A model generated the notes under the pieces. It saw nothing but the letters and a program-made list of their open reading frames with translations, had not been told where the DNA came from and searched no databases. From Solirubrobacterales bacterium (lineage in GTDB: Bacteria; Actinomycetota; Thermoleophilia; Solirubrobacterales; Solirubrobacteraceae), in contig JAFAXX010000036.1 of NCBI GenBank assembly GCA_019240655.1, positions 24,979 through 88,978 on the forward strand: DNA of 64,000 nt, written 5' to 3'. How positions within the stretch are numbered: the stretch's first letter is position 1; every line of letters starts with the position of its first letter. The position numbers and the translations under genes are program-made. Below, piece after piece: positions 1 through 64,000 of the stretch.

Positions 1-2
1 TC

Positions 3-800
3 GACGGCTCGCTCAACACCTCGACGTTCACGGTGCCGCCGCAGCGCAACTGGCGGACGATCGGCGACGAGCTCTCCGCGCACCACATCACGTGGGGCTA
101 CTACGGCGAGGGCTACAACAACGGCAAGCCCGGATCCGACTACTGCGGGATCTGCGATCCGATGCAGTACGCCAGCTCCGTCATGACCAATCGTGCCTTG
201 CGCCGCAACGTGCAGCATGGGGTGGAGGACTTCGACGCCGAAGCGGCCCGGGGAACCCTGCCCGCGGTCACGTTCCTCAAGCCCGGCAACGACGACGGGC
301 ACGCCGGCTACTCGACCCTGGCCGCGTTCGAGAACTTCGTCGCCCATGCGGTCGACGAGGTCCAGACCAATCCGAGCCTGTGGAAGAGCACGGCGATCTT
401 CGTCACCTTCGATGAGGGCGGCGGCTACTACGACTCCGGCTACATCCAGCCGGTCTCGTTCTTCGGCGACGGCACGCGGGTTCCGATGATCGCGATCTCC
501 CCGTATGCCAAGCCCGGCTACATCAGCCACACCTACACCGATCACGTCTCGCTGCTCAAGTTCATCGAGCGCAACTGGAACCTGCCGCCGGTCTCGAGCC
601 GGAGCACAGACCGCCTACCCGATCCGGTGAGCCTCGCCGGCAATCCCTACGTGCCGAGGAATCGCCCGGCGATCGGCGACCTGTGGGACTTCTTCAACTT
701 CGGCCAGGCGGGCGCATCGGGAAGGCCGCTGAGCTTCGGCGGCCGCGCGAGCCGGCAGGGGGGAGCGCGAGCGGCCAACCCGACCGCCTTCGAGCGATAG
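3..800 (+). CDS. Phosphoesterase family protein (acid phosphatase / phospholipase C-like), 5' truncated by window edge
   Basis: Reading frame is open to the window start; contains FVTFDEGGGYYDSGYIQPVSFFGDGTRVPMIAISPYAKPGYISHTYTDHVSLLKFIERNW, typical of the phosphoesterase (PLC) family. Confidence 0.85.
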   Translation, partial: DGSLNTSTFTVPPQRNWRTIGDELSAHHITWGYYGEGYNNGKPGSDYCGICDPMQYASSVMTNRALRRNVQHGVEDFDAEAARGTLPAVTFLKPGNDDGHAGYSTLAAFENFVAHAVDEVQTNPSLWKSTAIFVTFDEGGGYYDSGYIQPVSFFGDGTRVPMIAISPYAKPGYISHTYTDHVSLLKFIERNWNLPPVSSRSTDRLPDPVSLAGNPYVPRNRPAIGDLWDFFNFGQAGASGRPLSFGGRASRQGGARAANPTAFER

Positions 801-813
801 CTTCCCGCGCCGG

Positions 814-1989
814 TCAGAAGTCCGGCTCGGCGGGGAGGCCGACGTAGTTCTCGGCCAGGCTCGCGGCGGCCGCCTGCGAGCGCTCCAGGTAGTCGAGACG
901 CGAGAGCTGGAGCTGCTGCTGGAAGCCCCCGCTCTCGAGCTGGTGCAGCAGCTGCGTCATGTAGTTGGAGAAGTCCTGCGCGCGCCAGACCCGCCGGAGG
1001 GCGCGCTCGGAATACGCATCGAGGCCGTCGCTCGAGCCGGTCTCATACCACCGCACGAGCGCCGCGGCGAGGAGCCGGACGTCGTTGACCGCGAGGTTCA
1101 GGCCCTTGGCGCCGGTCGGAGGAACGATGTGCGCGGCGTCGCCGGCCAGGAACAGGCGGCCGTGGCGCAGCGGCTCGGCCACGAAGCTCCGCATCGGCGT
1201 GACCCCCTTCTCGAAGATCGGTCCCTCGTTGACCCGCCAGCCCTCGCTGGCGTGGCGCATCTGCAGCTCCTCCCAGATGCGCTCGTCCGGCCAGCGCTCG
1301 AGCGGCTCGTCGTTGGGGACCTGCAGATACAGGCGGCTCACCCGCGGGGAGCGCATCGAGTAGAGCGCGAAGCCGTGTTCGTGCCAGGAGTAGATCAGCT
1401 CATCGGTGGCCGGCTCGGCCTCGGCGAGGATCCCCAGCCACGAGAACGGATATACGAACTCGCGCTCGGTCAGGGCGCCGTCGGGAATCGAGCGCCGGCA
1501 GACGCCGTGGAAGCCGTCGCAGCCGGCGATCACGTCGCACTCGAGTTCATGGCCCTCCCCGTCCGCTGAGAACCGGATCCGGGGCTGGTCGGTCTCCACC
1601 TCCGAGAGCTCGACGTCGGAGACCTCGAAGCGAAGCTCGCCGCGCCGGTCGAGCAGCGCGGCGATCAGGTCCTTGACCACCTCCTGCTGGCCGTAGATGG
1701 TGATCCGCCGCCCGGTCAGCTCCTTCATCGGGATGTGCAGCGTCTTGCCCTGGTGGCGCAGGTAGATCCCGCCGTGTTCGAGGCCCTCCCGGTCGAGCCG
1801 CTGCGCGACGTCGAGCTCATGCAGCAGCTCCACCGTGTTGTGCTCGAGCAGGCCGGCGCGGACCCGCTGCTCCACGTACTCCCGGGTGCGGGCCTCGAGC
1901 ACGACTGACTCGATCCCCGCTCGCTCGAGCAGCAGGGCCAGCGTGAGGCCGGCCGGGCCCGCGCCCACGATCCCGACCTGAGTGCGCAT
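814..1989 (-). CDS. pobA: 4-hydroxybenzoate 3-monooxygenase
   Basis: FAD GxGxxG N-terminus (VGIVGAGPAGLTLALLLERAGI), RVRAGLLEHNTVELL, GDAAHIVPPTGAKGLNLAVNDV; full-length match to the PobA pattern. Confidence 0.92.
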   Translation of the reverse strand: MRTQVGIVGAGPAGLTLALLLERAGIESVVLEARTREYVEQRVRAGLLEHNTVELLHELDVAQRLDREGLEHGGIYLRHQGKTLHIPMKELTGRRITIYGQQEVVKDLIAALLDRRGELRFEVSDVELSEVETDQPRIRFSADGEGHELECDVIAGCDGFHGVCRRSIPDGALTEREFVYPFSWLGILAEAEPATDELIYSWHEHGFALYSMRSPRVSRLYLQVPNDEPLERWPDERIWEELQMRHASEGWRVNEGPIFEKGVTPMRSFVAEPLRHGRLFLAGDAAHIVPPTGAKGLNLAVNDVRLLAAALVRWYETGSSDGLDAYSERALRRVWRAQDFSNYMTQLLHQLESGGFQQQLQLSRLDYLERSQAAAASLAENYVGLPAEPDF

Positions 1990-2085
1990 CCGCGGCACGA
2001 TACTCGGGAGGCGCCGGGGCCGCGGGTAGAGGTGGGATAACCTCCTGAAACGGCTAGGTCATCGCGGCCCGACCCGGACTCCCCC

Positions 2086-3969
2086 GTGCCGCGGGGCCTG
2101 CAAACCCGATGTCGAGAGTGGACGGGTCATGCGCGACCACCCGAGGAGCGCACAGAGTTGAGGTCCTCGCCGGCTCATCCGGCGGGCAGCCCCGATCCCG
2201 TCCCGGGATCGGCCAGGCCCGATCCCGGGACGCTGGACATCCCGGAGGACCGGCATGAGAGGCTCCTGCGGTTGGTCGCCGCCGAAACCTGCGTGCTCCT
2301 CGACGGCGCCACCGGCACCGAGCTGATCGACGTCCGCGGCCAGCGCCCCGAGGTGGAGGAACACCTGTGGGGGCTGAGCGCGATCCTCGAGGCCCCGGCC
2401 GAGGTCAGGGCGGTCCATCGCCGTTACGTCGAGGCCGGCTGCGACGTCGTCTGCACCAACACGTGGGGCCTGCCCACCGCGCTGCGCGACGGCGGCGCGC
2501 ACCTGTCGGAATACCCAGAGCCGGTGCACTGGATGGACGTCGCCCGGCGCGGGGTCAGTCTCGCCCGGACCGCCGCGCGCGACGCCGGCCGGGAGCGCGA
2601 GGTCGCGGTCGCCTTCAGCATCAACGGCGATGTGGACACCCCCGACGGGCCGGAGACGATCCGGCTGCTGGCCCGGGCCTTCGAGCGTGACCGTCCGGAC
2701 TTCGTCCTGCTCGAGACGCTCTCGCTGGTCCGCGACTCGACCTACGCGACCGTCGAGGCGCTGCTCGACACCGGGCTCCCGCTGTGGCTCAGCTTCCGGC
2801 GTTGCCGTCACGGCGTCTGCGGAGTCTACGGCGAGCACTGGGGCGGACCGGAGGGCGACGCGTTCGGCCGCGCCGCGCGCCGCTTCGAGGAGATGGGCGT
2901 CTCGGCGCTGGCGATCAACTGCATCCCACCCGATCACGTGACCGGGATGCTGTCGTGGCTGCGTGACTTCACCGACCTCCCGCTCGGTGTCTATCCGAAC
3001 CTCGGGTATCTGTCGGCGGCGGGCTGGCGCCACGAGGCAAGCATCGGCGGCGAGCGGTTCGCCGAGCTGGCGCTGCAGTGGCGCGAGGAGGGCGCCCAGA
3101 TCATCGGCGGCTGTTGCGGCGTCGGGCCCGAGCACATCGCCGCCGCGCACGAGGCGCTCGCGCCGACCAAGGCCGGTCATGCGCGGCCGGCGGCGCTCCC
3201 CGACGAGTCGGCGCCGCCCCGTGCGAGCAAGCGCTCGCTGCCGCGGTGGACCGACGCCCGCGGCCGCCCGATGTTCCCGCTCGAGTTTCCCGACCTCACG
3301 GTCGAGCCGGGCGTGTTCGTGCCGACCCAGGGCAGCTTCCTGATCTGGAAGTACCTGCATCGCGAAGGCGTCGGCGCCGGTCAGCGCTGCGTCGACATCG
3401 GCTGCGGCAGCGGCCTGCTGACAGTGCAGCTGGCGCTGAACGACGCCGCGCACGTGCACGCGATGGACATCGACGCGGCGGCGACCCGCAACACGCTCAC
3501 CAACGCGTTTCGCAACGGCGTCGCCGACCGGGTGACGGCGGCGCCCCAGGACCTGTTCCCGTGGGTGCCCGAGGAACGCTACGACGTGGTCGTGGCCTCG
3601 CTCTACCAGATGCCGGTCGACCCCTTCGAGCAGGTGGTCACCCATCGCCCGCTCGACTACTGGGGGCGCAACCTGCTCGACCATCTCTTCCGCCTGCTGC
3701 CCGAGGCGCTCGCCGACGACGGGGTGGCCTACGTGATGCAGCTTTCGATAATCGGCGAGCGGCGCACCGCCCAGATCCTCCAGGACCTCGGCTACCGCTC
3801 GCGGGTGGTCGACTTCTCGTTCTTCGAGTTCACCGACCTGTTCAACTCCAAGCGCGAGCAGATCGCGCGGGTCGAGGCGGCCTCCGATGCCTACCACCTG
3901 CAGTGTGGCGGCCAGGACGTGATGGTCAGCTACCTGCTCGAGATCACCCGGGCGCCGGAGAACGCGTAA
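2086..3969 (+). CDS. Homocysteine S-methyltransferase domain fused to class I SAM-dependent methyltransferase domain; start codon uncertain
   Basis: [10 protein letters not shown]... and [20 protein letters not shown] (zinc-binding GGCC motif of homocysteine S-methyltransferases), followed by [16 protein letters not shown] (SAM motif I) and a full Rossmann methyltransferase domain in one frame. Confidence 0.85.
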
Positions 3970-3981
3970 GGTGCCGGGCCG

Positions 3982-4920
3982 ATGAGCGTCACAGTCGTCG
4001 GCTCGATCGCCTTCGATGCGGTCAAGACACCGTTTGGCGAGCGCGCCCGCATGCTCGGTGGGGCGGCCACCCACTTCGCCCTGGCCGCCTCCTTCTTCGA
4101 CGCGGTCAGCGTGGTCGGCCCGGTCGGCGAGGACTTCGGCGAGAGCGAGCTGGCCGTGTTGGCCACCCGCGGAACCAACGTCGAGGACGTCGAGCGCGTC
4201 ACGGGCGGCCAGACGTTTTTCTGGAGCGGCGAGTACGGCTGGGACCTCAACTCGCGGGAGACCCTCCGGACCGACCTCAACGTGTTCGCCGACTTCGCGC
4301 CGAAGCTCTCGGCCGCCAGCCGGGCCGCCGACGTTCTGTTCCTCGCCAACATCCAGCCCGAGCTGCAGCTGAGCGTGCTCGAGCAGTGCACCGGTCCTCG
4401 GCTCGTGGCGATGGATTCCATGAACCTGTGGATCGACATCGCCCGCGAGCCCCTGCTCGAGGTCATCCGCCGCGTCGATTGCGTGATATTCAACGACGCC
4501 GAGCTGCGCCAGCTGACCGGACAGCCGAGCATCCTCGGGGCCGCCCGAGAGCTGCTCGGATGGGGACCGTCGGTGGTGGTGGCCAAGCAGGGCGAGTACG
4601 GCGCGGCGCTGGTCACGCCCGAGGGCTTCTTCGCCCTGCCGGCGTATCCGCTCGCGCGGGTGGTCGATCCGACCGGCGCCGGCGACACGTTCGCGGGCGG
4701 CTTCGTCGGCCACCTCGCCCGCAACCTCGACGAGGCGACGAGCGACCATGTGCTCCGGCAGGCGATGGCCTACGGCACCGCGCTGGCGTCGTTCAATGTG
4801 GAGGAGTTCGGGACCGAGCGCGTCGAGCGGCTGACCGCCGGCGAGATCTACGGCCGGGTCGACGAGCTGAAGCGCATCACGCACTTCGAGCTCGATCCGC
4901 TCTCCCTCGAGACGCGATGA
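3982..4920 (+). CDS. PfkB family carbohydrate/nucleoside kinase
   Basis: [20 protein letters not shown] PfkB signature; N-terminal GSIAFDAV...GGAATHFA. Confidence 0.88.
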
Positions 4921-5771
4921 CGGTCATCGACGGAAGAGCGATCGCCCAGCATCTGCGCGACCGCGTCGCCGAGGAGGTGCGAGCGTTCGCGGCCGAGCAC
5001 GGCCGGCCCCCCGGGCTGGCCACGGTGCTGATCGGCGACGACCCCGCCTCGGCGGTGTACGTGGCCTCGAAGCGCCGCGCCTGCGCCGAGGCCGGGATCA
5101 AGAGCTTTCATCACGAGCTGCCCGCCGGCACCGCGCGTGAGGAGGCGCTCGAGCTGATCGACGAGCTGAACGCCGATCCGCGGGTCAGCGGCATCCTCTG
5201 CCAGCTGCCGGTGCCCGACCCGCTCGACGGCGACGAGCTGACCGGGCGAATCGATCCCGACAAGGACGTCGACGGCCTGACCGTGGTCAACGCGGGCAGG
5301 CTCGCCCTCGGCCTGCCGGGGCTGCGACCGTGCACGCCGGCCGGCGTGATGGTGCTGCTCGGGGAGACCGGCGTCGAGCTGACGGGCGCCCAGGCGGTGG
5401 TCATCGGGCGCTCGAACCTGTTCGGCAAGCCGATGGCGCAGCTGCTGCTGGCCGCCAATGCCACCGTGACCATGTGCCACTCCCGCACGCGCGATCTCGG
5501 CGCCGTCGCCCGGACCGCCGACGTGCTGATCGCGGCGGTCGGACGCGGCCGGATGGTCGAGGGCGACTGGGTGAAGCCCGGCGCGGTGGTGATCGATGTC
5601 GGGGTCAACCGCACCGAGGACGGTCTCATCGGCGACGTCGACTACAACGCGGTGGCGCCCGTGGCCGGCGCGATCACTCCGGTCCCCGGCGGCGTCGGGC
5701 CGATGACCATCGCCTGTCTGATGCGCAACACGCTGCAGGCGGCGCAGATGCGCGTGGCCGCCGAGGCCTGA
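4917..5771 (+). CDS. folD: Bifunctional methylenetetrahydrofolate dehydrogenase/methenyltetrahydrofolate cyclohydrolase
   Basis: ATGA overlap with kinase stop; [73 protein letters not shown]. Confidence 0.95.
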
Positions 5772-5804
5772 GGCTCACCTCAGGCCGCGCGCAGCGCGGC
5801 CCCT

Positions 5805-7232
5805 CTACGCCGGCTCCCACACCGGCACGCCCAAGCCGTGCTCCTGAAGGTCGATCGCGGCCTGGATCAACGGCGCCTCGCAGCCCTGCGGCGCGACCAG
5901 CGAGATCCCGACGCTCTCGGTGACGGGCAGTGCGGCGACCGGCATGCCGGTCATGTCCCACAGCGCGCTGAGGGCGATCATCGGATCGTCGGCGCCGCCG
6001 GCATGGCCGCGCTCGTAGCCGGGCCCGCGGGCGTAGGGCACCAGCGGAAGCGTCGGCTCGAGGACCAGGTCGACCCCGTGGCTGCGAAACGACTCCTCCC
6101 AGGCCGCGGCGCCCACGGCCCGGCGCTGCTGGGCGCCGAAATAGGCCTGGGCGTCGGTGAAGCCGCTGGCCGCCTCGACGAACTCGGCGATCGCCGGCCG
6201 GTAGCGCTCGTGACGGTCGGTGTAGGCGCAGTGGTAGGCCCACACCTCGCTCAGCAGCACGAGGCTCAAGTCGTCCCAGGGCAGGGCCCACGGCGCGGGC
6301 AGCGAGACCACCCGCGCCCCGAGGCGCTCGCAGGCCGCGCGGGCGACTTCGAAGCCCGCCTCGACATGGGCGTCGAGCGCGAGCGCTCCCGGACGGTCGG
6401 TGAGCGCGATCGTCACCCCGGCGAGCGGGCGCGGTCCCGGCCGCGCCGAGCGCGGCAGCTCGCCGAGGGGCGCCGCCGGCGGCATCAGCGGCGTGCGTAC
6501 CGCCTCCCCGCCGGCCATCGCGGTGAGCAGGGCGGCGCAGTCGGCGATCGTCCGCGCCATCGGCCCGGGATGGTCGAGCGAGGGCGCGAGCGGCACGATG
6601 CCGGCGATCGGCAGGCGGCCGTGCCCCGGCTTGATCGCGCTGGTCCCGCAGCAGGCCGACGGGATCCGCAGCGACCCGCACGTGTCGGTGCCGATTGCCG
6701 CCGGCACCATGCGGCAGGCGAGCGCCGCGGCGTTGCCCCCGCTCGAGCCGCCGACCACCCGGTCGAGCGCCCATGGGTTGCCGACCTGGTCGGTTGTCCC
6801 GCCGGCCGCGAACTCGTGCGTGTGCGTGTGGCCGAGGGTCACCATGCCCTGGTCGCGCAGTCGCGCCCACACCGGCGCGTCGGAGGTGGCGACGTTGCCC
6901 TCGAGCACGCGGCTCGAGGCGGTGAGCGGAAGCCCGGCGATCCCGTAGAGGTCCTTGACCGCCAGCGGGACGCCGCACAGGAGCGGCGCTCGCTCGCCTT
7001 CGGACGCCAGGCGCTCGTCCGCGCGGCGGGCGGCGTCGCGGGCGCCCTCGGGATACAGGCGCACCCAGGCGTTGATCGCGTCGGGCGCGCCGTCGAAGCT
7101 GGGCCGTCCGCCGTTGCGCGCCTCGATCCGGGCCAGGCACGCCTCGGTCAACTCGCGCGAGGAGATCTCCCGGCCGCGCAGCAGGAGGGCGGCCTCGAGG
7201 GCGCCGAGGTCCGCCGGATCGCGCGCGCTCAC
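5805..7232 (-). CDS. Amidase signature family protein
   Basis: GVPLAVKDLYG, VVGGSSGGNAAALACRMVPAAIGTDTCGSLRIPSACCG amidase signature; GTGA overlap with the upstream GMC gene. Confidence 0.9.
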   Translation of the reverse strand: MSARDPADLGALEAALLLRGREISSRELTEACLARIEARNGGRPSFDGAPDAINAWVRLYPEGARDAARRADERLASEGERAPLLCGVPLAVKDLYGIAGLPLTASSRVLEGNVATSDAPVWARLRDQGMVTLGHTHTHEFAAGGTTDQVGNPWALDRVVGGSSGGNAAALACRMVPAAIGTDTCGSLRIPSACCGTSAIKPGHGRLPIAGIVPLAPSLDHPGPMARTIADCAALLTAMAGGEAVRTPLMPPAAPLGELPRSARPGPRPLAGVTIALTDRPGALALDAHVEAGFEVARAACERLGARVVSLPAPWALPWDDLSLVLLSEVWAYHCAYTDRHERYRPAIAEFVEAASGFTDAQAYFGAQQRRAVGAAAWEESFRSHGVDLVLEPTLPLVPYARGPGYERGHAGGADDPMIALSALWDMTGMPVAALPVTESVGISLVAPQGCEAPLIQAAIDLQEHGLGVPVWEPA

Positions 7233-8725
7233 ACCGCGGCCGCCACGGTGGCTCGGCTCAGGTACCCGTGCTCGCCGGCGTCGAGGTGATGCGCGAGGCG
7301 ACAGGCCAGCGCCATGATCGTCAGCGAGGGGTTCACCGAGAGCGTCCGCGGGACCACCGAGCCATCGCCGACGAACAGCCGCCGGACGTCGTGGGACTCT
7401 CCGTGGGCGTTGACCACCGAGCGCTCGGGGTCGTTGCCCATGCGGCAGCTGCCCTGCACGTGGGTGCTGACCGGCCCGGTGTGCAGCACGCGCTGGGCTC
7501 CGGAGAGCTCGAGCGCGCGGCGGGCGAACTCGAGCGAGGCTCTCAGCCGCTCCTGCTCGCGCTGGTTCCAGTTGAACGTGAAGCGGTCGCGGCCGCGGTC
7601 GTCGACGACCGCGGTGCCGTTGTTCTCGTCGGTGATCATCGTCAGCAGGCCGATGTAATGGCGGTACTTGCGCACCGCCTCGACTAGCGGCTCGCCCCAC
7701 AGCGGGGCGTCGTTCTCGTCGCACAGCGCGGTCGAGAACCCGATTGGGTCCTGGAGCGTCGAGGCCTCGACCGCGAAGCCGCCGTCCTCGTCCTGGGCGA
7801 ACTTGAGGCAGTGGGCGGTGATCGGATAGACCATGTGGGCGTCCTGGACTTCGTCGAACAGGCCCTGCACGATCCGGGCCGCGTGGAACCCGAGGTTTCG
7901 GCCGATCAGCCGGCTGCTCGACGAGTCGCGGGCCGCCTCGCGCACGCCTGAGCGGATCAGCAGGCCCGGCGTGGCGAGCGCTCCGCCCGCGACCACCACC
8001 ACGTCGGCGTGGACCGTCTGCAGCGCCCCGCCGGCGTCCCCGTACTCGACGCCGGTCGCCTCGGGGCCGTCGCCGCGGTCCTCGATCGTCACCCGGCGCA
8101 CGGTGCAGTTCGCCCGCAGCTCGAGCCGGCCCTCGACCAGCGCCGGCTGGATCCAGGTGTTCTGGGTGTTCTTTCCGGCGTTGGTCGGGCAACCCTGCAG
8201 GCACGAGCCACAGCGCATGCAGTTGTGGTCGGTGTACGCGCGCACCGGCTTCAGCGGTGCCTCGAGCGCCTCGAAGCCGGGAACCACCGTGTGCACGCAC
8301 TTCTGCCAGTCGGTCCGCTCGCGCACGCCGAGCCGTTCCTCGACCCGCTTCAGGTAGGGGAGGAGGTCGGCCTCGGCAAACGGCTCACCCGAGTCGCCGA
8401 GCAGGCCGGCGGCGGCGTGCCATTTCGCGTAGTCCCGCGGGAACGGGCGGAGCGCCACCTTGGTGTTGATCGACGTGGTGCCGCCGACCAGCCGTCCGCG
8501 GAACAGCGGCATCGGCGGCCCGGGCTCGCCGGCCGGCTCGGCGAAGGTCAGCGGCCACCACATGTCGTGGTTGGCGTGCGCCTCCCAGCGCATGTAGTCG
8601 GCCGCCGTGCGGTACGGCCCCGCCTCGAGGAGGAGAACGCGCCGGCCGGCGTCCGCCAGCTCGCCCGCGATGACGCCGCCGCCGGCGCCCGACCCAACCA
8701 CCACGACTTCGTAATGCGCGTTCAT
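7229..8725 (-). CDS. GMC-type FAD oxidoreductase with Cys-rich CMRCGSCLQGCP motif
   Basis: N-terminal VVVVGSGAGGGVIAGELADAG; C-terminal HVQGSCRMGND...LFVGDGSVVPRTLSVNPSLTIMALACRLA. Confidence 0.88.
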   Translation of the reverse strand: MNAHYEVVVVGSGAGGGVIAGELADAGRRVLLLEAGPYRTAADYMRWEAHANHDMWWPLTFAEPAGEPGPPMPLFRGRLVGGTTSINTKVALRPFPRDYAKWHAAAGLLGDSGEPFAEADLLPYLKRVEERLGVRERTDWQKCVHTVVPGFEALEAPLKPVRAYTDHNCMRCGSCLQGCPTNAGKNTQNTWIQPALVEGRLELRANCTVRRVTIEDRGDGPEATGVEYGDAGGALQTVHADVVVVAGGALATPGLLIRSGVREAARDSSSSRLIGRNLGFHAARIVQGLFDEVQDAHMVYPITAHCLKFAQDEDGGFAVEASTLQDPIGFSTALCDENDAPLWGEPLVEAVRKYRHYIGLLTMITDENNGTAVVDDRGRDRFTFNWNQREQERLRASLEFARRALELSGAQRVLHTGPVSTHVQGSCRMGNDPERSVVNAHGESHDVRRLFVGDGSVVPRTLSVNPSLTIMALACRLAHHLDAGEHGYLSRATVAAAV

Positions 8726-9096
8726 GTGCCCACTCCCAGGTATGACCAGTCCTTGTCCAGCCGAGCCGCCAGCGGCGGGGCGAAATCGATCTCCTGCCAC
8801 GCTCCCGGGCCGGAAGCGCCGGGGGCCACGAAGTCGCTGTAGAAGGCCTCGCAGGCCAGCGAGCGGGCGAGCATGAACTCAGGCGAGAAGGCGCGCCCGG
8901 CCATCGCGTCGGCGCCGCCCGCGGCGGCGTCCTCGAGCGAGCGGAAGGCGGCTCGGGTGGCCTCGCGCTCTTCCGCGTCCATCCGGGTCATCAGCGCGTC
9001 GATGTACACCTCGGGACCGACCCGGGCCGAGCCGGGCACAAGCACGTCGCAGACCGAGCGCACCACCGCCGCCTCATGGTCATCGAGAACCAGCAT
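8722..9096 (-). CDS. Small gluconate 2-dehydrogenase subunit 3-like protein
   Basis: ATGA overlap with the downstream GMC gene; LVPG.....VYIDALMTRM and LARSLACEAFYSDFVAPGA...W..IDF resemble subunit 3-type companions of GMC dehydrogenases. Confidence 0.6.
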   Translation of the reverse strand: MLVLDDHEAAVVRSVCDVLVPGSARVGPEVYIDALMTRMDAEEREATRAAFRSLEDAAAGGADAMAGRAFSPEFMLARSLACEAFYSDFVAPGASGPGAWQEIDFAPPLAARLDKDWSYLGVGT

Positions 9097-9121
9097 CGAT
9101 CTCCTCCTGGCTGGATAGCAT
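9080..9121 (-). other. Potential 13-codon upstream ORF (MLSSQEEIDAGSR*) created by duplication of RBS plus start
   Basis: Reverse complement reads GGAGGAGATCG-ATG-CTA-TCC...CGA-TGA and overlaps the ATG at 9096. Confidence 0.45.
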
Positions 9122-9140
9122 CGATCTCCTCCTGGCTGGA
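9092..9140. repeat. 25-bp tandem duplication (agcatcgatctcctcctggctgga x2, separated by one base)
   Basis: 24/24 identical copies at 9092-9115 and 9117-9140. Confidence 0.95.
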
Positions 9141-9259
9141 GGTCAGTGCGCAGCGTAGGGGGCCGCGCCCCCCGAGTTCAACCGTCTGCGCGGATTGCGC
9201 CCTCACCGTGCGCGGGCGGGCGAGCGCCACGAGCGCGAGTCAAATATGCTCGGCTGGCC

Positions 9260-10174
9260 GTGGACGCTCCCTCACAGCGCGCGCGCGAGCTGCTTCGCGG
9301 CGCCTACGACACCCACATGCACATCTCTCCGGACGTGGTCGAGCGCAAGATCGACGACATCTCGCTGGCTCGCCGCTTCCAGGAGCTCGGCATGGACGGG
9401 TTCGTGCTGAAGTCGCACTACACACCGACCGCCGAGCGCGCCGCGGTGGTCCGGGCGGCGGTCCCGGACGTGAACGTGCTCGGCGCCGTCGCGCTGAACC
9501 GGGCGGTGGGTGGGATGAATCCGCTGGCGGTCGAGATCGCCGCACGCGAGGGCGCGCGCACGGTGTGGCTGCCCACGGTCGACTCCGTGAACGAGTCGCA
9601 CGAGCGCGAGGCGCCACCCGGCGCCAACGTGCCCGTGTGGGTCAAGCTTCAGCTCGAGCTGCGCGAGCAGGGAATCGAGATCGAGCCGGTGCCGGTGGTC
9701 GACCAAGCGGGCGGGGTGTTGCCTGAGACGCACGAGGTGCTGAAGATGATCGCCCGCCACGGCATGGTCCTGGCCACGGGCCATCTCAGCCGGGATGAGA
9801 TCTTTGCCGTGGTCGACGCGGCCCGGGAGGCGGGGGTGAGCGAGATCGTGATCACCCACCCGGAGTTTCCCTCCCAGGACCTCTCGGTTGACGACCAGCG
9901 CCGGCTGGCCGAGCGCGGGGCACTGCTCGAGCGGTGCTTCACCACGCCCCACACCGGCAAGGTGGAGTGGGAGCGCTGGATCGGGAACATCCGGGAGACC
10001 GGCACGGAGAACTCGGTGCTCTCGACCGACCTCGGTCAGGTGTTCAACCCGCCGGTCGAGGACGGGATGGGCCTGATGGTGGACCGGCTGCTCGAGGCCG
10101 GGTTCGACGAGCACGAGGTGCATGTGATGGCGGTCGTGAACTCGCGGCGCGTGGCAGGAGCCGATCGGCGGTGA
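9260..10174 (+). CDS. Amidohydrolase-like TIM-barrel protein (DUF6282-like)
   Basis: AYDTHMHISPDVVERK metal-binding start, ATGHLSRDEIF, EIVITHPEFPSQ, LSTDLGQVFNPPVEDGM. Confidence 0.7.
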   Translation: MDAPSQRARELLRGAYDTHMHISPDVVERKIDDISLARRFQELGMDGFVLKSHYTPTAERAAVVRAAVPDVNVLGAVALNRAVGGMNPLAVEIAAREGARTVWLPTVDSVNESHEREAPPGANVPVWVKLQLELREQGIEIEPVPVVDQAGGVLPETHEVLKMIARHGMVLATGHLSRDEIFAVVDAAREAGVSEIVITHPEFPSQDLSVDDQRRLAERGALLERCFTTPHTGKVEWERWIGNIRETGTENSVLSTDLGQVFNPPVEDGMGLMVDRLLEAGFDEHEVHVMAVVNSRRVAGADRR

Positions 10175-10887
10175 GCGAGCGCAGGATGCTCGTGATCGGC
10201 GCTCACTCGGCCGACTTCGTGTGGCGGGCCGGCGGGGCGATCGCGGTCTGCTGCGCCGGCGGCGGCGTGGCCCGCGTGATCGCGCTCTCCTACGGCGAGC
10301 GCGGCGAGTCCGGCGAGCTGTGGAAACAGGAGGGGCAGACGGTCGAGAACGTCAAGCGGGTCCGCCGCGGCGAGGCCGAGCGGGCCGCGGCGGCGCTGGG
10401 CGCCTCGTTCGACAGCCTCGACCTCGGCGACTATCCGCTCGAGATCGACGCCGATGCGCTGATCCGGGTCTCCGAGGTGATCCGCGAGTTCGCGCCCGAC
10501 GTCCTGATCACCCACACCGACACCGACCCGTTCAACCCCGACCACCCGGTGGCCCACGCGGCGGTCGCCCGCGCGCGCTCGCTCGCCGCCGGTGCGGGCG
10601 TGCAGAGCGCGTTCAAGACCGTGACGCCGCCCGAGCTCTTCCTGTTCGAGCCGCACCAGCCCGAGCTCTGCAACTTCACCCCGACCACCTTCGTCGACAT
10701 CACCGCGGTGATCGACCAGAAGGTCGCCGCGATGAGCGAGATGAAGGCGCAGCAGTACCTCCAGACCTACTACCGGGAGCGCGCCGACCACCGCGGCAAC
10801 CACGCCCGCCGCTCCTCGGGCAACTCGGAGATCCGTCAGGCCGAGGCGTTCCAGCGGGCCACGCCGCAGGTGGTGAGCGCGCTATGA
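10171..10887 (+). CDS. PIG-L family hydrolase/hydratase (possible GalB-like 4-oxalomesaconate hydratase)
   Basis: LVIGAHSADFVWRAGG, THTDTDPFNPDHPVAHAAVARAR; GTGA overlap with upstream gene; adjacent to LigK-like aldolase. Confidence 0.7.
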   Translation: MSERRMLVIGAHSADFVWRAGGAIAVCCAGGGVARVIALSYGERGESGELWKQEGQTVENVKRVRRGEAERAAAALGASFDSLDLGDYPLEIDADALIRVSEVIREFAPDVLITHTDTDPFNPDHPVAHAAVARARSLAAGAGVQSAFKTVTPPELFLFEPHQPELCNFTPTTFVDITAVIDQKVAAMSEMKAQQYLQTYYRERADHRGNHARRSSGNSEIRQAEAFQRATPQVVSAL

Positions 10888-11513
10888 GTGATTTGTACGA
10901 GGAGCTGGCGCAGCTGGGCTCCGCGACGGTGTACGAGGCCGGTGGCCGGGGCGGCTACGTCGACGCCGACCTGGTGCAGGTGGTGCCGGGCTCCCGGGCG
11001 GCCGGTCCGGCGCGGACCGTGCTCTGCGGGCAGGACGACAACCTGATGGTGCACGCGGTGATGGCTGAGGTCGAGCCGGGCGAGGTGCTCGTCCTCGCCA
11101 TGCCCGAGCCGCGCGCGGTGGCGCTGGTGGGCGATCTGCTCGCCACGCAGGCCCGAGCGCACGGGGCGGCGGCGATGCTGATCGACGCGTCTGTGCGCGA
11201 TGTGGAGGAGCTGGCCGAGCTGGGGCTGCCGATCTGGGCCCGGTGGGTGCGCGTCCGGGGCGCCGCGAAGGACGTGCCGGGGTCGATCGGCGAGCCCGTG
11301 ACCGTCGGCGGGGCGGTGATCCGGTCCGGAGACGTCGTCGTGCTGGACGCGGACGGGGTCGCGATCATCGAGAGCGAGCGGGTGGAGGAGGTGCTGGCCG
11401 CCGCGCGCGAGCGGGCCGAGCGCGAGCGGGTCAAGCGCGCGAAGCTCGAGGCCGGCGCGCTCTCGTATGAGCTGGACGGCCTGCGGGAACGAGTGCAAGG
11501 AGCACGGACATGA
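10884..11513 (+). CDS. RraA-like / 4-carboxy-4-hydroxy-2-oxoadipate aldolase family (LigK-like)
   Basis: SATVYEAGGRGGYVDADL, GEVLVLAMPEP.AVALVGDLLATQARAHGAAAMLIDASVRDVEEL, GDVVVLDADGVAII. Confidence 0.8.
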   Translation: MSDLYEELAQLGSATVYEAGGRGGYVDADLVQVVPGSRAAGPARTVLCGQDDNLMVHAVMAEVEPGEVLVLAMPEPRAVALVGDLLATQARAHGAAAMLIDASVRDVEELAELGLPIWARWVRVRGAAKDVPGSIGEPVTVGGAVIRSGDVVVLDADGVAIIESERVEEVLAAARERAERERVKRAKLEAGALSYELDGLRERVQGART

Positions 11514-12523
11514 ACGGCGCGGCGCCCGATCTCGCGCACATCGCCCACTGCGAGCTGCTGACTCCATACCCGGACGACAGCCTGCGCTTCTTCGTGGAGC
11601 TGTTCGGGATGCAGATCGAGCACCAGGAGGGCCAGTCGGTGTTCCTGCGCGGCTGGGGCGAGTACCAGCCCTACGGCCTCAAGCTGACCGAGTCGAGGCT
11701 GCCCGGCCTCGGCCACTGTGCGATCCGGGCCTGGAGCCCCGAGGCGCTCGAGCGCCGGGTCGCGGCCATCGAGCCCACCGGTCTCGGCGACGGGTGGAGC
11801 GACGGCGACCACGGCCACGGCCCGGCGTACCGCTTCCGCGACCCCGACGGGCACCACTTCGAGCTGTTCTACGAGCAGGACCGCTACGTCCCGCCGGAGG
11901 AGCTTCGGCCCCGGCTGAAGAACGTGCCCCAGCGCCACGTCGACCGCGGCGCCTCGGTCAAGCGCTTCGACCACATCAACGTCCTCGCCTCCGACGTCAG
12001 GGCCAACCGGGCCTTCTGCACCGAGCAGCTCGGCTTTCGCCTCTACGAGCAGGTCGTGCTCGACAACGGCACCGAGGCCGGGGCATGGATGAGCCTCACG
12101 ATCGCGGCCCACGAGCTGGTCTACACCGCCGACCACGCCGGCGGTCAGGGGCGGCTTCACCACCTCGCGTGGTTCGTCGACACCCGGGAGGAGCTGCTGC
12201 GCGCGGCGGACTTCTTCCTCGACCACGACGTGCCGATCGAGGCGGCACCGTCCAAGCACGCGGTGGCCCAGGGCATGTTCCTCTACGTCTACGAGCCGGC
12301 CGGCAACCGGGTCGAGGTGACCACCGGCACGCACTTCATCTACGACCCCGCGTTCGAGCCGGTGGTGTGGACCGAGGCCGAGCGGGCGCGGGGCCAGGCG
12401 TGGGGAGTGGCGACGGTCGAGACCTTCCACACCTACGGCACCCCGGAGCTCGGCGACAAGCCGCCGGGGCCGCCGATCCCGCCGACCAGCCAGGTCCCGG
12501 AGCTGCCCGGCGCGCTGGCATGA
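11510..12523 (+). CDS. Extradiol ring-cleavage dioxygenase (catechol 2,3-dioxygenase-like, VOC superfamily)
   Basis: Two VOC domains; DPDGHHFELFYE, RLHHLAWFVDTREELLRAADFF, FLYVYEPAGNRVEVTTG; ATGA overlap. Confidence 0.85.
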   Translation: MNGAAPDLAHIAHCELLTPYPDDSLRFFVELFGMQIEHQEGQSVFLRGWGEYQPYGLKLTESRLPGLGHCAIRAWSPEALERRVAAIEPTGLGDGWSDGDHGHGPAYRFRDPDGHHFELFYEQDRYVPPEELRPRLKNVPQRHVDRGASVKRFDHINVLASDVRANRAFCTEQLGFRLYEQVVLDNGTEAGAWMSLTIAAHELVYTADHAGGQGRLHHLAWFVDTREELLRAADFFLDHDVPIEAAPSKHAVAQGMFLYVYEPAGNRVEVTTGTHFIYDPAFEPVVWTEAERARGQAWGVATVETFHTYGTPELGDKPPGPPIPPTSQVPELPGALA

Positions 12524-13143
12524 GTGCCGAGGCGAGCGCCGGCGAGGACCGGCTGCTGATCCGCGAGCTGGTCGAGAACTGGGTGGTGTGGCGCGACGCG
12601 GGCGACTGGGAGCGCTTTGCCACCGTGTGGCACGACGACGGCTACATGATGGCTACCTGGTTTCAGGGGCCGGCGCCCGACTTCATCCGCGTCAGCCGCG
12701 AGGGCTTCGAGCGGGGGGCGAGCACGATCCTGCACTTCCTCGGCGGGAGCTCGGTCGACGTGGCGGGTGAGCGCGCGGTGGCCCAGACCAAGATGACCAT
12801 CGCCCAGCGGGCCGAGGTTCAGGGCGTGCTCTGCGACGTCGTCTGCACGGGGCGCTTCTACGACTTCCTGGAGCGGCGGGCGGGCCGCTGGGGCCTCGTG
12901 CTGCGTCAGCCGATCTACGAGAAGGATCGCCTCGATCCGGTCGATCCGGGCGCCCGGCTCGGGCTCGACCACGAGCGGCTGGCCCGGTTTCCGGCCGGCT
13001 ATCGCCACCTGGCCTACCTGCAATCCTCGCTCGGGTTCGAGGTCAAGCCGGACATGCCCGGGCTGAGCGGACCGGAGGTGGAGGGGCTCTACCGGCGGGG
13101 GGCGCGGTGGCTGGCCGGCGAGCTCGGCGATCCGCGAGGGTGA
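12520..13143 (+). CDS. SnoaL/NTF2-like family protein
   Basis: LLIRELVENWVVWRDAGDWERFATVWHDDGYMMATW SnoaL-like N-terminus; ATGA overlap. Confidence 0.7.
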   Translation: MSAEASAGEDRLLIRELVENWVVWRDAGDWERFATVWHDDGYMMATWFQGPAPDFIRVSREGFERGASTILHFLGGSSVDVAGERAVAQTKMTIAQRAEVQGVLCDVVCTGRFYDFLERRAGRWGLVLRQPIYEKDRLDPVDPGARLGLDHERLARFPAGYRHLAYLQSSLGFEVKPDMPGLSGPEVEGLYRRGARWLAGELGDPRG

Positions 13144-13152
13144 GCCGGGCGG

Positions 13153-13210
13153 CCCCGCCGGGGTTGCGCCGGCCGCGGCCAGCGGGTTGCGCCAGCCCCG
13201 CCGGGGTTGC
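13153..13210. repeat. Direct repeat ccccgccggggttgc x2
   Basis: Identical 15-mers at 13153-13167 and 13196-13210; each includes CCCC-GCC-GGGG inverted repeat. Confidence 0.85.
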
Positions 13211-13279
13211 AGGACACGCCAGTTGGCCCGCCGGCGCGCTTCGGTGATTGACGGCGCGGGAAGCGGAAACGAGGCCGGG

Positions 13280-13434
13280 GTGGATGAGGTCCTCTGCGTC
13301 ATCGAGATCGCCAAGGGGTCGCGCAACAAGTACGAGTGGAGCCCCGAGCACGGGCGCACTTCTTCGTCGCCTACAAGGCCGCCGAGCGGGTGATCGCGCA
13401 GGCGCGCGAGCGCGCCGGCGGGTCGAGCGGCTGA
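13280..13434 (+). pseudogene. Remnant of inorganic pyrophosphatase (ppa): N-terminus and C-terminus with internal deletion and frameshift
   Basis: VDEVLCVIEIAKGSRNKYEWSPEHGR (PPase N-terminus) then, in another frame, AHFFVAYKAAERVIAQARERAGGSSG* (PPase C-terminal IAHFF.IYK...A.RVI.EARERA pattern). Confidence 0.75.
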
Positions 13435-13472
13435 AGTGGCCGAGCGCCGACCTGCCGCGCGTCCGGCCGAGG

Positions 13473-14507
13473 TCACTCGCCGCGAATGACCACCTTCATA
13501 ACTTCGCTCGGGTTCTCCATCGCGTAGCGGAGCGCGTCCGGCGCCTCGCCGAGCGCGAACTGGTGGCTGACCATCCGCGCGAGGAGGGCGCCGTTGCGCT
13601 CGACGACGCCGACCGCTTCACCGAACTCATCCGGACCGCAGCAGCTCACCCCGAGGATGTCGATCTCCTTCTCGGTCAGGAGCCCGACTCGCAGTGGCAC
13701 CTCCTGGTTGGACATGCCTACCTGTACGGCGCGCCCGGCCGAGGCGACCATCTCGAGCATCGCGGCGACCGGCGCGGCGAGGCCGGTCGCGTCGACGGCG
13801 ACCGGCGGCCCGCCCGCGCCGGCCCAGCGGCGGGCATGCGCGACCACCTCGTCGTGGCCGCTCCACTGCAGCGTCTCGGCACCGATCTCGCGCGCCAGCG
13901 CCAGCCGGCTCTCCTGCAGGTCGACGACCAGCGCCTCGGCGCCGCGCTCGCGCGCCACCAGGGCGACGGCCTGCCCGATCGGCCCGGCGCCCAACACCGC
14001 GACCTTCTCGCCGGCGGCGATCCGGCCCCGGTTGACCGCCCGCACGGCGATCGACACCGGCTCGGCCAGAGACGCGACTGCGGGGTCCTCGGCGGTGATC
14101 GGGAACACCTGGTCCTGACCGATGGCCAGGCGCTCCTGAAGGCCGCCGTCGAGGTGGACGCCGATCAGCTTGAAGTTCTCGCAGGTGTTCGGCCGCCCGA
14201 CGCGGCAGGGATAGCACTCGCCGCAGGCGTGCAGCGGATAGAGCGCCACGCGGCGCCCGGGCCGTAGCTCCTCGCGACAGCCGGCGCCCACCGCCACGAT
14301 GGTGGCGGCGACCTCGTGGCCTTGGATGCGCGGGAACTCCGAGCCGCCGGCCTCGTCGGAGAGCTCCCCGGCGAACAGGTGAAAGTCCGATCCGCACAGG
14401 CCGGTCGCCTCCGGGGCGACGATCACCTCGCGCGGCCCGGGACTCTCCGGCTCCGGGCGCTCGAGCATCGCCATCGCCCGGACTCCCTCGGTCACCACCG
14501 CGCGCAT
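13473..14507 (-). CDS. Zinc-binding medium-chain alcohol/polyol dehydrogenase
   Basis: GLCGSDFHLFAGE, GHEVAATIVAVG, CGECYPCRVGRPNTCENFKLIGVHLDGG, VLGAGPIGQAVALVA. Confidence 0.88.
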   Translation of the reverse strand: MRAVVTEGVRAMAMLERPEPESPGPREVIVAPEATGLCGSDFHLFAGELSDEAGGSEFPRIQGHEVAATIVAVGAGCREELRPGRRVALYPLHACGECYPCRVGRPNTCENFKLIGVHLDGGLQERLAIGQDQVFPITAEDPAVASLAEPVSIAVRAVNRGRIAAGEKVAVLGAGPIGQAVALVARERGAEALVVDLQESRLALAREIGAETLQWSGHDEVVAHARRWAGAGGPPVAVDATGLAAPVAAMLEMVASAGRAVQVGMSNQEVPLRVGLLTEKEIDILGVSCCGPDEFGEAVGVVERNGALLARMVSHQFALGEAPDALRYAMENPSEVMKVVIRGE

Positions 14508-14508
14508 G

Positions 14509-15663
14509 TCAGCCCCAGACCTCTTCGGCGGTCTCGACGACGAGCCGCAGCTTGGCCACCTGCTGTTCATAGGTGAGCGCGTTGCCGTCGACGGTCGAGG
14601 AGAATCCGCATTGCGGAGAAAGGCACAGCTGCTCGATCGGGACGTACCTGGCGGCTCGCTCGATCCGGCGCTTGAGCTCTTCCTTCGACTCGAGCTCGCC
14701 GCGCTTGCTGGTGACGAGCCCGAGGACCACGAGCTTTCCGGGCGGCACGAAGCGCAGCGGCTCGAACCCGCCCGAGCGTGCGTCGTCGTACTCGAGGAAG
14801 AAGCCGTCCACGTCCAGCTCTCCGAACAGCGCCTCGGCCACGAAGTCATAGCCGCCCTCGGCCACCCACGAGGAGCGGAAGTTTCCCCGGCACATGTGGG
14901 TGGTCACGACCAGCCCGTCGGGCCGCCGTGCGAGCACCGCGTTGAGATTGCGGATGTACTTCTCGTGCAGATGCTCCGAGTCCTCGCCCTTGCCCGCCAT
15001 CTCCTCGCGTTGGCGGGGGTCGTTGAGATAGGCCAGGCTGATGTCGTCGACCTGCAGATAGCGGCACCCGAGCTCGAACATCGCCTGCAGCTCCTCGGCG
15101 TAGGCGTCGGTCAACTCGGACCAGAACTGCTCGGGGTCCGGGTACACGTCCGCACTGATCATCGCGCGGCCGCCGCGGTAATGGACCATGCTCGGCGAGG
15201 GGATGGTGAGCTTCGGCGTCATTCCGGCCGGTGTCACGGCCTTGAGATACTCGAAGTCCTGAGCGAAGATCGTCTGCTTCAGGTGCACGGGGCCGGCCAC
15301 GTGAACCGCCGCCGGGGTGAACTCGACCACGCCGTCCGGATTGCGGAACTGCACCTGCATGTCTCCGGGCGCCCGCTCGATGCCGCCGAGCGCCAGCACG
15401 AAGTCCATGTGCCAGGAGGAGCGGCGAAACTCGCCGTCGGTGGCCGACTGGAGCCCGACCTCGTGCTGCATCGCGACCGCTGAGCGGATCGCCTCGTCCT
15501 CGACGGCGCGCAGCTCCTCGGGCTCGAGTCGTCCGGCGGCACGCTCGGCGCGGGCGCGGAGCAGCTCGGGCGGGCGCAGCAGGCTGCCGACGTGGTCGGC
15601 CCGGAACGGCGGGGTCGTCCGCCGGCCGGAGGCGTGGATCGCGGTGCTCTGCGGCTCGGGCAT
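14509..15663 (-). CDS. Cobalamin-independent methionine synthase family protein (MetE C-terminal domain only)
   Basis: RADHVGSLLRPPELL, ATDGEFRR, YLQVDDISLAYL, VVTTHMCRGNFRSSW, LCLSPQCGFSSTVDGNALTYEQQVAKLRLVVETAEEVWG. Confidence 0.85.
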   Translation of the reverse strand: MPEPQSTAIHASGRRTTPPFRADHVGSLLRPPELLRARAERAAGRLEPEELRAVEDEAIRSAVAMQHEVGLQSATDGEFRRSSWHMDFVLALGGIERAPGDMQVQFRNPDGVVEFTPAAVHVAGPVHLKQTIFAQDFEYLKAVTPAGMTPKLTIPSPSMVHYRGGRAMISADVYPDPEQFWSELTDAYAEELQAMFELGCRYLQVDDISLAYLNDPRQREEMAGKGEDSEHLHEKYIRNLNAVLARRPDGLVVTTHMCRGNFRSSWVAEGGYDFVAEALFGELDVDGFFLEYDDARSGGFEPLRFVPPGKLVVLGLVTSKRGELESKEELKRRIERAARYVPIEQLCLSPQCGFSSTVDGNALTYEQQVAKLRLVVETAEEVWG

Positions 15664-15672
15664 GTCTGCTCC

Positions 15673-15728
15673 TACTCGGGTTGCGGGCCGCGCACGACCT
15701 TACTCGGGTTGCGGGCGACGCACATTCA
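15673..15728. repeat. 28-bp imperfect tandem duplication covering the 3' end and stop of the VOC gene
   Basis: tactcgggttgcgggc identical at 15673-15688 and 15701-15716, extending imperfectly (cgcgcac / gacgcac). Confidence 0.85.
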
Positions 15729-16128
15729 GCTCGATCCGCACGCCGTTCGGGTCCTCGATGAAGAGCTGGCGCGGGCCGCCGTCGGGCACCTCGTTGCGGA
15801 CGGCCGCCACCCCCGCCCGCTCGAGGCGGTCGAGCAGCTGCTCGTAGCCGGTGGCGGCAAACGCCACGTGATCGACTCCACCCCGCCCGGTCATCGACGC
15901 ATCGACGTCGAGCCCGAGCCCGGCGGCGTGGCGGCGGTAGGGCTCCCGCTCGGCAATGTGCAGACACGCGGTGTCACCGGCGTACAGCCAGTAACCGGGA
16001 AACGCCAGCGGCGGCCGCTCGCCGACGCGCAGCCCGATCAGGCCGGCGTAGAACTCCCGCGTGCGCTCGAGGTCGTCGGTCAGCACGAGCACGTGCTCCA
16101 TTGCCGTGACGTTCGTCTCTGACTCCAC
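15700..16128 (-). CDS. VOC (glyoxalase/bleomycin resistance) family protein
   Basis: MEHVLVLTDDLERTREFYAGLIGLRVGERPPL...DHVAFAATGYEQLLDRLERAGV...QLFIEDPNGVRIELNVR. Confidence 0.85.
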   Translation of the reverse strand: MESETNVTAMEHVLVLTDDLERTREFYAGLIGLRVGERPPLAFPGYWLYAGDTACLHIAEREPYRRHAAGLGLDVDASMTGRGGVDHVAFAATGYEQLLDRLERAGVAAVRNEVPDGGPRQLFIEDPNGVRIELNVRRPQPE

Positions 16129-16148
16129 GGGCGCCCGCCGCCGCCCGC

Positions 16149-16933
<785 letters not shown>

Positions 16934-16937
<4 letters not shown>

Positions 16938-17650
16938 GCGACCTCCTCGGTGCCGAGGTATGCGCGGATCACGCGCTCGTCCCGAAGCACCTCGGCGGTC
17001 GGCCCCGAGGCCAGCAGCCGGCCGAAATCGAGCACCGCTGTCATCTCGCAGACCGCCGAGACGAGGCTCATGTCGTGGTCGACGAGGATCACCTGAGCGC
17101 CCATATGTTCGGGAATGCCGCGGATCACCTCGCGCAGGTGCCCGGTCTCCTCGTCGGGGAGACCGGCGGCGGGCTCGTCGAGCAGGACGAGCCGGGGACG
17201 ACCGACCACGGCGCGCGCGACCTCGACGAGGCGGCGCTGGCCGGCGCCGAGCGTGCGCACCTTGGCGTACGGGTCGCCTTCCAGCTTGACGAACTCGATC
17301 GCTCCGAGGACGTCCTCGCGGCGGGAGCCGCCCTTCATCTTCGAGTGCTCATGGATCATCGCGACGTTCTCGTAGATCGAGAGCTCCTCGATCGCCTGCT
17401 CGGTCTGGAACGTCCGCCGCACGCCCCAGCGCGCGCGGCGGAAGTGCACCATCTTCAGCAGGTCCTCGCCGAAGGCGGTGATGGTTCCCGCGACCGGACG
17501 GACAAAGCCGCTCAGCACGTTGAAGAAGGTGGTCTTTCCCGCGCCGTTGGGACCGATCAGCCCGCAGATGCCCTGCTCGAAGCGGACGCTCATGCCGTCG
17601 AGAGGGGTGACGCCGCCAAAGCGCACGGTGACGTCCGAGACGTCGATCAT
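16934..17650 (-). CDS. Branched-chain amino acid-type ABC transporter ATP-binding protein (LivG-like)
   Basis: GLIGPNGAGKTTFFNVLSGF, LGAGQRRLVEVARAVVGRPRLVLLDEPAAGLPDEE. Confidence 0.9.
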
Positions 17651-18723
17651 CCCGCTTCCCCGCGGGCCGGCGGCCTTCGCTTCACCAGGCCCCGAAGCCG
17701 CCGGCCGAGGCGCGCCATGTCCTTGGGGAACTGGTCGACGATGCCCGCCGGAGCGGTGGTCAGCGCCTGGAGCACGCCGATGCCGAAGAGGATCGTCAAC
17801 CAGTCGGACGACACGCCCCAGTTGTTGAGCAGCGCGGGCAGGAACTTGTACAGCAGGCCGGCGATGATTGCTCCCCACATGCTGTACGCCCCGCCCATCA
17901 GCACCACGGCGAGCAGAATGATCGAGTCCTGGGTCACGAAGTCGATCGAGTACAGGTACCGCTGGCCGCCGGCGAGCAGGCCGCCGGCCACGCCGGTGAT
18001 GAACGCGGCCAGGGCGAGCGCCCACAGCTTGTAGAGCGTGGTGTTGATCCCGGCGGCCAGCGCCGCCGACTCGCTCTGGCGAATCGACGCCCAGGCGCGC
18101 CCCGGCCGGCCCCGCACGTGCGCCAGCACGAGGAAGAACATCAGGATGCTGACGACCACCGTGTAGCGGAAGAACGCCTGGTCGGTGGCGGCGATGCTCG
18201 GCCGGCGAATCGGCGGCACGTGGACGTTGCCGCCGTTGTAGCCGAGGAACCCGTGCCCGCCGTTGGGGAAGTTGGTCGTGCTCAGCACCACGGTGATCGC
18301 GCCGGCCAGCATCAGGGTGATCAGCGCGAGGTACAGGCCGCGCATGCGGAGCGCCGGCAGCCCGACCAGCGTGCCCAAGACCATGGTGACCAGGCCGGAG
18401 GCCAGAAGCACGATCGGGAACGACAGCGAGGTGGCGAACAGCAGCCGCGCGCTGACCCAGGCGCCGATGGCCAGGACGGCGGCCTGGCCGAGCGAGACCA
18501 GGCCGACACGGCCGACCAGGATCCCCAACCCGAGCGCGACCACCGTGTACACCGCGACCTGGATCATCGCGTCCACGTAGTAGAGGCTGAGCATCGACGG
18601 CAGCGCCAGGAGCACGAACAGCAGCAGCAGGACGATCACGGCGAGCCGAATCAGTGTTCGCGGCTCCCGGGTCTGGCTGAGCCACGCCGGTCGCGCGTTC
18701 GTGCGGACGCCCGCCGAGGTCAT
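17647..18723 (-). CDS. Branched-chain amino acid-type ABC transporter permease (LivM-like)
   Basis: Multi-TM; LGLGILVGRVGLVSLGQAAVLAIGAW, TLALLTLMLAGAI, GGLLAGGQRYLYSIDFVTQDSIILLAVVLMGG. Confidence 0.88.
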   Translation of the reverse strand: MTSAGVRTNARPAWLSQTREPRTLIRLAVIVLLLLFVLLALPSMLSLYYVDAMIQVAVYTVVALGLGILVGRVGLVSLGQAAVLAIGAWVSARLLFATSLSFPIVLLASGLVTMVLGTLVGLPALRMRGLYLALITLMLAGAITVVLSTTNFPNGGHGFLGYNGGNVHVPPIRRPSIAATDQAFFRYTVVVSILMFFLVLAHVRGRPGRAWASIRQSESAALAAGINTTLYKLWALALAAFITGVAGGLLAGGQRYLYSIDFVTQDSIILLAVVLMGGAYSMWGAIIAGLLYKFLPALLNNWGVSSDWLTILFGIGVLQALTTAPAGIVDQFPKDMARLGRRLRGLVKRRPPARGEAG

Positions 18724-18763
18724 CAGATGCCCTGCCTCGCCGAGCTCATCAGATCCCCTGCCG
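18712..18763. repeat. 26-bp tandem duplication spanning the LivH-stop/LivM-start junction
   Basis: cgccgaggtcatcagatgccctgcct / cgccgagctcatcagatcccctgccg, 23/26 identical. Confidence 0.88.
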
Positions 18764-19645
18764 CCCGACCGCGATCTCGCGCTTTCGCGAGAGCAGCAGC
18801 AGCGCCGCCACCGCCAGCACGAACGGAGTCATGTCACGGTAGTTGGTGAGCGACTGGATCGGCGTGATCATCGCGTTGACCACGCCGATCACGACCGCGG
18901 CGAAGAACGTCACCGTGATCGAGCGCAGGCGCGCGATCAGCGTCGCGGCCAGCGCGGAGATGACCAGGAAGGTGAGCGTGGTGGCGTCGAGCGCGACGAG
19001 GTCGGCCAGCAGCAGCCCGGCCACCCCCGAGAGGATTCCGCAGCCGAACCACGCCGTCGCCTCGACGCGCCGGACGGGAACGCCGAGCGTCGCGGTGATC
19101 TCCCGGTCGTTGGCCATCGCCCGCATCGCCGTGCCGAGCTTGGTATAGCGCAGGAAGGCGCCGGTGATCAGCGTGAGCACGAGGCCGAAGACGAGCGCGA
19201 TCACGTTGGTGAGCGAGACCTGAACCGAGCCGATCATGAACGTATTGCTGTCGGTCGGCAGCTGAATCGAGCGCGACGCCCCCCCGCTCGAGGTCCACAG
19301 CAGGTCCATGATCCCGAGCAGCACGAGTGTAAGCCCGAGCGTGGCCACCGCCTTGACGAGCGGCTCGCGACCGGCCAGGGCGGGGCCGAACACCATCCCG
19401 TAGGCGAGGGTGATCACGCCGGCGAACACGATGCAGACGAGGAAGGCCAGCCACTCGTTCGTCCCGCTCTTGTTGATCAGCTGCCACGCGATCAGGGCAC
19501 CCATGGCGCCGACGGCGCCGAAGGCCAGGTTCAGCACGCCGGTGGCGCGAAACAGCACCACCATTCCCACTCCGGAGAGCGCGTAGACCCCTCCGAGCGA
19601 GAGTCCGGTCACGAGGAACGGCTGAAAGTCAGACCAACTGGGCAT
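18749..19645 (-). CDS. Branched-chain amino acid-type ABC transporter permease (LivH-like)
   Basis: GLSLGGVYALSGVGMVVLFRATGVLNLAFGAVGAMGALIAW. Confidence 0.9.
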   Translation of the reverse strand: MPSWSDFQPFLVTGLSLGGVYALSGVGMVVLFRATGVLNLAFGAVGAMGALIAWQLINKSGTNEWLAFLVCIVFAGVITLAYGMVFGPALAGREPLVKAVATLGLTLVLLGIMDLLWTSSGGASRSIQLPTDSNTFMIGSVQVSLTNVIALVFGLVLTLITGAFLRYTKLGTAMRAMANDREITATLGVPVRRVEATAWFGCGILSGVAGLLLADLVALDATTLTFLVISALAATLIARLRSITVTFFAAVVIGVVNAMITPIQSLTNYRDMTPFVLAVAALLLLSRKREIAVGRQGI

Positions 19646-19699
19646 CTGCGTGGGTGTCCTGATTCGCGCGTTTGGCTGGTGGCTATCCGTCTCCGCTGG

Positions 19700-21070
19700 T
19701 TACCCCCCGGCTGCCTTGCGGTACTCGGCGATCTGCGGGTCGACGGAGGAGATGGCCGTGCAACCCTGGGCGATCACCATCTTCCCGTTCTCGGGCGTCA
19801 CCGTGTAGTCGGTGTTGTTCGGGATATGCAACGGATACGGGCCGAACGTCCACGGCTGGCACAACATCCCGGTGTCGTAGTTCTTGACGTCGTGGAACGC
19901 CGTGTTCACGCTCTGGACCGTGTACGGCCCCTTGACCGACTCGAGCGCGTGCACCGCGATCTCGCCCTGGGTGAAGCCCATCTGGCTGAAGCTCCCGATG
20001 CCGCCGGTGACCGCCGAACCGTACTGCTTGAGGATTGCCTTGTAGAGGTTCATCGTCGGCGAGTTGGACGCATCGGGCGGGGTCAGCTCGGCGTTCACGA
20101 AGAACTTGTGGTTCCACCTCGGCCCGAGCGCGCTGGCCAGGAAGTCGGTGTTGCACGGGGTCGAGCACCCCCACAGCTTGACCCGGTTCTCGAGCCCGAG
20201 CTTCTGCGCCGCCTGCAGGATCACGAGGGCCTCCGGCGGGGTGAAGTTGAGCACCACCGCCCCGTTCGGGCCGGCGTCCTGGACCTCCTTCAGCGCCACC
20301 GAGTTGGCGTCCTGGATCGGGACGTTCTCGGTCAGCTGGGTGATCGGCACGTGCGCCGCGCCGGCCAGGGCCTGCGGACCGGCCGCGATGTAGCCGGTGC
20401 CGGGCACGTTCGACTGGTCGAAGACGATCTTCGACGGGTGCTGGGTGAGCGCGTACTGCACGGCTCCGTCGGAGCTGTAGCGCGGGCCCATGTTGACGTT
20501 CGAGATGTTGGGCGTCGAGTAGCACTCCGGCGCGATTCCCGCGGCGATCACGTACGTGCCGGTCTTCTCCCAGTAGGCGTGGTTGATCGTGCATTCGAGG
20601 ATGCTCGAGTTGCCCGTCATGCCCAGCACGTGGTTGGTTTCGAGCAGCTGCTTGGCGTCGGCCGCGATCTGCGCCGGCTGCGTCTGCTCGGTCAAGCCGA
20701 TCAGCTTCACGACGTGGCCGTTGACGCCGCCGTTGGCGTTGACGCAGTTGAAGTACGCCTGCTCCATGTTCGGGATATCGGTGAAGTCGGTGCCCGGCTG
20801 CTTGGTGTTGATCGCACCGACCGAGATCGTCGAGCCGGTGGCCCTCACGCCGGGCTTGGGACCGCACTTCGAAGTGTCGGTGCTCGCGGAAGCCGAGCCA
20901 CCCGAACTGCTCGAGCCGCCCGAGTTGGTGGCGCCCGATCCGCCGCTCGATCCACCTCCGCCGGTCTTGGTGCTACTGCTGCTGCCGCAGCCGGCGAGTA
21001 CGGCCGCGACCAATGCCGCGATCACAACGTGACGAAGGCGAAGCCGCGACAAAGCGGGGAACATCCTCAC
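19700..21070 (-). CDS. ABC transporter substrate-binding lipoprotein (Leu/Ile/Val-binding family)
   Basis: Signal peptide with lipobox VLAGCGSS, Ser/Gly linker, periplasmic-binding domain; first gene of the liv-like operon. Confidence 0.85.
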   Translation of the reverse strand: MRMFPALSRLRLRHVVIAALVAAVLAGCGSSSSTKTGGGGSSGGSGATNSGGSSSSGGSASASTDTSKCGPKPGVRATGSTISVGAINTKQPGTDFTDIPNMEQAYFNCVNANGGVNGHVVKLIGLTEQTQPAQIAADAKQLLETNHVLGMTGNSSILECTINHAYWEKTGTYVIAAGIAPECYSTPNISNVNMGPRYSSDGAVQYALTQHPSKIVFDQSNVPGTGYIAAGPQALAGAAHVPITQLTENVPIQDANSVALKEVQDAGPNGAVVLNFTPPEALVILQAAQKLGLENRVKLWGCSTPCNTDFLASALGPRWNHKFFVNAELTPPDASNSPTMNLYKAILKQYGSAVTGGIGSFSQMGFTQGEIAVHALESVKGPYTVQSVNTAFHDVKNYDTGMLCQPWTFGPYPLHIPNNTDYTVTPENGKMVIAQGCTAISSVDPQIAEYRKAAGG

Positions 21071-21144
21071 CTAATTCCTCCTCCTCCTCGAGGTTTCAAC
21101 GCGCCCCTTGTTGGGCGAGGCGGCGGGGATCATAGACAGCCGGC

Positions 21145-21160
21145 TGCTTGCATGCAAGCA
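21145..21160. promoter_or_regulatory. Perfect 16-bp palindrome TGCTTGCATGCAAGCA, candidate GntR operator 1
   Basis: Self-complementary; core TTGCATGCAA shared with second site; lies between divergent GntR and ABC operon. Confidence 0.7.
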
Positions 21161-21207
21161 CGCCCTAACACGACCAAAAGGAAGCCAGAGCTGCCGTGTC
21201 GGGACCA

Positions 21208-21223
21208 CCGTTGCATGCAACGG
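21208..21223. promoter_or_regulatory. Perfect 16-bp palindrome CCGTTGCATGCAACGG, candidate GntR operator 2
   Basis: Self-complementary; same TTGCATGCAA core; centre 63 bp from site 1. Confidence 0.7.
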
Positions 21224-21274
21224 CGCGGCGGGATTACACTGCCGTCGCCATTCGGTCGCGGCGAGGGAGTGCGG

Positions 21275-22027
21275 GTGACGGCTAACGCCGAGAAGACTCA
21301 GATCATGCGCGCGCGGCTGCGCCTGCGCGAGCTCATTCTGAGCGGCGAGTTCCGGCCGGGCGAGCGCCTGGCCGAGCTGCCGCTGGTGCAGCGGCTCGGC
21401 GCTTCCCGCACGCCGCTCCGGCTTGCCCTCGCCGCGCTCGAGCACGAGGGCCTCCTGCGAGGCTTGAAGGGTGGCGGCTACGTGGTGCGGGAGTTCACCC
21501 TGGCCGACATCAGCGACGCGATCGAGCTGCGGGGCGTACTCGAGGGAACCGCCGCGCGGTTTGCCGCCGAGCGGGGAACCCCCCGCCGGGAGCTCCGCGC
21601 GCTGCGGACGATCAACGACGCCGTCCACGAGCTCGTGCACCGGACCGACTACGAGTCGTTTGAGCGCTACGTCGAGTTGAACGAGCGATTTCATGCCGAC
21701 CTCGTCGAGCTCGCCGCCAGCCCGCTGGTGAACCGCGCGCTCGAGGCGATCGTGTCGCTGCCGTTCGCCGGCGCCAGCTCGGCGCTGATCCTGGCCGAAG
21801 CCGAGCTCCCGGAATCGTGGGAGATCCTCGTCATCGCCCACCGTGACCACCAGTCGCTGATCGAGGCCATCGAGCGCCGGCAGGGCGCCCGGGCCGAGAG
21901 CATCGCCCGCGAGCACGCCCGGCTGGCTCTGGCCAACCTCGAGGTGGTCATGCGTCACACGGACGTCCTCGCGCGCCTGCCGGGTGCCTCGCTGCTGGCG
22001 CTGCCGCGCGACGGGGTCCACGCCTGA
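21275..22027 (+). CDS. GntR family transcriptional regulator (FCD-type)
   Basis: LRELILSGEFRPGERLAELPLVQRLGASRTPLRLALAALEHEGLL winged-helix; FCD-like helical C-terminus (RGVLEGTAARFAAER... RFHADLVELAASPLV). Confidence 0.88.
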   Translation: MTANAEKTQIMRARLRLRELILSGEFRPGERLAELPLVQRLGASRTPLRLALAALEHEGLLRGLKGGGYVVREFTLADISDAIELRGVLEGTAARFAAERGTPRRELRALRTINDAVHELVHRTDYESFERYVELNERFHADLVELAASPLVNRALEAIVSLPFAGASSALILAEAELPESWEILVIAHRDHQSLIEAIERRQGARAESIAREHARLALANLEVVMRHTDVLARLPGASLLALPRDGVHA

Positions 22028-23062
22028 TCACCCCGTCCCCGCCTGCGCCGCGGCGGGCCCGGCCGCCGCCGGCTCCGGCTGGTCCCATTCGATCACGAAG
22101 CGCGCCGCCGTGCAGACCTCATCGGCTCCCGGCCGGTAGGCGTCCTCGGCCGGCGGGCTCACCGGAACCGGCATGAACGGCGCGCCGACGCGCTGGATCG
22201 GCGCCTCCAGGAAGTCGAAGGCAGCATTCTGCAGTTGTGCGGTGATCTCGGCGCCGAAGCCGCCGACGGTCACTGCTTCGTGCGCCACGACGGCGCGGCC
22301 GGTGCGCTGCACCGAGGCGGCGATCGTCTCGACGTCGAGCGGAACGAGCGTGCGCGGGTCGATCACCTCGGCGTCGATCCCCTCCCGGGCCAGCCGCTCG
22401 GCGGCCTCGAGCGCGTCGCCGACCAGGCGCGAGGTGGCTACGATCGTCACATCCTCGCCCCGGCGCAGAGTGTGGGCGCGGCCGAGCGGAATCGGCTCGG
22501 GCTCCGCCGCCGTCGTCTCGCGACGGTAATAGAGCGCCTTGTTCTCGACCACGACGACCGGCCCGGGATCGGCGATCGCGCTGGCCAACAGCCCGGCGGC
22601 GTCGGCGGCGCTGCTCGGCATCACCACCTTCAGGCCGGGGACGTGCGTGAGCCAGGCTTCAAGGCTCTGCGAGTGCTGTGCGCCGCTGCGCTGCCCGCAG
22701 CCGCCCTGGGTCCGCAGCACGAGCGGGACGCACAGCTGCCCGCCGGACATGAAGTGCGCCTTGGCCGCCTGGTTGACCAGCTGGTCGAGGGCCAGCGTGA
22801 TGAAGTCGATGAACATGATCTCGACCACCGGCCGGAGGCCGCGCTGCGCCGCGCCGACGGCGACCCCGCAGACAGCGGCCTCGCTGATCGGCGTGTTGCG
22901 CACCCGCTCGCGGCCGAACTCCTCCGCGAGCCCTTCGGTGAGCAGGTAGGGACCGCCTTCGGCAACGTCCTCGCCGAGCACGATCACCCGCTCGTCGGCC
23001 CGCATGGCGCGGGCCAGGGTGTCGCGCACGGCCTTGACGAAGGTGGTCTCGATCTCGCTCAC
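22028..23062 (-). CDS. Thiamine-dependent 2-oxoacid/acetoin dehydrogenase E1 beta subunit (second pair)
   Basis: VIVLGEDVAEGGPYLLTEGLAEEFGRERVRNTPISEAAVCGVAVGAA... EVIDPRTLVPLD. Confidence 0.88.
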   Translation of the reverse strand: MSEIETTFVKAVRDTLARAMRADERVIVLGEDVAEGGPYLLTEGLAEEFGRERVRNTPISEAAVCGVAVGAAQRGLRPVVEIMFIDFITLALDQLVNQAAKAHFMSGGQLCVPLVLRTQGGCGQRSGAQHSQSLEAWLTHVPGLKVVMPSSAADAAGLLASAIADPGPVVVVENKALYYRRETTAAEPEPIPLGRAHTLRRGEDVTIVATSRLVGDALEAAERLAREGIDAEVIDPRTLVPLDVETIAASVQRTGRAVVAHEAVTVGGFGAEITAQLQNAAFDFLEAPIQRVGAPFMPVPVSPPAEDAYRPGADEVCTAARFVIEWDQPEPAAAGPAAAQAGTG

Positions 23063-24066
23063 GCCGGCCTGCACTCCTCGGTCGCGTAGACCAGCTCGGC
23101 GGCCAGGGAAGGGTCGGGGTACGAGCTCTCGAGCGCCACGCGCTCGGCGTCCTTGACCTCCTCGAGGGCCCGGCGCTCGAGCGAGCGAGCCTCGTCGTCG
23201 TCCAGCCACCCCTGCTCGACCGCGTGCGCCTGCAGCCGCGCCACCGGGTCCCGACGCTCCCACTCCGCCTCCGCCGCCGGATCGCGGTATTGCTGGGGAT
23301 CGCCCTCGTAGTGCCCGCGGCGACGGTAGGTCAGGCATTCGAGCAGCATCGGCCCGCGGCCACCGCGCGCCTCATCCAGGAAGGCACGGAATGCCTCCCA
23401 CACGGCGGGCACGTCGCTCCCGTCGACCGTCTCGCGCTCGAAGCCATACGGCGCGACGACGTCGCTCACCTGCTCGATCGTGCTGTGCTCCGCCCGTGAG
23501 GTGAACTCGGCGAAGCCGTTGTTCTCGCACACGAAGATCAGCGGCAGCTCCCACAACGCGGCCAGGTTGACCGACTCGGCGAAGGTGCCGGCCTGCACGG
23601 CGCCGTCGCCGAAGAACATCGCGGTGACCTGGTCGCCGCCGCGCACCCGCGCCGCCAGCGCATCGCCCACGGCCAGAGGAAGGTTTCCGCCGACCACGCC
23701 GGTGGCGCCCATCATTCCGTGCTGCCGGTCGACCAGGTGCATCGAGCCGCCGAGGCCACGGCAAACGCCGCCCTCGCGTCCCATGAGCTCGGCCATCATC
23801 TTCGCCAGCGGCGCTCCCTTGGCGATCGCGTGTCCGTGAGCGCGATGGCCGCTGTAGATCCCGTCGTCGTCGCGCAGCTGGCGGCACACCGCGGCGGCGA
23901 CCCCCTCGCCGCCGATGCTCAGGTGGATGAGGCCGTAGACCTTGAAGGCCCGCTTGAGCGCAGCGACTCGTTCCTCGAAGCACCGGATCCGCCACATCGT
24001 CGCCAGCAGGTCGAGCCCGGTGTCGGCCTCCAGCTTGGCTCCCGCCGCGGTACGCGATTTGGCCAT
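23059..24066 (-). CDS. Thiamine-dependent dehydrogenase E1 alpha subunit (second pair)
   Basis: GMMGATGVVGGNLPLAVGDALA, TAMFFGDGAVQAGTFAESVNLAALWELPLIFVCENN TPP motif. Confidence 0.9.
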   Translation of the reverse strand: MAKSRTAAGAKLEADTGLDLLATMWRIRCFEERVAALKRAFKVYGLIHLSIGGEGVAAAVCRQLRDDDGIYSGHRAHGHAIAKGAPLAKMMAELMGREGGVCRGLGGSMHLVDRQHGMMGATGVVGGNLPLAVGDALAARVRGGDQVTAMFFGDGAVQAGTFAESVNLAALWELPLIFVCENNGFAEFTSRAEHSTIEQVSDVVAPYGFERETVDGSDVPAVWEAFRAFLDEARGGRGPMLLECLTYRRRGHYEGDPQQYRDPAAEAEWERRDPVARLQAHAVEQGWLDDDEARSLERRALEEVKDAERVALESSYPDPSLAAELVYATEECRPA

Positions 24067-24074
24067 CGCGGCTC

Positions 24075-25055
24075 CTATGCCGCCACGGGCGCCGAACCGA
24101 GGACCTGGCGGACGGCGCCCGCGATCTTCTCCTCGTTGGGCAGGACGTAGGCCTCCATCGGTTCGCTGTAGGCGACGGTGGCGTCGAGCGCGGTGACCTG
24201 CTTGACCGGGGCCTTCAGCGACGAGAAGCCCTGATCGGCGATCCCCGCGGCGATCACGTTCGAGAACGCCCCGTGCGGCGTGCCCTGATCGACCAGCACC
24301 ACGCGCCCGGTCTTCTCGACCGAGGCGAGGATCGTCGCCGTGTCGAGCGGGTTCAGCGTGCGCGGGTCGATGACCTCGGCCGCGATCCCCTCGCCGGCGA
24401 GCGTCTCGGCCGCGGCCAGCGCCCGGCCGACCGTCCAGCCGGTGGCCACGATCGTCACGTCGCCGCCCTCCCGCCGGACCACGGCCTTGCCGAACGGCAC
24501 CAGGTACTCGCCTTCGGGCACGTCGCCGTGCTCGAGCACGAGCAGATAGTGCAGCAGGTAGCAGACCGGGTTGTCGTCGCGGATCGCGGTCGCCATCAGC
24601 CCCTTCGCGTCGGCCGCGGTCGACGGCAGCGCGACCTTCAGGCCGGGGATGCCGCAGAACATGTTGTAGATCGAGCCGGTGTGCTGGCCGGCCCAGCCGG
24701 CGGTGAAGCCGTAGCCGGCCTTGAGCACGAGCGGAACCTTGACCCGGCCGCCGCTCATCAGGTGCAGGCGCGGGGCCTCGTTGACCACCTGGTTCATCGC
24801 CACGAGCATGAACTCGGCCATCAGCAGCTCGACCACCGGGCGGTAGCCGGCGAGCGCGAGCCCGACCGCCATTCCGATCTCGGCCGTCTCGGAGATCGGC
24901 GAGACCCGGACCCGGTCCCGGCTGAACGCCTTGACGAAGTCGTCGTCGTCGCTCGGGGCCACGTCCTGGCCGTAGAACAGGACGGTGTCGTCGCGGGCCA
25001 TCTCGAGGTGGATGGCCTCGTTGATCGCGGCGATGTAGGGAAGCTCTCGGGCCAT
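24075..25055 (-). CDS. Thiamine-dependent dehydrogenase E1 beta subunit (first pair)
   Basis: AINEAIHLEMARDDTVLFYGQDVAPSDDDDFVKAF..RVRVSPISETAEIGMAVGLA... EVIDPRTLNPLD. Confidence 0.88.
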   Translation of the reverse strand: MARELPYIAAINEAIHLEMARDDTVLFYGQDVAPSDDDDFVKAFSRDRVRVSPISETAEIGMAVGLALAGYRPVVELLMAEFMLVAMNQVVNEAPRLHLMSGGRVKVPLVLKAGYGFTAGWAGQHTGSIYNMFCGIPGLKVALPSTAADAKGLMATAIRDDNPVCYLLHYLLVLEHGDVPEGEYLVPFGKAVVRREGGDVTIVATGWTVGRALAAAETLAGEGIAAEVIDPRTLNPLDTATILASVEKTGRVVLVDQGTPHGAFSNVIAAGIADQGFSSLKAPVKQVTALDATVAYSEPMEAYVLPNEEKIAGAVRQVLGSAPVAA

Positions 25056-25067
25056 GGGGTGTCTCTC

Positions 25068-26093
25068 CTAGGCGTACACGTGGTTCAGGGCGGCTTCCGG
25101 CTCGGGCAGGGCGGCGTCGAGCGCGTACTTCACCGCCGCTTCCATCTCCTCGCGGGCGTCGCGGAGGATCTGGTCGGCCCGGCCGGGGTCGAGCGTGTCC
25201 TCCTCGACGAGCCGCATGCGGAACCGGGGCACGGGGTCGCCGCGCAGTGCGGCCTCATACTCCTCGCGGTTGCCGAACGTGGTGATCGCCTCGTGCTCGG
25301 GGTAGTGCAGCGGCACTCCGGGCGGGGCGATCAGGTTGCCGTGGGCCGACAGGCGGTAGACCTTGGACTCGACCAGCGTCGGCCCGTCGCCCGAGCGGGC
25401 GCGGTCGACCGCCTCGCCGACGGTCTCGTGCACGGCGACCGGATCGCCGCCGTCGACGGTCACGCCGGGCATGCTGTAGGCCTTGGCCTTGGTTGAAAGC
25501 GGCTCGCCGGCGGCGGCGTTGGCGTCCTCCTGATCCGAGCGCGTGGACACGTTGTAGTTGTTGTTCTCCATCACGTAGACGACCGGCAGCTTCCACAGCG
25601 AGGCGAGGTTGAGCGACTCGTGAAAGGCGCCCTGCTTGGAGGCGCCGTCCCCGAAGAAGCAGAGCACGACCTGGCCCTCCTTGCGGATCTGCGCCGCCCA
25701 CCCGGCGCCGGTCGCCTGCGGGATCGATTGGCCGACGATGCCGGAAGTGCCGAGGAAGCCGCGCTCGGGGTCGGCCAGGTGCATCGAACCGCCGTAGCCT
25801 CCGCACAGGCCGTCCTTGCGGCCATAGATCTCGGCCATGATCTTCTTCGTGTCGGTCCCGAGGGCGATCGGGTAGCCGTGGCAGCGGTAGGTGGCCATCA
25901 GCTGATCGCCAGGGCGCATCGTCGCGATCGAGCCGACGATCGACGCCTCGGCGCCGTCGGCCAGGTGGGTGTGGCCGCGGATCACGCCGGGATGCTCCTC
26001 GAAGGTTCGCTTCACGCGCTCCTCGAACTCGCGGATCCGGACCATCTGGGTGTACATCCACGTGAGCCGCTCGGCATCCAGTTTCTCGGTCAC
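25068..26093 (-). CDS. Thiamine-dependent dehydrogenase E1 alpha subunit (first pair)
   Basis: GFLGTSGIVGQSIPQATGAGWA, VVLCFFGDGASKQGAFHESLNLASLWKLPVVYVMENNNY. Confidence 0.9.
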   Translation of the reverse strand: MTEKLDAERLTWMYTQMVRIREFEERVKRTFEEHPGVIRGHTHLADGAEASIVGSIATMRPGDQLMATYRCHGYPIALGTDTKKIMAEIYGRKDGLCGGYGGSMHLADPERGFLGTSGIVGQSIPQATGAGWAAQIRKEGQVVLCFFGDGASKQGAFHESLNLASLWKLPVVYVMENNNYNVSTRSDQEDANAAAGEPLSTKAKAYSMPGVTVDGGDPVAVHETVGEAVDRARSGDGPTLVESKVYRLSAHGNLIAPPGVPLHYPEHEAITTFGNREEYEAALRGDPVPRFRMRLVEEDTLDPGRADQILRDAREEMEAAVKYALDAALPEPEAALNHVYA

Positions 26094-26108
26094 ATCCTGC
26101 TCCTCTCG

Positions 26109-26978
26109 CTATGCCACGCCGGCGCGGAACTGCGCCGCGGTCGTCTCGTAGGCACGGTCGAACGCCTGCTCGATCGGCAGGTCGCGCAGCGCCGCCGAGA
26201 GCACCTCGACTCCCCACGGGCCTCGGTATCCGGCCGCTTGACAGGCCTCGAGGTAGCCGGGGATGTCGAAGTCGCCCTCGCCCGGCAACCGGCGGTGGTT
26301 GACCGTCTCCTCCACGGGATCGGGCATGTTCTCGAGCTGGCCGTCGGAGATCTCCACCCAGGTCAGGTACCGGCTCGGGATGTTGCCCACCTGCTCCGGC
26401 GTGATGCCGAGCTTCGACATGTGCCACGTGTCGACCGCCAGCCCCCCGTTTTCGGCCCCGGCGCCCTCGACGAGCCTCAGCGCCGCGTCGAGATTGTTGG
26501 CCTGCGTGTCGAACGGCGTGATCTCGTAGACCACCTTCGCGTTCGTGTGGTTCGCGGCGTCGCGGCACAGCTCGCCGAACCCTTCGATCAGCTGGTCGAT
26601 CTCGGCCGGGTTGCCGTGGATGTTGCCGACCTTGATGTGGTGCGCGTCGAATGCCGCCGCGGTGTCGAACAGCAGCCGGCGCCGCTCATCGGATGCCGCC
26701 CGCGCCGCATCGCCCCGCGGGAACCAGAAGTTGTCCAGGAACTCGACCTGCAGGTAGCGCAGCCCGGCGTCGTCGAAGATCTGCTTGATCTCCTTGAGCG
26801 TCCGGGTCTCGAGCTGGTGCTCGATGTCGGCGTGCCACAGGCCGAGGCCGGCGAAGCCGACCCGCGCCGCCTGAGCGCATCGCTCGCGCCACTCGAACAG
26901 GCTCCATTCGCGCCCCACATGCACGTCGGTCGGACCGGCAACGGTCCAGTACAGCGCGATCAGCTCGTTCTCGGCCAT
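26109..26978 (-). CDS. Sugar phosphate isomerase/epimerase (xylose isomerase-like TIM barrel)
   Basis: LEIKQIFDDAGLRYLQVEFLDNFW, HIKVGNIHGN, GLAVDTWHMSKLG, WVEISDGQLENMPDPVEETVNHRRLPGEGDFDIPGYLEA. Confidence 0.8.
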   Translation of the reverse strand: MAENELIALYWTVAGPTDVHVGREWSLFEWRERCAQAARVGFAGLGLWHADIEHQLETRTLKEIKQIFDDAGLRYLQVEFLDNFWFPRGDAARAASDERRRLLFDTAAAFDAHHIKVGNIHGNPAEIDQLIEGFGELCRDAANHTNAKVVYEITPFDTQANNLDAALRLVEGAGAENGGLAVDTWHMSKLGITPEQVGNIPSRYLTWVEISDGQLENMPDPVEETVNHRRLPGEGDFDIPGYLEACQAAGYRGPWGVEVLSAALRDLPIEQAFDRAYETTAAQFRAGVA

Positions 26979-27207
26979 CGCTGCTCCTCGTCCGCAGTGA
27001 ATCCGCCATGACTCACGCTATCGCCACCGAGCCGGCCGGACCAGTCGCCGCGTGCAGGCGTTCTTGCCGATCAGTGCGCTGGGCCGTGCCCGTCGCGCGC
27101 CGGGTGTCGGCGGGGAGGGGCCTCGCTGCGCTCGGCGTCCGTGGGACCGGGAGTCCGAGCTGCGGCAGGCGCCCGGCTCCGGGGCGGCCGGGGGCGACGC
27201 CGAGCGG

Positions 27208-27930
27208 CTACATCCGTGCGATCCGGTCGAGCGCCGCCGTCAGCTCCTGCGGGCGAGAGGCCCACGGGCAGTGGTCGGTGTCGAGCTCGATCACCGGGTC
27301 GCAGCCCGCCGCCGCCAGCATTCGCCGCTGGAGCGCCGGCAGGACCGCGCGGTCGCGCAGGCAGGCCACGTATGAGCGCGGCAGACGGCCGAAGCCGTCG
27401 CCGAGCCTGACCGGCTCGGTTAACGGCAGCACCGGCTGGGGCCCCAGGCGCTCGATCCCCCACGCGGCCGTCTCGTTGTCGCAGGCCCCGAACAGGGCGT
27501 CGCGGGCGCCGGCGGCCGGCATCGTGGCCACCGGCGGGTCTCCGTCGACGACCATGTTGGCCTGCACGGCGTCGCCGGCGGCCTCGGGCAGGGCGGCCAG
27601 GTCCATGAGGCTCTGGCCCTCGGCGGGCACGAAGGCCGCCACGTACACTAGCCGAGCGACGTGCTCCGGACACCGCGCGGCCGCCTGGGTGACCACGATT
27701 CCGCCCATCGAGTGCCCGACCAGGACGGCCGGCGCTCCCGCGGCGAGCGCCTCGCACACCTTCCCGGCATAGGCCGCGAGCGTGACCTCGGCGAGCGGCG
27801 TGCGGTCGCCTCCGGCGCCGGGCAGGTCGATCGCCTCCACGGTGTGCCCGGCATGGCGCACCCCGGTCGCCACCCGCTCCCAGTTCGCGGCGCTGCCGAA
27901 CGCGCCGTGGACGAGCATGATCCTCGCCAT
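27208..27930 (-). CDS. Alpha/beta hydrolase
   Basis: MLVHGAFGSAANWERVATGVRHAGHTVEAIDLPG, VGHSMGGIVVTQ nucleophile elbow, DTDHCPWASRPQEL. Confidence 0.88.
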   Translation of the reverse strand: MARIMLVHGAFGSAANWERVATGVRHAGHTVEAIDLPGAGGDRTPLAEVTLAAYAGKVCEALAAGAPAVLVGHSMGGIVVTQAAARCPEHVARLVYVAAFVPAEGQSLMDLAALPEAAGDAVQANMVVDGDPPVATMPAAGARDALFGACDNETAAWGIERLGPQPVLPLTEPVRLGDGFGRLPRSYVACLRDRAVLPALQRRMLAAAGCDPVIELDTDHCPWASRPQELTAALDRIARM

Positions 27931-27977
27931 CTCCTCCTCCTTGCTCGCGGTCTCCGAGCGGAATCGTAATCGGCGAT

Positions 27978-28089
27978 CCCGGGCGCAAAACCGCTCCGAG
28001 TAGTTATCGTGACGCCCGGGCGCAAACCGCTCCGAGTAGTTATCGGTGACGCCCGGGCGCAAACCGCTCACGGTCGCTATCGGCTACGT
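27978..28089. repeat. 37-bp tandem repeat, two near-perfect plus one diverged copy (cccgggcgcaaaccgctccgagtagttatcggtgacg)
   Basis: Copies at 27978-28014, 28015-28051 and 28052 onward, in the spacer between divergent genes. Confidence 0.9.
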
Positions 28090-28204
28090 CCCGGCGCCAC
28101 CGTTCGGGCATCCCGGCCGCAGCCGCCGCCCGACTAGACTCCAGCCCCCGCTCGCATGACAGCGCGAACGGCGGGTAGATCCCGGGAAGAGGAGAGTTCG
28201 ACGG

Positions 28205-30037
28205 ATGGCAACGATGACCGACAGAGCGGGAGCGTTTCCGAGCCCGTATGACATCGAGACCCCGCCCGGCTGTGAGGGCTGGGAGGAGATGTACCCGTAC
28301 TACGCGCTGTTCGACGAGCGCCGGCGCGAGACTGACGAGAACCGCTTCTGGTTCTGGAACTCGATGCACTTCCCGATCCCGATGCCGGCCTTCGACGTGA
28401 TCTGCATCGACTCGCCCTACCAGGCGGTCGGGTCGTGGCAGAACCGGGTGTTCGCCGTGCCGCCGGCCATGGGAATCGACTACCGGTGCGTGAACGGCTA
28501 CATCTACATCACCGGCAACCCGGTCACCGACCCAGCGAAGATCGCCGAGCGCGCCGAGTACTTCCAGCGGCGCGCCTCCTACTACTTCGAGAACTGGGAC
28601 GAGCTGTACGGCAAGTGGCGCGCCAGGATGGAGGCGCTGATCGCCGAGCTGCTCTCGCTGCGCGTGCCCGATCTGCCCGAATACGAGCCCGACGAGGTCG
28701 CGTTCGGGGACGACCGCAACACCTCCTTCTACGAGGTGCTGGACGCCTACACGCGCGTGCTTCGGATGGGCGACTTGATGTGGCAGCAGCACTTCGAGTT
28801 CCTGCTGCTGGGCTACGGCGCCTATTCGACGTTCGCCGAGTTCTGCAAGGCGAACCTGCCGGACATCCCCGACCAGCACATAGCGCAGATGGTGGCGGGG
28901 ATCGACGTGATCCTGTTCCGGCCCGACGCCGAGCTCAGGCGCCTGGCGCGGCTGGCCGTGGAGACGGGCGTCGACTCCGCCTTCGTGCAGGGAAGGGAGC
29001 CCGCCGAGATCGAGGCCGAGCTCTCCGGCAGCGACGCCGGCCGCGCGTGGCTGGGCGAGCTCGAGCAGGTCAAGGACCCGTGGTTCAACATGGCCACCGG
29101 CGACGGGCTGACCCACTATTACCGCAACTGGCGCGACGACCCGAGCATCCCGTATGCGTCGCTGATCGGACACATCGGCGCGCTGAAGGCGGGCGAGCCG
29201 ATCGAGCGCCCGACCGAGGAGATCCAGCGCGAGCGCGACCGCCTCGGCGAGGAGTACATGGGGCTGCTCGAAGAGGACTCGCGCCGGACGTTCACCGACC
29301 TGCTGATGCTCTCGCGGACCGTCTTCCCCTACGTCGAGGAGCACAAGTTCTACTGCGACTACTGGTTCCTGACCAACTGGTGGAACAAGCTGCGCGAGTT
29401 CGGCGCGCTGCTCGCCCGCCATGGCTTCCTCGAGGACGGCGAGGAGGACGTCTTCCATCTCAGCCGCTACGAGGTGGCCTCGGCGCTGGACGAGCTCGTG
29501 CTGAGCTGGGCGACCGGCGGCCAGCCGCTCGGGCCGCGGCACTGGCCTCAGATCGTGGCCCGGCGCAAGTCGCTGCTGGCCAAGCTCGGCCAGTGGTCGC
29601 CGCCGCCGGCGCTCGGCGTCGTGCCCGAGGCGGTGACCGACCCGATGACGATCATGCTCTGGGGCGTGACGACCGAGCGGGTGCAGGAGTGGGCCCGCCA
29701 CCAGGACGGCGGTGTGCGCTTCAGTGGCGCGGCGGCGTCGCCGGGGACGGTCGAGGGCGTGGCCCGCGTCGTGCGCTCGGTGGAGGAGATCCGCTCGGTG
29801 CGGGACGGCGAGATCCTCGTATGCGGCAGCACCTCGCCGGCCTGGGCGCCGATCTTCTCCAAGATCAAGGCCACCGTGACCGACGTGGGGGGCGTGATGT
29901 CGCACGCGGCGATCGTCTGCCGCGAGTACGGGCTGCCCGCGGTGGTCGGCACCGGGCGCGCGAGCTCGCAGATCCGCACGGGTCAGACAATCCGCGTCGA
30001 CGGGTCCGAAGGCGTCGTCACGGTGATCTCGTCGTGA
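28205..30037 (+). CDS. PEP-synthase-like phosphohistidine (mobile domain) subunit, phenylphosphate synthase / CreI-like architecture
   Basis: C-terminal ATVTDVGGVMSHAAIVCREYGLPAVVGTGRAS (catalytic His motif of PEP-utilizers mobile domain); ~390-aa N-terminal helical region and no recognisable C-terminal PEP/pyruvate TIM barrel. Confidence 0.8.
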   Translation: MATMTDRAGAFPSPYDIETPPGCEGWEEMYPYYALFDERRRETDENRFWFWNSMHFPIPMPAFDVICIDSPYQAVGSWQNRVFAVPPAMGIDYRCVNGYIYITGNPVTDPAKIAERAEYFQRRASYYFENWDELYGKWRARMEALIAELLSLRVPDLPEYEPDEVAFGDDRNTSFYEVLDAYTRVLRMGDLMWQQHFEFLLLGYGAYSTFAEFCKANLPDIPDQHIAQMVAGIDVILFRPDAELRRLARLAVETGVDSAFVQGREPAEIEAELSGSDAGRAWLGELEQVKDPWFNMATGDGLTHYYRNWRDDPSIPYASLIGHIGALKAGEPIERPTEEIQRERDRLGEEYMGLLEEDSRRTFTDLLMLSRTVFPYVEEHKFYCDYWFLTNWWNKLREFGALLARHGFLEDGEEDVFHLSRYEVASALDELVLSWATGGQPLGPRHWPQIVARRKSLLAKLGQWSPPPALGVVPEAVTDPMTIMLWGVTTERVQEWARHQDGGVRFSGAAASPGTVEGVARVVRSVEEIRSVRDGEILVCGSTSPAWAPIFSKIKATVTDVGGVMSHAAIVCREYGLPAVVGTGRASSQIRTGQTIRVDGSEGVVTVISS

Positions 30038-31101
30038 GCGACGCCGCCTACACCCGCCCGCTGACCGAGCTGCGGAGCAGCGACGAGTCTTCGGTCGGCG
30101 GCAAGAGCGCCAGCCTCGGCGAGCTGCTGGCGGCCGAGATCCCGGTTCCCCCGGGGTTCGCGCTCACCACCGCGGCGTTCACCGCGTTCGTGCGGGACTC
30201 GGGACTCGACGGGCGAATCGCCGGGGCGATGGCGCAGGTAGCGCCGGGCGACGTCGAGGCGATCGGCGCCGCCTCCCACCGCGTGAGCGAGGCGATGCAC
30301 TCCGCGCCGGTCCCGGAGGGGGTCCGCGAGGAGGTCTCGCGCCGGTACGCCGAGCTGGCCGAGACGGCTGGGGTGCAGGAGCCGCCGGTGGCGGTCCGCT
30401 CGAGCGCGCTCGGCGAGGACAGCGAGGACGCCACCTTTGCCGGCCAGCAGGAGACGTATCTGTGGGTGCGCGGCGCCGAGCACGTCTGCGATGCGGTGCG
30501 CGACTGCTGGGTCAGCCTCTACAGTCCGCCCGCGATCAGCTATCGGGCCCGCCTCGGCCGGGACCAGCGCGATGCCGCCATGGGCGTGACCGTCCAGCTG
30601 ATGGTCGACGCCGAGGTCTCCGGGGTGATGTTCACCTGCAACCCGGTGAGCGGCGACCCGAGCATGGTCGCGATCAACGCCAGCTGGGGCCTCGGCCTGG
30701 CCGTCGTCGGCGGCGAGGTCACGCCGGACGACTACCTGGTCAGCAAGATCACCCGCGAGGTGGTCAAGGCGCAGGTGCACCGCAAGGACGTCGAGTACGT
30801 CCCCGACCCGGGCGGCCGCGGGGCGGTTCGCGTCGCCGTCCCCGAGGAGCGCGCCGGCGAGCGTTGCCTGGACGACGCGGCGCTCGGCGCCCTGGTCGCG
30901 GTCGCCCGGCGGGTTGAGAGCCACTTCCGCTCCCACCAGGACATCGAGTGGGCGATCGCCCGCGGCGGCCCCGATATCTACGTGGTGCAATCCCGTCCGG
31001 TCACCGCGGTGGCCAAGCCGGCGCAGAAACCGCCGGCGGCCTCGGCGCTGTCACTGGTGATGAGCCAGTTTGGCGTGGCCCCGAAGCGCGATGCTGACTG
31101 A
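30034..31101 (+). CDS. PEP-synthase-like ATP-grasp (PPDK_N) subunit
   Basis: VGGKSASLGELLAAEIPVPPGFALTTAAF, VAVRSSALGEDSEDATFAGQQETYLWVRG, VMFTCNPVSGDPS, DIEWAI...IYVVQSRPVT. Confidence 0.88.
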   Translation: MSDAAYTRPLTELRSSDESSVGGKSASLGELLAAEIPVPPGFALTTAAFTAFVRDSGLDGRIAGAMAQVAPGDVEAIGAASHRVSEAMHSAPVPEGVREEVSRRYAELAETAGVQEPPVAVRSSALGEDSEDATFAGQQETYLWVRGAEHVCDAVRDCWVSLYSPPAISYRARLGRDQRDAAMGVTVQLMVDAEVSGVMFTCNPVSGDPSMVAINASWGLGLAVVGGEVTPDDYLVSKITREVVKAQVHRKDVEYVPDPGGRGAVRVAVPEERAGERCLDDAALGALVAVARRVESHFRSHQDIEWAIARGGPDIYVVQSRPVTAVAKPAQKPPAASALSLVMSQFGVAPKRDAD

Positions 31102-31603
31102 CGACGACGTCCGCGAGATCCTGCGGATCATCGACGAGTCGGCGCTCGAAGAGCTGCGACTCGAGACCGATGGCTTCTCGCTTCACGTGCTCAAGGGCGC
31201 GGCGGGCGCCGCGCCGGCGGGTGCCGCCGTGGCGAGGCCGGCCGGGCCGGCTGCCACCGGAGAGCCGGGCCGTGCCACCGCGGCGCCGGCCGGCGCGGAC
31301 GCGGCGCCGGCGATCGAGCCGCCGCCCGGCGAGCCGCCGGCCGGCAAGCCGGAAAGCGACGGCCTGAGGACCATCGAAGCGCCGATGCTCGGCACCTTCT
31401 ACCGCGCCGAGGGCCCGGGGCAGAAGCCGTTCGTCGAGGTCGGCGACGAGGTCGAGGCCGACTCGATCGTCTGCATCATCGAAGTGATGAAGATGATGAA
31501 CTCGGTCCCGGCCGGGACCGCGGGGACGATCGTCGAGGTCTGCCGCGAGAACGCCCAGATGGTCGAGTACGGCGATCCGCTGTTCCGCGTGCAGCCGCGA
31601 TGA
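31091..31603 (+). CDS. Biotin carboxyl carrier protein
   Basis: APMLGTFYRAEGPGQKPFVEVGDEVEADSIVCIIEVMKMMNSVPAG biotinyl-lysine motif; Ala/Pro linker. Confidence 0.92.
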   Translation: MLTDDDVREILRIIDESALEELRLETDGFSLHVLKGAAGAAPAGAAVARPAGPAATGEPGRATAAPAGADAAPAIEPPPGEPPAGKPESDGLRTIEAPMLGTFYRAEGPGQKPFVEVGDEVEADSIVCIIEVMKMMNSVPAGTAGTIVEVCRENAQMVEYGDPLFRVQPR

Positions 31604-32934
31604 AGCGGGTGTTCATTCCCAACCGGGGCGAGATCGCGCTGCGGATCGTGCGCGCGTGCCGGGCGCAGGGGCTCGAGAGCGTGATCGGGTGCTCTCAGCC
31701 CGACCGCGACGGGCTCGCCGCGCGCACCGCCGACCGGGCGGTGTGCATCGGCCCGGGGCCGGCGGCACAGAGCTACCTGCGCGACGACATCGTGGTCCAC
31801 GCTGCGCTCGGCGCGGGCTGTGACGCCATCCATCCCGGGTACGGATTTCTATCCGAGAGCCCGCGCCTGGCCGCGCGTGCCCGCGAGCACGAAGTCACCT
31901 TCGTCGGCCCCCCGCCCGAGGTCATGGAGCTCGCCGGCGACAAGCTGCGCGCGCGAGCCGAGGCCGAGCGGGCCGGCCTGCCGGTGCTGCCCGGGCAGGA
32001 GGTGCAGTCCTCCGCGGAAGCGGTGCAGGTGGCAGAGGGCATCGGCTATCCGGTCCTGATCAAGGCCGCCGGCGGCGGCGGTGGGCGGGGAATCAAGCTC
32101 GCGCGCGACGGCGCCGAGTTGCGCGCGCTGCTCGGGCTCGCGCGCAGCGAGGCCGGGGCGGCGTTTGGCGACGAGCGCCTCTACGTCGAGCGGTTCATCG
32201 CCGCCGCCCGTCACGTCGAGGTCCAGATCGCCGCCGACGAGCACGGCGCGGTGCTCCATCTCGGCGAGCGCGACTGCTCGGTCCAGCGCCGCTACCAGAA
32301 GGTGATCGAGGAGGCGCCCGCGCCCGGCCTCGATCCGGGTGTGGCCGCGTCGCTCAGGGACGCTGGCGTCGCTTTCGCGCGGGCGATCGGCTACCACAAT
32401 CTCGGCACGGTCGAGTTCGTGCTCGACGCCGACAGCGGCGAGTTCTACTTCCTCGAGATGAACTGCCGCATCCAGGTCGAGCACCCGGTGACCGAGGCGG
32501 TGACCGGTCGCGACCTGGTTCGCCTGCAACTGCAGGTGGCCGACGGCCGGCCGCTCGGCTTCGGGCAGGATGACGTCGTCCTCGACGGACACGCGGTCGA
32601 GTGCCGTCTGAACGCCGAGGATGTGGCCGACGGCTTCCGGCCGACGCCCGGGCGGCTGGCGCTGTTCGCGCTCCCCGAGCGTCCCCGCCTGCGGGTCGAC
32701 ACCCATTGCTTCGCCGGCGCGTTCGTGCCCCCGTTCTACGACTCGCTGCTGGCGAAGGTGATCGCCCACGCCGCCGAGCGCGACGAGGCCGTCGACGTGC
32801 TGGTGCAGGCGCTCGAAGACCTCGACGTCGAGGGCGTCGAGACCAACCGCACGCTGCTGATCAGCGTCCTCGAGCATCCCGACTTCCGCGGCCACGCGGT
32901 GACCACCGACTGGCTCGAGCGGGCGATCGCATGA
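31600..32934 (+). CDS. Biotin carboxylase subunit
   Basis: FIPNRGEIALRIVRACRAQGL, HPGYGFLSES, LIKAAGGGGGRGIKLAR, FYFLEMNCRIQVEHPVTEAVTGRDLVRLQL. Confidence 0.95.
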   Translation: MKRVFIPNRGEIALRIVRACRAQGLESVIGCSQPDRDGLAARTADRAVCIGPGPAAQSYLRDDIVVHAALGAGCDAIHPGYGFLSESPRLAARAREHEVTFVGPPPEVMELAGDKLRARAEAERAGLPVLPGQEVQSSAEAVQVAEGIGYPVLIKAAGGGGGRGIKLARDGAELRALLGLARSEAGAAFGDERLYVERFIAAARHVEVQIAADEHGAVLHLGERDCSVQRRYQKVIEEAPAPGLDPGVAASLRDAGVAFARAIGYHNLGTVEFVLDADSGEFYFLEMNCRIQVEHPVTEAVTGRDLVRLQLQVADGRPLGFGQDDVVLDGHAVECRLNAEDVADGFRPTPGRLALFALPERPRLRVDTHCFAGAFVPPFYDSLLAKVIAHAAERDEAVDVLVQALEDLDVEGVETNRTLLISVLEHPDFRGHAVTTDWLERAIA

Positions 32935-34403
32935 GCCGGGTCATCGAGTTCGTAGACACGACCACGCGGGACGGCAACCAGAGCCTGTGGAGCGCCACGG
33001 GCCTGACCACGCAGGACATCCTGGCCATCGCGCCGACCATGGACCGGGTCGGCTACCACGCGCTCGACTTCACCTCGAGCACCCACATGGCGGTAGCGGT
33101 CCGATTCCACCAGGAAGACCCGTGGGAGAAGATCCGCCTGATCAGCGCGGCGATGCCGAACACGCCACTCAACTTCATCACCACGGGGATGCGCTTCATC
33201 TCCTGGGTGCCCTGCGACGAGGGCCTGATGGACTTCTCGTTCCGCCTCGTCGTGCGCAACGGCCTGCGCCGCTTCCAGATCGCCGACCCCTCGAACAGCC
33301 CTGAGAACCTCAGGCGGCTGGCCACGATGGCCAAGCGGGCGGGGGTGGAGGAGGTGGTCATCGGCCTGACCTACTCGATCAGCGACGTGCACACTCACCG
33401 CTACTACGCTGCGCGCGCCGCGGCGCTGGCCGATTGCCCCGACATGGATCGCCTGTACCTGAAGGACCCCGGCGGTCTGCTAACCCCCGACGCGGTCCGC
33501 GAGCTGGCGCCGCATTTCATCGCCGCCGCCGGCGGTCGTACGGTGGAGGTGCACAGCCACTGCACGATCGGGCTGGCGCCGCTGGTCTACGTCGAGGGCG
33601 TGAAGGCCGGCTTTGAGGTCGTCCACACCGCCTCGGGGCCGCTCTCGCGCGGAACGTCGCAGCCCGAGGTGTTCAGCACCGTGGCCAACCTCGAGGCCTA
33701 TGGCTACTCGCACCCGCTCGATCTCGAGGCGCAGGCGGCGGTGTCCGAGCATTTCGCCCAGATCGCGGCGGTCAAGGGCCTGCCCGCCGGCGAGCCGCAG
33801 GAGTTCGACGCCGTCTACTACACCCATCAGCTCCCCGGGGGGATGGTCACGACGACGCGGCGGATGCTCGAGGAGCTGCGCCGGCCCGAGCTGTTCGGCG
33901 CCGTGCTCGAGGAGGTCACGCGGGTGCGCGCCGAGATGGGCTACCCGATCCTGGTCACCCCCGTCTCCCAGTTCGTGGCCAGCCAGGCGGCGCGCAACAT
34001 CATCGACGGCCGGCGGTGGGCCAACGTCTCGGATGAGACCGTCCGGTACTTCCTCGGCCATTACGGAGACACCCCCGCCCCGGTGGATCCGGAGATCGCC
34101 GAACAGGTGCTCTCCCGACCCGGGGTGGCCAAGCTCCGGGAGCTCAGGCCGATCAGCCTCGAGGGGGCGCGGGAGCGCTTCGGCAGCCGGATCTCCGACG
34201 AGGAGCTCCTGCTGCGGCTGACGATGCCGGCCGAGCAGGTGGACGCGATGGTCGCGGCTCGCCTGAAGCCCGCGCCCGTCCCGGCGGCGCGCCCGGGGCG
34301 CTCGGCCGTGGTGAGCCTCCTGCGCGAGCTCGAGCGGCGCCCGGCAATCAGCGCGTTCACTCTGCGCAAGGGCGATGACACGGTGGTGTGGCGCCGTGGC
34401 TGA
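32931..34403 (+). CDS. Biotin-dependent carboxyltransferase (pyruvate carboxylase-B / transcarboxylase 5S-like), divergent substrate pocket
   Basis: FVDTTTRDGNQSLWSATGLTTQDIL, EDPWEKIRLISAAMPNTPL, LKDPGGLLTPDAV, EVHSHCTIGLAPLVYVEGVKAG; conserved Asp/Lys/HxH metal core. Confidence 0.85.
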   Translation: MSRVIEFVDTTTRDGNQSLWSATGLTTQDILAIAPTMDRVGYHALDFTSSTHMAVAVRFHQEDPWEKIRLISAAMPNTPLNFITTGMRFISWVPCDEGLMDFSFRLVVRNGLRRFQIADPSNSPENLRRLATMAKRAGVEEVVIGLTYSISDVHTHRYYAARAAALADCPDMDRLYLKDPGGLLTPDAVRELAPHFIAAAGGRTVEVHSHCTIGLAPLVYVEGVKAGFEVVHTASGPLSRGTSQPEVFSTVANLEAYGYSHPLDLEAQAAVSEHFAQIAAVKGLPAGEPQEFDAVYYTHQLPGGMVTTTRRMLEELRRPELFGAVLEEVTRVRAEMGYPILVTPVSQFVASQAARNIIDGRRWANVSDETVRYFLGHYGDTPAPVDPEIAEQVLSRPGVAKLRELRPISLEGARERFGSRISDEELLLRLTMPAEQVDAMVAARLKPAPVPAARPGRSAVVSLLRELERRPAISAFTLRKGDDTVVWRRG

Positions 34404-35211
34404 ACGCCTGGGGCTGGACGACGTGGGCGGCTTCGTGTTCGACGTCGACGGCACGCTGGTCCTGCGCGGCCCCGACGGGCGCGGAGCACCGCAGCCGGGC
34501 GCGGTCGAGGTGATCGAGCGGATCCACGCGTCCGGCCGCCCGCTGATGCTGTTCACCAACGGCAGTCACGTCGGCGCCGGGGTCATTGCCCGCGGCCTCC
34601 AGGAGGACGGCCTGCCGATCGCCGAGGACGAGGTGATGACGCCAATCGAGAGCGCCACCACCTACCTCCTGCGCCGCCACGCCGGTCGGCCCGTCATGCT
34701 GTTCACGAGCCAGGCGATCCGCGAGCAGATGGCGCGGGAAGGCATTCAGGTCAGCGACGCGGACGACGCCGAGGCGGTGTTCGTCGCCCACGTCGATCGG
34801 GCCGATTTCGACGCCATGGAGCGAGCCGCCCGGGCGGTGTCCCGCGGCGCGCCGCTGCTCACCGGCTCCTACGTGCGCGGCTACGCCGGTGCCAACGGGA
34901 TCATCTTCAGCCGCGGTGCGATGGTGACTGCGGCGATCGCCAAGGTCACCGGCGCCCGCCCCCGCGTGCTCGGGAAGCCCTCGCGCGCGGCCGTGGCCGA
35001 GATGGGCCGCCGCCTCGGGGTGCCCACCGAGCGGCTGGCGATGATCGGTGACGATCTCTCGATGGACGTGGTGCTCGGGCGGATGGGCGGCTCACGCACG
35101 GTGCTCGTGCGCAGCGGGATCAGCGGACCGCTCGAGCTCGAGTCGATCCCGCCCCGCCAACGCCCCGACGCGGTGATCGACGGCGTGGCCGACCTGCTCG
35201 CGATGCTGTGA
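34396..35211 (+). CDS. HAD-IIA family phosphatase (NagD / p-nitrophenyl phosphatase-like)
   Basis: GGFVFDVDGTLVLRG HAD motif I, LFTNGS motif II, GKPSRAAVAEMGRRLGV, AMIGDDLSMDVVLGRMGGSRTVLVRSG motif IV. Confidence 0.9.
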   Translation: MAERLGLDDVGGFVFDVDGTLVLRGPDGRGAPQPGAVEVIERIHASGRPLMLFTNGSHVGAGVIARGLQEDGLPIAEDEVMTPIESATTYLLRRHAGRPVMLFTSQAIREQMAREGIQVSDADDAEAVFVAHVDRADFDAMERAARAVSRGAPLLTGSYVRGYAGANGIIFSRGAMVTAAIAKVTGARPRVLGKPSRAAVAEMGRRLGVPTERLAMIGDDLSMDVVLGRMGGSRTVLVRSGISGPLELESIPPRQRPDAVIDGVADLLAML

Positions 35212-35288
35212 GCGGACGCAGTGCGAGGCGTCCGGATGTCCGGCCGCGCGGCACGGCCCGCTCGGCATCCGGCCTCGCCACGACCGGG

Positions 35289-35346
35289 CCGGCCGCGCGC
35301 CATCCGGCTGGGGGGTGCGCTTCCCGGCCGCGCGCCATCCGGCTGG
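35289..35346. repeat. 23-bp direct repeat ccggccgcgcgccatccggctgg x2 between convergent genes
   Basis: Identical at 35289-35311 and 35324-35346, with degenerate relatives upstream. Confidence 0.88.
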
Positions 35347-35375
35347 ACGCTGCGCGAAGCGCAGCCCCACCTCAC

Positions 35376-36368
35376 TCAGGCCGCGCGCCCCCGCAGGGCG
35401 GCGTGACGGACCTCGCTGGGCGTGGCGTCAAACGTTCGCTTGAACACTCGGGAGAAGTGGGCGGCGTCGCAGAAGCCCCAGCGGAAGGCGATGTCGGTCA
35501 CGGAGCCGCCATTGGGCCGCTGGAGGTCCTCCAGGCAGCGCGACAGGCGCTCGCTGCGCACCATCCCGGCCACCGAAGTCTCGGCGTCCTCGAACAGGGC
35601 GTGCAGGGCGCGCACCGACATCGCGTAAGCGTGGGCTATCGCGGCCGGACCGAGGTTCGGGTCCTGGAGGTGGGTCTTCACGTAGCGGACGATCTCGGCC
35701 CGCATCTGGGCGCGGGTGGCCGAGCGGCTGCTCGGCACGCCCGGCTCGACGGCGGCGCGCAGAAGCTCGAGGGCGGCGTTGGCGGCGGCCGCCGTCGCGG
35801 CGGGCTCCATTGAGGGCAGCTCGATGGCCAGGGCGTTCATGTAGCGCACGAGCAGCCGGGCCGGCGCGCTGTCGCGCAGCGAGGGCGGATTGCTCAGGTC
35901 TTCGAGCCGCGGGCACACCGCGGCCACCCGCTCGCGCGGGAACAGCAGCGTCCGTTTGTAGAACGATTCGGCGATCTCGACCTCGGTCGGATTCAGCCCG
36001 TCCCAGAGGACCATGTCGCCCGATTGCAGGACGAGCTGGCGGCCGCGCTCGCGGACCAGCTCGACGCCCTTGCAGACGAACTGAAAGCCGACCAGGTCCT
36101 CGCGGCGCGTCTGCGGGCCGTGGGTCGCCATCGTCGCGCGCCCGCGGTGGCCGAGGAACGGGGAGGCGGCGCAGTCCACCAGCATGAGATCGCCGACCGC
36201 GCGTCGCGTCACCGCGCCGCGGAACTGCCCGGGGGTGCGCGAAGTCGCCCGCACGTCGAAGGCGAGATGGGTCTCGGCCAGGATCTCGCTCCACGACTGC
36301 AGCCGCGTGGCCAGGCTGTCGCCGCTCACTCGCCAGCGCTCCGGCTCAGCTTTCACCGATGCCTCCAT
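35376..36368 (-). CDS. AraC family transcriptional regulator (AraC_binding_2-like N-terminus)
   Basis: C-terminal SVTDIAFRWGFCDAAHFSRVFKRTFDATPSEVRH HTH_18 signature. Confidence 0.88.
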   Translation of the reverse strand: MEASVKAEPERWRVSGDSLATRLQSWSEILAETHLAFDVRATSRTPGQFRGAVTRRAVGDLMLVDCAASPFLGHRGRATMATHGPQTRREDLVGFQFVCKGVELVRERGRQLVLQSGDMVLWDGLNPTEVEIAESFYKRTLLFPRERVAAVCPRLEDLSNPPSLRDSAPARLLVRYMNALAIELPSMEPAATAAAANAALELLRAAVEPGVPSSRSATRAQMRAEIVRYVKTHLQDPNLGPAAIAHAYAMSVRALHALFEDAETSVAGMVRSERLSRCLEDLQRPNGGSVTDIAFRWGFCDAAHFSRVFKRTFDATPSEVRHAALRGRAA

Positions 36369-36494
36369 TGCCGTGCTCTCGTCGGCGGCAATGGTACCCG
36401 CGCCGAGCGCCGATTCGCGCCGCGCGCAGATCAAAGCGCCGCGGGATGGAGCGCCGGCAGCGGTCGACGCGCGCGCTTCGCCGGCGGCTCGCGG

Positions 36495-38468
36495 CTACGC
36501 CGGTGCCGAGTGCTCGGAGCCGCGCTCGGACGCGTAGGCGACGAACGCATCGAGAGCCTCCGGCCGGGCCAGCGCGTCCCGCTTGGCCACGTCGTCCGGA
36601 GCAGCGCCCTGGAGGATCCGCTTGACCGGAAGCTCGAGCTTCTTGCCGGTGAGCGTGCTCGGGATGGCGGGCACGCCGACGATCGAGTCGGGCACGTGGC
36701 GCGGCGACAGCTGCCCGCGCAGCGCCCGGGCGATCCGCCGGCGCAGATCATCGTCGACCTCGTGCCCCTCGGCCGGAACCAGGAACAGGAACAGCTCGCC
36801 CATCCCGCCCTCCTTGTCCTCGAGATGGACCACGAGGGCGTCGATCACCTCCGGGAAGTCCTCCAGCACGGCGTAGAACTCCCCCGTGCCGAGACGGACG
36901 CCGCCGCGGTTGAGCGTCGCGTCCGAGCGACCGGTGATCACGCAGCTTCCGCGCTCGGTGAACATGATCCAGTCGCCCTGGCGCCAGACGCCGGGATAGC
37001 GGTCGAAGTAGGAGGAGTGGTAGCGGTGCCCCTCCGGGTCGTTCCAGAACGCGACCGGCATCGAAGGCATCGGCTGGGTGATCACCATCTCGCCGAGCTC
37101 GCCGATGACTTCGTTGCCGTCGGCGTCGAACGCGTGCGAGTCGACGGCGAGGCAGCGCCCGGCGATCTCGCCCTCGTAGACGGGCAGCGCCGGATTGCCC
37201 TGCACGAGCCCGGTGCACACGTCGGTGCCGCCCGACCCGTTGTTGAGCAGCACCTTGGGGTCGAACGACTCGTAGACGTAGCGGTAGCCCTCGGGCGGCA
37301 GCGGCGACCCGGCGGTGGTGAGAACGCGGATGCTCTCGAGGTTGAACTCGCGGCCGGGCTTCAGCCCGCCCTTGCGACAGGCGAGCAGGTACGGCGGGCT
37401 CACGCCCATCACGGTCGGCTGTAGCTCCTCGGCCATGCGCCACTGCTCTCGCAGGTCCGGCCAGTTGGGATCCCCGTCCAGCATCACGATCGAGGAGCGC
37501 AGGAGCAGCCCCGATACGAGCGCGTTCCACATCATCCACGCGGTGGTGGTGAACCACTGGATCCGGCCGCTGGGCTTCAGGTCCCAGCCGAACCCCTGGT
37601 TCTTGTGGTGCTCGAGCAGCTGCCCGCCGTGGCCGTGGACGATCGCCTTCGGGAGTCCGGTCGTGCCGGAGGAGAACAGCACGTAGATGGGATGCTCGAA
37701 CGGGACGGATTCGAACTCGAGCGGCCCGCTCACGGCGGTCACATCGGTCCAGCTCACCGTGTCCGGCACGTCGGCCTCGCCGTAGGGCACCGAGATCACG
37801 TTGTGGACGGTGTGCAGTCGCTCGCGAATCTCCGCCACCTCGGCGCGCTTGTCGAAGTAGCGGTCACGGTAACCGTAGCCGCCGACCGTGAGCAGCACGC
37901 TGGGCTCGATCTGGTGGAAGCGGTCGATCACGCTGCGGGCGCCGAACTCAGGCGCGCAGGCCGCCCAGATCGCCCCCAGGCTAGTGGTGGCGATGAACGC
38001 GACGAGCGTCTCCGGGATGTTCGGCAGGTACGCGACCACCCGGTCGCCGCGCTTGACCCCGAGGCGCTGGAGGCCGGCGCGGGCCCGCGCGGCCTGCTCG
38101 CGCAGCTCACCGAACGTGAGCGTGACCTCGGGCCGGGTCTGCGAGCGGCCGATCACCGCGATCCTGTCGAGGTCCTCGTCGCGGCCGATCAGGTGCTCGG
38201 CGTAGTTCAGCCGGGCGCCGGGGAACCACACCGCCCCCGGCATCGTCCGCGAGCCGAGCACCCGCTCATAGGGCGCGTGGGCGCGGATCCCGAAGAAATC
38301 CCAGACCGCCCCCCAGAACCCCTCGAGGTCGTCGACCGACCAGCCGAACAGCTCCTGGTAGGTGGCGAAGTCGTGGCCGCGCTCGTCCGCCAGCCACTGC
38401 ATGAAGCGGCCGATCTCGGTGCTGCGGCGCAGGTCGGCCGGCGGCTGCCAGAGAACGTCGCCGATCAT
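36495..38468 (-). CDS. Acetoacetate--CoA ligase
   Basis: GAVWFPGARLNYAEHLI, YVLFSSGTTGLPKAIVHGHGG, RIQWFTTTAWMMWNALVSGLL, TLNRGGVRLGTGEFYAVLE, STLTGKKLELPVKRIL: characteristic acetoacetyl-CoA synthetase motifs. Confidence 0.92.
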   Translation of the reverse strand: MIGDVLWQPPADLRRSTEIGRFMQWLADERGHDFATYQELFGWSVDDLEGFWGAVWDFFGIRAHAPYERVLGSRTMPGAVWFPGARLNYAEHLIGRDEDLDRIAVIGRSQTRPEVTLTFGELREQAARARAGLQRLGVKRGDRVVAYLPNIPETLVAFIATTSLGAIWAACAPEFGARSVIDRFHQIEPSVLLTVGGYGYRDRYFDKRAEVAEIRERLHTVHNVISVPYGEADVPDTVSWTDVTAVSGPLEFESVPFEHPIYVLFSSGTTGLPKAIVHGHGGQLLEHHKNQGFGWDLKPSGRIQWFTTTAWMMWNALVSGLLLRSSIVMLDGDPNWPDLREQWRMAEELQPTVMGVSPPYLLACRKGGLKPGREFNLESIRVLTTAGSPLPPEGYRYVYESFDPKVLLNNGSGGTDVCTGLVQGNPALPVYEGEIAGRCLAVDSHAFDADGNEVIGELGEMVITQPMPSMPVAFWNDPEGHRYHSSYFDRYPGVWRQGDWIMFTERGSCVITGRSDATLNRGGVRLGTGEFYAVLEDFPEVIDALVVHLEDKEGGMGELFLFLVPAEGHEVDDDLRRRIARALRGQLSPRHVPDSIVGVPAIPSTLTGKKLELPVKRILQGAAPDDVAKRDALARPEALDAFVAYASERGSEHSAPA

Positions 38469-38484
38469 CCGGCTCCCGCCCTTG

Positions 38485-40767
38485 TCACGACGCGGCCCGG
38501 GCGCCGTTCTGCAGCGCCTGCCACACGCGCTCCCCGTTCACCGGCATGTCGATGTGCCGGACTCCGAATGGCGCCAGCGCGTCGAGGACCGCGTTGTGCA
38601 CCGCCGGCGTGGCCCCGATCGTGCCCGACTCCCCGATCCCCTTGACGCCGAGCGGATTGACCGGAGTCGGCGTCTCCATCTCGACCACCTCGTAGTTCGG
38701 CAACTCGGTGGCCGCGGGCATGCAGTAGCTCACCAGGTTGGCGCTCAGCGGGTTGCCACTGTCGTCGTAGGCGATCTCCTCGTAGAGGGCCTGCGCGATG
38801 CCGGCGGCGAGTCCGCCGTGCACCTGTCCCTCGGCGACCATCGGGTTGATGATCCTGCCGGCGTCGTCGACGGCGATCAGGCGGACCAGCTCGACCGCGC
38901 CGGTTTCGGTGTCGACCTCGACGACCGCAACGTGCGCCCCGAACGGAAACGTCGGCTGGTCGGCCTGGAAGTCGGTCTCCACGCTGAGCTCACCGAGCCT
39001 GCCCTTTTCGTTGAGCCGGCCGGCCAGATCGGCCCAGGTGAGCGCCGACTGCGGTGCGCCGGCGACCTGAAACTGGCCGTCCTGCACCTCGAGCCGGAGG
39101 TCGTCCGGGCTGGCCTCGAGCTCCTCGGCGGCCAGGCGCTTGGCCAGCTCGACCAGCTCCTCGGAGGCTTGACTCGTGGCGACGCCGCCAATCTGGGTGG
39201 ACTTCGAGCCGTAGGTGCCGGTGCCGCGCGCCACCGCGTCGGTGTCGCCCTTGAGGACGGTGATCTTCTCGATCGGGATGCCGAGCCGCTCGGCCGCGAT
39301 CTGGGCAAACGTCGTCTCGTGTCCCTGACCCTGCGAGAACGACCCCGTCTTGACCACCGCGCCGCCGTCGGCGGTGATCTCCACGGCCCCGAACTCCTGC
39401 TCCCCGATGCCGTTGGTCACCTCGACATACGTGCTCAGCCCGATCCCCATGAGCTTCGTCGTGCTCTCGCCGCGGCGTCGGGCCTGCTCCTGGCGGAGCT
39501 CCTCGTAGCCGGCGTGCCGGAGCGCCCGCTGGAGCGCGCCGGCGTAGTCGCCGGAGTCGTAGTGGGCGCCCGACGCGGTGGTGGCCGGGAAGGCGCCCTT
39601 GTCGATGAAGTTCCGCCGCCGCACTTCGGCCGGGTCCATCGACACGTCGGCGGCGAACAGGTCGATCGCCCGCTCGATCATCTGCGAAGCCTCGGGACGG
39701 CCGGCGCCGCGGACCGGGCCGGTCGGCGTCGTGTTGGTGACCAGCGAGCGCAGCTCGACCTCGATCTTCGGGATCTGGTAGACGCCGCTCGACATCATCA
39801 GGGTCAGGTTGGGCAGGAACGCGCCGATCCCCGGGTAGGCGCCGGCGTTGGCGAGGATGTTCAGCCGCAGCGCCTCGATCCGGCCGTCTCGGCTGCCGCC
39901 GAGCTCGAATTCGAGCCGCATGTCACGGCCGTGATGCATGGCGACCATGTGCTCGCTGCGGGTCTCGGTCCAGCGGACCGGTCGCCCGGTCTTGCGTGCC
40001 GTCCAGCTGACCATCACGTCCTCGACGTCGATGCCCTTGCCGCCGAACCCGCCGCCGACGTCCGGGGCGATCACCCGGACCTGCGACTCGTCGATCTGGA
40101 GCAGCATGCCCAGCACCTGCTTGTCCTGGTGGGGGGTCTGGGTGCAGAGCCACGCGGTCAGGCGCCCATCGTCCTCCCAGCGCGCGGCGATCGCGCGCGG
40201 CTCGATCGGGCACGCGGCCAGCCGCTGGCTGACGATCGCCCCCGAGGTCACCACCTCACAGCTCGCGAGCAGCTGGGGGTCGGGGTTCTCCGGCGGACGG
40301 TGCAGGGCGACGTTCGTGCCCGTCTCCTCGAACAGCAGCACCTCGTCCCTGACCGCGTCGGTGACGTCGGTGATCGCCGGCAGCGGGTCGTAGTCGACGA
40401 TCACCAGCTCGGCGGCGTCGACCGACTGCTCCCGCGTCTCGGCCACCACGATGGCCACGATGTCGCCCGCGAACCGGACCTTCTGCTCGGCCATCAGCGG
40501 GCGGAACATGTGGGGATCGATCCCTACGAACGGCGGCGCCGGGTTCACACCGAGGCCGGCGTCGGCGGCGGTGAACACCTGCACGCCGGGCAGCGCGCTG
40601 GCCTCGGAGGCGTCGATCGACTCGATCCGGGCGTGGGCGAACGGCGAGCGCACGAAGGTGAGGTGGAGGGCGCCGTCCAGTCGGAGGTCATCCACGTACC
40701 GGCCCTGCCCGGTGAGAAACCGCGGATCCTCGCGCCGGCGCACCCGCTGTCCGACGAAGGTGGTCAT
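38485..40767 (-). CDS. Xanthine dehydrogenase family molybdopterin-binding (CoxL-like) subunit
   Basis: VGQRVRRREDPRFLTGQGRYVDDL, DVGGGFGGKG, TGPVRGAGRPEASQMIER, GVKGIGESGTIGATPAVHNAV. Confidence 0.9.
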   Translation of the reverse strand: MTTFVGQRVRRREDPRFLTGQGRYVDDLRLDGALHLTFVRSPFAHARIESIDASEASALPGVQVFTAADAGLGVNPAPPFVGIDPHMFRPLMAEQKVRFAGDIVAIVVAETREQSVDAAELVIVDYDPLPAITDVTDAVRDEVLLFEETGTNVALHRPPENPDPQLLASCEVVTSGAIVSQRLAACPIEPRAIAARWEDDGRLTAWLCTQTPHQDKQVLGMLLQIDESQVRVIAPDVGGGFGGKGIDVEDVMVSWTARKTGRPVRWTETRSEHMVAMHHGRDMRLEFELGGSRDGRIEALRLNILANAGAYPGIGAFLPNLTLMMSSGVYQIPKIEVELRSLVTNTTPTGPVRGAGRPEASQMIERAIDLFAADVSMDPAEVRRRNFIDKGAFPATTASGAHYDSGDYAGALQRALRHAGYEELRQEQARRRGESTTKLMGIGLSTYVEVTNGIGEQEFGAVEITADGGAVVKTGSFSQGQGHETTFAQIAAERLGIPIEKITVLKGDTDAVARGTGTYGSKSTQIGGVATSQASEELVELAKRLAAEELEASPDDLRLEVQDGQFQVAGAPQSALTWADLAGRLNEKGRLGELSVETDFQADQPTFPFGAHVAVVEVDTETGAVELVRLIAVDDAGRIINPMVAEGQVHGGLAAGIAQALYEEIAYDDSGNPLSANLVSYCMPAATELPNYEVVEMETPTPVNPLGVKGIGESGTIGATPAVHNAVLDALAPFGVRHIDMPVNGERVWQALQNGARAAS

Positions 40768-41008
40768 ACCGCGAGCTTTACACACCCGGAAGACCGTGGC
40801 AAGGAACTTGACGCTGCGTGCTCGATCTCCCGTGCACCGAGGGCTGTTCACCCGCGCGGGTCTCCGCGCGCGCGGAAGCGCTCGGGCCCGACGTCGTCAG
40901 CACGGGGAGGAGGGGCAGTCGTGCCCCGAGGCGGCGCAGGCGCCGGGCGCGAACGTGTCGCGTCCGGCGCTCGGGGCGCCGGCGCGACTCGGAACGCTCA
41001 GGCCCCGC

Positions 41009-41542
41009 TCAGACCGTCACGTCGACCCGGCGCGTGCGCGCCGGCGCCGCCGTCTCCGCCGAGGGCTCCGGGACGCCGATCGTGAGCAGCTCGTCGATCA
41101 GCGCGAGCGCCTCGGCGTGGGTCTCCTCGGTGTGCCGCGGGATCGCGTGCACGGCGTGCGTCCCCACCGCGTCCATCGGTGGCTGCCGGTGCAAGCCGAC
41201 GGTGCGCAGCCGGGGCGGGAGGAAGTAGCGCGTCCAGCGACGCTGGCGCATCTCGACCGCCCAATTGAGCAGGCGCTCCGCCCGGGCGCGCTGTGCCTCG
41301 CTCGAGGTTCGGGTACCGACCACCTTGGAGGCAAAGGCGTAGAGGTCCTGCCGCCGCGAGTCATCGACCGAGTCGTTATAGGCCCGCAAGAAGGATCCGA
41401 TCACCGGGCAAACCGACGCCGGGTGGTCGCTGAACTGCTCGCCCGCGAGCATCGACGCGAGCTCCATCACGCATGCGCCGTCCTCGGGCGACGTGTGCTT
41501 GCCCTTGCTCAGCTTGATGGTTTGGTAGGTAACGGGAGACAT
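41009..41542 (-). CDS. Conserved hypothetical protein
   Basis: Long coding frame; TIKLSKGKHTSPEDGACVMELASMLAGEQFSDHPASVCPVIGSFLRAYNDSVDD block looks like a conserved actinobacterial uncharacterised family. Confidence 0.65.
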   Translation of the reverse strand: MSPVTYQTIKLSKGKHTSPEDGACVMELASMLAGEQFSDHPASVCPVIGSFLRAYNDSVDDSRRQDLYAFASKVVGTRTSSEAQRARAERLLNWAVEMRQRRWTRYFLPPRLRTVGLHRQPPMDAVGTHAVHAIPRHTEETHAEALALIDELLTIGVPEPSAETAAPARTRRVDVTV

Positions 41543-41699
41543 CTGCGCCTTCCTCTGGTCGTGGATGCCGGCTGTGAGCTTCCTCTGTCGAATGTACGGT
41601 GGCTGGCTGTGCTGTGGGGTTTTTCCCGTGTCAGCTGGATTGAATCGCGGCGGCGGCGAACACGCAAACCGCAGGCGTGCGGCGGCCCGCTCGCGCCGG

Positions 41700-42716
41700 T
41701 CACCGCGCCCTGAGCTTTGCGAAGCCGGCGTTCAGCAGCTGCTCCCCCTGGTCGTAGATGTCGCCGGAGTGCAGCAGCACGACTCCGAGCCAGGCGGCCC
41801 CGCGGCGAGCGGTGGCGACCAGGCACTGACCGGCGGCGACCGTGTAGCCGGTCTTGACGCCGTCCGCGCCCGCGTAGCGCCCCAGCAGCAGCGGGTTGTT
41901 GTTGTAGAGGTAGAGCCTGCCGCCCTTGATCGGGAACGGGATGACCGCGCTCCGGGTCGCGACGATCCGCCGCAGCAGCGGCTGTAGGAGCATGGCATGG
42001 GCGAGGACAGCCATGTCCCGCGTACACGAGTAGTTCCCTTGGTCGACCACGCCGGAGACGCTGCTGAAGTGGGTGCAGGTGAGCCCCATCGCGCTCGCGC
42101 GGCGATTCATCATCCCGATGAACTTCGCCTGGTTTCCGGCCACGTGCTGCGCGAGCGCGATCGCGGCGTCGTTGCCGGAGGGCAGCAGCAGGCCGTAGAG
42201 GAGCGCGAGCAGCGGCACGCGCTTGCCGAGCGGCAGCAGCCCCACCCCCGAGCCGGTGAACTGGGTGGCGGCCGAGGTGATCAGCACGCGGTCGCTTGGC
42301 TTGGCGTGAGCGACGACGACGAGCGCGGTCATCATCTTGGTCAGACTGGCGATCGGGGTGATCGCGGTCGGATCGCGCCCCCACATCACCCGGCCGGTGC
42401 GGACGTCGAACAGGATGCCGCTGCGCAGGCCGAGCTTCAGCCGTTTGACCGTCACGCGGGCGAATGCCGGCGCGAGCGTGGCGCCGTACTGGGGTGGCGC
42501 GACGCGCCGGCCGGCCGGCGTGGGCGAGCGCGCGGCGAGTCGGTGCCGGGGCGAGCGCGGCCCGCTCGCATCCGCGGCCATGAATGCGAGCAGCGTGGCC
42601 ACCGCGAGGGCGACGGTCACGAGCGCGGCCAGCGCGCGCCGGCGCCGACGGGTGCGCCGGCGCTGTGCCGTCGACTGCCGAGCTCCGGCTTCGTGAAGCA
42701 CCGAGCGTCCGGTCAC
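41700..42716 (-). CDS. D-alanyl-D-alanine carboxypeptidase (peptidase S11 family)
   Basis: PIASLTKMMTALVVVAHA (SxxK), SGNDAAIALA (SxN), GVKTGYT (KTG); N-terminal TM. Confidence 0.92.
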   Translation of the reverse strand: MTGRSVLHEAGARQSTAQRRRTRRRRRALAALVTVALAVATLLAFMAADASGPRSPRHRLAARSPTPAGRRVAPPQYGATLAPAFARVTVKRLKLGLRSGILFDVRTGRVMWGRDPTAITPIASLTKMMTALVVVAHAKPSDRVLITSAATQFTGSGVGLLPLGKRVPLLALLYGLLLPSGNDAAIALAQHVAGNQAKFIGMMNRRASAMGLTCTHFSSVSGVVDQGNYSCTRDMAVLAHAMLLQPLLRRIVATRSAVIPFPIKGGRLYLYNNNPLLLGRYAGADGVKTGYTVAAGQCLVATARRGAAWLGVVLLHSGDIYDQGEQLLNAGFAKLRAR

Positions 42717-42886
42717 TTGCCCGGAGATTCGAACAGCGCCCCGACGATCGCGACCACGAACAGCACCACGATCAGGGCGCCGAACACGCCGGGCACCGTG
42801 ACGCCGTAGCGCGCCAGGTCGAGGCCGGTGAACGCGCCTAGGACGATGGTGAACCCGAGTGCGAGCAAGAGGATCGCGGTGCGCAA
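42713..42886 (-). CDS. Small two-TM hypothetical protein
   Basis: TTG start; AILLLALGFTIVLGAFTGLDLARYGVTVPGVFGALIVVLFVVAIVGALF; 4-bp overlap with downstream gene. Confidence 0.5.
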   Translation of the reverse strand: MRTAILLLALGFTIVLGAFTGLDLARYGVTVPGVFGALIVVLFVVAIVGALFESPGK

Positions 42887-42890
42887 GCGA

Positions 42891-43706
42891 TCAATAGACC
42901 GGATAGCGCGGCGGCACCGCTTTGCGCCGGGTGGCCAGCAGCCGCACGGTGAGCAGCCCGAAGACGAATCCGCCCACGTGCGCGAAGTACGCGACTCCCC
43001 CGCCACCGCCGGTCGGGTTGGTCAGATTCACCGCGCCGAACACCGCCTGCTGGGCGAACCAGATCCCGAGCACCACGAGCGCCGGCAGCTCGATCACGGT
43101 GAAGAACAGGATGATGAACACGAGCGTCAGCACCCGCGCCCGCGGATACAGCAGGATGTAGCCGCCGAGCACGGCGGCGATCGCGCCGGAGGCGCCGAGC
43201 GTCGGCACCGCCGACTGGGGCCCGATGGCGACCTGCAGGGCAAGCGCCGCGATCCCGCCGAGGACGTAGAAGACCAGGTACTTGACCGGCCCCATCGCGT
43301 CCTCGACGTTGTTGCCGAAGATCCACAGGAACAGCATGTTGCCGCCGATGTGGACGATCGACGCGTGCATGAACATGGCCGAGAAGACGGTCGCCCACAC
43401 TGGGAACGTACCCGCCGCCGACACGTGCGCGATCTTGCCGTCGGGCAGCCGCTGGCCGGTGCAGAACATCCCCACCGGCTGCAGTCCGGTCGGCGTCGGC
43501 TGGGCGAACTCGGCGCAGTGAGCGCCCGAGTGGGTGAGGCTGTAGGGGATCGCGCCGTACCTGATCACCTCGGGCGTGGCCGGCCCGCCGATCAGCGAGC
43601 CGCCGTGGCGGATCGCGAGCAGGTAGACGACCACGTTCGCGACGATCAGCGCGAGCGTCACGAACGGGAACCGGTCGGTCGGGATGTTGTCCTTGAGCGG
43701 GATCAC
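42891..43706 (-). CDS. Rhomboid family intramembrane serine protease
   Basis: MFMHASIVHIGGNMLFLWIFGNNVED, LGASGAIAAVLGGYILLYPRARV, AHVGGFVFGLL. Confidence 0.92.
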   Translation of the reverse strand: MIPLKDNIPTDRFPFVTLALIVANVVVYLLAIRHGGSLIGGPATPEVIRYGAIPYSLTHSGAHCAEFAQPTPTGLQPVGMFCTGQRLPDGKIAHVSAAGTFPVWATVFSAMFMHASIVHIGGNMLFLWIFGNNVEDAMGPVKYLVFYVLGGIAALALQVAIGPQSAVPTLGASGAIAAVLGGYILLYPRARVLTLVFIILFFTVIELPALVVLGIWFAQQAVFGAVNLTNPTGGGGGVAYFAHVGGFVFGLLTVRLLATRRKAVPPRYPVY

Positions 43707-43785
43707 TGCGCTGGGAGCTTAGGTCGGCGGCCACCCGGACCCTCGGCCGGTTAGCCGTCGCCGCGCGGGCCGGGCGGGTGGCCAC

Positions 43786-44772
43786 TCAGGCGGAGGCTGC
43801 GCGCGCCACCGGGCCGGCGCCGGGCTCGCTCTGGGGCACGTGCTGGTCCGCGTGGTAGGAGCTCCTCACCAGCGGCCCCGCGGCCACGTGGTCGAAGCCG
43901 AGCGCGTAGGCGGCCTGCTCGAGCCGCGCGAACTCCTCGGGATGCCAGTAGCGGACGATCGGCAGGTGCCGCTCGGTCGGCCGCAGATACTGGCCGACGG
44001 TGATCACCTGGACGTGGTGCTCGCGCAGCCGCCCGAGCGTGTCCACCATCTCCTCGAAGGACTCGCCGAGCCCGACCATCAGCCCCGACTTCGTCGTCAG
44101 CTGATCGCCGCCCATCTCCTTGGCATTTCGCAGCACGCGGGTCGAGCGCTCGAAGGTCGAGCCGCGGCGGGCGACGGGATACAGGCGCGGGACGACCTCG
44201 ACGTTGTGGTTGAACACGTCCGGTTTTTCGGCGATCACCTTGGCCAGCGGCATCTCCTCGCCGCGGAAATCCGGGGTCAGCACCTCGACCTGGCAGCGCG
44301 GCGCCTGCCGGCGGATCTGCCGGATCACTCCGACGAAGGCGCCGGCCCCGTAGTCCGGGAGGTCGTCGCGGTCGACGCTGGTGATCACCGCGTGGCGAAG
44401 GTTCATTCGCGCGACGGACCTGGCCACCCGCGCCGCCTCGAGCGGGTCGTTCCAGGTCGGCTTGCCGGTCTTGACGTTGCAGAACCCGCAGCGCCGGGTG
44501 CAGGTGTCGCCGAGGATCATGAACGTCGCCGTCCCGCGCTGCCAGCACTCGCCGATGTTCGGGCAGGCCGCTTCCTGGCAGACCGTGTGCAGGTTCTCGG
44601 CCTCGATCAGCCGGTGGAGCTCCCGGTACTTGGGGCCGCCGGGCGCCGGCACCTTGAACCACGGCGGCTTGCGGCCCCGGTAGGGCTGGACCTCGGGTCC
44701 GAGCACGCTCAGCACGTCGGCGATCCCACCCGGATTGGCCCGCGACCGCGTCACGTGTTGGCGCTCCGTCAC
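43786..44772 (-). CDS. lipA: Lipoyl synthase; start uncertain
   Basis: CQEAACPNIGECWQRGTATFMILGDTCTRRCGFCNVKTGKP (both FeS motifs), LRPTERHLPIVRYWHPEEF. Confidence 0.95.
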   Translation of the reverse strand: MTERQHVTRSRANPGGIADVLSVLGPEVQPYRGRKPPWFKVPAPGGPKYRELHRLIEAENLHTVCQEAACPNIGECWQRGTATFMILGDTCTRRCGFCNVKTGKPTWNDPLEAARVARSVARMNLRHAVITSVDRDDLPDYGAGAFVGVIRQIRRQAPRCQVEVLTPDFRGEEMPLAKVIAEKPDVFNHNVEVVPRLYPVARRGSTFERSTRVLRNAKEMGGDQLTTKSGLMVGLGESFEEMVDTLGRLREHHVQVITVGQYLRPTERHLPIVRYWHPEEFARLEQAAYALGFDHVAAGPLVRSSYHADQHVPQSEPGAGPVARAASA

Positions 44773-44829
44773 AAACTTAAAGCCTACTTGTTGCCCGGCG
44801 TTGCCGGCGCCCGCGGCACCATCCCATGG

Positions 44830-45804
44830 ATGCCCGCGCCTGGTCGAGAAACGTCCACCAGGTCGTCGTTTCTCGACCAGGCCGGGTTTGATGCCCGCGT
44901 CGCAGCTGTCGCCTCGGCGCAGCACGCAGTGCTGTCGCTGAGGCAGGCCTCCGCGTGCGGGCTGAGCCCGTCCGCGCTGCGCTCACGCGTCGCCCGAGGC
45001 GCGCTGCACCGCATCCACCGCGGGGTGTACGCCCTCGTCCCGCGGCAGCTCCTGACCCGCAACGGGCTCTACATGGCCGCGGTCCTCGCGTGCGGCGACG
45101 GCGCCGTGCTTTCGCATCGCTCGGCCGCGGCGCTGCTCGAGCTCCGGCCCTATGGTGGCGCCGGCATCGACATCACCGTGCCCGTCCGCTCGGCTCGGCG
45201 CCACGGTGGCATCGCGGTCCACCGTGCGCTGAGCCTCACCGAAGCCGACGTCACCCGGGTGCACAACATCCCGGTCACGACGGTGGCCCGGACGCTGTTC
45301 GACGTCGCTGCGGTGCTCCCCCGCCGGCCGCTCGAGCGCGCCTTCGACCAGGCCGAGATCCTGGAGCGCTTTGACCTCCGGGCGATCCGCGACCAGCTCG
45401 CGCGCCGCCCCCACCACGCCGGCGTACCGGTCGTCAGGGCGATCCTGGCCGAGCACTACCTCGGCAGCACCCCGACCTGGAGCGAGCTCGAGGAGGCGTT
45501 CCTGGCCGTCGTCCGCGGCGCCGGCCTGCCCGATCCGGAGATCAACGCCTGGGTCGATCCCGGCGACGGCGAGCGTGCCCTGCGGGTCGACTTCGTCTGG
45601 CGCGCGCACCGAGTGGCGGTCGAGACCGACGGGCGCAGGACACACCGCACGCGCCAGGCCCACGAGCGTGACCCGCGGCGCGATCAGCGGCTGAGCGCCG
45701 CCGGCTGGCGGCCGGTGCGCACCACCTGGCGCCAGCTCACGCGCCGGCCGCAAGAGCTGGAGCGGACGCTCCGCGCGCTGCTGGCTCGAGCCGCTCCCGG
45801 GTGA
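44830..45804 (+). CDS. AbiEi-like winged-helix domain plus DUF559-like endonuclease domain protein; start uncertain
   Basis: LRQASACGLSPSALRSRVARGALHRIHRGVYAL...LACGDGAVLSHRSAAALLEL (AbiEi-like N-terminal), RVDFVWRAHRVAVETDGRRTHRTRQAHERDPRRDQRLSAAGWRPVRTTWRQL (DUF559/Vsr-like). Confidence 0.75.
   Translation: MPAPGRETSTRSSFLDQAGFDARVAAVASAQHAVLSLRQASACGLSPSALRSRVARGALHRIHRGVYALVPRQLLTRNGLYMAAVLACGDGAVLSHRSAAALLELRPYGGAGIDITVPVRSARRHGGIAVHRALSLTEADVTRVHNIPVTTVARTLFDVAAVLPRRPLERAFDQAEILERFDLRAIRDQLARRPHHAGVPVVRAILAEHYLGSTPTWSELEEAFLAVVRGAGLPDPEINAWVDPGDGERALRVDFVWRAHRVAVETDGRRTHRTRQAHERDPRRDQRLSAAGWRPVRTTWRQLTRRPQELERTLRALLARAAPG
44839..44881. repeat. Perfect 15-bp inverted repeat CCTGGTCGAGAAACG-N13-CGTTTCTCGACCAGG
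   Basis: Exact complementarity of 44839-44853 with 44867-44881. Confidence 0.93.
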
Positions 45805-46447
45805 CCAGCCGCTGCCGGCGCCCCAGCGCCTCGGCCACCCGGTAGGCCGCCCGCCGGCGAAAGCACTTCCACACCCGCCGGCCGGTCTCCTCGATCACCG
45901 AGGTCATGCGCACGCCGGACAGGCCGCAGGGGACGATCCACTCGAACGGCTCGAGGTCGTTCTCGACGTTGACCGCGAAGCCGTGCGTGGTCACACCGCG
46001 CGAGAGGTGCACGCCGATCGAGGCGATCTTCCGCTCCTGCACCCACACGCCGGTGTACGCCGGGCCCTCGTCGGGGCGAGCCCGGGCCGCGACGCCCTCC
46101 TCACCGAGCGCGGTGACCAGCGCGTCCTCGAGCGTGCGCACGTAGCCGACGACGTCGTCGGTGCGGACGATCGGGTAGCCGACCAGCTGCCCCGGGCCGT
46201 GATAGGTGACCTTGCCGCCGCGGTCGGTCTGCACGATCTCGATCCCCTGCGCGCGGTACCACTCCTCGCCGAGCGGCAGCTCGCCGGGCGCCGAGCGGCG
46301 CCCGCGGGTGTACACCGGTGGATGCTCGAGCATCAGAAGGACGTCCGGCACCGCCTCGGCCTGGCGTGCGGCGCACAGCCGCTGCTGCAGCGCGAGCGCC
46401 TCCCCGTAGCCGATGACGCCCAGGTGGCAGACCCACATATCAGACAC
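45737..46447 (-). CDS. lipB: Octanoyltransferase
   Basis: LGVIGYGEALALQQRL, EHPPVYTRGRRS, RGGKVTYHGPGQLVGYPIV, KIASIGVHLSRGVTTHGFAVNVENDL. Confidence 0.95.
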   Translation of the reverse strand: MSDMWVCHLGVIGYGEALALQQRLCAARQAEAVPDVLLMLEHPPVYTRGRRSAPGELPLGEEWYRAQGIEIVQTDRGGKVTYHGPGQLVGYPIVRTDDVVGYVRTLEDALVTALGEEGVAARARPDEGPAYTGVWVQERKIASIGVHLSRGVTTHGFAVNVENDLEPFEWIVPCGLSGVRMTSVIEETGRRVWKCFRRRAAYRVAEALGRRQRLVTRERLEPAARGASAPALAAGA

Positions 46448-47702
46448 TTTCCAGCCTCCTCTTGACGGTGGCCAGGAACTGGGCCGCCAGCGCCCCGTCG
46501 AGCGCCCGGTGGTCCCAGCTCAGGCCGAGGATCGTCATCGGCCGGATCGCAATCGAGTCGTTGCCCTCGGCGTCGCTCACCACCACGGGGCGCTTGACCA
46601 CCGCCTCGAGGTCGAGGATCGCCACCTGCGGCTGGTTGATGATCGGCGTCGCCATGATCGAACCGTACTGGCCGGGGTTCGTGATCGTGAACGTCCCGCC
46701 CCGGACCTCGTCGGCCGACAGCGAGCGCTCGCGCGCCCGCCGGGCGACGTCCTTGATCCGCGCGGCCAGGCCCTCGACCGAGAGCTCGTGCGCCTTCACG
46801 ATCACCGGCACGATCAGGCCGTCCTCGCCGAGCGACACCGCGACGGCTAGGTTCACGTCGCTGTGGCGGGTGTAGCGCTCGCCCTCGAGCCACGCGTTGA
46901 GCGCGGGATGCTCGCGCAGCGCATCGATCGTCGCCCGGGCCACGAACGCCAGCGCGGTGACGCCGAGCCGCGCCCGCGCCGCCTCCACCCGCGCCATGTC
47001 GACCTCGATCCAGGTCGTGCATGTCGCCGCGGTCTCGAGCGAGCGCTTCATGTGCTCGCCGATCTGCCTGCGCATCCGCGAGAGACCGTTTATGGGCGCC
47101 GGCGGAGCCGGCGCCGGCGGGCTCTGCTCCGGCGGTTCGGGCCGGTAGGGACTCTCGATGTGAAGCGGCGGCGCCTCGGCGCCGTCCCCGACCACCGCCA
47201 GCACATCCTGCTTGCGCACCCGGCCGCCGCGCCCGGTCCCCGTCACCGTCTCGAGGTCGATTCCGTGCTCGGCGGCGATCCGCTGGACGACGGGGGAGTA
47301 GCGTCGCGTCGTCCCGGCGGGGCGCTCGCCTTGCCCGGGCGCTGTGCCGGCCGGGGGCTCGTCCTGCCCGAGCGCTGCCCCGGCCGGGCGCTCGCTCTGC
47401 CCGGGCGACGCCACGGGCGCGCCCGGCGCAGCCGGCGCGCCATTTCCACCTGAACCCGAGGCGATCCGCGCGAGCACCTCCCCGACCGGCACTGTCGCCT
47501 CTACCGCCACCAGGATCTCGGCCACCACGCCGCTCACCGGCGCGGGCACCTCGGTGTCGATCTTGTCGCTCGAGATCTCGCAGATCGGCTGCTCGGCCTG
47601 CACCCGGTCGCCGACCTCGACGCGCCAGCCGACCACCGTGCCCTCCGCCACCGAGACCCCCATCTGGGGCATCGTCACATCTACGAGCAGATCAGTACTC
47701 AA
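46440..47702 (-). CDS. Dihydrolipoyllysine-residue acyltransferase (E2) of 2-oxoacid dehydrogenase complex; start uncertain
   Basis: MPQMGVSVAEGTVVGWRVEVGD...ICEISSDKIDTEVPAP lipoyl domain; RRYSPVVQRIAAEHGIDLETVTGTGRGGRVRKQDVL E3-binding; ILGLSWDHRALDGALAAQFL catalytic motif. Confidence 0.93.
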   Translation of the reverse strand: MSTDLLVDVTMPQMGVSVAEGTVVGWRVEVGDRVQAEQPICEISSDKIDTEVPAPVSGVVAEILVAVEATVPVGEVLARIASGSGGNGAPAAPGAPVASPGQSERPAGAALGQDEPPAGTAPGQGERPAGTTRRYSPVVQRIAAEHGIDLETVTGTGRGGRVRKQDVLAVVGDGAEAPPLHIESPYRPEPPEQSPPAPAPPAPINGLSRMRRQIGEHMKRSLETAATCTTWIEVDMARVEAARARLGVTALAFVARATIDALREHPALNAWLEGERYTRHSDVNLAVAVSLGEDGLIVPVIVKAHELSVEGLAARIKDVARRARERSLSADEVRGGTFTITNPGQYGSIMATPIINQPQVAILDLEAVVKRPVVVSDAEGNDSIAIRPMTILGLSWDHRALDGALAAQFLATVKRRLESV

Positions 47703-48657
47703 GGAGCTCACGGCACGCCTCCTTGACCCGCTCGACGCCGGGCAGCACCGCCTGCTCGAGCGGCGGAGAGAACGGAATCGGGACATCGGGCGTGGCCACG
47801 CGGACCACCGGGCCGTCGAGCCACTCGAAGCCGCGCTCGGCGATCAGCGCCGCCACCTGAGCGCCGGCGGCGCAGGTGGCGTTCGCCTCGTCGACGATCA
47901 CGACCTTCGAGCAGCGGGCCACCGAGTCGAGGATCGCCGCCTCGTCGAGCGGGACGAGCGAGCGCAGGTCGAGCACCTCGACCGACGCGCCGTCCAGATC
48001 CTCGGTTGCCTCGAGGGCCACGCCGACCATCGCGCCGTAGGCGATCACCACCAGATCCGAGCCCGGCCGGGCCACCCGTGCGGTGAACGGCGTCTCGTAG
48101 ACGCCCTCCGGGACCTCGCCCTTGACCCGTCGGTAGAGGTGCTTGTGCTCCATGTAGCAGACCGGGTTGGGGTCGTGGATCGCCGCGTGGAGCAGGCCCT
48201 TGGCGTCCTCGGCGGTCGACGGCGCCACCACCTTGATCCCGGGGGAATGCATGAACCACGCCTCCGGATTCTGGGAGTGAAACGGGCCCCCGGAGAACCC
48301 TCCGCCCGACGGCAGCCGCACCGTGATCGGGACGGCCAGGCCCTGGCGGTAGTGCATCTTCCCGGCTACGTTGACCAGCTGATCGAAGCCGCAGGAGATG
48401 AAGTCGGCGAACTGCATCTCGCACACCGGGCGCAGGCCGACGACGGCGGCGCCGATCGCGGTGCCGATGATCGCCGACTCGGCCAGCGGCGTGTCCATCA
48501 CCCGTTCGGGGCCGAACTCGTCGATGAAGCCGTCGGTCACCTTGAACGCGCCGCCGAACACGCCGATGTCCTCGCCCATCACGAACACGCGCTGGTCGGC
48601 TCGGAGCTCGTCGCGCAGGGCCGCGGAGATGGCCTGGAGATAGGTCAGGGTCGCCAT
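47692..48657 (-). CDS. 2-oxoacid dehydrogenase E1 beta subunit
   Basis: VFVMGEDIGVFGGAFKVTDGFIDEFGPERVMDTPLAESAIIGTAIGAAVVGLRPVCEMQFADFI. Confidence 0.93.
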   Translation of the reverse strand: MATLTYLQAISAALRDELRADQRVFVMGEDIGVFGGAFKVTDGFIDEFGPERVMDTPLAESAIIGTAIGAAVVGLRPVCEMQFADFISCGFDQLVNVAGKMHYRQGLAVPITVRLPSGGGFSGGPFHSQNPEAWFMHSPGIKVVAPSTAEDAKGLLHAAIHDPNPVCYMEHKHLYRRVKGEVPEGVYETPFTARVARPGSDLVVIAYGAMVGVALEATEDLDGASVEVLDLRSLVPLDEAAILDSVARCSKVVIVDEANATCAAGAQVAALIAERGFEWLDGPVVRVATPDVPIPFSPPLEQAVLPGVERVKEACRELLEY

Positions 48658-49718
48658 CAGGCCTCGTCCTCCCGGAATCCGCTCCACGGCGCCTGGCCGT
48701 CGCCGAGCGGCTTCGCCTCACCGACGCAGAACACGCCGTCCACGGCGCCGGCTGGATCGGGCATCGGCGCGGCCAGGGCCTCGGCGGCCGCGGCGTCGAT
48801 CTCCTCGTGGACCTCGGCGCGGAGCGCGTCGACGTCGACGCCCAGCTCGCCCAGGCGGGCGGCCTGGCGGTCGATCGGGTCACGCTTGCGCCACTCCTCG
48901 ACCTGGTCCTTCGGCACGTACTTCATGTCGTCGTGGGCGGCGTGGCCGTGCATGCGCATCGTCACCGCCTCGATCAGCGTCGGCCCGTCGCCGGAGAGCG
49001 CGCGCTCGCGGGCGGTGCGGGCGGCCTCGAACGTCGCCTCCACGTCGTTGCCGTCGACCGTCACTCCGACGAACCCGTAGGCCGCCGCCCGCTCGACCGG
49101 ATCGACCGCGAACTGCTTCTCGAGCGGGGTGGAGTAGGCGTACTGGTTGTTCTCCAGCACGAAGATCACCGGAAGCTTCTGCACGCCGGCCCAGTTCATC
49201 GCCTCGTGGAAGTCCCCGCGCGAGGTCGAGCCGTCCCCGAACCAGGTGATCGCGCAGCGCCGCTCGCCGCGAAGCTTGAACGCCATCGCCATCCCGGTGG
49301 CCACGAGCATCATGTCCGGGAGCATCGAGATCATCCCCACGCAGCCGAGGTTCCGGTCGCCGAAGTGGACGTTCCCGTCCCGCCCGCCGGTCACCCCGGT
49401 GGCTCGGCCCAGATACTGCGCCAGCACGCGAGCCGGCGTGACCCCGCGGACGATGTGCGCGGCCAGGTCGCGATGCAGGACGCACAGCCGGTCCTGCGCC
49501 GCCATCGCGAACGCGGGCCCGGCGGAGACGGCCTCCTGCCCGTAGCCGTCGTAGAACGAGCCCGGCACCCTGCCCTGGCGGTACAGGCTCATCGCGCGTT
49601 CCTCGAGGCCGCGCATCAACAGCATCGCTCGAAGCAGCCAGATCCGGTCCTCGAGCTTCAAATGGCCGCCGGCGGCGGTGCCGGTGCCGGCGGTCGCCTC
49701 AGCGATATGCGTCGCCAT
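48657..49718 (-). CDS. 2-oxoacid dehydrogenase E1 alpha subunit
   Basis: AITWFGDGSTSRGDFHEAMNWAGVQKLPVIFVLENNQYAYSTP TPP motif; YDGYGQEAVSAG. Confidence 0.93.
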   Translation of the reverse strand: MATHIAEATAGTGTAAGGHLKLEDRIWLLRAMLLMRGLEERAMSLYRQGRVPGSFYDGYGQEAVSAGPAFAMAAQDRLCVLHRDLAAHIVRGVTPARVLAQYLGRATGVTGGRDGNVHFGDRNLGCVGMISMLPDMMLVATGMAMAFKLRGERRCAITWFGDGSTSRGDFHEAMNWAGVQKLPVIFVLENNQYAYSTPLEKQFAVDPVERAAAYGFVGVTVDGNDVEATFEAARTARERALSGDGPTLIEAVTMRMHGHAAHDDMKYVPKDQVEEWRKRDPIDRQAARLGELGVDVDALRAEVHEEIDAAAAEALAAPMPDPAGAVDGVFCVGEAKPLGDGQAPWSGFREDEA

Positions 49719-49872
49719 CGATTCGGTTCCCTTTCCGTCCGGGCTGGATCGGGATCTCCGTCCAACCCCGTTTCGACCGTGCCGGGATCTCCGGTCTGGT
49801 CCCTGATCGGGCGGCGCCGAGCTTACTGGAACCCTCGGCCGCTGACGAGCACCCCGGTCTACTCTTAGACAC

Positions 49873-50466
49873 ATGGAGCGTGGCTGGGTGGGCCGGATGC
49901 GCTGGCGCCGGCGCGGCGCCTGGCTGTGGCCCGCGTTCGCCGCCGCGACGGTCGCCGACGCGGTACTCGGTCACGAGCTGCCGCCCCTGGGCGAGACCGA
50001 GACGCTCGCGGCGGCAGCGCTCGGCGCGCTCGTGCTGAACCTGCTCGGCGTGATCCTCCTGTCGTGGCCGGTCGGCCTGCTTGTGCGCCGGTTCCGCGGC
50101 GATCTCCCCATGCTGATCGCGCGCGACTACGCCGGCACGATCGTGGTCGCGGGGGTCACCGTGGTGCTCCTGGCCGCGGGGCTCGCGCATCACGCGCGGG
50201 TGCTGGCCGACGAGCGCGCGATGACCGACGCGATATCGCGGGCGCAGGCGTGGATCGGCGACCGCGCCCCGGCGCGGTTTCGCAGCAACGTCCAGTACGT
50301 GAGCACGTTCGCGATCCAGCCCGGGAGCATCTACCGCGCCTGCGTGCCCAGCGTCGACGGCCGCCAGACCTACTGCGTGATCGTCGACACCACGCGCCCG
50401 TTCCCGGGCGGCGTCCGCTTCGGCGGCTACGAGCCGAACTCGCTGTTCTCCGAGGGAGTCGGTTAG
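49873..50466 (+). CDS. Hypothetical membrane protein
   Basis: Long frame with several hydrophobic segments; 2-Cys extracellular-like C-terminus (YRACVPSVDGRQTYCVIVD). Confidence 0.6.
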   Translation: MERGWVGRMRWRRRGAWLWPAFAAATVADAVLGHELPPLGETETLAAAALGALVLNLLGVILLSWPVGLLVRRFRGDLPMLIARDYAGTIVVAGVTVVLLAAGLAHHARVLADERAMTDAISRAQAWIGDRAPARFRSNVQYVSTFAIQPGSIYRACVPSVDGRQTYCVIVDTTRPFPGGVRFGGYEPNSLFSEGVG

Positions 50467-50469
50467 CCC

Positions 50470-52056
50470 GTGTCCGAGAAGCGGATCGCGCTCATCGCCG
50501 CGATCCTCGGCTCCGCCATCGTGTTCCTGGACTCGACGATCGTCAACGTCGCGCTGCCGGCGATCCGCGCGAGCCTCCACGGAGGCCTCTCCGAGCAGCA
50601 GTGGGTGGTAGAGGCGTATCTGCTCACGCTGTCATCGCTGCTCCTGGTCGGCGGCTCGCTCGGCGACCTGCTCGGACGCCGGCGGGTGTTCTCGGCCGGG
50701 GTGGCGGGATTCGGCGCCTGTTCGCTGTTGTGCGCGCTGGCGCCGAGCGCCGCCTGGCTGATCGGCGCCCGCGCGCTTCAGGGCGTAGCCGGCGCACTGC
50801 TCGTGCCGAGCACCCTGGCGCTGATCATGGACACCTTCGGCGAAGACGAGCGGGCGCCCGCGATCGGCACCTGGACCGCGTGGACGGGCGTCGCGACGGT
50901 GATCGGACCGCTCGGCGGCGGCGCGCTCGTGCAGGCCGCTTCGTGGCGGTGGATCTTCGGGGTGAACCTTTTGCCGGTGGCGATCGTGCTGCTGCTGCTG
51001 CGGCGCCTGCGCGCCGATACGCGCGCGCCGGGCCACGTCGACGTGCTCGGCGCGGTGCTGTGCGCGCTCGGCCTCGGCGGACCGGTGTTTGCGCTGATCG
51101 AGCAGCCGCACTTCGGCTGGAGCGATCCGCGGGTGCTGGTGCCGCTCGTCGGCGGGGTGATCCTGCTGGCCGCGTTCCTGGCCTGGGAGCGGCGCGCGCC
51201 GGCGCCGATGCTGCCGCTGGCGCTGTTCTCGATCCGCAACTTCGCGGTCGGGAACGTGACGACGCTGGCGGTGTACGGAGGCCTCGGCGTGGCCACGTTC
51301 TTCACCGTGCTCTTCCTCCAGCAGGTGGCCGGCTACACGCCGATCGCCGCCGGTCTCTCGCTGCTGCCGATCACCCTGATCATGTTCACCCTCTCCCGGC
51401 GCTTCGGCGCGCTCGCCGACCGCCTCGGCCCGCACGCGTTCATGGGCGGTGGCCCGATCCTGGCGGGCGCCGGTCTCCTGCTCTTCCTGCGCGCGGGCGC
51501 GAGCGCGGACTACCCGAGCACCGTCCTGCCCGCGGTGCTCGTCTTCGGCGTCGGGCTCGCCGCCACCGTGGCGCCGCTGACCGCCACCGTGCTCGGCGCG
51601 GTCGAGCCGGGCCATTCCGGGCTGGCCAGCGGCGTCAACAACTCGGTGGCGCGCGTCGCGGGGCTGCTGGCCATCGCGGCGCTCGGCGCGGTGCTCGCGG
51701 CCAGTTTCGCCGGCGCGGTCGATCGCGCCGTGGCCGGCCGCCCGCTGACGCCCGCGGCCGCTCAGGCGGTGGCGCAGGCGCGCATGCGTCCGCTGGTCAC
51801 CTCCGCCGCGGCGGTGCCGGCGCCCGAGCGCGAGACGGTTCACGCAGCGCTGACGAGCGCGTCGGTTGACGCCTTCCACAGGATGATCGGGATCGCCGCG
51901 GGGCTGGTGATGCTCGGTGGGGTGATCTCGCTGCTCGGGATCCGGAACCCCCGGCGGCGGATCCGCGGCGCCGACTGCCCCGGGGGTGCGCTCACGCCGG
52001 CCCGCCCGGAGCTGGTGGAGGCGCCGGCGGCGGAGCCGGTGGCGGGCCGGGCCTGA
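50470..52056 (+). CDS. MFS transporter, DHA2 (EmrB/QacA) family
   Basis: LDSTIVNVALPAIRASL, WVVEAYLLTLSSLLLVGGSLGDLLGRRRVF, RALQGVAGALLVPSTLALI. Confidence 0.92.
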   Translation: MSEKRIALIAAILGSAIVFLDSTIVNVALPAIRASLHGGLSEQQWVVEAYLLTLSSLLLVGGSLGDLLGRRRVFSAGVAGFGACSLLCALAPSAAWLIGARALQGVAGALLVPSTLALIMDTFGEDERAPAIGTWTAWTGVATVIGPLGGGALVQAASWRWIFGVNLLPVAIVLLLLRRLRADTRAPGHVDVLGAVLCALGLGGPVFALIEQPHFGWSDPRVLVPLVGGVILLAAFLAWERRAPAPMLPLALFSIRNFAVGNVTTLAVYGGLGVATFFTVLFLQQVAGYTPIAAGLSLLPITLIMFTLSRRFGALADRLGPHAFMGGGPILAGAGLLLFLRAGASADYPSTVLPAVLVFGVGLAATVAPLTATVLGAVEPGHSGLASGVNNSVARVAGLLAIAALGAVLAASFAGAVDRAVAGRPLTPAAAQAVAQARMRPLVTSAAAVPAPERETVHAALTSASVDAFHRMIGIAAGLVMLGGVISLLGIRNPRRRIRGADCPGGALTPARPELVEAPAAEPVAGRA

Positions 52057-52105
52057 GCGCGGGCCGCGAAGCTGTGGACGGCCCGGAGAGCTCGGCCGGC
52101 TGCGC

Positions 52106-52630
52106 TCAGGTCGCCGTGTGCTCGTCAGCGAACTCGTCGAACATCGCGCGCAGCCGGTCGAGCACCGCCGCCGCGGTGCGGAGCTCCTCATCGCTGAACT
52201 GCGCCATGGCGGCTTCGAAGCGCGGCTCGACTTCGCGCCGGCGTGCCTCGACGAGCTCGCTGCCGCGTTCGGTGAGACCGGTCAGAACGACGCGGCGGTC
52301 CTGCTCGGAGCGCGAGCGCCGGACCAGTCCCGCCTCGGCCAGCACGTCGAGCATCTCGGTCACACTGGCGGGGCTGAGGTCGGCGGCGCAGGCGAGCTCG
52401 CTCGCGGACAGCGCCCGCGCCTCGCCGCCCGCGCGCAGCGCGAAGAGCAGGCCGTACTGCGCATCGCTGAGCGCGTCCCGGCGGCGTCCCTCGCGGCCGC
52501 GCATGCGCCGCAGCGCCGCCATCGCGGCCTTGAACGACTGGCCGAAACGACGCGCGGCATCGCGCTGTGAAAACTCCTCGGCGAGCTCGCGCGGCGGTGC
52601 TTCAGGGAGGCCGGACGCGCGCGGGCTCAT
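52106..52630 (-). CDS. MarR family transcriptional regulator
   Basis: YGLLFALRAGGEARALSASELACAADLSPASVTEMLDVLAEAGLVRRSRSEQDRRVVLTGLTERGSEL. Confidence 0.9.
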   Translation of the reverse strand: MSPRASGLPEAPPRELAEEFSQRDAARRFGQSFKAAMAALRRMRGREGRRRDALSDAQYGLLFALRAGGEARALSASELACAADLSPASVTEMLDVLAEAGLVRRSRSEQDRRVVLTGLTERGSELVEARRREVEPRFEAAMAQFSDEELRTAAAVLDRLRAMFDEFADEHTAT

Positions 52631-52743
52631 GCTGCCACTGCCTCCGCCATCTCGGACGCACGCGGGCTCACGCTGCCACTGCCTCCGCCATCTCGGACGC
52701 ACGCGGGCTCATGCTGCCACTGCCTCCGCCATCTCGGACGCGG
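52621..52743. repeat. 41-bp tandem repeat x3 at the MFS-stop/MarR-start junction
   Basis: Copies 52621-52661, 52662-52702, 52703-52743; essentially identical apart from ATG to GTG in the middle copy and divergence at the outer edge. Confidence 0.95.
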
Positions 52744-54169
52744 CCTGTTCGTCGGCGCTCCGGCGCCGCCGGGCTCGCCGCTCGGACTGCATCAGGACCA
52801 CCGAGGGCACTATCGCCACCGCGGTCAGCGCGGCGGCCGCCCAGAACGCCGTCCCGTAGGCGGAGGCGGCGGCGGCCGGCGTGTGCGCCCCGACCAGGGC
52901 GCGCTGCAGCACCACGGCCAGCACCGCGATCCCGATCGAACCGCCGACCCGCTGCAGCACGTTGAGCTGGGGAGTGGCGTCGGGAAGCTCGGAGCGCTCC
53001 AGCGAGGCGAAGGCCGCCGCCATCGCCGGCATGAACGCGCAGCCGATGCCGGCGCCGCGCACGAGCATCGCGACGCACAGCCAAGCGATCGATGTGTGCG
53101 CCCCGATCAGGGCGAACGGCACGGTGCTGAGCGTCACCACCGTGACGCCGAACAGGGTGAGCCCGCCGCCGCCCCAGCGGTCGGTCAGCCGGCCCGCGAT
53201 CGGCATGGCAAGCGCGGCGCCGAGGCCCTGCGGCGCGGTCAGGAGCCCGGTGACGACGACGCTCTCGTGCCGGATCCCCTGCCAGTAGAGCGGGAGCAGG
53301 ATCATCCCCCCGAACAGGGCAGCCCCGACGCAGAACATCGCCAGCGAGGCCGAGGCGAACGTCGGCCGCTGATACAGCCGGAGGTTGAGGAGGGGGCGGC
53401 TGATCCGGAGCGCGTGCACGGCGAATGCGGCGATCAGCACGACGCCGCCCAGAATCGGGATCACGACCTTGGCCGCCGTGAAGCTGCCCGTAACCCCGAT
53501 CTCGGCCAGTCCGTAGGTCAACAGCGGCAGCCCGCTCGCCATCAGCGCCAGTCCGCGGAAGTCGAGCGGCGCCGTTTCCCGGGCGCTCACCGCGGGCAGC
53601 GTCCGCAGCGCCGCGGCGATCGCGATCACGCCGATCGGCAGGTTGACGAAGAAGATCCACCGCCAGCTGGCGTTGTCGATGATCAGCCCGCCGATCGTCG
53701 GCCCGAGGATCGGCGCGAGCATCGCCGGGACGGCCACCACGCTCATCACCCGCCCCATCCGCCGAGGGCCGGCCGCCTCGGCCAGCATCAGCTGCCCCAC
53801 GGGCAGGATCATGCCGCCGCCGATGCCCTGCAGGACCCGGAACAGGGTCAGCTCGGCCGTCGAGGTGGCCAGTCCGCAGAGCGCGGAGCCGGCCGTGAAC
53901 AGCACCAGCGAGACGACGTAGATCCGCTTGGCCCCGAACCGCCGGGCCGCCCATCCGGTCACCGGGATGACGGCGGCCAGCGAGAGCATGTAGCCGGTGG
54001 CCACCCATTGGATGTCGGCGATGCTCGAGTGCAGCTCACGGCTGAGCGTGGCCAGCGCGATGTTGACGATCGTCGTGTCGAGGATCGACATGATCGAGCC
54101 GAGCACGACGACGGCGCTGATCCGCCACACGTGCGCTTCGATGCGGTTCCCGGCGGTGGTGTCGCTCAC
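52709..54169 (-). CDS. MFS transporter, DHA2 (EmrB/QacA) family
   Basis: SILDTTIVNIALATLSREL, WVATGYMLSLAAVIPVTGWAARRFGAKR, RVLQGIGGGMILPVGQLML. Confidence 0.92.
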   Translation of the reverse strand: MSDTTAGNRIEAHVWRISAVVVLGSIMSILDTTIVNIALATLSRELHSSIADIQWVATGYMLSLAAVIPVTGWAARRFGAKRIYVVSLVLFTAGSALCGLATSTAELTLFRVLQGIGGGMILPVGQLMLAEAAGPRRMGRVMSVVAVPAMLAPILGPTIGGLIIDNASWRWIFFVNLPIGVIAIAAALRTLPAVSARETAPLDFRGLALMASGLPLLTYGLAEIGVTGSFTAAKVVIPILGGVVLIAAFAVHALRISRPLLNLRLYQRPTFASASLAMFCVGAALFGGMILLPLYWQGIRHESVVVTGLLTAPQGLGAALAMPIAGRLTDRWGGGGLTLFGVTVVTLSTVPFALIGAHTSIAWLCVAMLVRGAGIGCAFMPAMAAAFASLERSELPDATPQLNVLQRVGGSIGIAVLAVVLQRALVGAHTPAAAASAYGTAFWAAAALTAVAIVPSVVLMQSERRARRRRSADEQAASEMAEAVAA

Positions 54170-54286
54170 TTCCTGGCCTCCGACAGCGATGGTCCCGAAA
54201 GATTAGGCCCCGAATCTTACTCGGTCAAGACACCCCAGAACCTGCGCTCGGCCGCGCTGGCACGGCGCCGTCTATCGTCAGTGCCA

Positions 54287-55708
54287 ATGAGCACGTTCGC
54301 CGACCTCGGCCTGAGCCCCGACATCCTCGACGCCGTCCACGACCTCGGCTATGAGTCGCCGAGCCCGATCCAGGAGGAGGCCATCCCGCCGCTGCTCGAC
54401 GGCGCCGACGTGATCGGACAGGCCCAGACCGGCTCCGGGAAGACGGCGGCCTTCGGCCTGCCGATGATCGAGTACGTCGACCCGGATGAGCACGAGGTCC
54501 AGGCTCTCGTGCTCACTCCGACGCGCGAGTTGTGCATCCAGGTCACCCAGGCGCTGCGCGCCTACGGCAAGCGCAAGGGCATCGACGTGGTAGCGGTGTT
54601 CGGCGGCGCGCCGATCCGAAGCCAGCAGGCGCAGCTACGGGCCGGCGGCCACATCGTCGTGGGGACCGTGGGCCGGGTCAAGGATCTGATCTCCCGGCAC
54701 TCGCTGATGCTGCACGCGTGCCGCTTCGTGGTGCTCGACGAGGCCGACGAGATGCTCGACCTCGGCTTCCTCGAGGACGTCGAGCGGATCCTCGCCCTGA
54801 CGCCCTCGAGCCGGCAGACCGCGCTGTTCTCGGCGACGATGCCACGCGAGATCCGCGAGCTGGCCGACCAGTACCTCTACGACCCGGTCACCGTCCGCGT
54901 CAAGGCGGCCACCCTGACCGTCGACACCGTCGAGCAGTTCGCCCTCGAGGTCTCCGCGCGGGAGAAGACCGACCGGCTGATCGAGGTGCTTCAGTCCGAG
55001 CGGCCGGAGCAGGCGATCGTCTTCGTTCGCACCAAGATCCGCTGCGAGCAGCTGTTCCGCACCCTCCGCGACCGGGGCGTGAACGTCAAGGCGCTGCACG
55101 GCGACATGAGCCAGGGCGCCCGCGACGGGGTGATGATCTCGTTCAAGACCGGCCGCCTGCCGCTGTTGGTGGCCACCGACGTCGCCTCGCGTGGGCTCGA
55201 CATCTCGGGCGTCTCGCATGTGATCAACTTCGATGTCCCGACCTCCCCCGACGTCTACGTCCACCGAATCGGCCGCACCGGCCGCGTCGGGCGCAGCGGC
55301 CGGGCCATCACCTTCGTGGAGGCCCGGCAGCGGCGCGACATCGAAGCGATCGAGAGGCACGCCGGGGTCAAGCTGGCGCCATGGGTGAAGGACGCCCACG
55401 TGGCGGCGACCCCGGTCCAGCCCCGGCCCCGCCGGCACTCCAAGCCGCACCTGTCGCGCAGCAGCGACGCTTCGCCGCGCAAGCTGATCGTGGCCGGGGG
55501 CCGGGCCACGGGCCTCGAGCCCTCCGACGTCGTGCATGCGATCACCGCGGCCACCGGACTCGACGGAGAGGCGGTCCGCAACGTGCGCGTGCTCGAGCGG
55601 TTCACGCTGGTCGAGGTCCCCGAGGACCAGGCCGAGCGGATCGTCGAGCTGGTCAGCGGCGCCAGCCTGAACGGCCAGATGCTGCGGCTCGAGCCGGCGC
55701 GGGCGTGA
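54287..55708 (+). CDS. DEAD/DEAH-box RNA helicase with DbpA-like RNA-binding C-terminus
   Basis: [57 protein letters not shown]-terminal DbpA-type RNA-binding region. Confidence 0.95.
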
Positions 55709-55723
55709 CGGCCGGGCGAGGGG

Positions 55724-55792
55724 CCGGCCTCGCGATCCCCGCGCTGCCGGCCTCGCGATCGCCACGCGGCCGGCCTGGCGATCCTCGCGGGC
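55724..55792. repeat. 23-bp tandem repeat x3 (gccggcctcgcgatc + 8 variable bases)
   Basis: Cores at 55724, 55747 and 55770. Confidence 0.85.
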
Positions 55793-55815
55793 CGCTCGCC
55801 AGTAGTCTCGCGTCG

Positions 55816-56277
55816 ATGAGCACAGCCAACATGCACACCACGCAAGGGACGATCGCGCTCGAGCTGTTCGACGACGCTGCGCCCGAGACAGTGGCCAACT
55901 TCCGCAAGCTCGCCGCCGATCGCTTCTACGACGGGATCGTATTCCACCGCGTGATCCCGGACTTCATGATCCAGGGCGGCTGCCCGCAGGGAACCGGCAC
56001 CGGCGGTCCCGGATACACCTTCGCGGACGAGATCAACCAGCACAAGGTGGTCCGCGGGGCGCTCGCCATGGCCAACGCGGGGCCGAACACCAACGGCTCG
56101 CAGTTCTTCATCGTGACCGCGGACAGCGCGCCGTGGCTCGACGGCAAGCACACGGTATTCGGCCGGGTGACTGCGGGCATGGACGCGGTCGACGCGATCG
56201 AGGGCATCCCGACCGACGCGCGCGACCGACCGCTCGAGCCGCCCCGGATCGAGTCGATCGAGCTCGATCCCGCCTAG
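55816..56277 (+). CDS. Peptidylprolyl isomerase (cyclophilin type)
   Basis: [58 protein letters not shown]. Confidence 0.95.
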
Positions 56278-56290
56278 GCCGGTCGACCGC

Positions 56291-57511
56291 ATGGCCGAGG
56301 CCGCGACAGGGGCGCCGGCGCCGCTGCGGGGCGTCCGCGTGCTCGACTTCTCGCGGGTGCTGGCGGGCCCCTACTGCACGATGCTGCTGGCCGACCTCGG
56401 CGCTGAGGTGATCAAGGTCGAGCGGCCGGGCGGCGGCGACGAGACGCGCTCGTGGGGTCCGCCGTTCGCAGGTGACGAAGCGACGTACTACCTCGCCGTC
56501 AACCGCGGCAAGCGCAGCGTGGCCCTCGATCTCGCCGATCCGCGGAGTCGGCCGGCGCGCGAGGCGCTGATCCGCCAAGCGGACGTGGTGGTCGAGAACT
56601 TCCGCGCCGGCGTGGCCGACCGCCTGGGCGTGGGCTACGACGCGGCGCGGGCGCTCTGCGGCGATGTCGTCTACTGCTCGATCACGGGCTTTGGGGCGGG
56701 CCGTGAGCCGCGGGGGCGGGCGGGATACGACTTCGTCATCCAGGCCGAGTGTGGACTGATGAGCATCACCGGCGAGCCCGACGGCGCTCCGACCAAGGTG
56801 GGCGTCGCGGTGGTCGACGTGCTCTGTGGGCTCCACGCCGCAGCCGGGATCCTGGCTGCGCTGCGCTCGCGCGAGCAGACCGGGCAGGGGCGGCGGATCG
56901 AGGTCTCGCTGCTCGACAGCGGTCTCGCGGGCCTCATCAACGTCGCTCAGGCCGCGCTCAGCACGGGGGTCGAGGCGCGCCGGTACGGCAACGCGCACCC
57001 CAGCATCGTTCCCTACGAGCCGTTTGCGACGGCCGACGGGTGGATTGCCGTCGCGGCCCCGAACGACCAGCTGTGGCGATCCCTGTGCGAGGCGTGCGAG
57101 CGCCCGGACCTGGCCGCCGACGAGCGCCTGGACACCAACCCCGGGCGCGTCGCGCACCGCGAAGAGGTCGTGGGCGCACTAGCCGAGACGTTCCGAACGC
57201 AGCCGGCTGAACACTGGCTGGCCCGGCTCGAGGCGCGCGGCGTGCCCGCCGGCAAGGTCCGCGGGGTACGCGAGGCGTTCGAGGCGGCGGGCGCCGCGGG
57301 GCGGCCGGCGACCGTGCTCACGGAGCATCCGACGCTCGGCGAGCTCCGGCTCACCGCCAGCCCGATCGAGCTCGACCCGCCGGCGACGGCACGGCCGCTG
57401 GCGCCGCCGCTGCTCGGCCAGCACACCGAGGCGGTCCTGCACGAGGTGGGCGTGGATCCGCTCCCGCTGATCGACGCCGGAGTCGCTGCCCGGGCCGGCG
57501 CACTCGGCTAG
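56291..57511 (+). CDS. CaiB/BaiF family CoA-transferase
   Basis: GVRVLDFSRVLAGPYCTMLLADLGAEVIKVERPGGGDETR, NRGKRSVALDL, VVENFRAGV, YDFVIQAECGLMSITGEPDG. Confidence 0.93.
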   Translation: MAEAATGAPAPLRGVRVLDFSRVLAGPYCTMLLADLGAEVIKVERPGGGDETRSWGPPFAGDEATYYLAVNRGKRSVALDLADPRSRPAREALIRQADVVVENFRAGVADRLGVGYDAARALCGDVVYCSITGFGAGREPRGRAGYDFVIQAECGLMSITGEPDGAPTKVGVAVVDVLCGLHAAAGILAALRSREQTGQGRRIEVSLLDSGLAGLINVAQAALSTGVEARRYGNAHPSIVPYEPFATADGWIAVAAPNDQLWRSLCEACERPDLAADERLDTNPGRVAHREEVVGALAETFRTQPAEHWLARLEARGVPAGKVRGVREAFEAAGAAGRPATVLTEHPTLGELRLTASPIELDPPATARPLAPPLLGQHTEAVLHEVGVDPLPLIDAGVAARAGALG

Positions 57512-57520
57512 CCTTCGCGG

Positions 57521-59059
57521 ATGAGCGTTACCGAGCGAGCCGCTTCCTCCGGCAACGGCGGAGGCGCCAACATCACGATCGAAAATCCGGCCACCGGCAG
57601 GCCCGTGGCCACGGTGCCGGTGCGTGGGTCGACAGAGCTCGAAGAGATGGCGCGGCGGGCCCGGGCCGCCCAGCCCGGCTGGGAGGCGATCGGGTTCGAC
57701 GGGCGCGGACGCGTACTGCGCCGGGCCCAGAAGTGGATGCTCGACAACGCCGAGCGGATCCTCCGCGTCGTGGTCTCGGAGAGCGGCAAGACCTACGAGG
57801 ACGCGCAGCTCGCGGACCTCGGCTACACGGTCACCGCGCTCGGCTTCTGGGCCAAGGAGGCCCCCGGGTACCTGGCCGATGAGCGCGTGCCGTCCTGGAA
57901 CAACCCGGTGATCGCGGGCCGCAAGCTGATCGTCCGCTACGCCCCGGTGGGGCTGGTCGGCGTGATCGGCCCCTGGAACTACCCGATCGCCAACTCGTTC
58001 GGCGACTGCATCCCCGCGCTGGCCGCGGGCAACTCGGTGATCCTCAAGCCGAGCGAGGTGACGCCGCTCAGCTCGCTGCTGATGGAGGAGATGATGCGCG
58101 AGTGCGGCCTGCCCGAGGACGTCTTCCAGGTGGCCACCGGCGACGGCTCGACCGGGGCGGCTCTGATCGGGCAGGTCGACTGCGTGATGTTCACGGGCTC
58201 GAGCCGGAGCGGCCAGGCGGTGATGCGCGCCGCCGCGGAGCGGCTCATCCCGTGCTACCTCGAGCTGGGCGGCAAGGACCCGATGCTCGTCTGCCATGAC
58301 GCCGACCTCGAGCGGGCGGCGAATGCGGCCGCGTACTACTCGATGAACAACGCCGGTCAGGTCTGCATCTCGGTCGAGCGGGTGTACGTCGAGGCGCCGG
58401 TCTATGACCAGTTCGTCGCGAAGGTCTCCGAGAACGTCCGCCGTCTGCGCCAGGGTGAGCCGGTGAAGGTCGGGGCGGTCGACGTCGGCGCGGTCACCTC
58501 TCCGCCCCAGCTCGAGATCGTCGACGCGCACGTGCGCGACGCGGTCGAGAAGGGCGCCCGCGTGCTCGTCGGCGGTCATCCCCGCCCCGGGCCGGGTCGC
58601 TTCTACGAGCCGACGGTCCTGGTCGACGTCGACCACTCGATGAAGATCATGCGCGAGGAGACGTTCGGCCCCACCCTGCCGATCATGCGCGTCGACGACG
58701 TGGAGGAAGGTATCCGGCTCGCCAACGACACCGAGTACGGGCTGCAGGCGAGCGTGTGGACGCGCGACCTCGTGCGGGGCGAAGCGCTGGCCCGCCGGAT
58801 CGAGGCGGGAGCCGTGTGCGTCAACGACGCGCAGATGAACTACTCCGCGCTCAACCTGCCGATGGGCGGCTGGAAGGCCTCGGGATTGGGGACGCGCCAC
58901 GGCGCCGCGGGAATCCGCAAATACACCAAGGTGCAGTCGCTCATGCTCACCCGTCTCGCCCCCAGGCGCGAGCCGTTCATGTTCCCCTACCGGCCATGGC
59001 GCACGCTGATGCTGCGGCGGATGTTCAGGCTGTTCTACGGGCGCGGGCGGCGCGACTGA
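57521..59059 (+). CDS. Aldehyde dehydrogenase family protein
   Basis: PVGLVGVIGPWNYPI, GNSVILKPSEVTP, LELGGKDPM, NNAGQVCISVERVYVE, EETFGPTLPI. Confidence 0.92.
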   Translation: MSVTERAASSGNGGGANITIENPATGRPVATVPVRGSTELEEMARRARAAQPGWEAIGFDGRGRVLRRAQKWMLDNAERILRVVVSESGKTYEDAQLADLGYTVTALGFWAKEAPGYLADERVPSWNNPVIAGRKLIVRYAPVGLVGVIGPWNYPIANSFGDCIPALAAGNSVILKPSEVTPLSSLLMEEMMRECGLPEDVFQVATGDGSTGAALIGQVDCVMFTGSSRSGQAVMRAAAERLIPCYLELGGKDPMLVCHDADLERAANAAAYYSMNNAGQVCISVERVYVEAPVYDQFVAKVSENVRRLRQGEPVKVGAVDVGAVTSPPQLEIVDAHVRDAVEKGARVLVGGHPRPGPGRFYEPTVLVDVDHSMKIMREETFGPTLPIMRVDDVEEGIRLANDTEYGLQASVWTRDLVRGEALARRIEAGAVCVNDAQMNYSALNLPMGGWKASGLGTRHGAAGIRKYTKVQSLMLTRLAPRREPFMFPYRPWRTLMLRRMFRLFYGRGRRD

Positions 59060-59085
59060 CCGCCTTCGCGGCGGGCGCCCGGAAG

Positions 59086-59109
59086 CCCCGAAGCACAGCG
59101 AGTTCGGGG
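59086..59109. terminator. Candidate bidirectional hairpin CCCCGAA-N10-TTCGGGG between convergent genes
   Basis: 7-bp perfect stem between ALDH stop and the APH-family stop; no clear U tract. Confidence 0.45.
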
Positions 59110-59148
59110 GCGTGAACACGGCCGCGCCGCGGCGCAGGAACGCCGTTC

Positions 59149-60225
59149 TCAAAACCCATCTCGCGTCACCGCGAGAGCGCGCTCGGCCAGCTCCACCACA
59201 CCCTCGCCGAATGACTTCAGGTACGGGTCGTCGGTCGAGCCCTCGATTGCGCGCTTGTAGTTGCCCTCCATGAACACGACCGCTTTCCAGAGGGCGAGCG
59301 TTACGTACCAGTCGAGCTCGCCGACGGCGCGGCCCGAGCGCTCCCGATAGCGCTCGATGAGCTCGTGCCGGGTGGGGAAGCCGGGCTGTTGCGTGACGCT
59401 CTGCAGGTTGAAGCGGCTGGCCGGGTCGTCGTCCTGGAACCAGTGGGTCATCAGGTAGCCGAGATCCGCCAGCGGGTCGCCGATCGTCGCCATCTCCCAG
59501 TCGAGGATCGCCAGCAGCCGGGCCGGGGCGTCACCGGCGTAGATCGTGTTGCCGAGCCGGTAGTCGCCGTGCACGACGGTGGCCGGCGGCGACTCGGGAC
59601 GGTGGGCAGCCAGCCAGCTCCCCACCTGCTCGAATGCCGGCAGTTCGCGGGTGCGGTTGTGCTCCCAAAGGCCGCCGAATCGCCGCAGCTGGCGCTCGAG
59701 GTACCCGGTCGGCTTGCCGAAGCCCTCGAGGCCGACCGCCGCCCAGTCGACGGCATGGAGCTCGACCAGGGCGTCGATCAGCTCATCGGCGATCCGGTTC
59801 GCCTCGCCGGGCGTGTGGAGCGGCGCCGGGAGCGAGCTCGTGATGACCTCGCCTTCGATCAGCTCCATCACGTAGAACGGCGCCCCGATGACGGAGAGGT
59901 CCTCGCAGACCGCGAGGATCTCCGGGACGCGCACGGGCGTCGGCTCAAGCGCACGCAGCAGCCGCGCCTCGCGGAGCACGTCGTGGGCCGAGGGCGGGAG
60001 CGGCCCCCGCGGGGGCCGACGGAGCACCACTCCGGTCGACAGGGCGAAGGTCACACACGAGTGGCCCTCGCCGATCGGAGCGGCCGCGAGCTCCCCCGGC
60101 GCGGCCAGGCCGGCGCGGTCCAGGAACTCGCGCAGTGGGTCGAGCACTAGCAACGGCTCGCGCTGGTTGCCGGCAGCCTCGGCGTAGCTGCGGACGACGT
60201 CGTCGGGCGCGAGGCTCGTGGTCAT
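59149..60225 (-). CDS. Aminoglycoside phosphotransferase family protein (ACAD10/11 N-terminal-like)
   Basis: VVHGDYRLGNTIYAGDAPARLLAILDWEMATIGDPLADLGYLMTHW kinase catalytic/metal motifs. Confidence 0.9.
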   Translation of the reverse strand: MTTSLAPDDVVRSYAEAAGNQREPLLVLDPLREFLDRAGLAAPGELAAAPIGEGHSCVTFALSTGVVLRRPPRGPLPPSAHDVLREARLLRALEPTPVRVPEILAVCEDLSVIGAPFYVMELIEGEVITSSLPAPLHTPGEANRIADELIDALVELHAVDWAAVGLEGFGKPTGYLERQLRRFGGLWEHNRTRELPAFEQVGSWLAAHRPESPPATVVHGDYRLGNTIYAGDAPARLLAILDWEMATIGDPLADLGYLMTHWFQDDDPASRFNLQSVTQQPGFPTRHELIERYRERSGRAVGELDWYVTLALWKAVVFMEGNYKRAIEGSTDDPYLKSFGEGVVELAERALAVTRDGF

Positions 60226-60294
60226 GCGCGCGGAGGCTAGCGCCGCGACCGGTGCCCGGGCGCACAGCCCGGCCGCCGCGGGGACGCGGCGGGC

Positions 60295-60588
60295 CTACAC
60301 GGGCAGCGGCCCGCGGCCGCCGACCACGCGGTCGAACCGCCAGCCGCGCAGCTGCTCGCGGCTGCCGGCCAACCCGACAACGATCGCACCGGTGCGCGTT
60401 TCGATGGCCTGGCGCAACCGCGCCAGCCGGTCGCGCAGGGCGCGGCCGAACCCCGATTCATCGGCGGCCCAGCCCGGGCATGGATGTTCGACGAGCACGG
60501 TGACACGGTCGGCCCGTTGGCGCGCGAGCTCCTCGACGAGTCGCTCGTCGTCGCCCGAGCTTGCGACTATGGCGAGGACATCGGTCAT
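60295..60588 (-). CDS. Hypothetical protein
   Basis: Frame MTDVLAIVASSGDDERLVEELARQRADRVTVLVEHPCPGW...; compact frame between genes, function unknown. Confidence 0.45.
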   Translation of the reverse strand: MTDVLAIVASSGDDERLVEELARQRADRVTVLVEHPCPGWAADESGFGRALRDRLARLRQAIETRTGAIVVGLAGSREQLRGWRFDRVVGGRGPLPV

Positions 60589-60678
60589 GGGCTCAATCTG
60601 CTCGCCGATGCTTAAGCGTTCCTGAACGGACACGAACAATCCTGCTGCGGCAGCGGCCGAAGTACGCTCGTAGCTGGA

Positions 60679-61524
60679 ATGCCAGAGCTTCCCGAGGTCG
60701 AGATCACCGCCCGCCGGATCGGCGCGGCGGTCACCGGCGGGGTGGTCGAGTCCGCGCTCGCCCCGGGGGTCAACGCTCTGAAGACGTACGACCCCCCGCT
60801 CAGCGCGCTGGAGGGCGTCCCGATCGCGGGCATCACGCGGCGGGGCAAGCTGTTCGAGATCTCGCTCGCCGGCGAGCTGGCACTCCTCGTCCACCTGATG
60901 TCGGCGGGGCGGTTGCAGCTCTTCGACACCCGTGCCTCGGTGCGCGACCGCACTTCACGGCTGCTGGTTCGGCTGAGCGATGGGCGTGAGCTCCGCCTGC
61001 GCGAGTTCGGGACCAAGCAGCGCGCCTGGGTCAAGCTGCTGCGCCGGGAGACGATCGCCGAGGAGGAGACGCTCGCAGAGCTCGGCCCCGAAGCCTGGCC
61101 CGACCCGCCGGCATTCGAAGCGCTGCTCGACGAGCCGCGGCCGCTCTACGCGCTGCTGCGCGACCAGCGGGTGATCGCCGGCATCGGGCGCTCGTGGGTG
61201 GACGAGATCCTCCACGCCGCCAGGATTTCGCCCTTCAAGCGCGGCTCCGACCTCGAGCCCGACGAGGGGCGGCGCCTGCGCGAGGCGACGGTCGCGCGCC
61301 TGGGGGAGGCGATCGCGCACTACGAGGAGACGGTCGCCCTCCCGATCCCGGACAAGCTGCCGATGCCGCTCAAGGTCCACCGCCAGAACGGCCGGCCGTG
61401 CCCGCGCTGCGGTGATCGGCTCGAGGCCGTGTTCTACGAGGACTACGTGATGTGCTATTGCCCGACCTGCCAGACCGACGGCAAGCTGCTGAAGGACCGC
61501 CGGCTGTCGAGGCTGCTCAAGTAG
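60679..61524 (+). CDS. mutM: Formamidopyrimidine-DNA glycosylase
   Basis: MPELPEVEITARRI N-terminus; IAGIGRSWVDEILHAARISPFKRG; C-terminal zinc finger CPRCGDRLEAVFYEDYVMCYCPTC. Confidence 0.93.
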   Translation: MPELPEVEITARRIGAAVTGGVVESALAPGVNALKTYDPPLSALEGVPIAGITRRGKLFEISLAGELALLVHLMSAGRLQLFDTRASVRDRTSRLLVRLSDGRELRLREFGTKQRAWVKLLRRETIAEEETLAELGPEAWPDPPAFEALLDEPRPLYALLRDQRVIAGIGRSWVDEILHAARISPFKRGSDLEPDEGRRLREATVARLGEAIAHYEETVALPIPDKLPMPLKVHRQNGRPCPRCGDRLEAVFYEDYVMCYCPTCQTDGKLLKDRRLSRLLK

Positions 61525-61535
61525 GATCTCGGCCG

Positions 61536-61997
61536 ATGCTCGCCGCCGGCGACACCGCGCCCGACTTCACCCTCCCCGACCAGCACGGTGAGCCGGTGTC
61601 GCTCTCGAGCCTGCGCGGGCAGACCGTCGTCCTCTACTTCTACCCGAAGGCCGATACGCCTGGCTGCACCGCCCAGGCGTGCGGTGTGCGCGACCACCGG
61701 TCGGACTACGAGCGCGCCGATGCGGTCGTGCTCGGCGTCTCGCCCGATGCGGTGAAGGACATCGCCAAGTTCGACCAGAAGCACGGGCTCGGCTTTCCGC
61801 TGTTGGCCGACCGGGACCACTCGGTGGCTGAGGCCTACGGGGTCTGGGTCGAGAAGTCGATGTACGGCCGGACGTTCATGGGCAACCAGCGGACCACGTT
61901 CGTGATCGGTGCGGACGGCCAGATCCGGGACATCCACCGGGAGGTCAAGCCAGCCGAGCACGACGACCTCGTGCTGGGCGGCCTCAGCGCAGGGTGA
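61536..61997 (+). CDS. bcp: Thioredoxin-dependent peroxiredoxin (BCP family)
   Basis: APDFTLPDQHGEPVSLSSLRGQTVVLYFYPKADTPGCTAQACGVRD, GRTFMGNQRTTFVIGADGQI. Confidence 0.94.
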   Translation: MLAAGDTAPDFTLPDQHGEPVSLSSLRGQTVVLYFYPKADTPGCTAQACGVRDHRSDYERADAVVLGVSPDAVKDIAKFDQKHGLGFPLLADRDHSVAEAYGVWVEKSMYGRTFMGNQRTTFVIGADGQIRDIHREVKPAEHDDLVLGGLSAG

Positions 61998-62170
61998 GCG
62001 GCGCGAATGGGGCGCGGTCGCTACTGCAGGTGAGCGCGCGGACGGGGCGCGGGCGGTACTGCAGGTGAGCGGCGCGGACCGGGCGCGGTCGCTACGGCAG
62101 GTGAGCGCGCGGACGGGGCGCGGGCGCTACTGCAGGTGAGCGGCGCGGACCGGGCGCGGGCGCTACTGCA
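61993..62170. repeat. Five-copy 35/36-bp tandem array between convergent genes, unit contains both stop codons
   Basis: Units 61993-62028, 62029-62063, 62064-62099, 62100-62134, 62135-62170 (36/35/36/35/36 bp). Confidence 0.95.
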
Positions 62171-62435
62171 GGCCCTCGCGCGCCTCACGCACGAGGGTCA
62201 CGGCCTCGGGGAACACCCGGGCCATCACCGCGCGGAGCTGCTCGGCCTGCTGATCGGTCGTGCCCTGGATGTTGGCCCGGTTCATCGCCGCCACGGTCAG
62301 GTCGACCGCCAGCTTGATCGCGTTGTCGGCCCACGCGAGTCGCTGGGCGCCCTGCATCTGCTCGGCGAACTCGCCGAGGCGCCGCTGAAGCTCATCGGGG
62401 TCGCCGAACAGGCCGCCGAAGCCACTTCCTTCCAT
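62163..62435 (-). CDS. Small conserved hypothetical protein
   Basis: MEGSGFGGLFGDPDELQRRLGEFAEQMQGAQRLAWADNAIKLAVDLTVAAMNRANIQ...; compact coherent frame. Confidence 0.55.
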   Translation of the reverse strand: MEGSGFGGLFGDPDELQRRLGEFAEQMQGAQRLAWADNAIKLAVDLTVAAMNRANIQGTTDQQAEQLRAVMARVFPEAVTLVREAREGLQ

Positions 62436-62516
62436 GGCCCCTATGGTAGCCGCCCGCGCTCCGGCCGAGCTACGTACACTCGCTTCGATGTCGCGATCGA
62501 CAGCTGTTCTCCTGGC

Positions 62517-63431
62517 ATGAGCTCCCTCGCCGGAGGCTCCGCGGCGCCGATGTCGACCGACGAGCGCCTGCTCTACGAAGCGCGCTGGCGGCCTCGGTAC
62601 GCGGTGGTCGCGGCGCTCGCCGGCATCTGCCTGATGGCGGCGGCGATCATCCAGCTGTCCGGACCGCACACCAAGGTCGATGAGCTGACGCTCGACCTGA
62701 TCACCGCCAACCAGCGGTTCGGGCTCGACGTGACCGCGGCAGTGATCAACGCGCTCGGATCGCTGGCCCTGGCGGCGACGCTGTTCTTCCTGCTCGGCGC
62801 TGTGCGGGCGCGCAATCCGCAGTCGCAGCCGTTCATCGGAGTCGTCGTCGGACTCGGCGGGGTGCTGGCGGCGATCGCCGGCGTGGCCTACGCCGTGATC
62901 ATCGGGATCAAGGCGCACCAGTTCGTGACCACGGGCGCTCAGACCTACCAGGAGGCCAACCATCTCACCAGCTCCGGCGGGATCGTCGCCCTGCAGCTGG
63001 TCGGCCAGGGCGCCGCGCTGCTGCTTGCGCTCGGGTTCGTGCTCGTCTCGCTCGGGGCGATGCGCGTGGGACTGCTGACGCGCTTCATGGGATACCTGGG
63101 GATGCTCGCCGGCGTGCTCATTCTCTTCCAGATCACTCAGGTGCCGGTCGTCCAGGGCTATTGGCTGCTCGCCCTCGCCTACCTCTTCACCGGCCGCTGG
63201 CCCACCGGCGTGCCTCCGGCTTGGCGCAGTGGTCAGACCGAGAAGTGGCCCTCGAGCCAGGAGCTGCGCGAGCGGCGGATCCGCGCGGCGGGAGCCAAGG
63301 CGGGCGGGGACGGCCGCAGCCGGCGCGCCCCCGCACCGGAGCCGGTGACTACGCCTGCGCCGAGCTCGGCCACACCGGCGTCCGGCGCCGGCCGTGGCGC
63401 CCAGAAGCGCAAGCGCAAGCGCCGCAAGTAG
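62517..63431 (+). CDS. Multi-pass membrane hypothetical protein with basic C-terminal tail
   Basis: Repeated hydrophobic segments; C-terminus AQKRKRKRRK. Confidence 0.65.
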   Translation: MSSLAGGSAAPMSTDERLLYEARWRPRYAVVAALAGICLMAAAIIQLSGPHTKVDELTLDLITANQRFGLDVTAAVINALGSLALAATLFFLLGAVRARNPQSQPFIGVVVGLGGVLAAIAGVAYAVIIGIKAHQFVTTGAQTYQEANHLTSSGGIVALQLVGQGAALLLALGFVLVSLGAMRVGLLTRFMGYLGMLAGVLILFQITQVPVVQGYWLLALAYLFTGRWPTGVPPAWRSGQTEKWPSSQELRERRIRAAGAKAGGDGRSRRAPAPEPVTTPAPSSATPASGAGRGAQKRKRKRRK

Positions 63432-63974
63432 CGAGCGCGGCGATTCGGGGCGGTGCAAGCCGCTCGTGCCACCTCGAACATCCGTCCGTACGGGCTGTTG
63501 GGTCTGGGCTGCCGTGCCGATGGCAACTCAACACCGCTCACCGCGAGACTGAGACAACCGCAGATCGTTACCTCGCCGCCCTTCGGTCCTGAAATGACGG
63601 ACGTGGACGGTCCGATCAAGGGCACGGCGGCGACTGACGGCCTCGACCGAGACTGTCCCGGCTCCTTTCCACGCCAGGGGCCGGGACAGCGAGGCCGCCC
63701 TCCGCGGCGCCACTCGCCTGCGGCTCGCCGACGCTCGCGCCTCGACTTCCGCCAAGGTGCGGCTGTCGGCCTTCGCAGACGGCGAGAGGCGGTCAGAACG
63801 GCAACCTACCCGGCCGACTCCGGGTCAGGCGCCCACGGCCGCCGAACCAAGCCCCCGACCCCGGGCCGCGAACCAAGAACCGCACGCCCGGGACGCCCGC
63901 CGGTTGCCGTTGGTCGTATATAGCCCGCCGCTCGGCGTGTCGCGAGCGCCGTTGAACGATCCGCCGTTGCAGGT

Positions 63975-63993
63975 TGCACCTGATCCAGGTGCA
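63975..63993. promoter_or_regulatory. Palindrome TGCACCTG-ATC-CAGGTGCA at window edge
   Basis: 8-bp perfect inverted arms with 3-bp centre; context truncated. Confidence 0.35.
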
Positions 63994-64000
63994 CTGTCCC

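Follow-up and report, generated by a model that had tools for sequence, protein, structure and literature searches.

A tightly packed Solirubrobacterales operon that probably degrades gallate-like aromatic rings

The gallate pathway of P. putida (GalA, GalD, GalB and GalC) and the protocatechuate 4,5-cleavage operons (LigAB, LigC, LigI, LigJ and LigK; pcaA-E in Pseudarthrobacter, PMC8431788) are the closest known counterparts of the locus analysed here. The known gallate and protocatechuate 4,5-dioxygenases are LigB-type enzymes (PMC4250580). Single proteins of the locus also resemble catechol 2,3-dioxygenases and AGDC1 and PPP2, fungal cofactor-free gallate/protocatechuate decarboxylases whose residue roles have been described (PMC7862292). 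Our locus lies in a stretch of 64,000 nucleotides (the window) from a bacterium of the Solirubrobacterales, which are common, poorly cultured soil bacteria. We conclude that its five-gene operon probably degrades lignin-derived gallate-like rings to central metabolites. The operon and its surroundings comprise:

814 to 1989, minus strand: PobA-like 4-hydroxybenzoate 3-monooxygenase, context outside the operon (NF006091, TIGR02360)
7229 to 9096, minus strand: GMC oxidoreductase and gluconate-2-dehydrogenase-subunit-3-like gene, divergent (context)
9097 to 9259, no strand: divergent intergenic region, presumed control region (sequence)
9260 to 10174, plus strand: DUF6282 amidohydrolase-superfamily protein, 304 aa, proposed lactonase/hydrolase for a LigI-like step (PF19799, 233 bits; AF2; Foldseek)
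10171 to 10887, plus strand: PIG-L-fold protein, predicted GalB-like 4-oxalomesaconate hydratase, 238 aa (5cgz, 204 bits; residues)
10884 to 11513, plus strand: predicted LigK-like 4-carboxy-4-hydroxy-2-oxoadipate aldolase, 209 aa (NF006731, 3noj, residues)
11510 to 12523, plus strand: type I (VOC) extradiol dioxygenase, 337 aa (TIGR03211, PDB matches, ligands)
12520 to 13143, plus strand: SnoaL_4-fold protein, 207 aa, proposed cofactor-free hydroxybenzoate decarboxylase (PPP2/AGDC1 matches)
14509 to 15663, minus strand: MetE-like methyltransferase (PRK06520), context (NF005085, 447.6 bits, cutoff 313)

The five plus-strand coding sequences at 9260-13143 are tightly packed and, by ORF calls and Pfam, all real. 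The first-pass annotation had described them as joined by GTGA/ATGA overlaps, and the CDS coordinates and junction reads bear this out: there are four 4-base stop/start overlaps, one GTGA and three ATGA (junctions GGTGAGC, TATGAGT, CATGAAC and CATGAGT). The gene families it had named also agree with Pfam, where DUF6282 scores 233 bits, PIG-L 72, RraA-like (the LigK-like protein) 119, Glyoxalase (VOC) 77 and SnoaL_4 55. We call the first four genes the module. A GntR gene adjoins the module in relatives and is missing from the region 9097 to 9259 of the window. The GMC/gluconate-2-dehydrogenase-subunit-3-like pair is syntenic with the module in the close relatives L076 and L078 (59-70% identity), and the MetE-like methyltransferase is linked with the module or with SnoaL in some relatives (L049, L199).

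The lower pathway is the best defined part of the operon. The PIG-L protein aligns to GalB (5cgz) with 204 bits compared with about 25 bits to deacetylases, and it carries the motif AHSADF, as in GalB, rather than the deacetylase-type AHPDD. GalB residues H10, D13, H113, D122 and H123 are invariant in 26 homologues and in the window protein; the metal site (H10, D13 and H123, GalB numbering) is assigned by homology. Sequence hence places the protein firmly as a predicted GalB-like 4-oxalomesaconate hydratase, as the earlier reading had it. One could also argue that it is an N-deacetylase and that no aromatic pathway is encoded, since the Pfam family is named GlcNAc-PI de-N-acetylase. The bit scores rule out the deacetylase function as far as sequence allows, and a LigK gene adjoins the PIG-L gene in every module locus; we consider this alternative extremely improbable. 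The LigK-like protein just passes the NF006731 equivalog cutoff (180.1 bits, cutoff 179), falls below that of TIGR02798 (168.9, cutoff 304.5) and matches 3noj with 150 bits. Residues R40, N71, R123, D124, R195 and E199 are conserved, and R123 and the metal ligands D124 and E199 are invariant in 28 homologues and the window (residue roles from PMC5065237). Its catalytic residues place it, again as a prediction, as a 4-carboxy-4-hydroxy-2-oxoadipate aldolase. These matches and residues uphold the idea that a VOC dioxygenase feeds a lower pathway of GalB/LigK type.

The families, catalytic residues and linkage of these genes are read directly from sequence. In about 25 further Solirubrobacterales genomes DUF6282, PIG-L, LigK and VOC stand side by side in the order seen here, as they do in Rubrobacter and Thermomicrobium; Thermus and Meiothermus have them in a variant order. 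This conservation is far beyond chance. The fifth gene, SnoaL, adjoins the module only in some close relatives. Many actinomycetes carry DUF6282, PIG-L and LigK without a nearby dioxygenase, which counts against the pathway favored here. Our genome counts cover 201 genomes of the order, 26 of them module-bearing, with shared ancestry handled only within one genus.

The DUF6282 protein has DUF6282 as its sole Pfam match, and our search of the open literature found no paper naming this domain. A sequence search of the PDB gave no match, and there was no significant alignment to the LigI-like protein (Amidohydro_2) of L032. Its AF2 model (pLDDT 95.8) is an amidohydrolase barrel whose Foldseek matches in the PDB are amidohydrolases; among the best, at rank 4 (TMt 0.64), is 2ffi, the 2-pyrone-4,6-dicarboxylate (PDC) hydrolase of P. 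putida. D17, H21, H53, H175 and D257 are invariant in 38 homologues, but some homologues lack two candidate metal ligands, a point against the proposed pathway. Enzyme swaps at other loci also favor a gallate-type route. At a Nocardioides locus, LigJ-like, LigK and VOC genes sit beside DUF6282 and PIG-L is absent; at a Roseomonas locus DUF6282 is absent, and LigK and VOC are accompanied by a LigI-like hydrolase; and a Propionibacteriales locus combines an OMA tautomerase, LigM, LigK and VOC with DUF6282. Barrel, Foldseek matches and swaps support a LigI-like hydrolase, as first suggested, as the most economical guess. A role as hydratase is less likely, because a LigJ-like protein adjoins DUF6282 in L102.

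The ring-cleavage enzyme has a Glyoxalase/VOC domain (type I extradiol) in Pfam and not the LigB-type fold of gallate dioxygenases. Alignment shows the metal ligands H155, H218 and E269 (2-His-1-Glu) kept and, with Y259, invariant in 18 homologues, so that a VOC-type dioxygenase would indeed stand in for LigAB. Sequence models place it near catechol 2,3-dioxygenase, which speaks against gallate: it reaches 298.7 bits against TIGR03211, just below the cutoff of 320.2, its Thermus orthologue passes with 332.2, and its PDB matches are 9wgj (361 bits), 7q2a/3lm4 (277) and 1mpy (132). It could hence be an ordinary catechol 2,3-dioxygenase whose neighbors serve another purpose. Yet the gene is tightly linked to GalB/LigK-type genes in several phyla, and the adjoining genes include no recognisable hydroxymuconic semialdehyde hydrolase or dehydrogenase and no recognisable 2-oxopentenoate hydratase, which makes this very unlikely. 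We propose instead a gallate/3-O-methylgallate dioxygenase, strictly as an activity analogue of gallate dioxygenase. Because the known 4,5-dioxygenases are of the LigB type, such an activity would be without a precedent that we could find; our literature search turned up no account of a gallate dioxygenase of the VOC type.

The first-pass annotation had suggested protocatechuate/gallate-like 4,5-cleavage. If protocatechuate were the substrate, the VOC enzyme would cut at 4,5 and a dehydrogenase (DUF1932 where present) would form 2-pyrone-4,6-dicarboxylate for DUF6282, PIG-L and LigK. Thermus and Meiothermus loci unite PobA, VOC, DUF6282, PIG-L, LigK and the DUF1932 dehydrogenase, and with the dehydrogenase the set matches a known protocatechuate operon step for step (PMC8431788). 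All genomes with the DUF1932 gene carry the module (7/7), and PobA, present in 25/26 module genomes, also points to protocatechuate and away from gallate. The PobA-like protein of the window scores 572.6 bits against NF006091 (cutoff 351), 505.1 against TIGR02360 (cutoff 538.7) and 447 bits against PobA in the PDB. A gallate-forming variant was rejected: the protein resembles 4-hydroxybenzoate hydroxylases of known structure in an unremarkable way and retains the tyrosine of ENYVGLP, presumably Y385, so PobA should make protocatechuate. However, the genome itself has PcaGH-like genes, 25 of the 26 module genomes carry the intradiol protocatechuate 3,4-dioxygenase (PcaH), and 19 lack the dehydrogenase. 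Furthermore, for relatives of catechol 2,3-dioxygenase one would expect cleavage of protocatechuate at 2,3 rather than at 4,5. The module thus appears to be a second route beside that for protocatechuate, in most cases with no need of a dehydrogenase, which fits gallate or 3-O-methylgallate. Hence, the gallate type is favored, and protocatechuate as main substrate is disfavored and in our view rather unlikely.

The O-demethylases LigM/DesA occur in 11 of the 201 genomes, and all 11 carry the module (P = 2e-11, kinship uncorrected). Within the genus they are found in 10/12 genomes with the module and 0/8 without (P = 4e-4). Both counts favor the gallate-type reading, whereas the lack of LigM/DesA in 15 of the 26 module genomes counts against it. 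The genome of the window has three LigM/DesA homologues, no OMA tautomerase (no GalD) and only a weak LigB match.

On balance, we lean towards a 4-oxalomesaconate-type lower pathway that opens a gallate-type ring. The VOC enzyme would cleave gallate, or syringate-derived 3-O-methylgallate, next to the diol and yield 4-oxalomesaconate or a lactone or ester form of it. DUF6282 may hydrolyse this form, which in the case of the lactone is 2-pyrone-4,6-dicarboxylate, to 4-oxalomesaconate, which the GalB-like protein would hydrate to 4-carboxy-4-hydroxy-2-oxoadipate; the aldolase would split this into pyruvate and oxaloacetate. The SnoaL-fold protein would add a separate, optional step to this network, the cofactor-free decarboxylation of a hydroxybenzoate.

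This fifth protein had been taken for a hydratase or tautomerase, which fold and residues contradict. It matches PPP2 with 91 bits and AGDC1 with 87 bits, Foldseek ranks 1-10 are all AGDC1/PPP2 (E<=6e-14; next match 4e-7), and W35, R39, D40, T60, W61, H86, Y150 and Q192 are conserved, including the His-Asp dyad and Trp clamp (H86, D40, W35, W61) and R39, T60 and Q192 of AGDC1. By sequence, fold and active site it appears to belong with these cofactor-free decarboxylases. The AGDC1 potassium ligand E88, whose change to alanine abolishes activity (PMC7862292), is Leu in complete bacterial orthologues, and in all of these Y146, a pocket residue beside the third hydroxyl (PMC7862292), is Arg and V148 is Pro. 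The Y146 change means that the substrate, probably a hydroxybenzoate, may differ from that of AGDC1.

Could the decarboxylase feed the dioxygenase, turning gallate into pyrogallol (or protocatechuate into catechol), with VOC then cleaving the decarboxylated ring and PIG-L and LigK acting on decarboxylated analogues? The SnoaL gene overlaps VOC in the window and directly follows it in L074, L077, L038 and L192, 12 of the 13 genomes that have a SnoaL orthologue carry the module (P = 2e-11, kinship uncorrected), and the VOC enzyme is catechol-2,3-dioxygenase-like. But the SnoaL orthologue is missing in 14 of the 26 module genomes, so the core does not depend on it; PIG-L and LigK resemble enzymes that handle carboxylated intermediates, and the Arg at Y146 may again mean another substrate. 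We regard this scheme as improbable.

More tentatively, and with less confidence than in the gallate-type ring itself, the route may consist largely of non-orthologous enzymes: the first VOC gallate/3-O-methylgallate dioxygenase, DUF6282 replacing LigI, and a bacterial decarboxylase branch lacking the potassium ligand. Its core would span Actinomycetota, Deinococcota and Chloroflexota under the annotations 'catechol 2,3-dioxygenase' and 'DUF6282'. If the gallate-type reading is true, many of the proteins now labelled catechol 2,3-dioxygenase may cleave gallate-type rings, the unassigned domain DUF6282 would gain a role, and we could explain how Solirubrobacterales may use lignin-derived syringyl units. 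In lignin conversion, prFMN-dependent enzymes pose a difficulty because of the cofactor they need (PMC7862292); a hydroxybenzoate decarboxylase of bacterial origin that needs no cofactor would be of use there.

How does the locus compare with known systems? With catechol 2,3-dioxygenases (TIGR03211; 7q2a/3lm4, 9wgj, 1mpy) the VOC enzyme shares fold and metal ligands, but its gene is linked to GalB/LigK and not to catechol meta-pathway genes. The SnoaL-like protein resembles AGDC1/PPP2 over its whole length, in fold, His-Asp dyad, Trp clamp, Arg39, Thr60, Tyr150 and Gln192; it differs in sitting in a bacterial operon and at positions 88, 146 and 148. Like the protocatechuate 4,5-cleavage operons, the locus is a single transcription-unit-like set with a homologous aldolase and analogous hydrolase and hydratase steps, whereas its dioxygenase, lactonase candidate and hydratase come from other families and the dehydrogenase is absent from the operon. 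From the P. putida gallate pathway it differs in a VOC (type I) dioxygenase instead of the LigB-type GalA, in a genome in which no GalD tautomerase was found, and in the added DUF6282 and SnoaL proteins. Common to both are the GalB-type PIG-L protein, the LigK/GalC aldolase, a route that needs no dehydrogenase and an intradiol protocatechuate route alongside.

The five overlapping genes described in the first-pass annotation are confirmed by their coordinates, junction sequence and Pfam families:

9260-13143, plus strand: five-gene set, by Pfam DUF6282, PIG-L, RraA-like, Glyoxalase and SnoaL_4

Stop and start codons overlap by 4 bases at each junction (GTGA at 10171; ATGA at 10884, 11510 and 12520). 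The DUF6282 gene most likely starts with the GTG at 9260, which is consistent with its homologues. At 9092-9140 a 24-base sequence (AGCATCGATCTCCTCCTGGCTGGA) is perfectly duplicated in tandem with a period of 25; the duplication takes in both the ribosome-binding site and the start codon of a divergent gluconate-2-dehydrogenase-subunit-3-like gene.

Two pathway steps can be predicted firmly from the sequences. The first is 4-oxalomesaconate hydration by the GalB-like PIG-L protein. It scores 204 bits against a solved 4-oxalomesaconate hydratase (5cgz) versus about 25 bits against sugar deacetylases, which argues for GalB over an N-deacetylase. Sixteen His/Asp/Glu residues of GalB, among them H10, D13 and H123, are invariant in the window's protein and 26 homologues. 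The second step is that of the LigK-like aldolase, an RraA-like protein that barely exceeds the cutoff of the NF006731 equivalog (180.1 against 179) and misses that of TIGR02798. In its sequence R123 and the metal-binding residues D124 and E199, whose roles are known from HMG/CHA aldolase (PMC5065237), are retained.

The VOC protein next to these genes is by sequence a type I extradiol dioxygenase, as had been proposed. Its PDB matches are 9wgj (361 bits), 7q2a/3lm4 (277) and the classical 1mpy (132), and alignment shows the extradiol metal ligands H155, H218 and E269 to be present and invariant among module homologues. It falls slightly under the catechol 2,3-dioxygenase cutoff; the Thermus orthologue is over it. 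Since the gallate and protocatechuate 4,5-dioxygenases known so far are LigB-type (PMC4250580), we infer its role in gallate or protocatechuate cleavage from the neighbouring genes.

The module of DUF6282, PIG-L, LigK-like and VOC genes is not confined to this organism. With PIG-L included it occurs in 26/201 genomes of the order, nearly always with all four genes together, and also in Rubrobacter, Thermomicrobium, Meiothermus and the Thermus plasmid pTHEOS01. Micromonospora, Streptomyces and other actinomycetes carry DUF6282, often with PIG-L and LigK, by ABC transporter genes, mostly with no dioxygenase nearby. Three loci show swapped enzymes. In Nocardioides (L102), DUF6282 and a DUF1932 dehydrogenase are adjoined by VOC, LigK and a LigJ-like protein (Amidohydro_2). 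A Roseomonas locus (L032) has LigK, a LigI-like hydrolase, a DUF1932 gene, a LigB-type dioxygenase and VOC without DUF6282. In Propionibacteriales (L137), DUF6282 stands with LigK and VOC; two further genes there score above their model cutoffs, one as OMA tautomerase with 474 bits (cutoff 440) and one as LigM O-demethylase with 884 bits (cutoff 580). The LigI-like and LigJ-like labels come from family membership and our reading of the sequences. The simplest common reading would be a 4-oxalomesaconate pathway in which DUF6282 replaces LigI and PIG-L replaces LigJ.

The proposal that DUF6282 is LigI-like stands as the most economical reading. Besides the swap loci, its confidently predicted model (pLDDT 95.8) agrees with it: Foldseek finds solely remote amidohydrolase-superfamily barrels, with the P. 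putida 2-pyrone-4,6-dicarboxylate hydrolase (2ffi) at rank 4 and phosphotriesterase-like lactonases after it. Against it, DUF6282 shows no direct resemblance in sequence to the LigI-like hydrolase of L032. D17, H21, H53, H175 and D257 are invariant among 38 homologues. In the module DUF6282 of one genus (L065-L069), H19 and H200 are replaced by Tyr and Asn, so that these proteins may have a smaller metal site or none. Relatives within the order also carry a second group of DUF6282 proteins (30-41% identical; L034, L039, L042, L044 and L057), with neither PIG-L nor LigK; several are encoded close to genes for molybdopterin dehydrogenase or aldehyde dehydrogenase.

Which ring is opened? Protocatechuate 4,5-cleavage requires an oxidation at the aldehyde stage; gallate and 3-O-methylgallate do not. 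A candidate for this step is the DUF1932 dehydrogenase: the 7 genomes that have it all carry the module, but it is missing from 19/26 module genomes, including this one. Intradiol protocatechuate dioxygenase is present in 25/26, again including this one. LigM/DesA-type O-demethylases occur in 11/201 genomes, every one of them module-bearing (P 2e-11, shared ancestry uncorrected); within the window's genus they are found in 10/12 genomes with and 0/8 without it (P 4e-4, likewise uncorrected). The genome studied here has three homologues of this type. Therefore, gallate or 3-O-methylgallate is favoured in this organism. The general pathway idea of the first-pass annotation stands, with protocatechuate less likely here than a gallate-type substrate. 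For Thermus and Meiothermus protocatechuate is a good alternative, as PobA and the dehydrogenase adjoin the module there; on pTHEOS01, PobA is accompanied by a ring-hydroxylating dioxygenase.

Other genes in the window include a one-carbon group at 2272-5771 (a homocysteine S-methyltransferase domain fused to a class I methyltransferase domain, then PfkB kinase and FolD); the same genome holds several folate-dependent O-demethylase homologues. An AP_endonuc_2 protein (26109-26978) is weakly similar to the 3-dehydroshikimate dehydratase QuiC (59.8 bits). At 28205-34403, two overlapping genes encode PEP-utiliser (PRK08296) and PPDK_N proteins; after them come genes that read like biotin carboxylase and carboxyltransferase subunits, and for the last of these the similarity to pyruvate carboxylase B was confirmed.

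The SnoaL gene is accessory to the core module. Orthologues occur in 13/201 genomes, and 12/13 of these are module genomes (P 2e-11, shared ancestry uncorrected); they occur within the window's genus in 10/12 genomes with versus 0/8 without it. The gene adjoins VOC in the window and at L038, L074, L077 and L192, lies about 1.2 kb upstream of DUF6282 at L059, and is unlinked elsewhere. In G183, a genome of the order lacking the module, the orthologue stands in a cluster (L194:5024-11119) with shikimate-dehydrogenase-like, intradiol-catechol-dioxygenase-related and iron-alcohol-dehydrogenase-related genes, which by their families make an aromatic context, as at the module. A paralogue in the window's own genome (L202:7968-8759, contig C80; 33% identical) has as neighbours a GntR regulator gene and a gene for a further VOC-like protein.

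Rather than the hydratase or tautomerase first suggested, the SnoaL gene probably encodes a decarboxylase. The protein's only strong PDB matches, over nearly the whole length, are the fungal gallate decarboxylase AGDC1 (87 bits) and PPP2 (91 bits), which also fill Foldseek ranks 1-10 with its model (pLDDT 83; E<=6e-14, next match 4e-7). Of the substrate-binding and catalytic residues named for the AGDC1 family (PMC7862292), W35, R39, D40, T60, W61, H86, Y150 and Q192 are kept in complete orthologues. In all of these, however, three positions deviate: Leu replaces E88, the essential potassium ligand of AGDC1, Arg replaces Y146 and Pro replaces V148. Because these positions differ, we place the protein in a bacterial branch of the AGDC1/PPP2 family that possibly acts on another substrate and dispenses with the potassium site.
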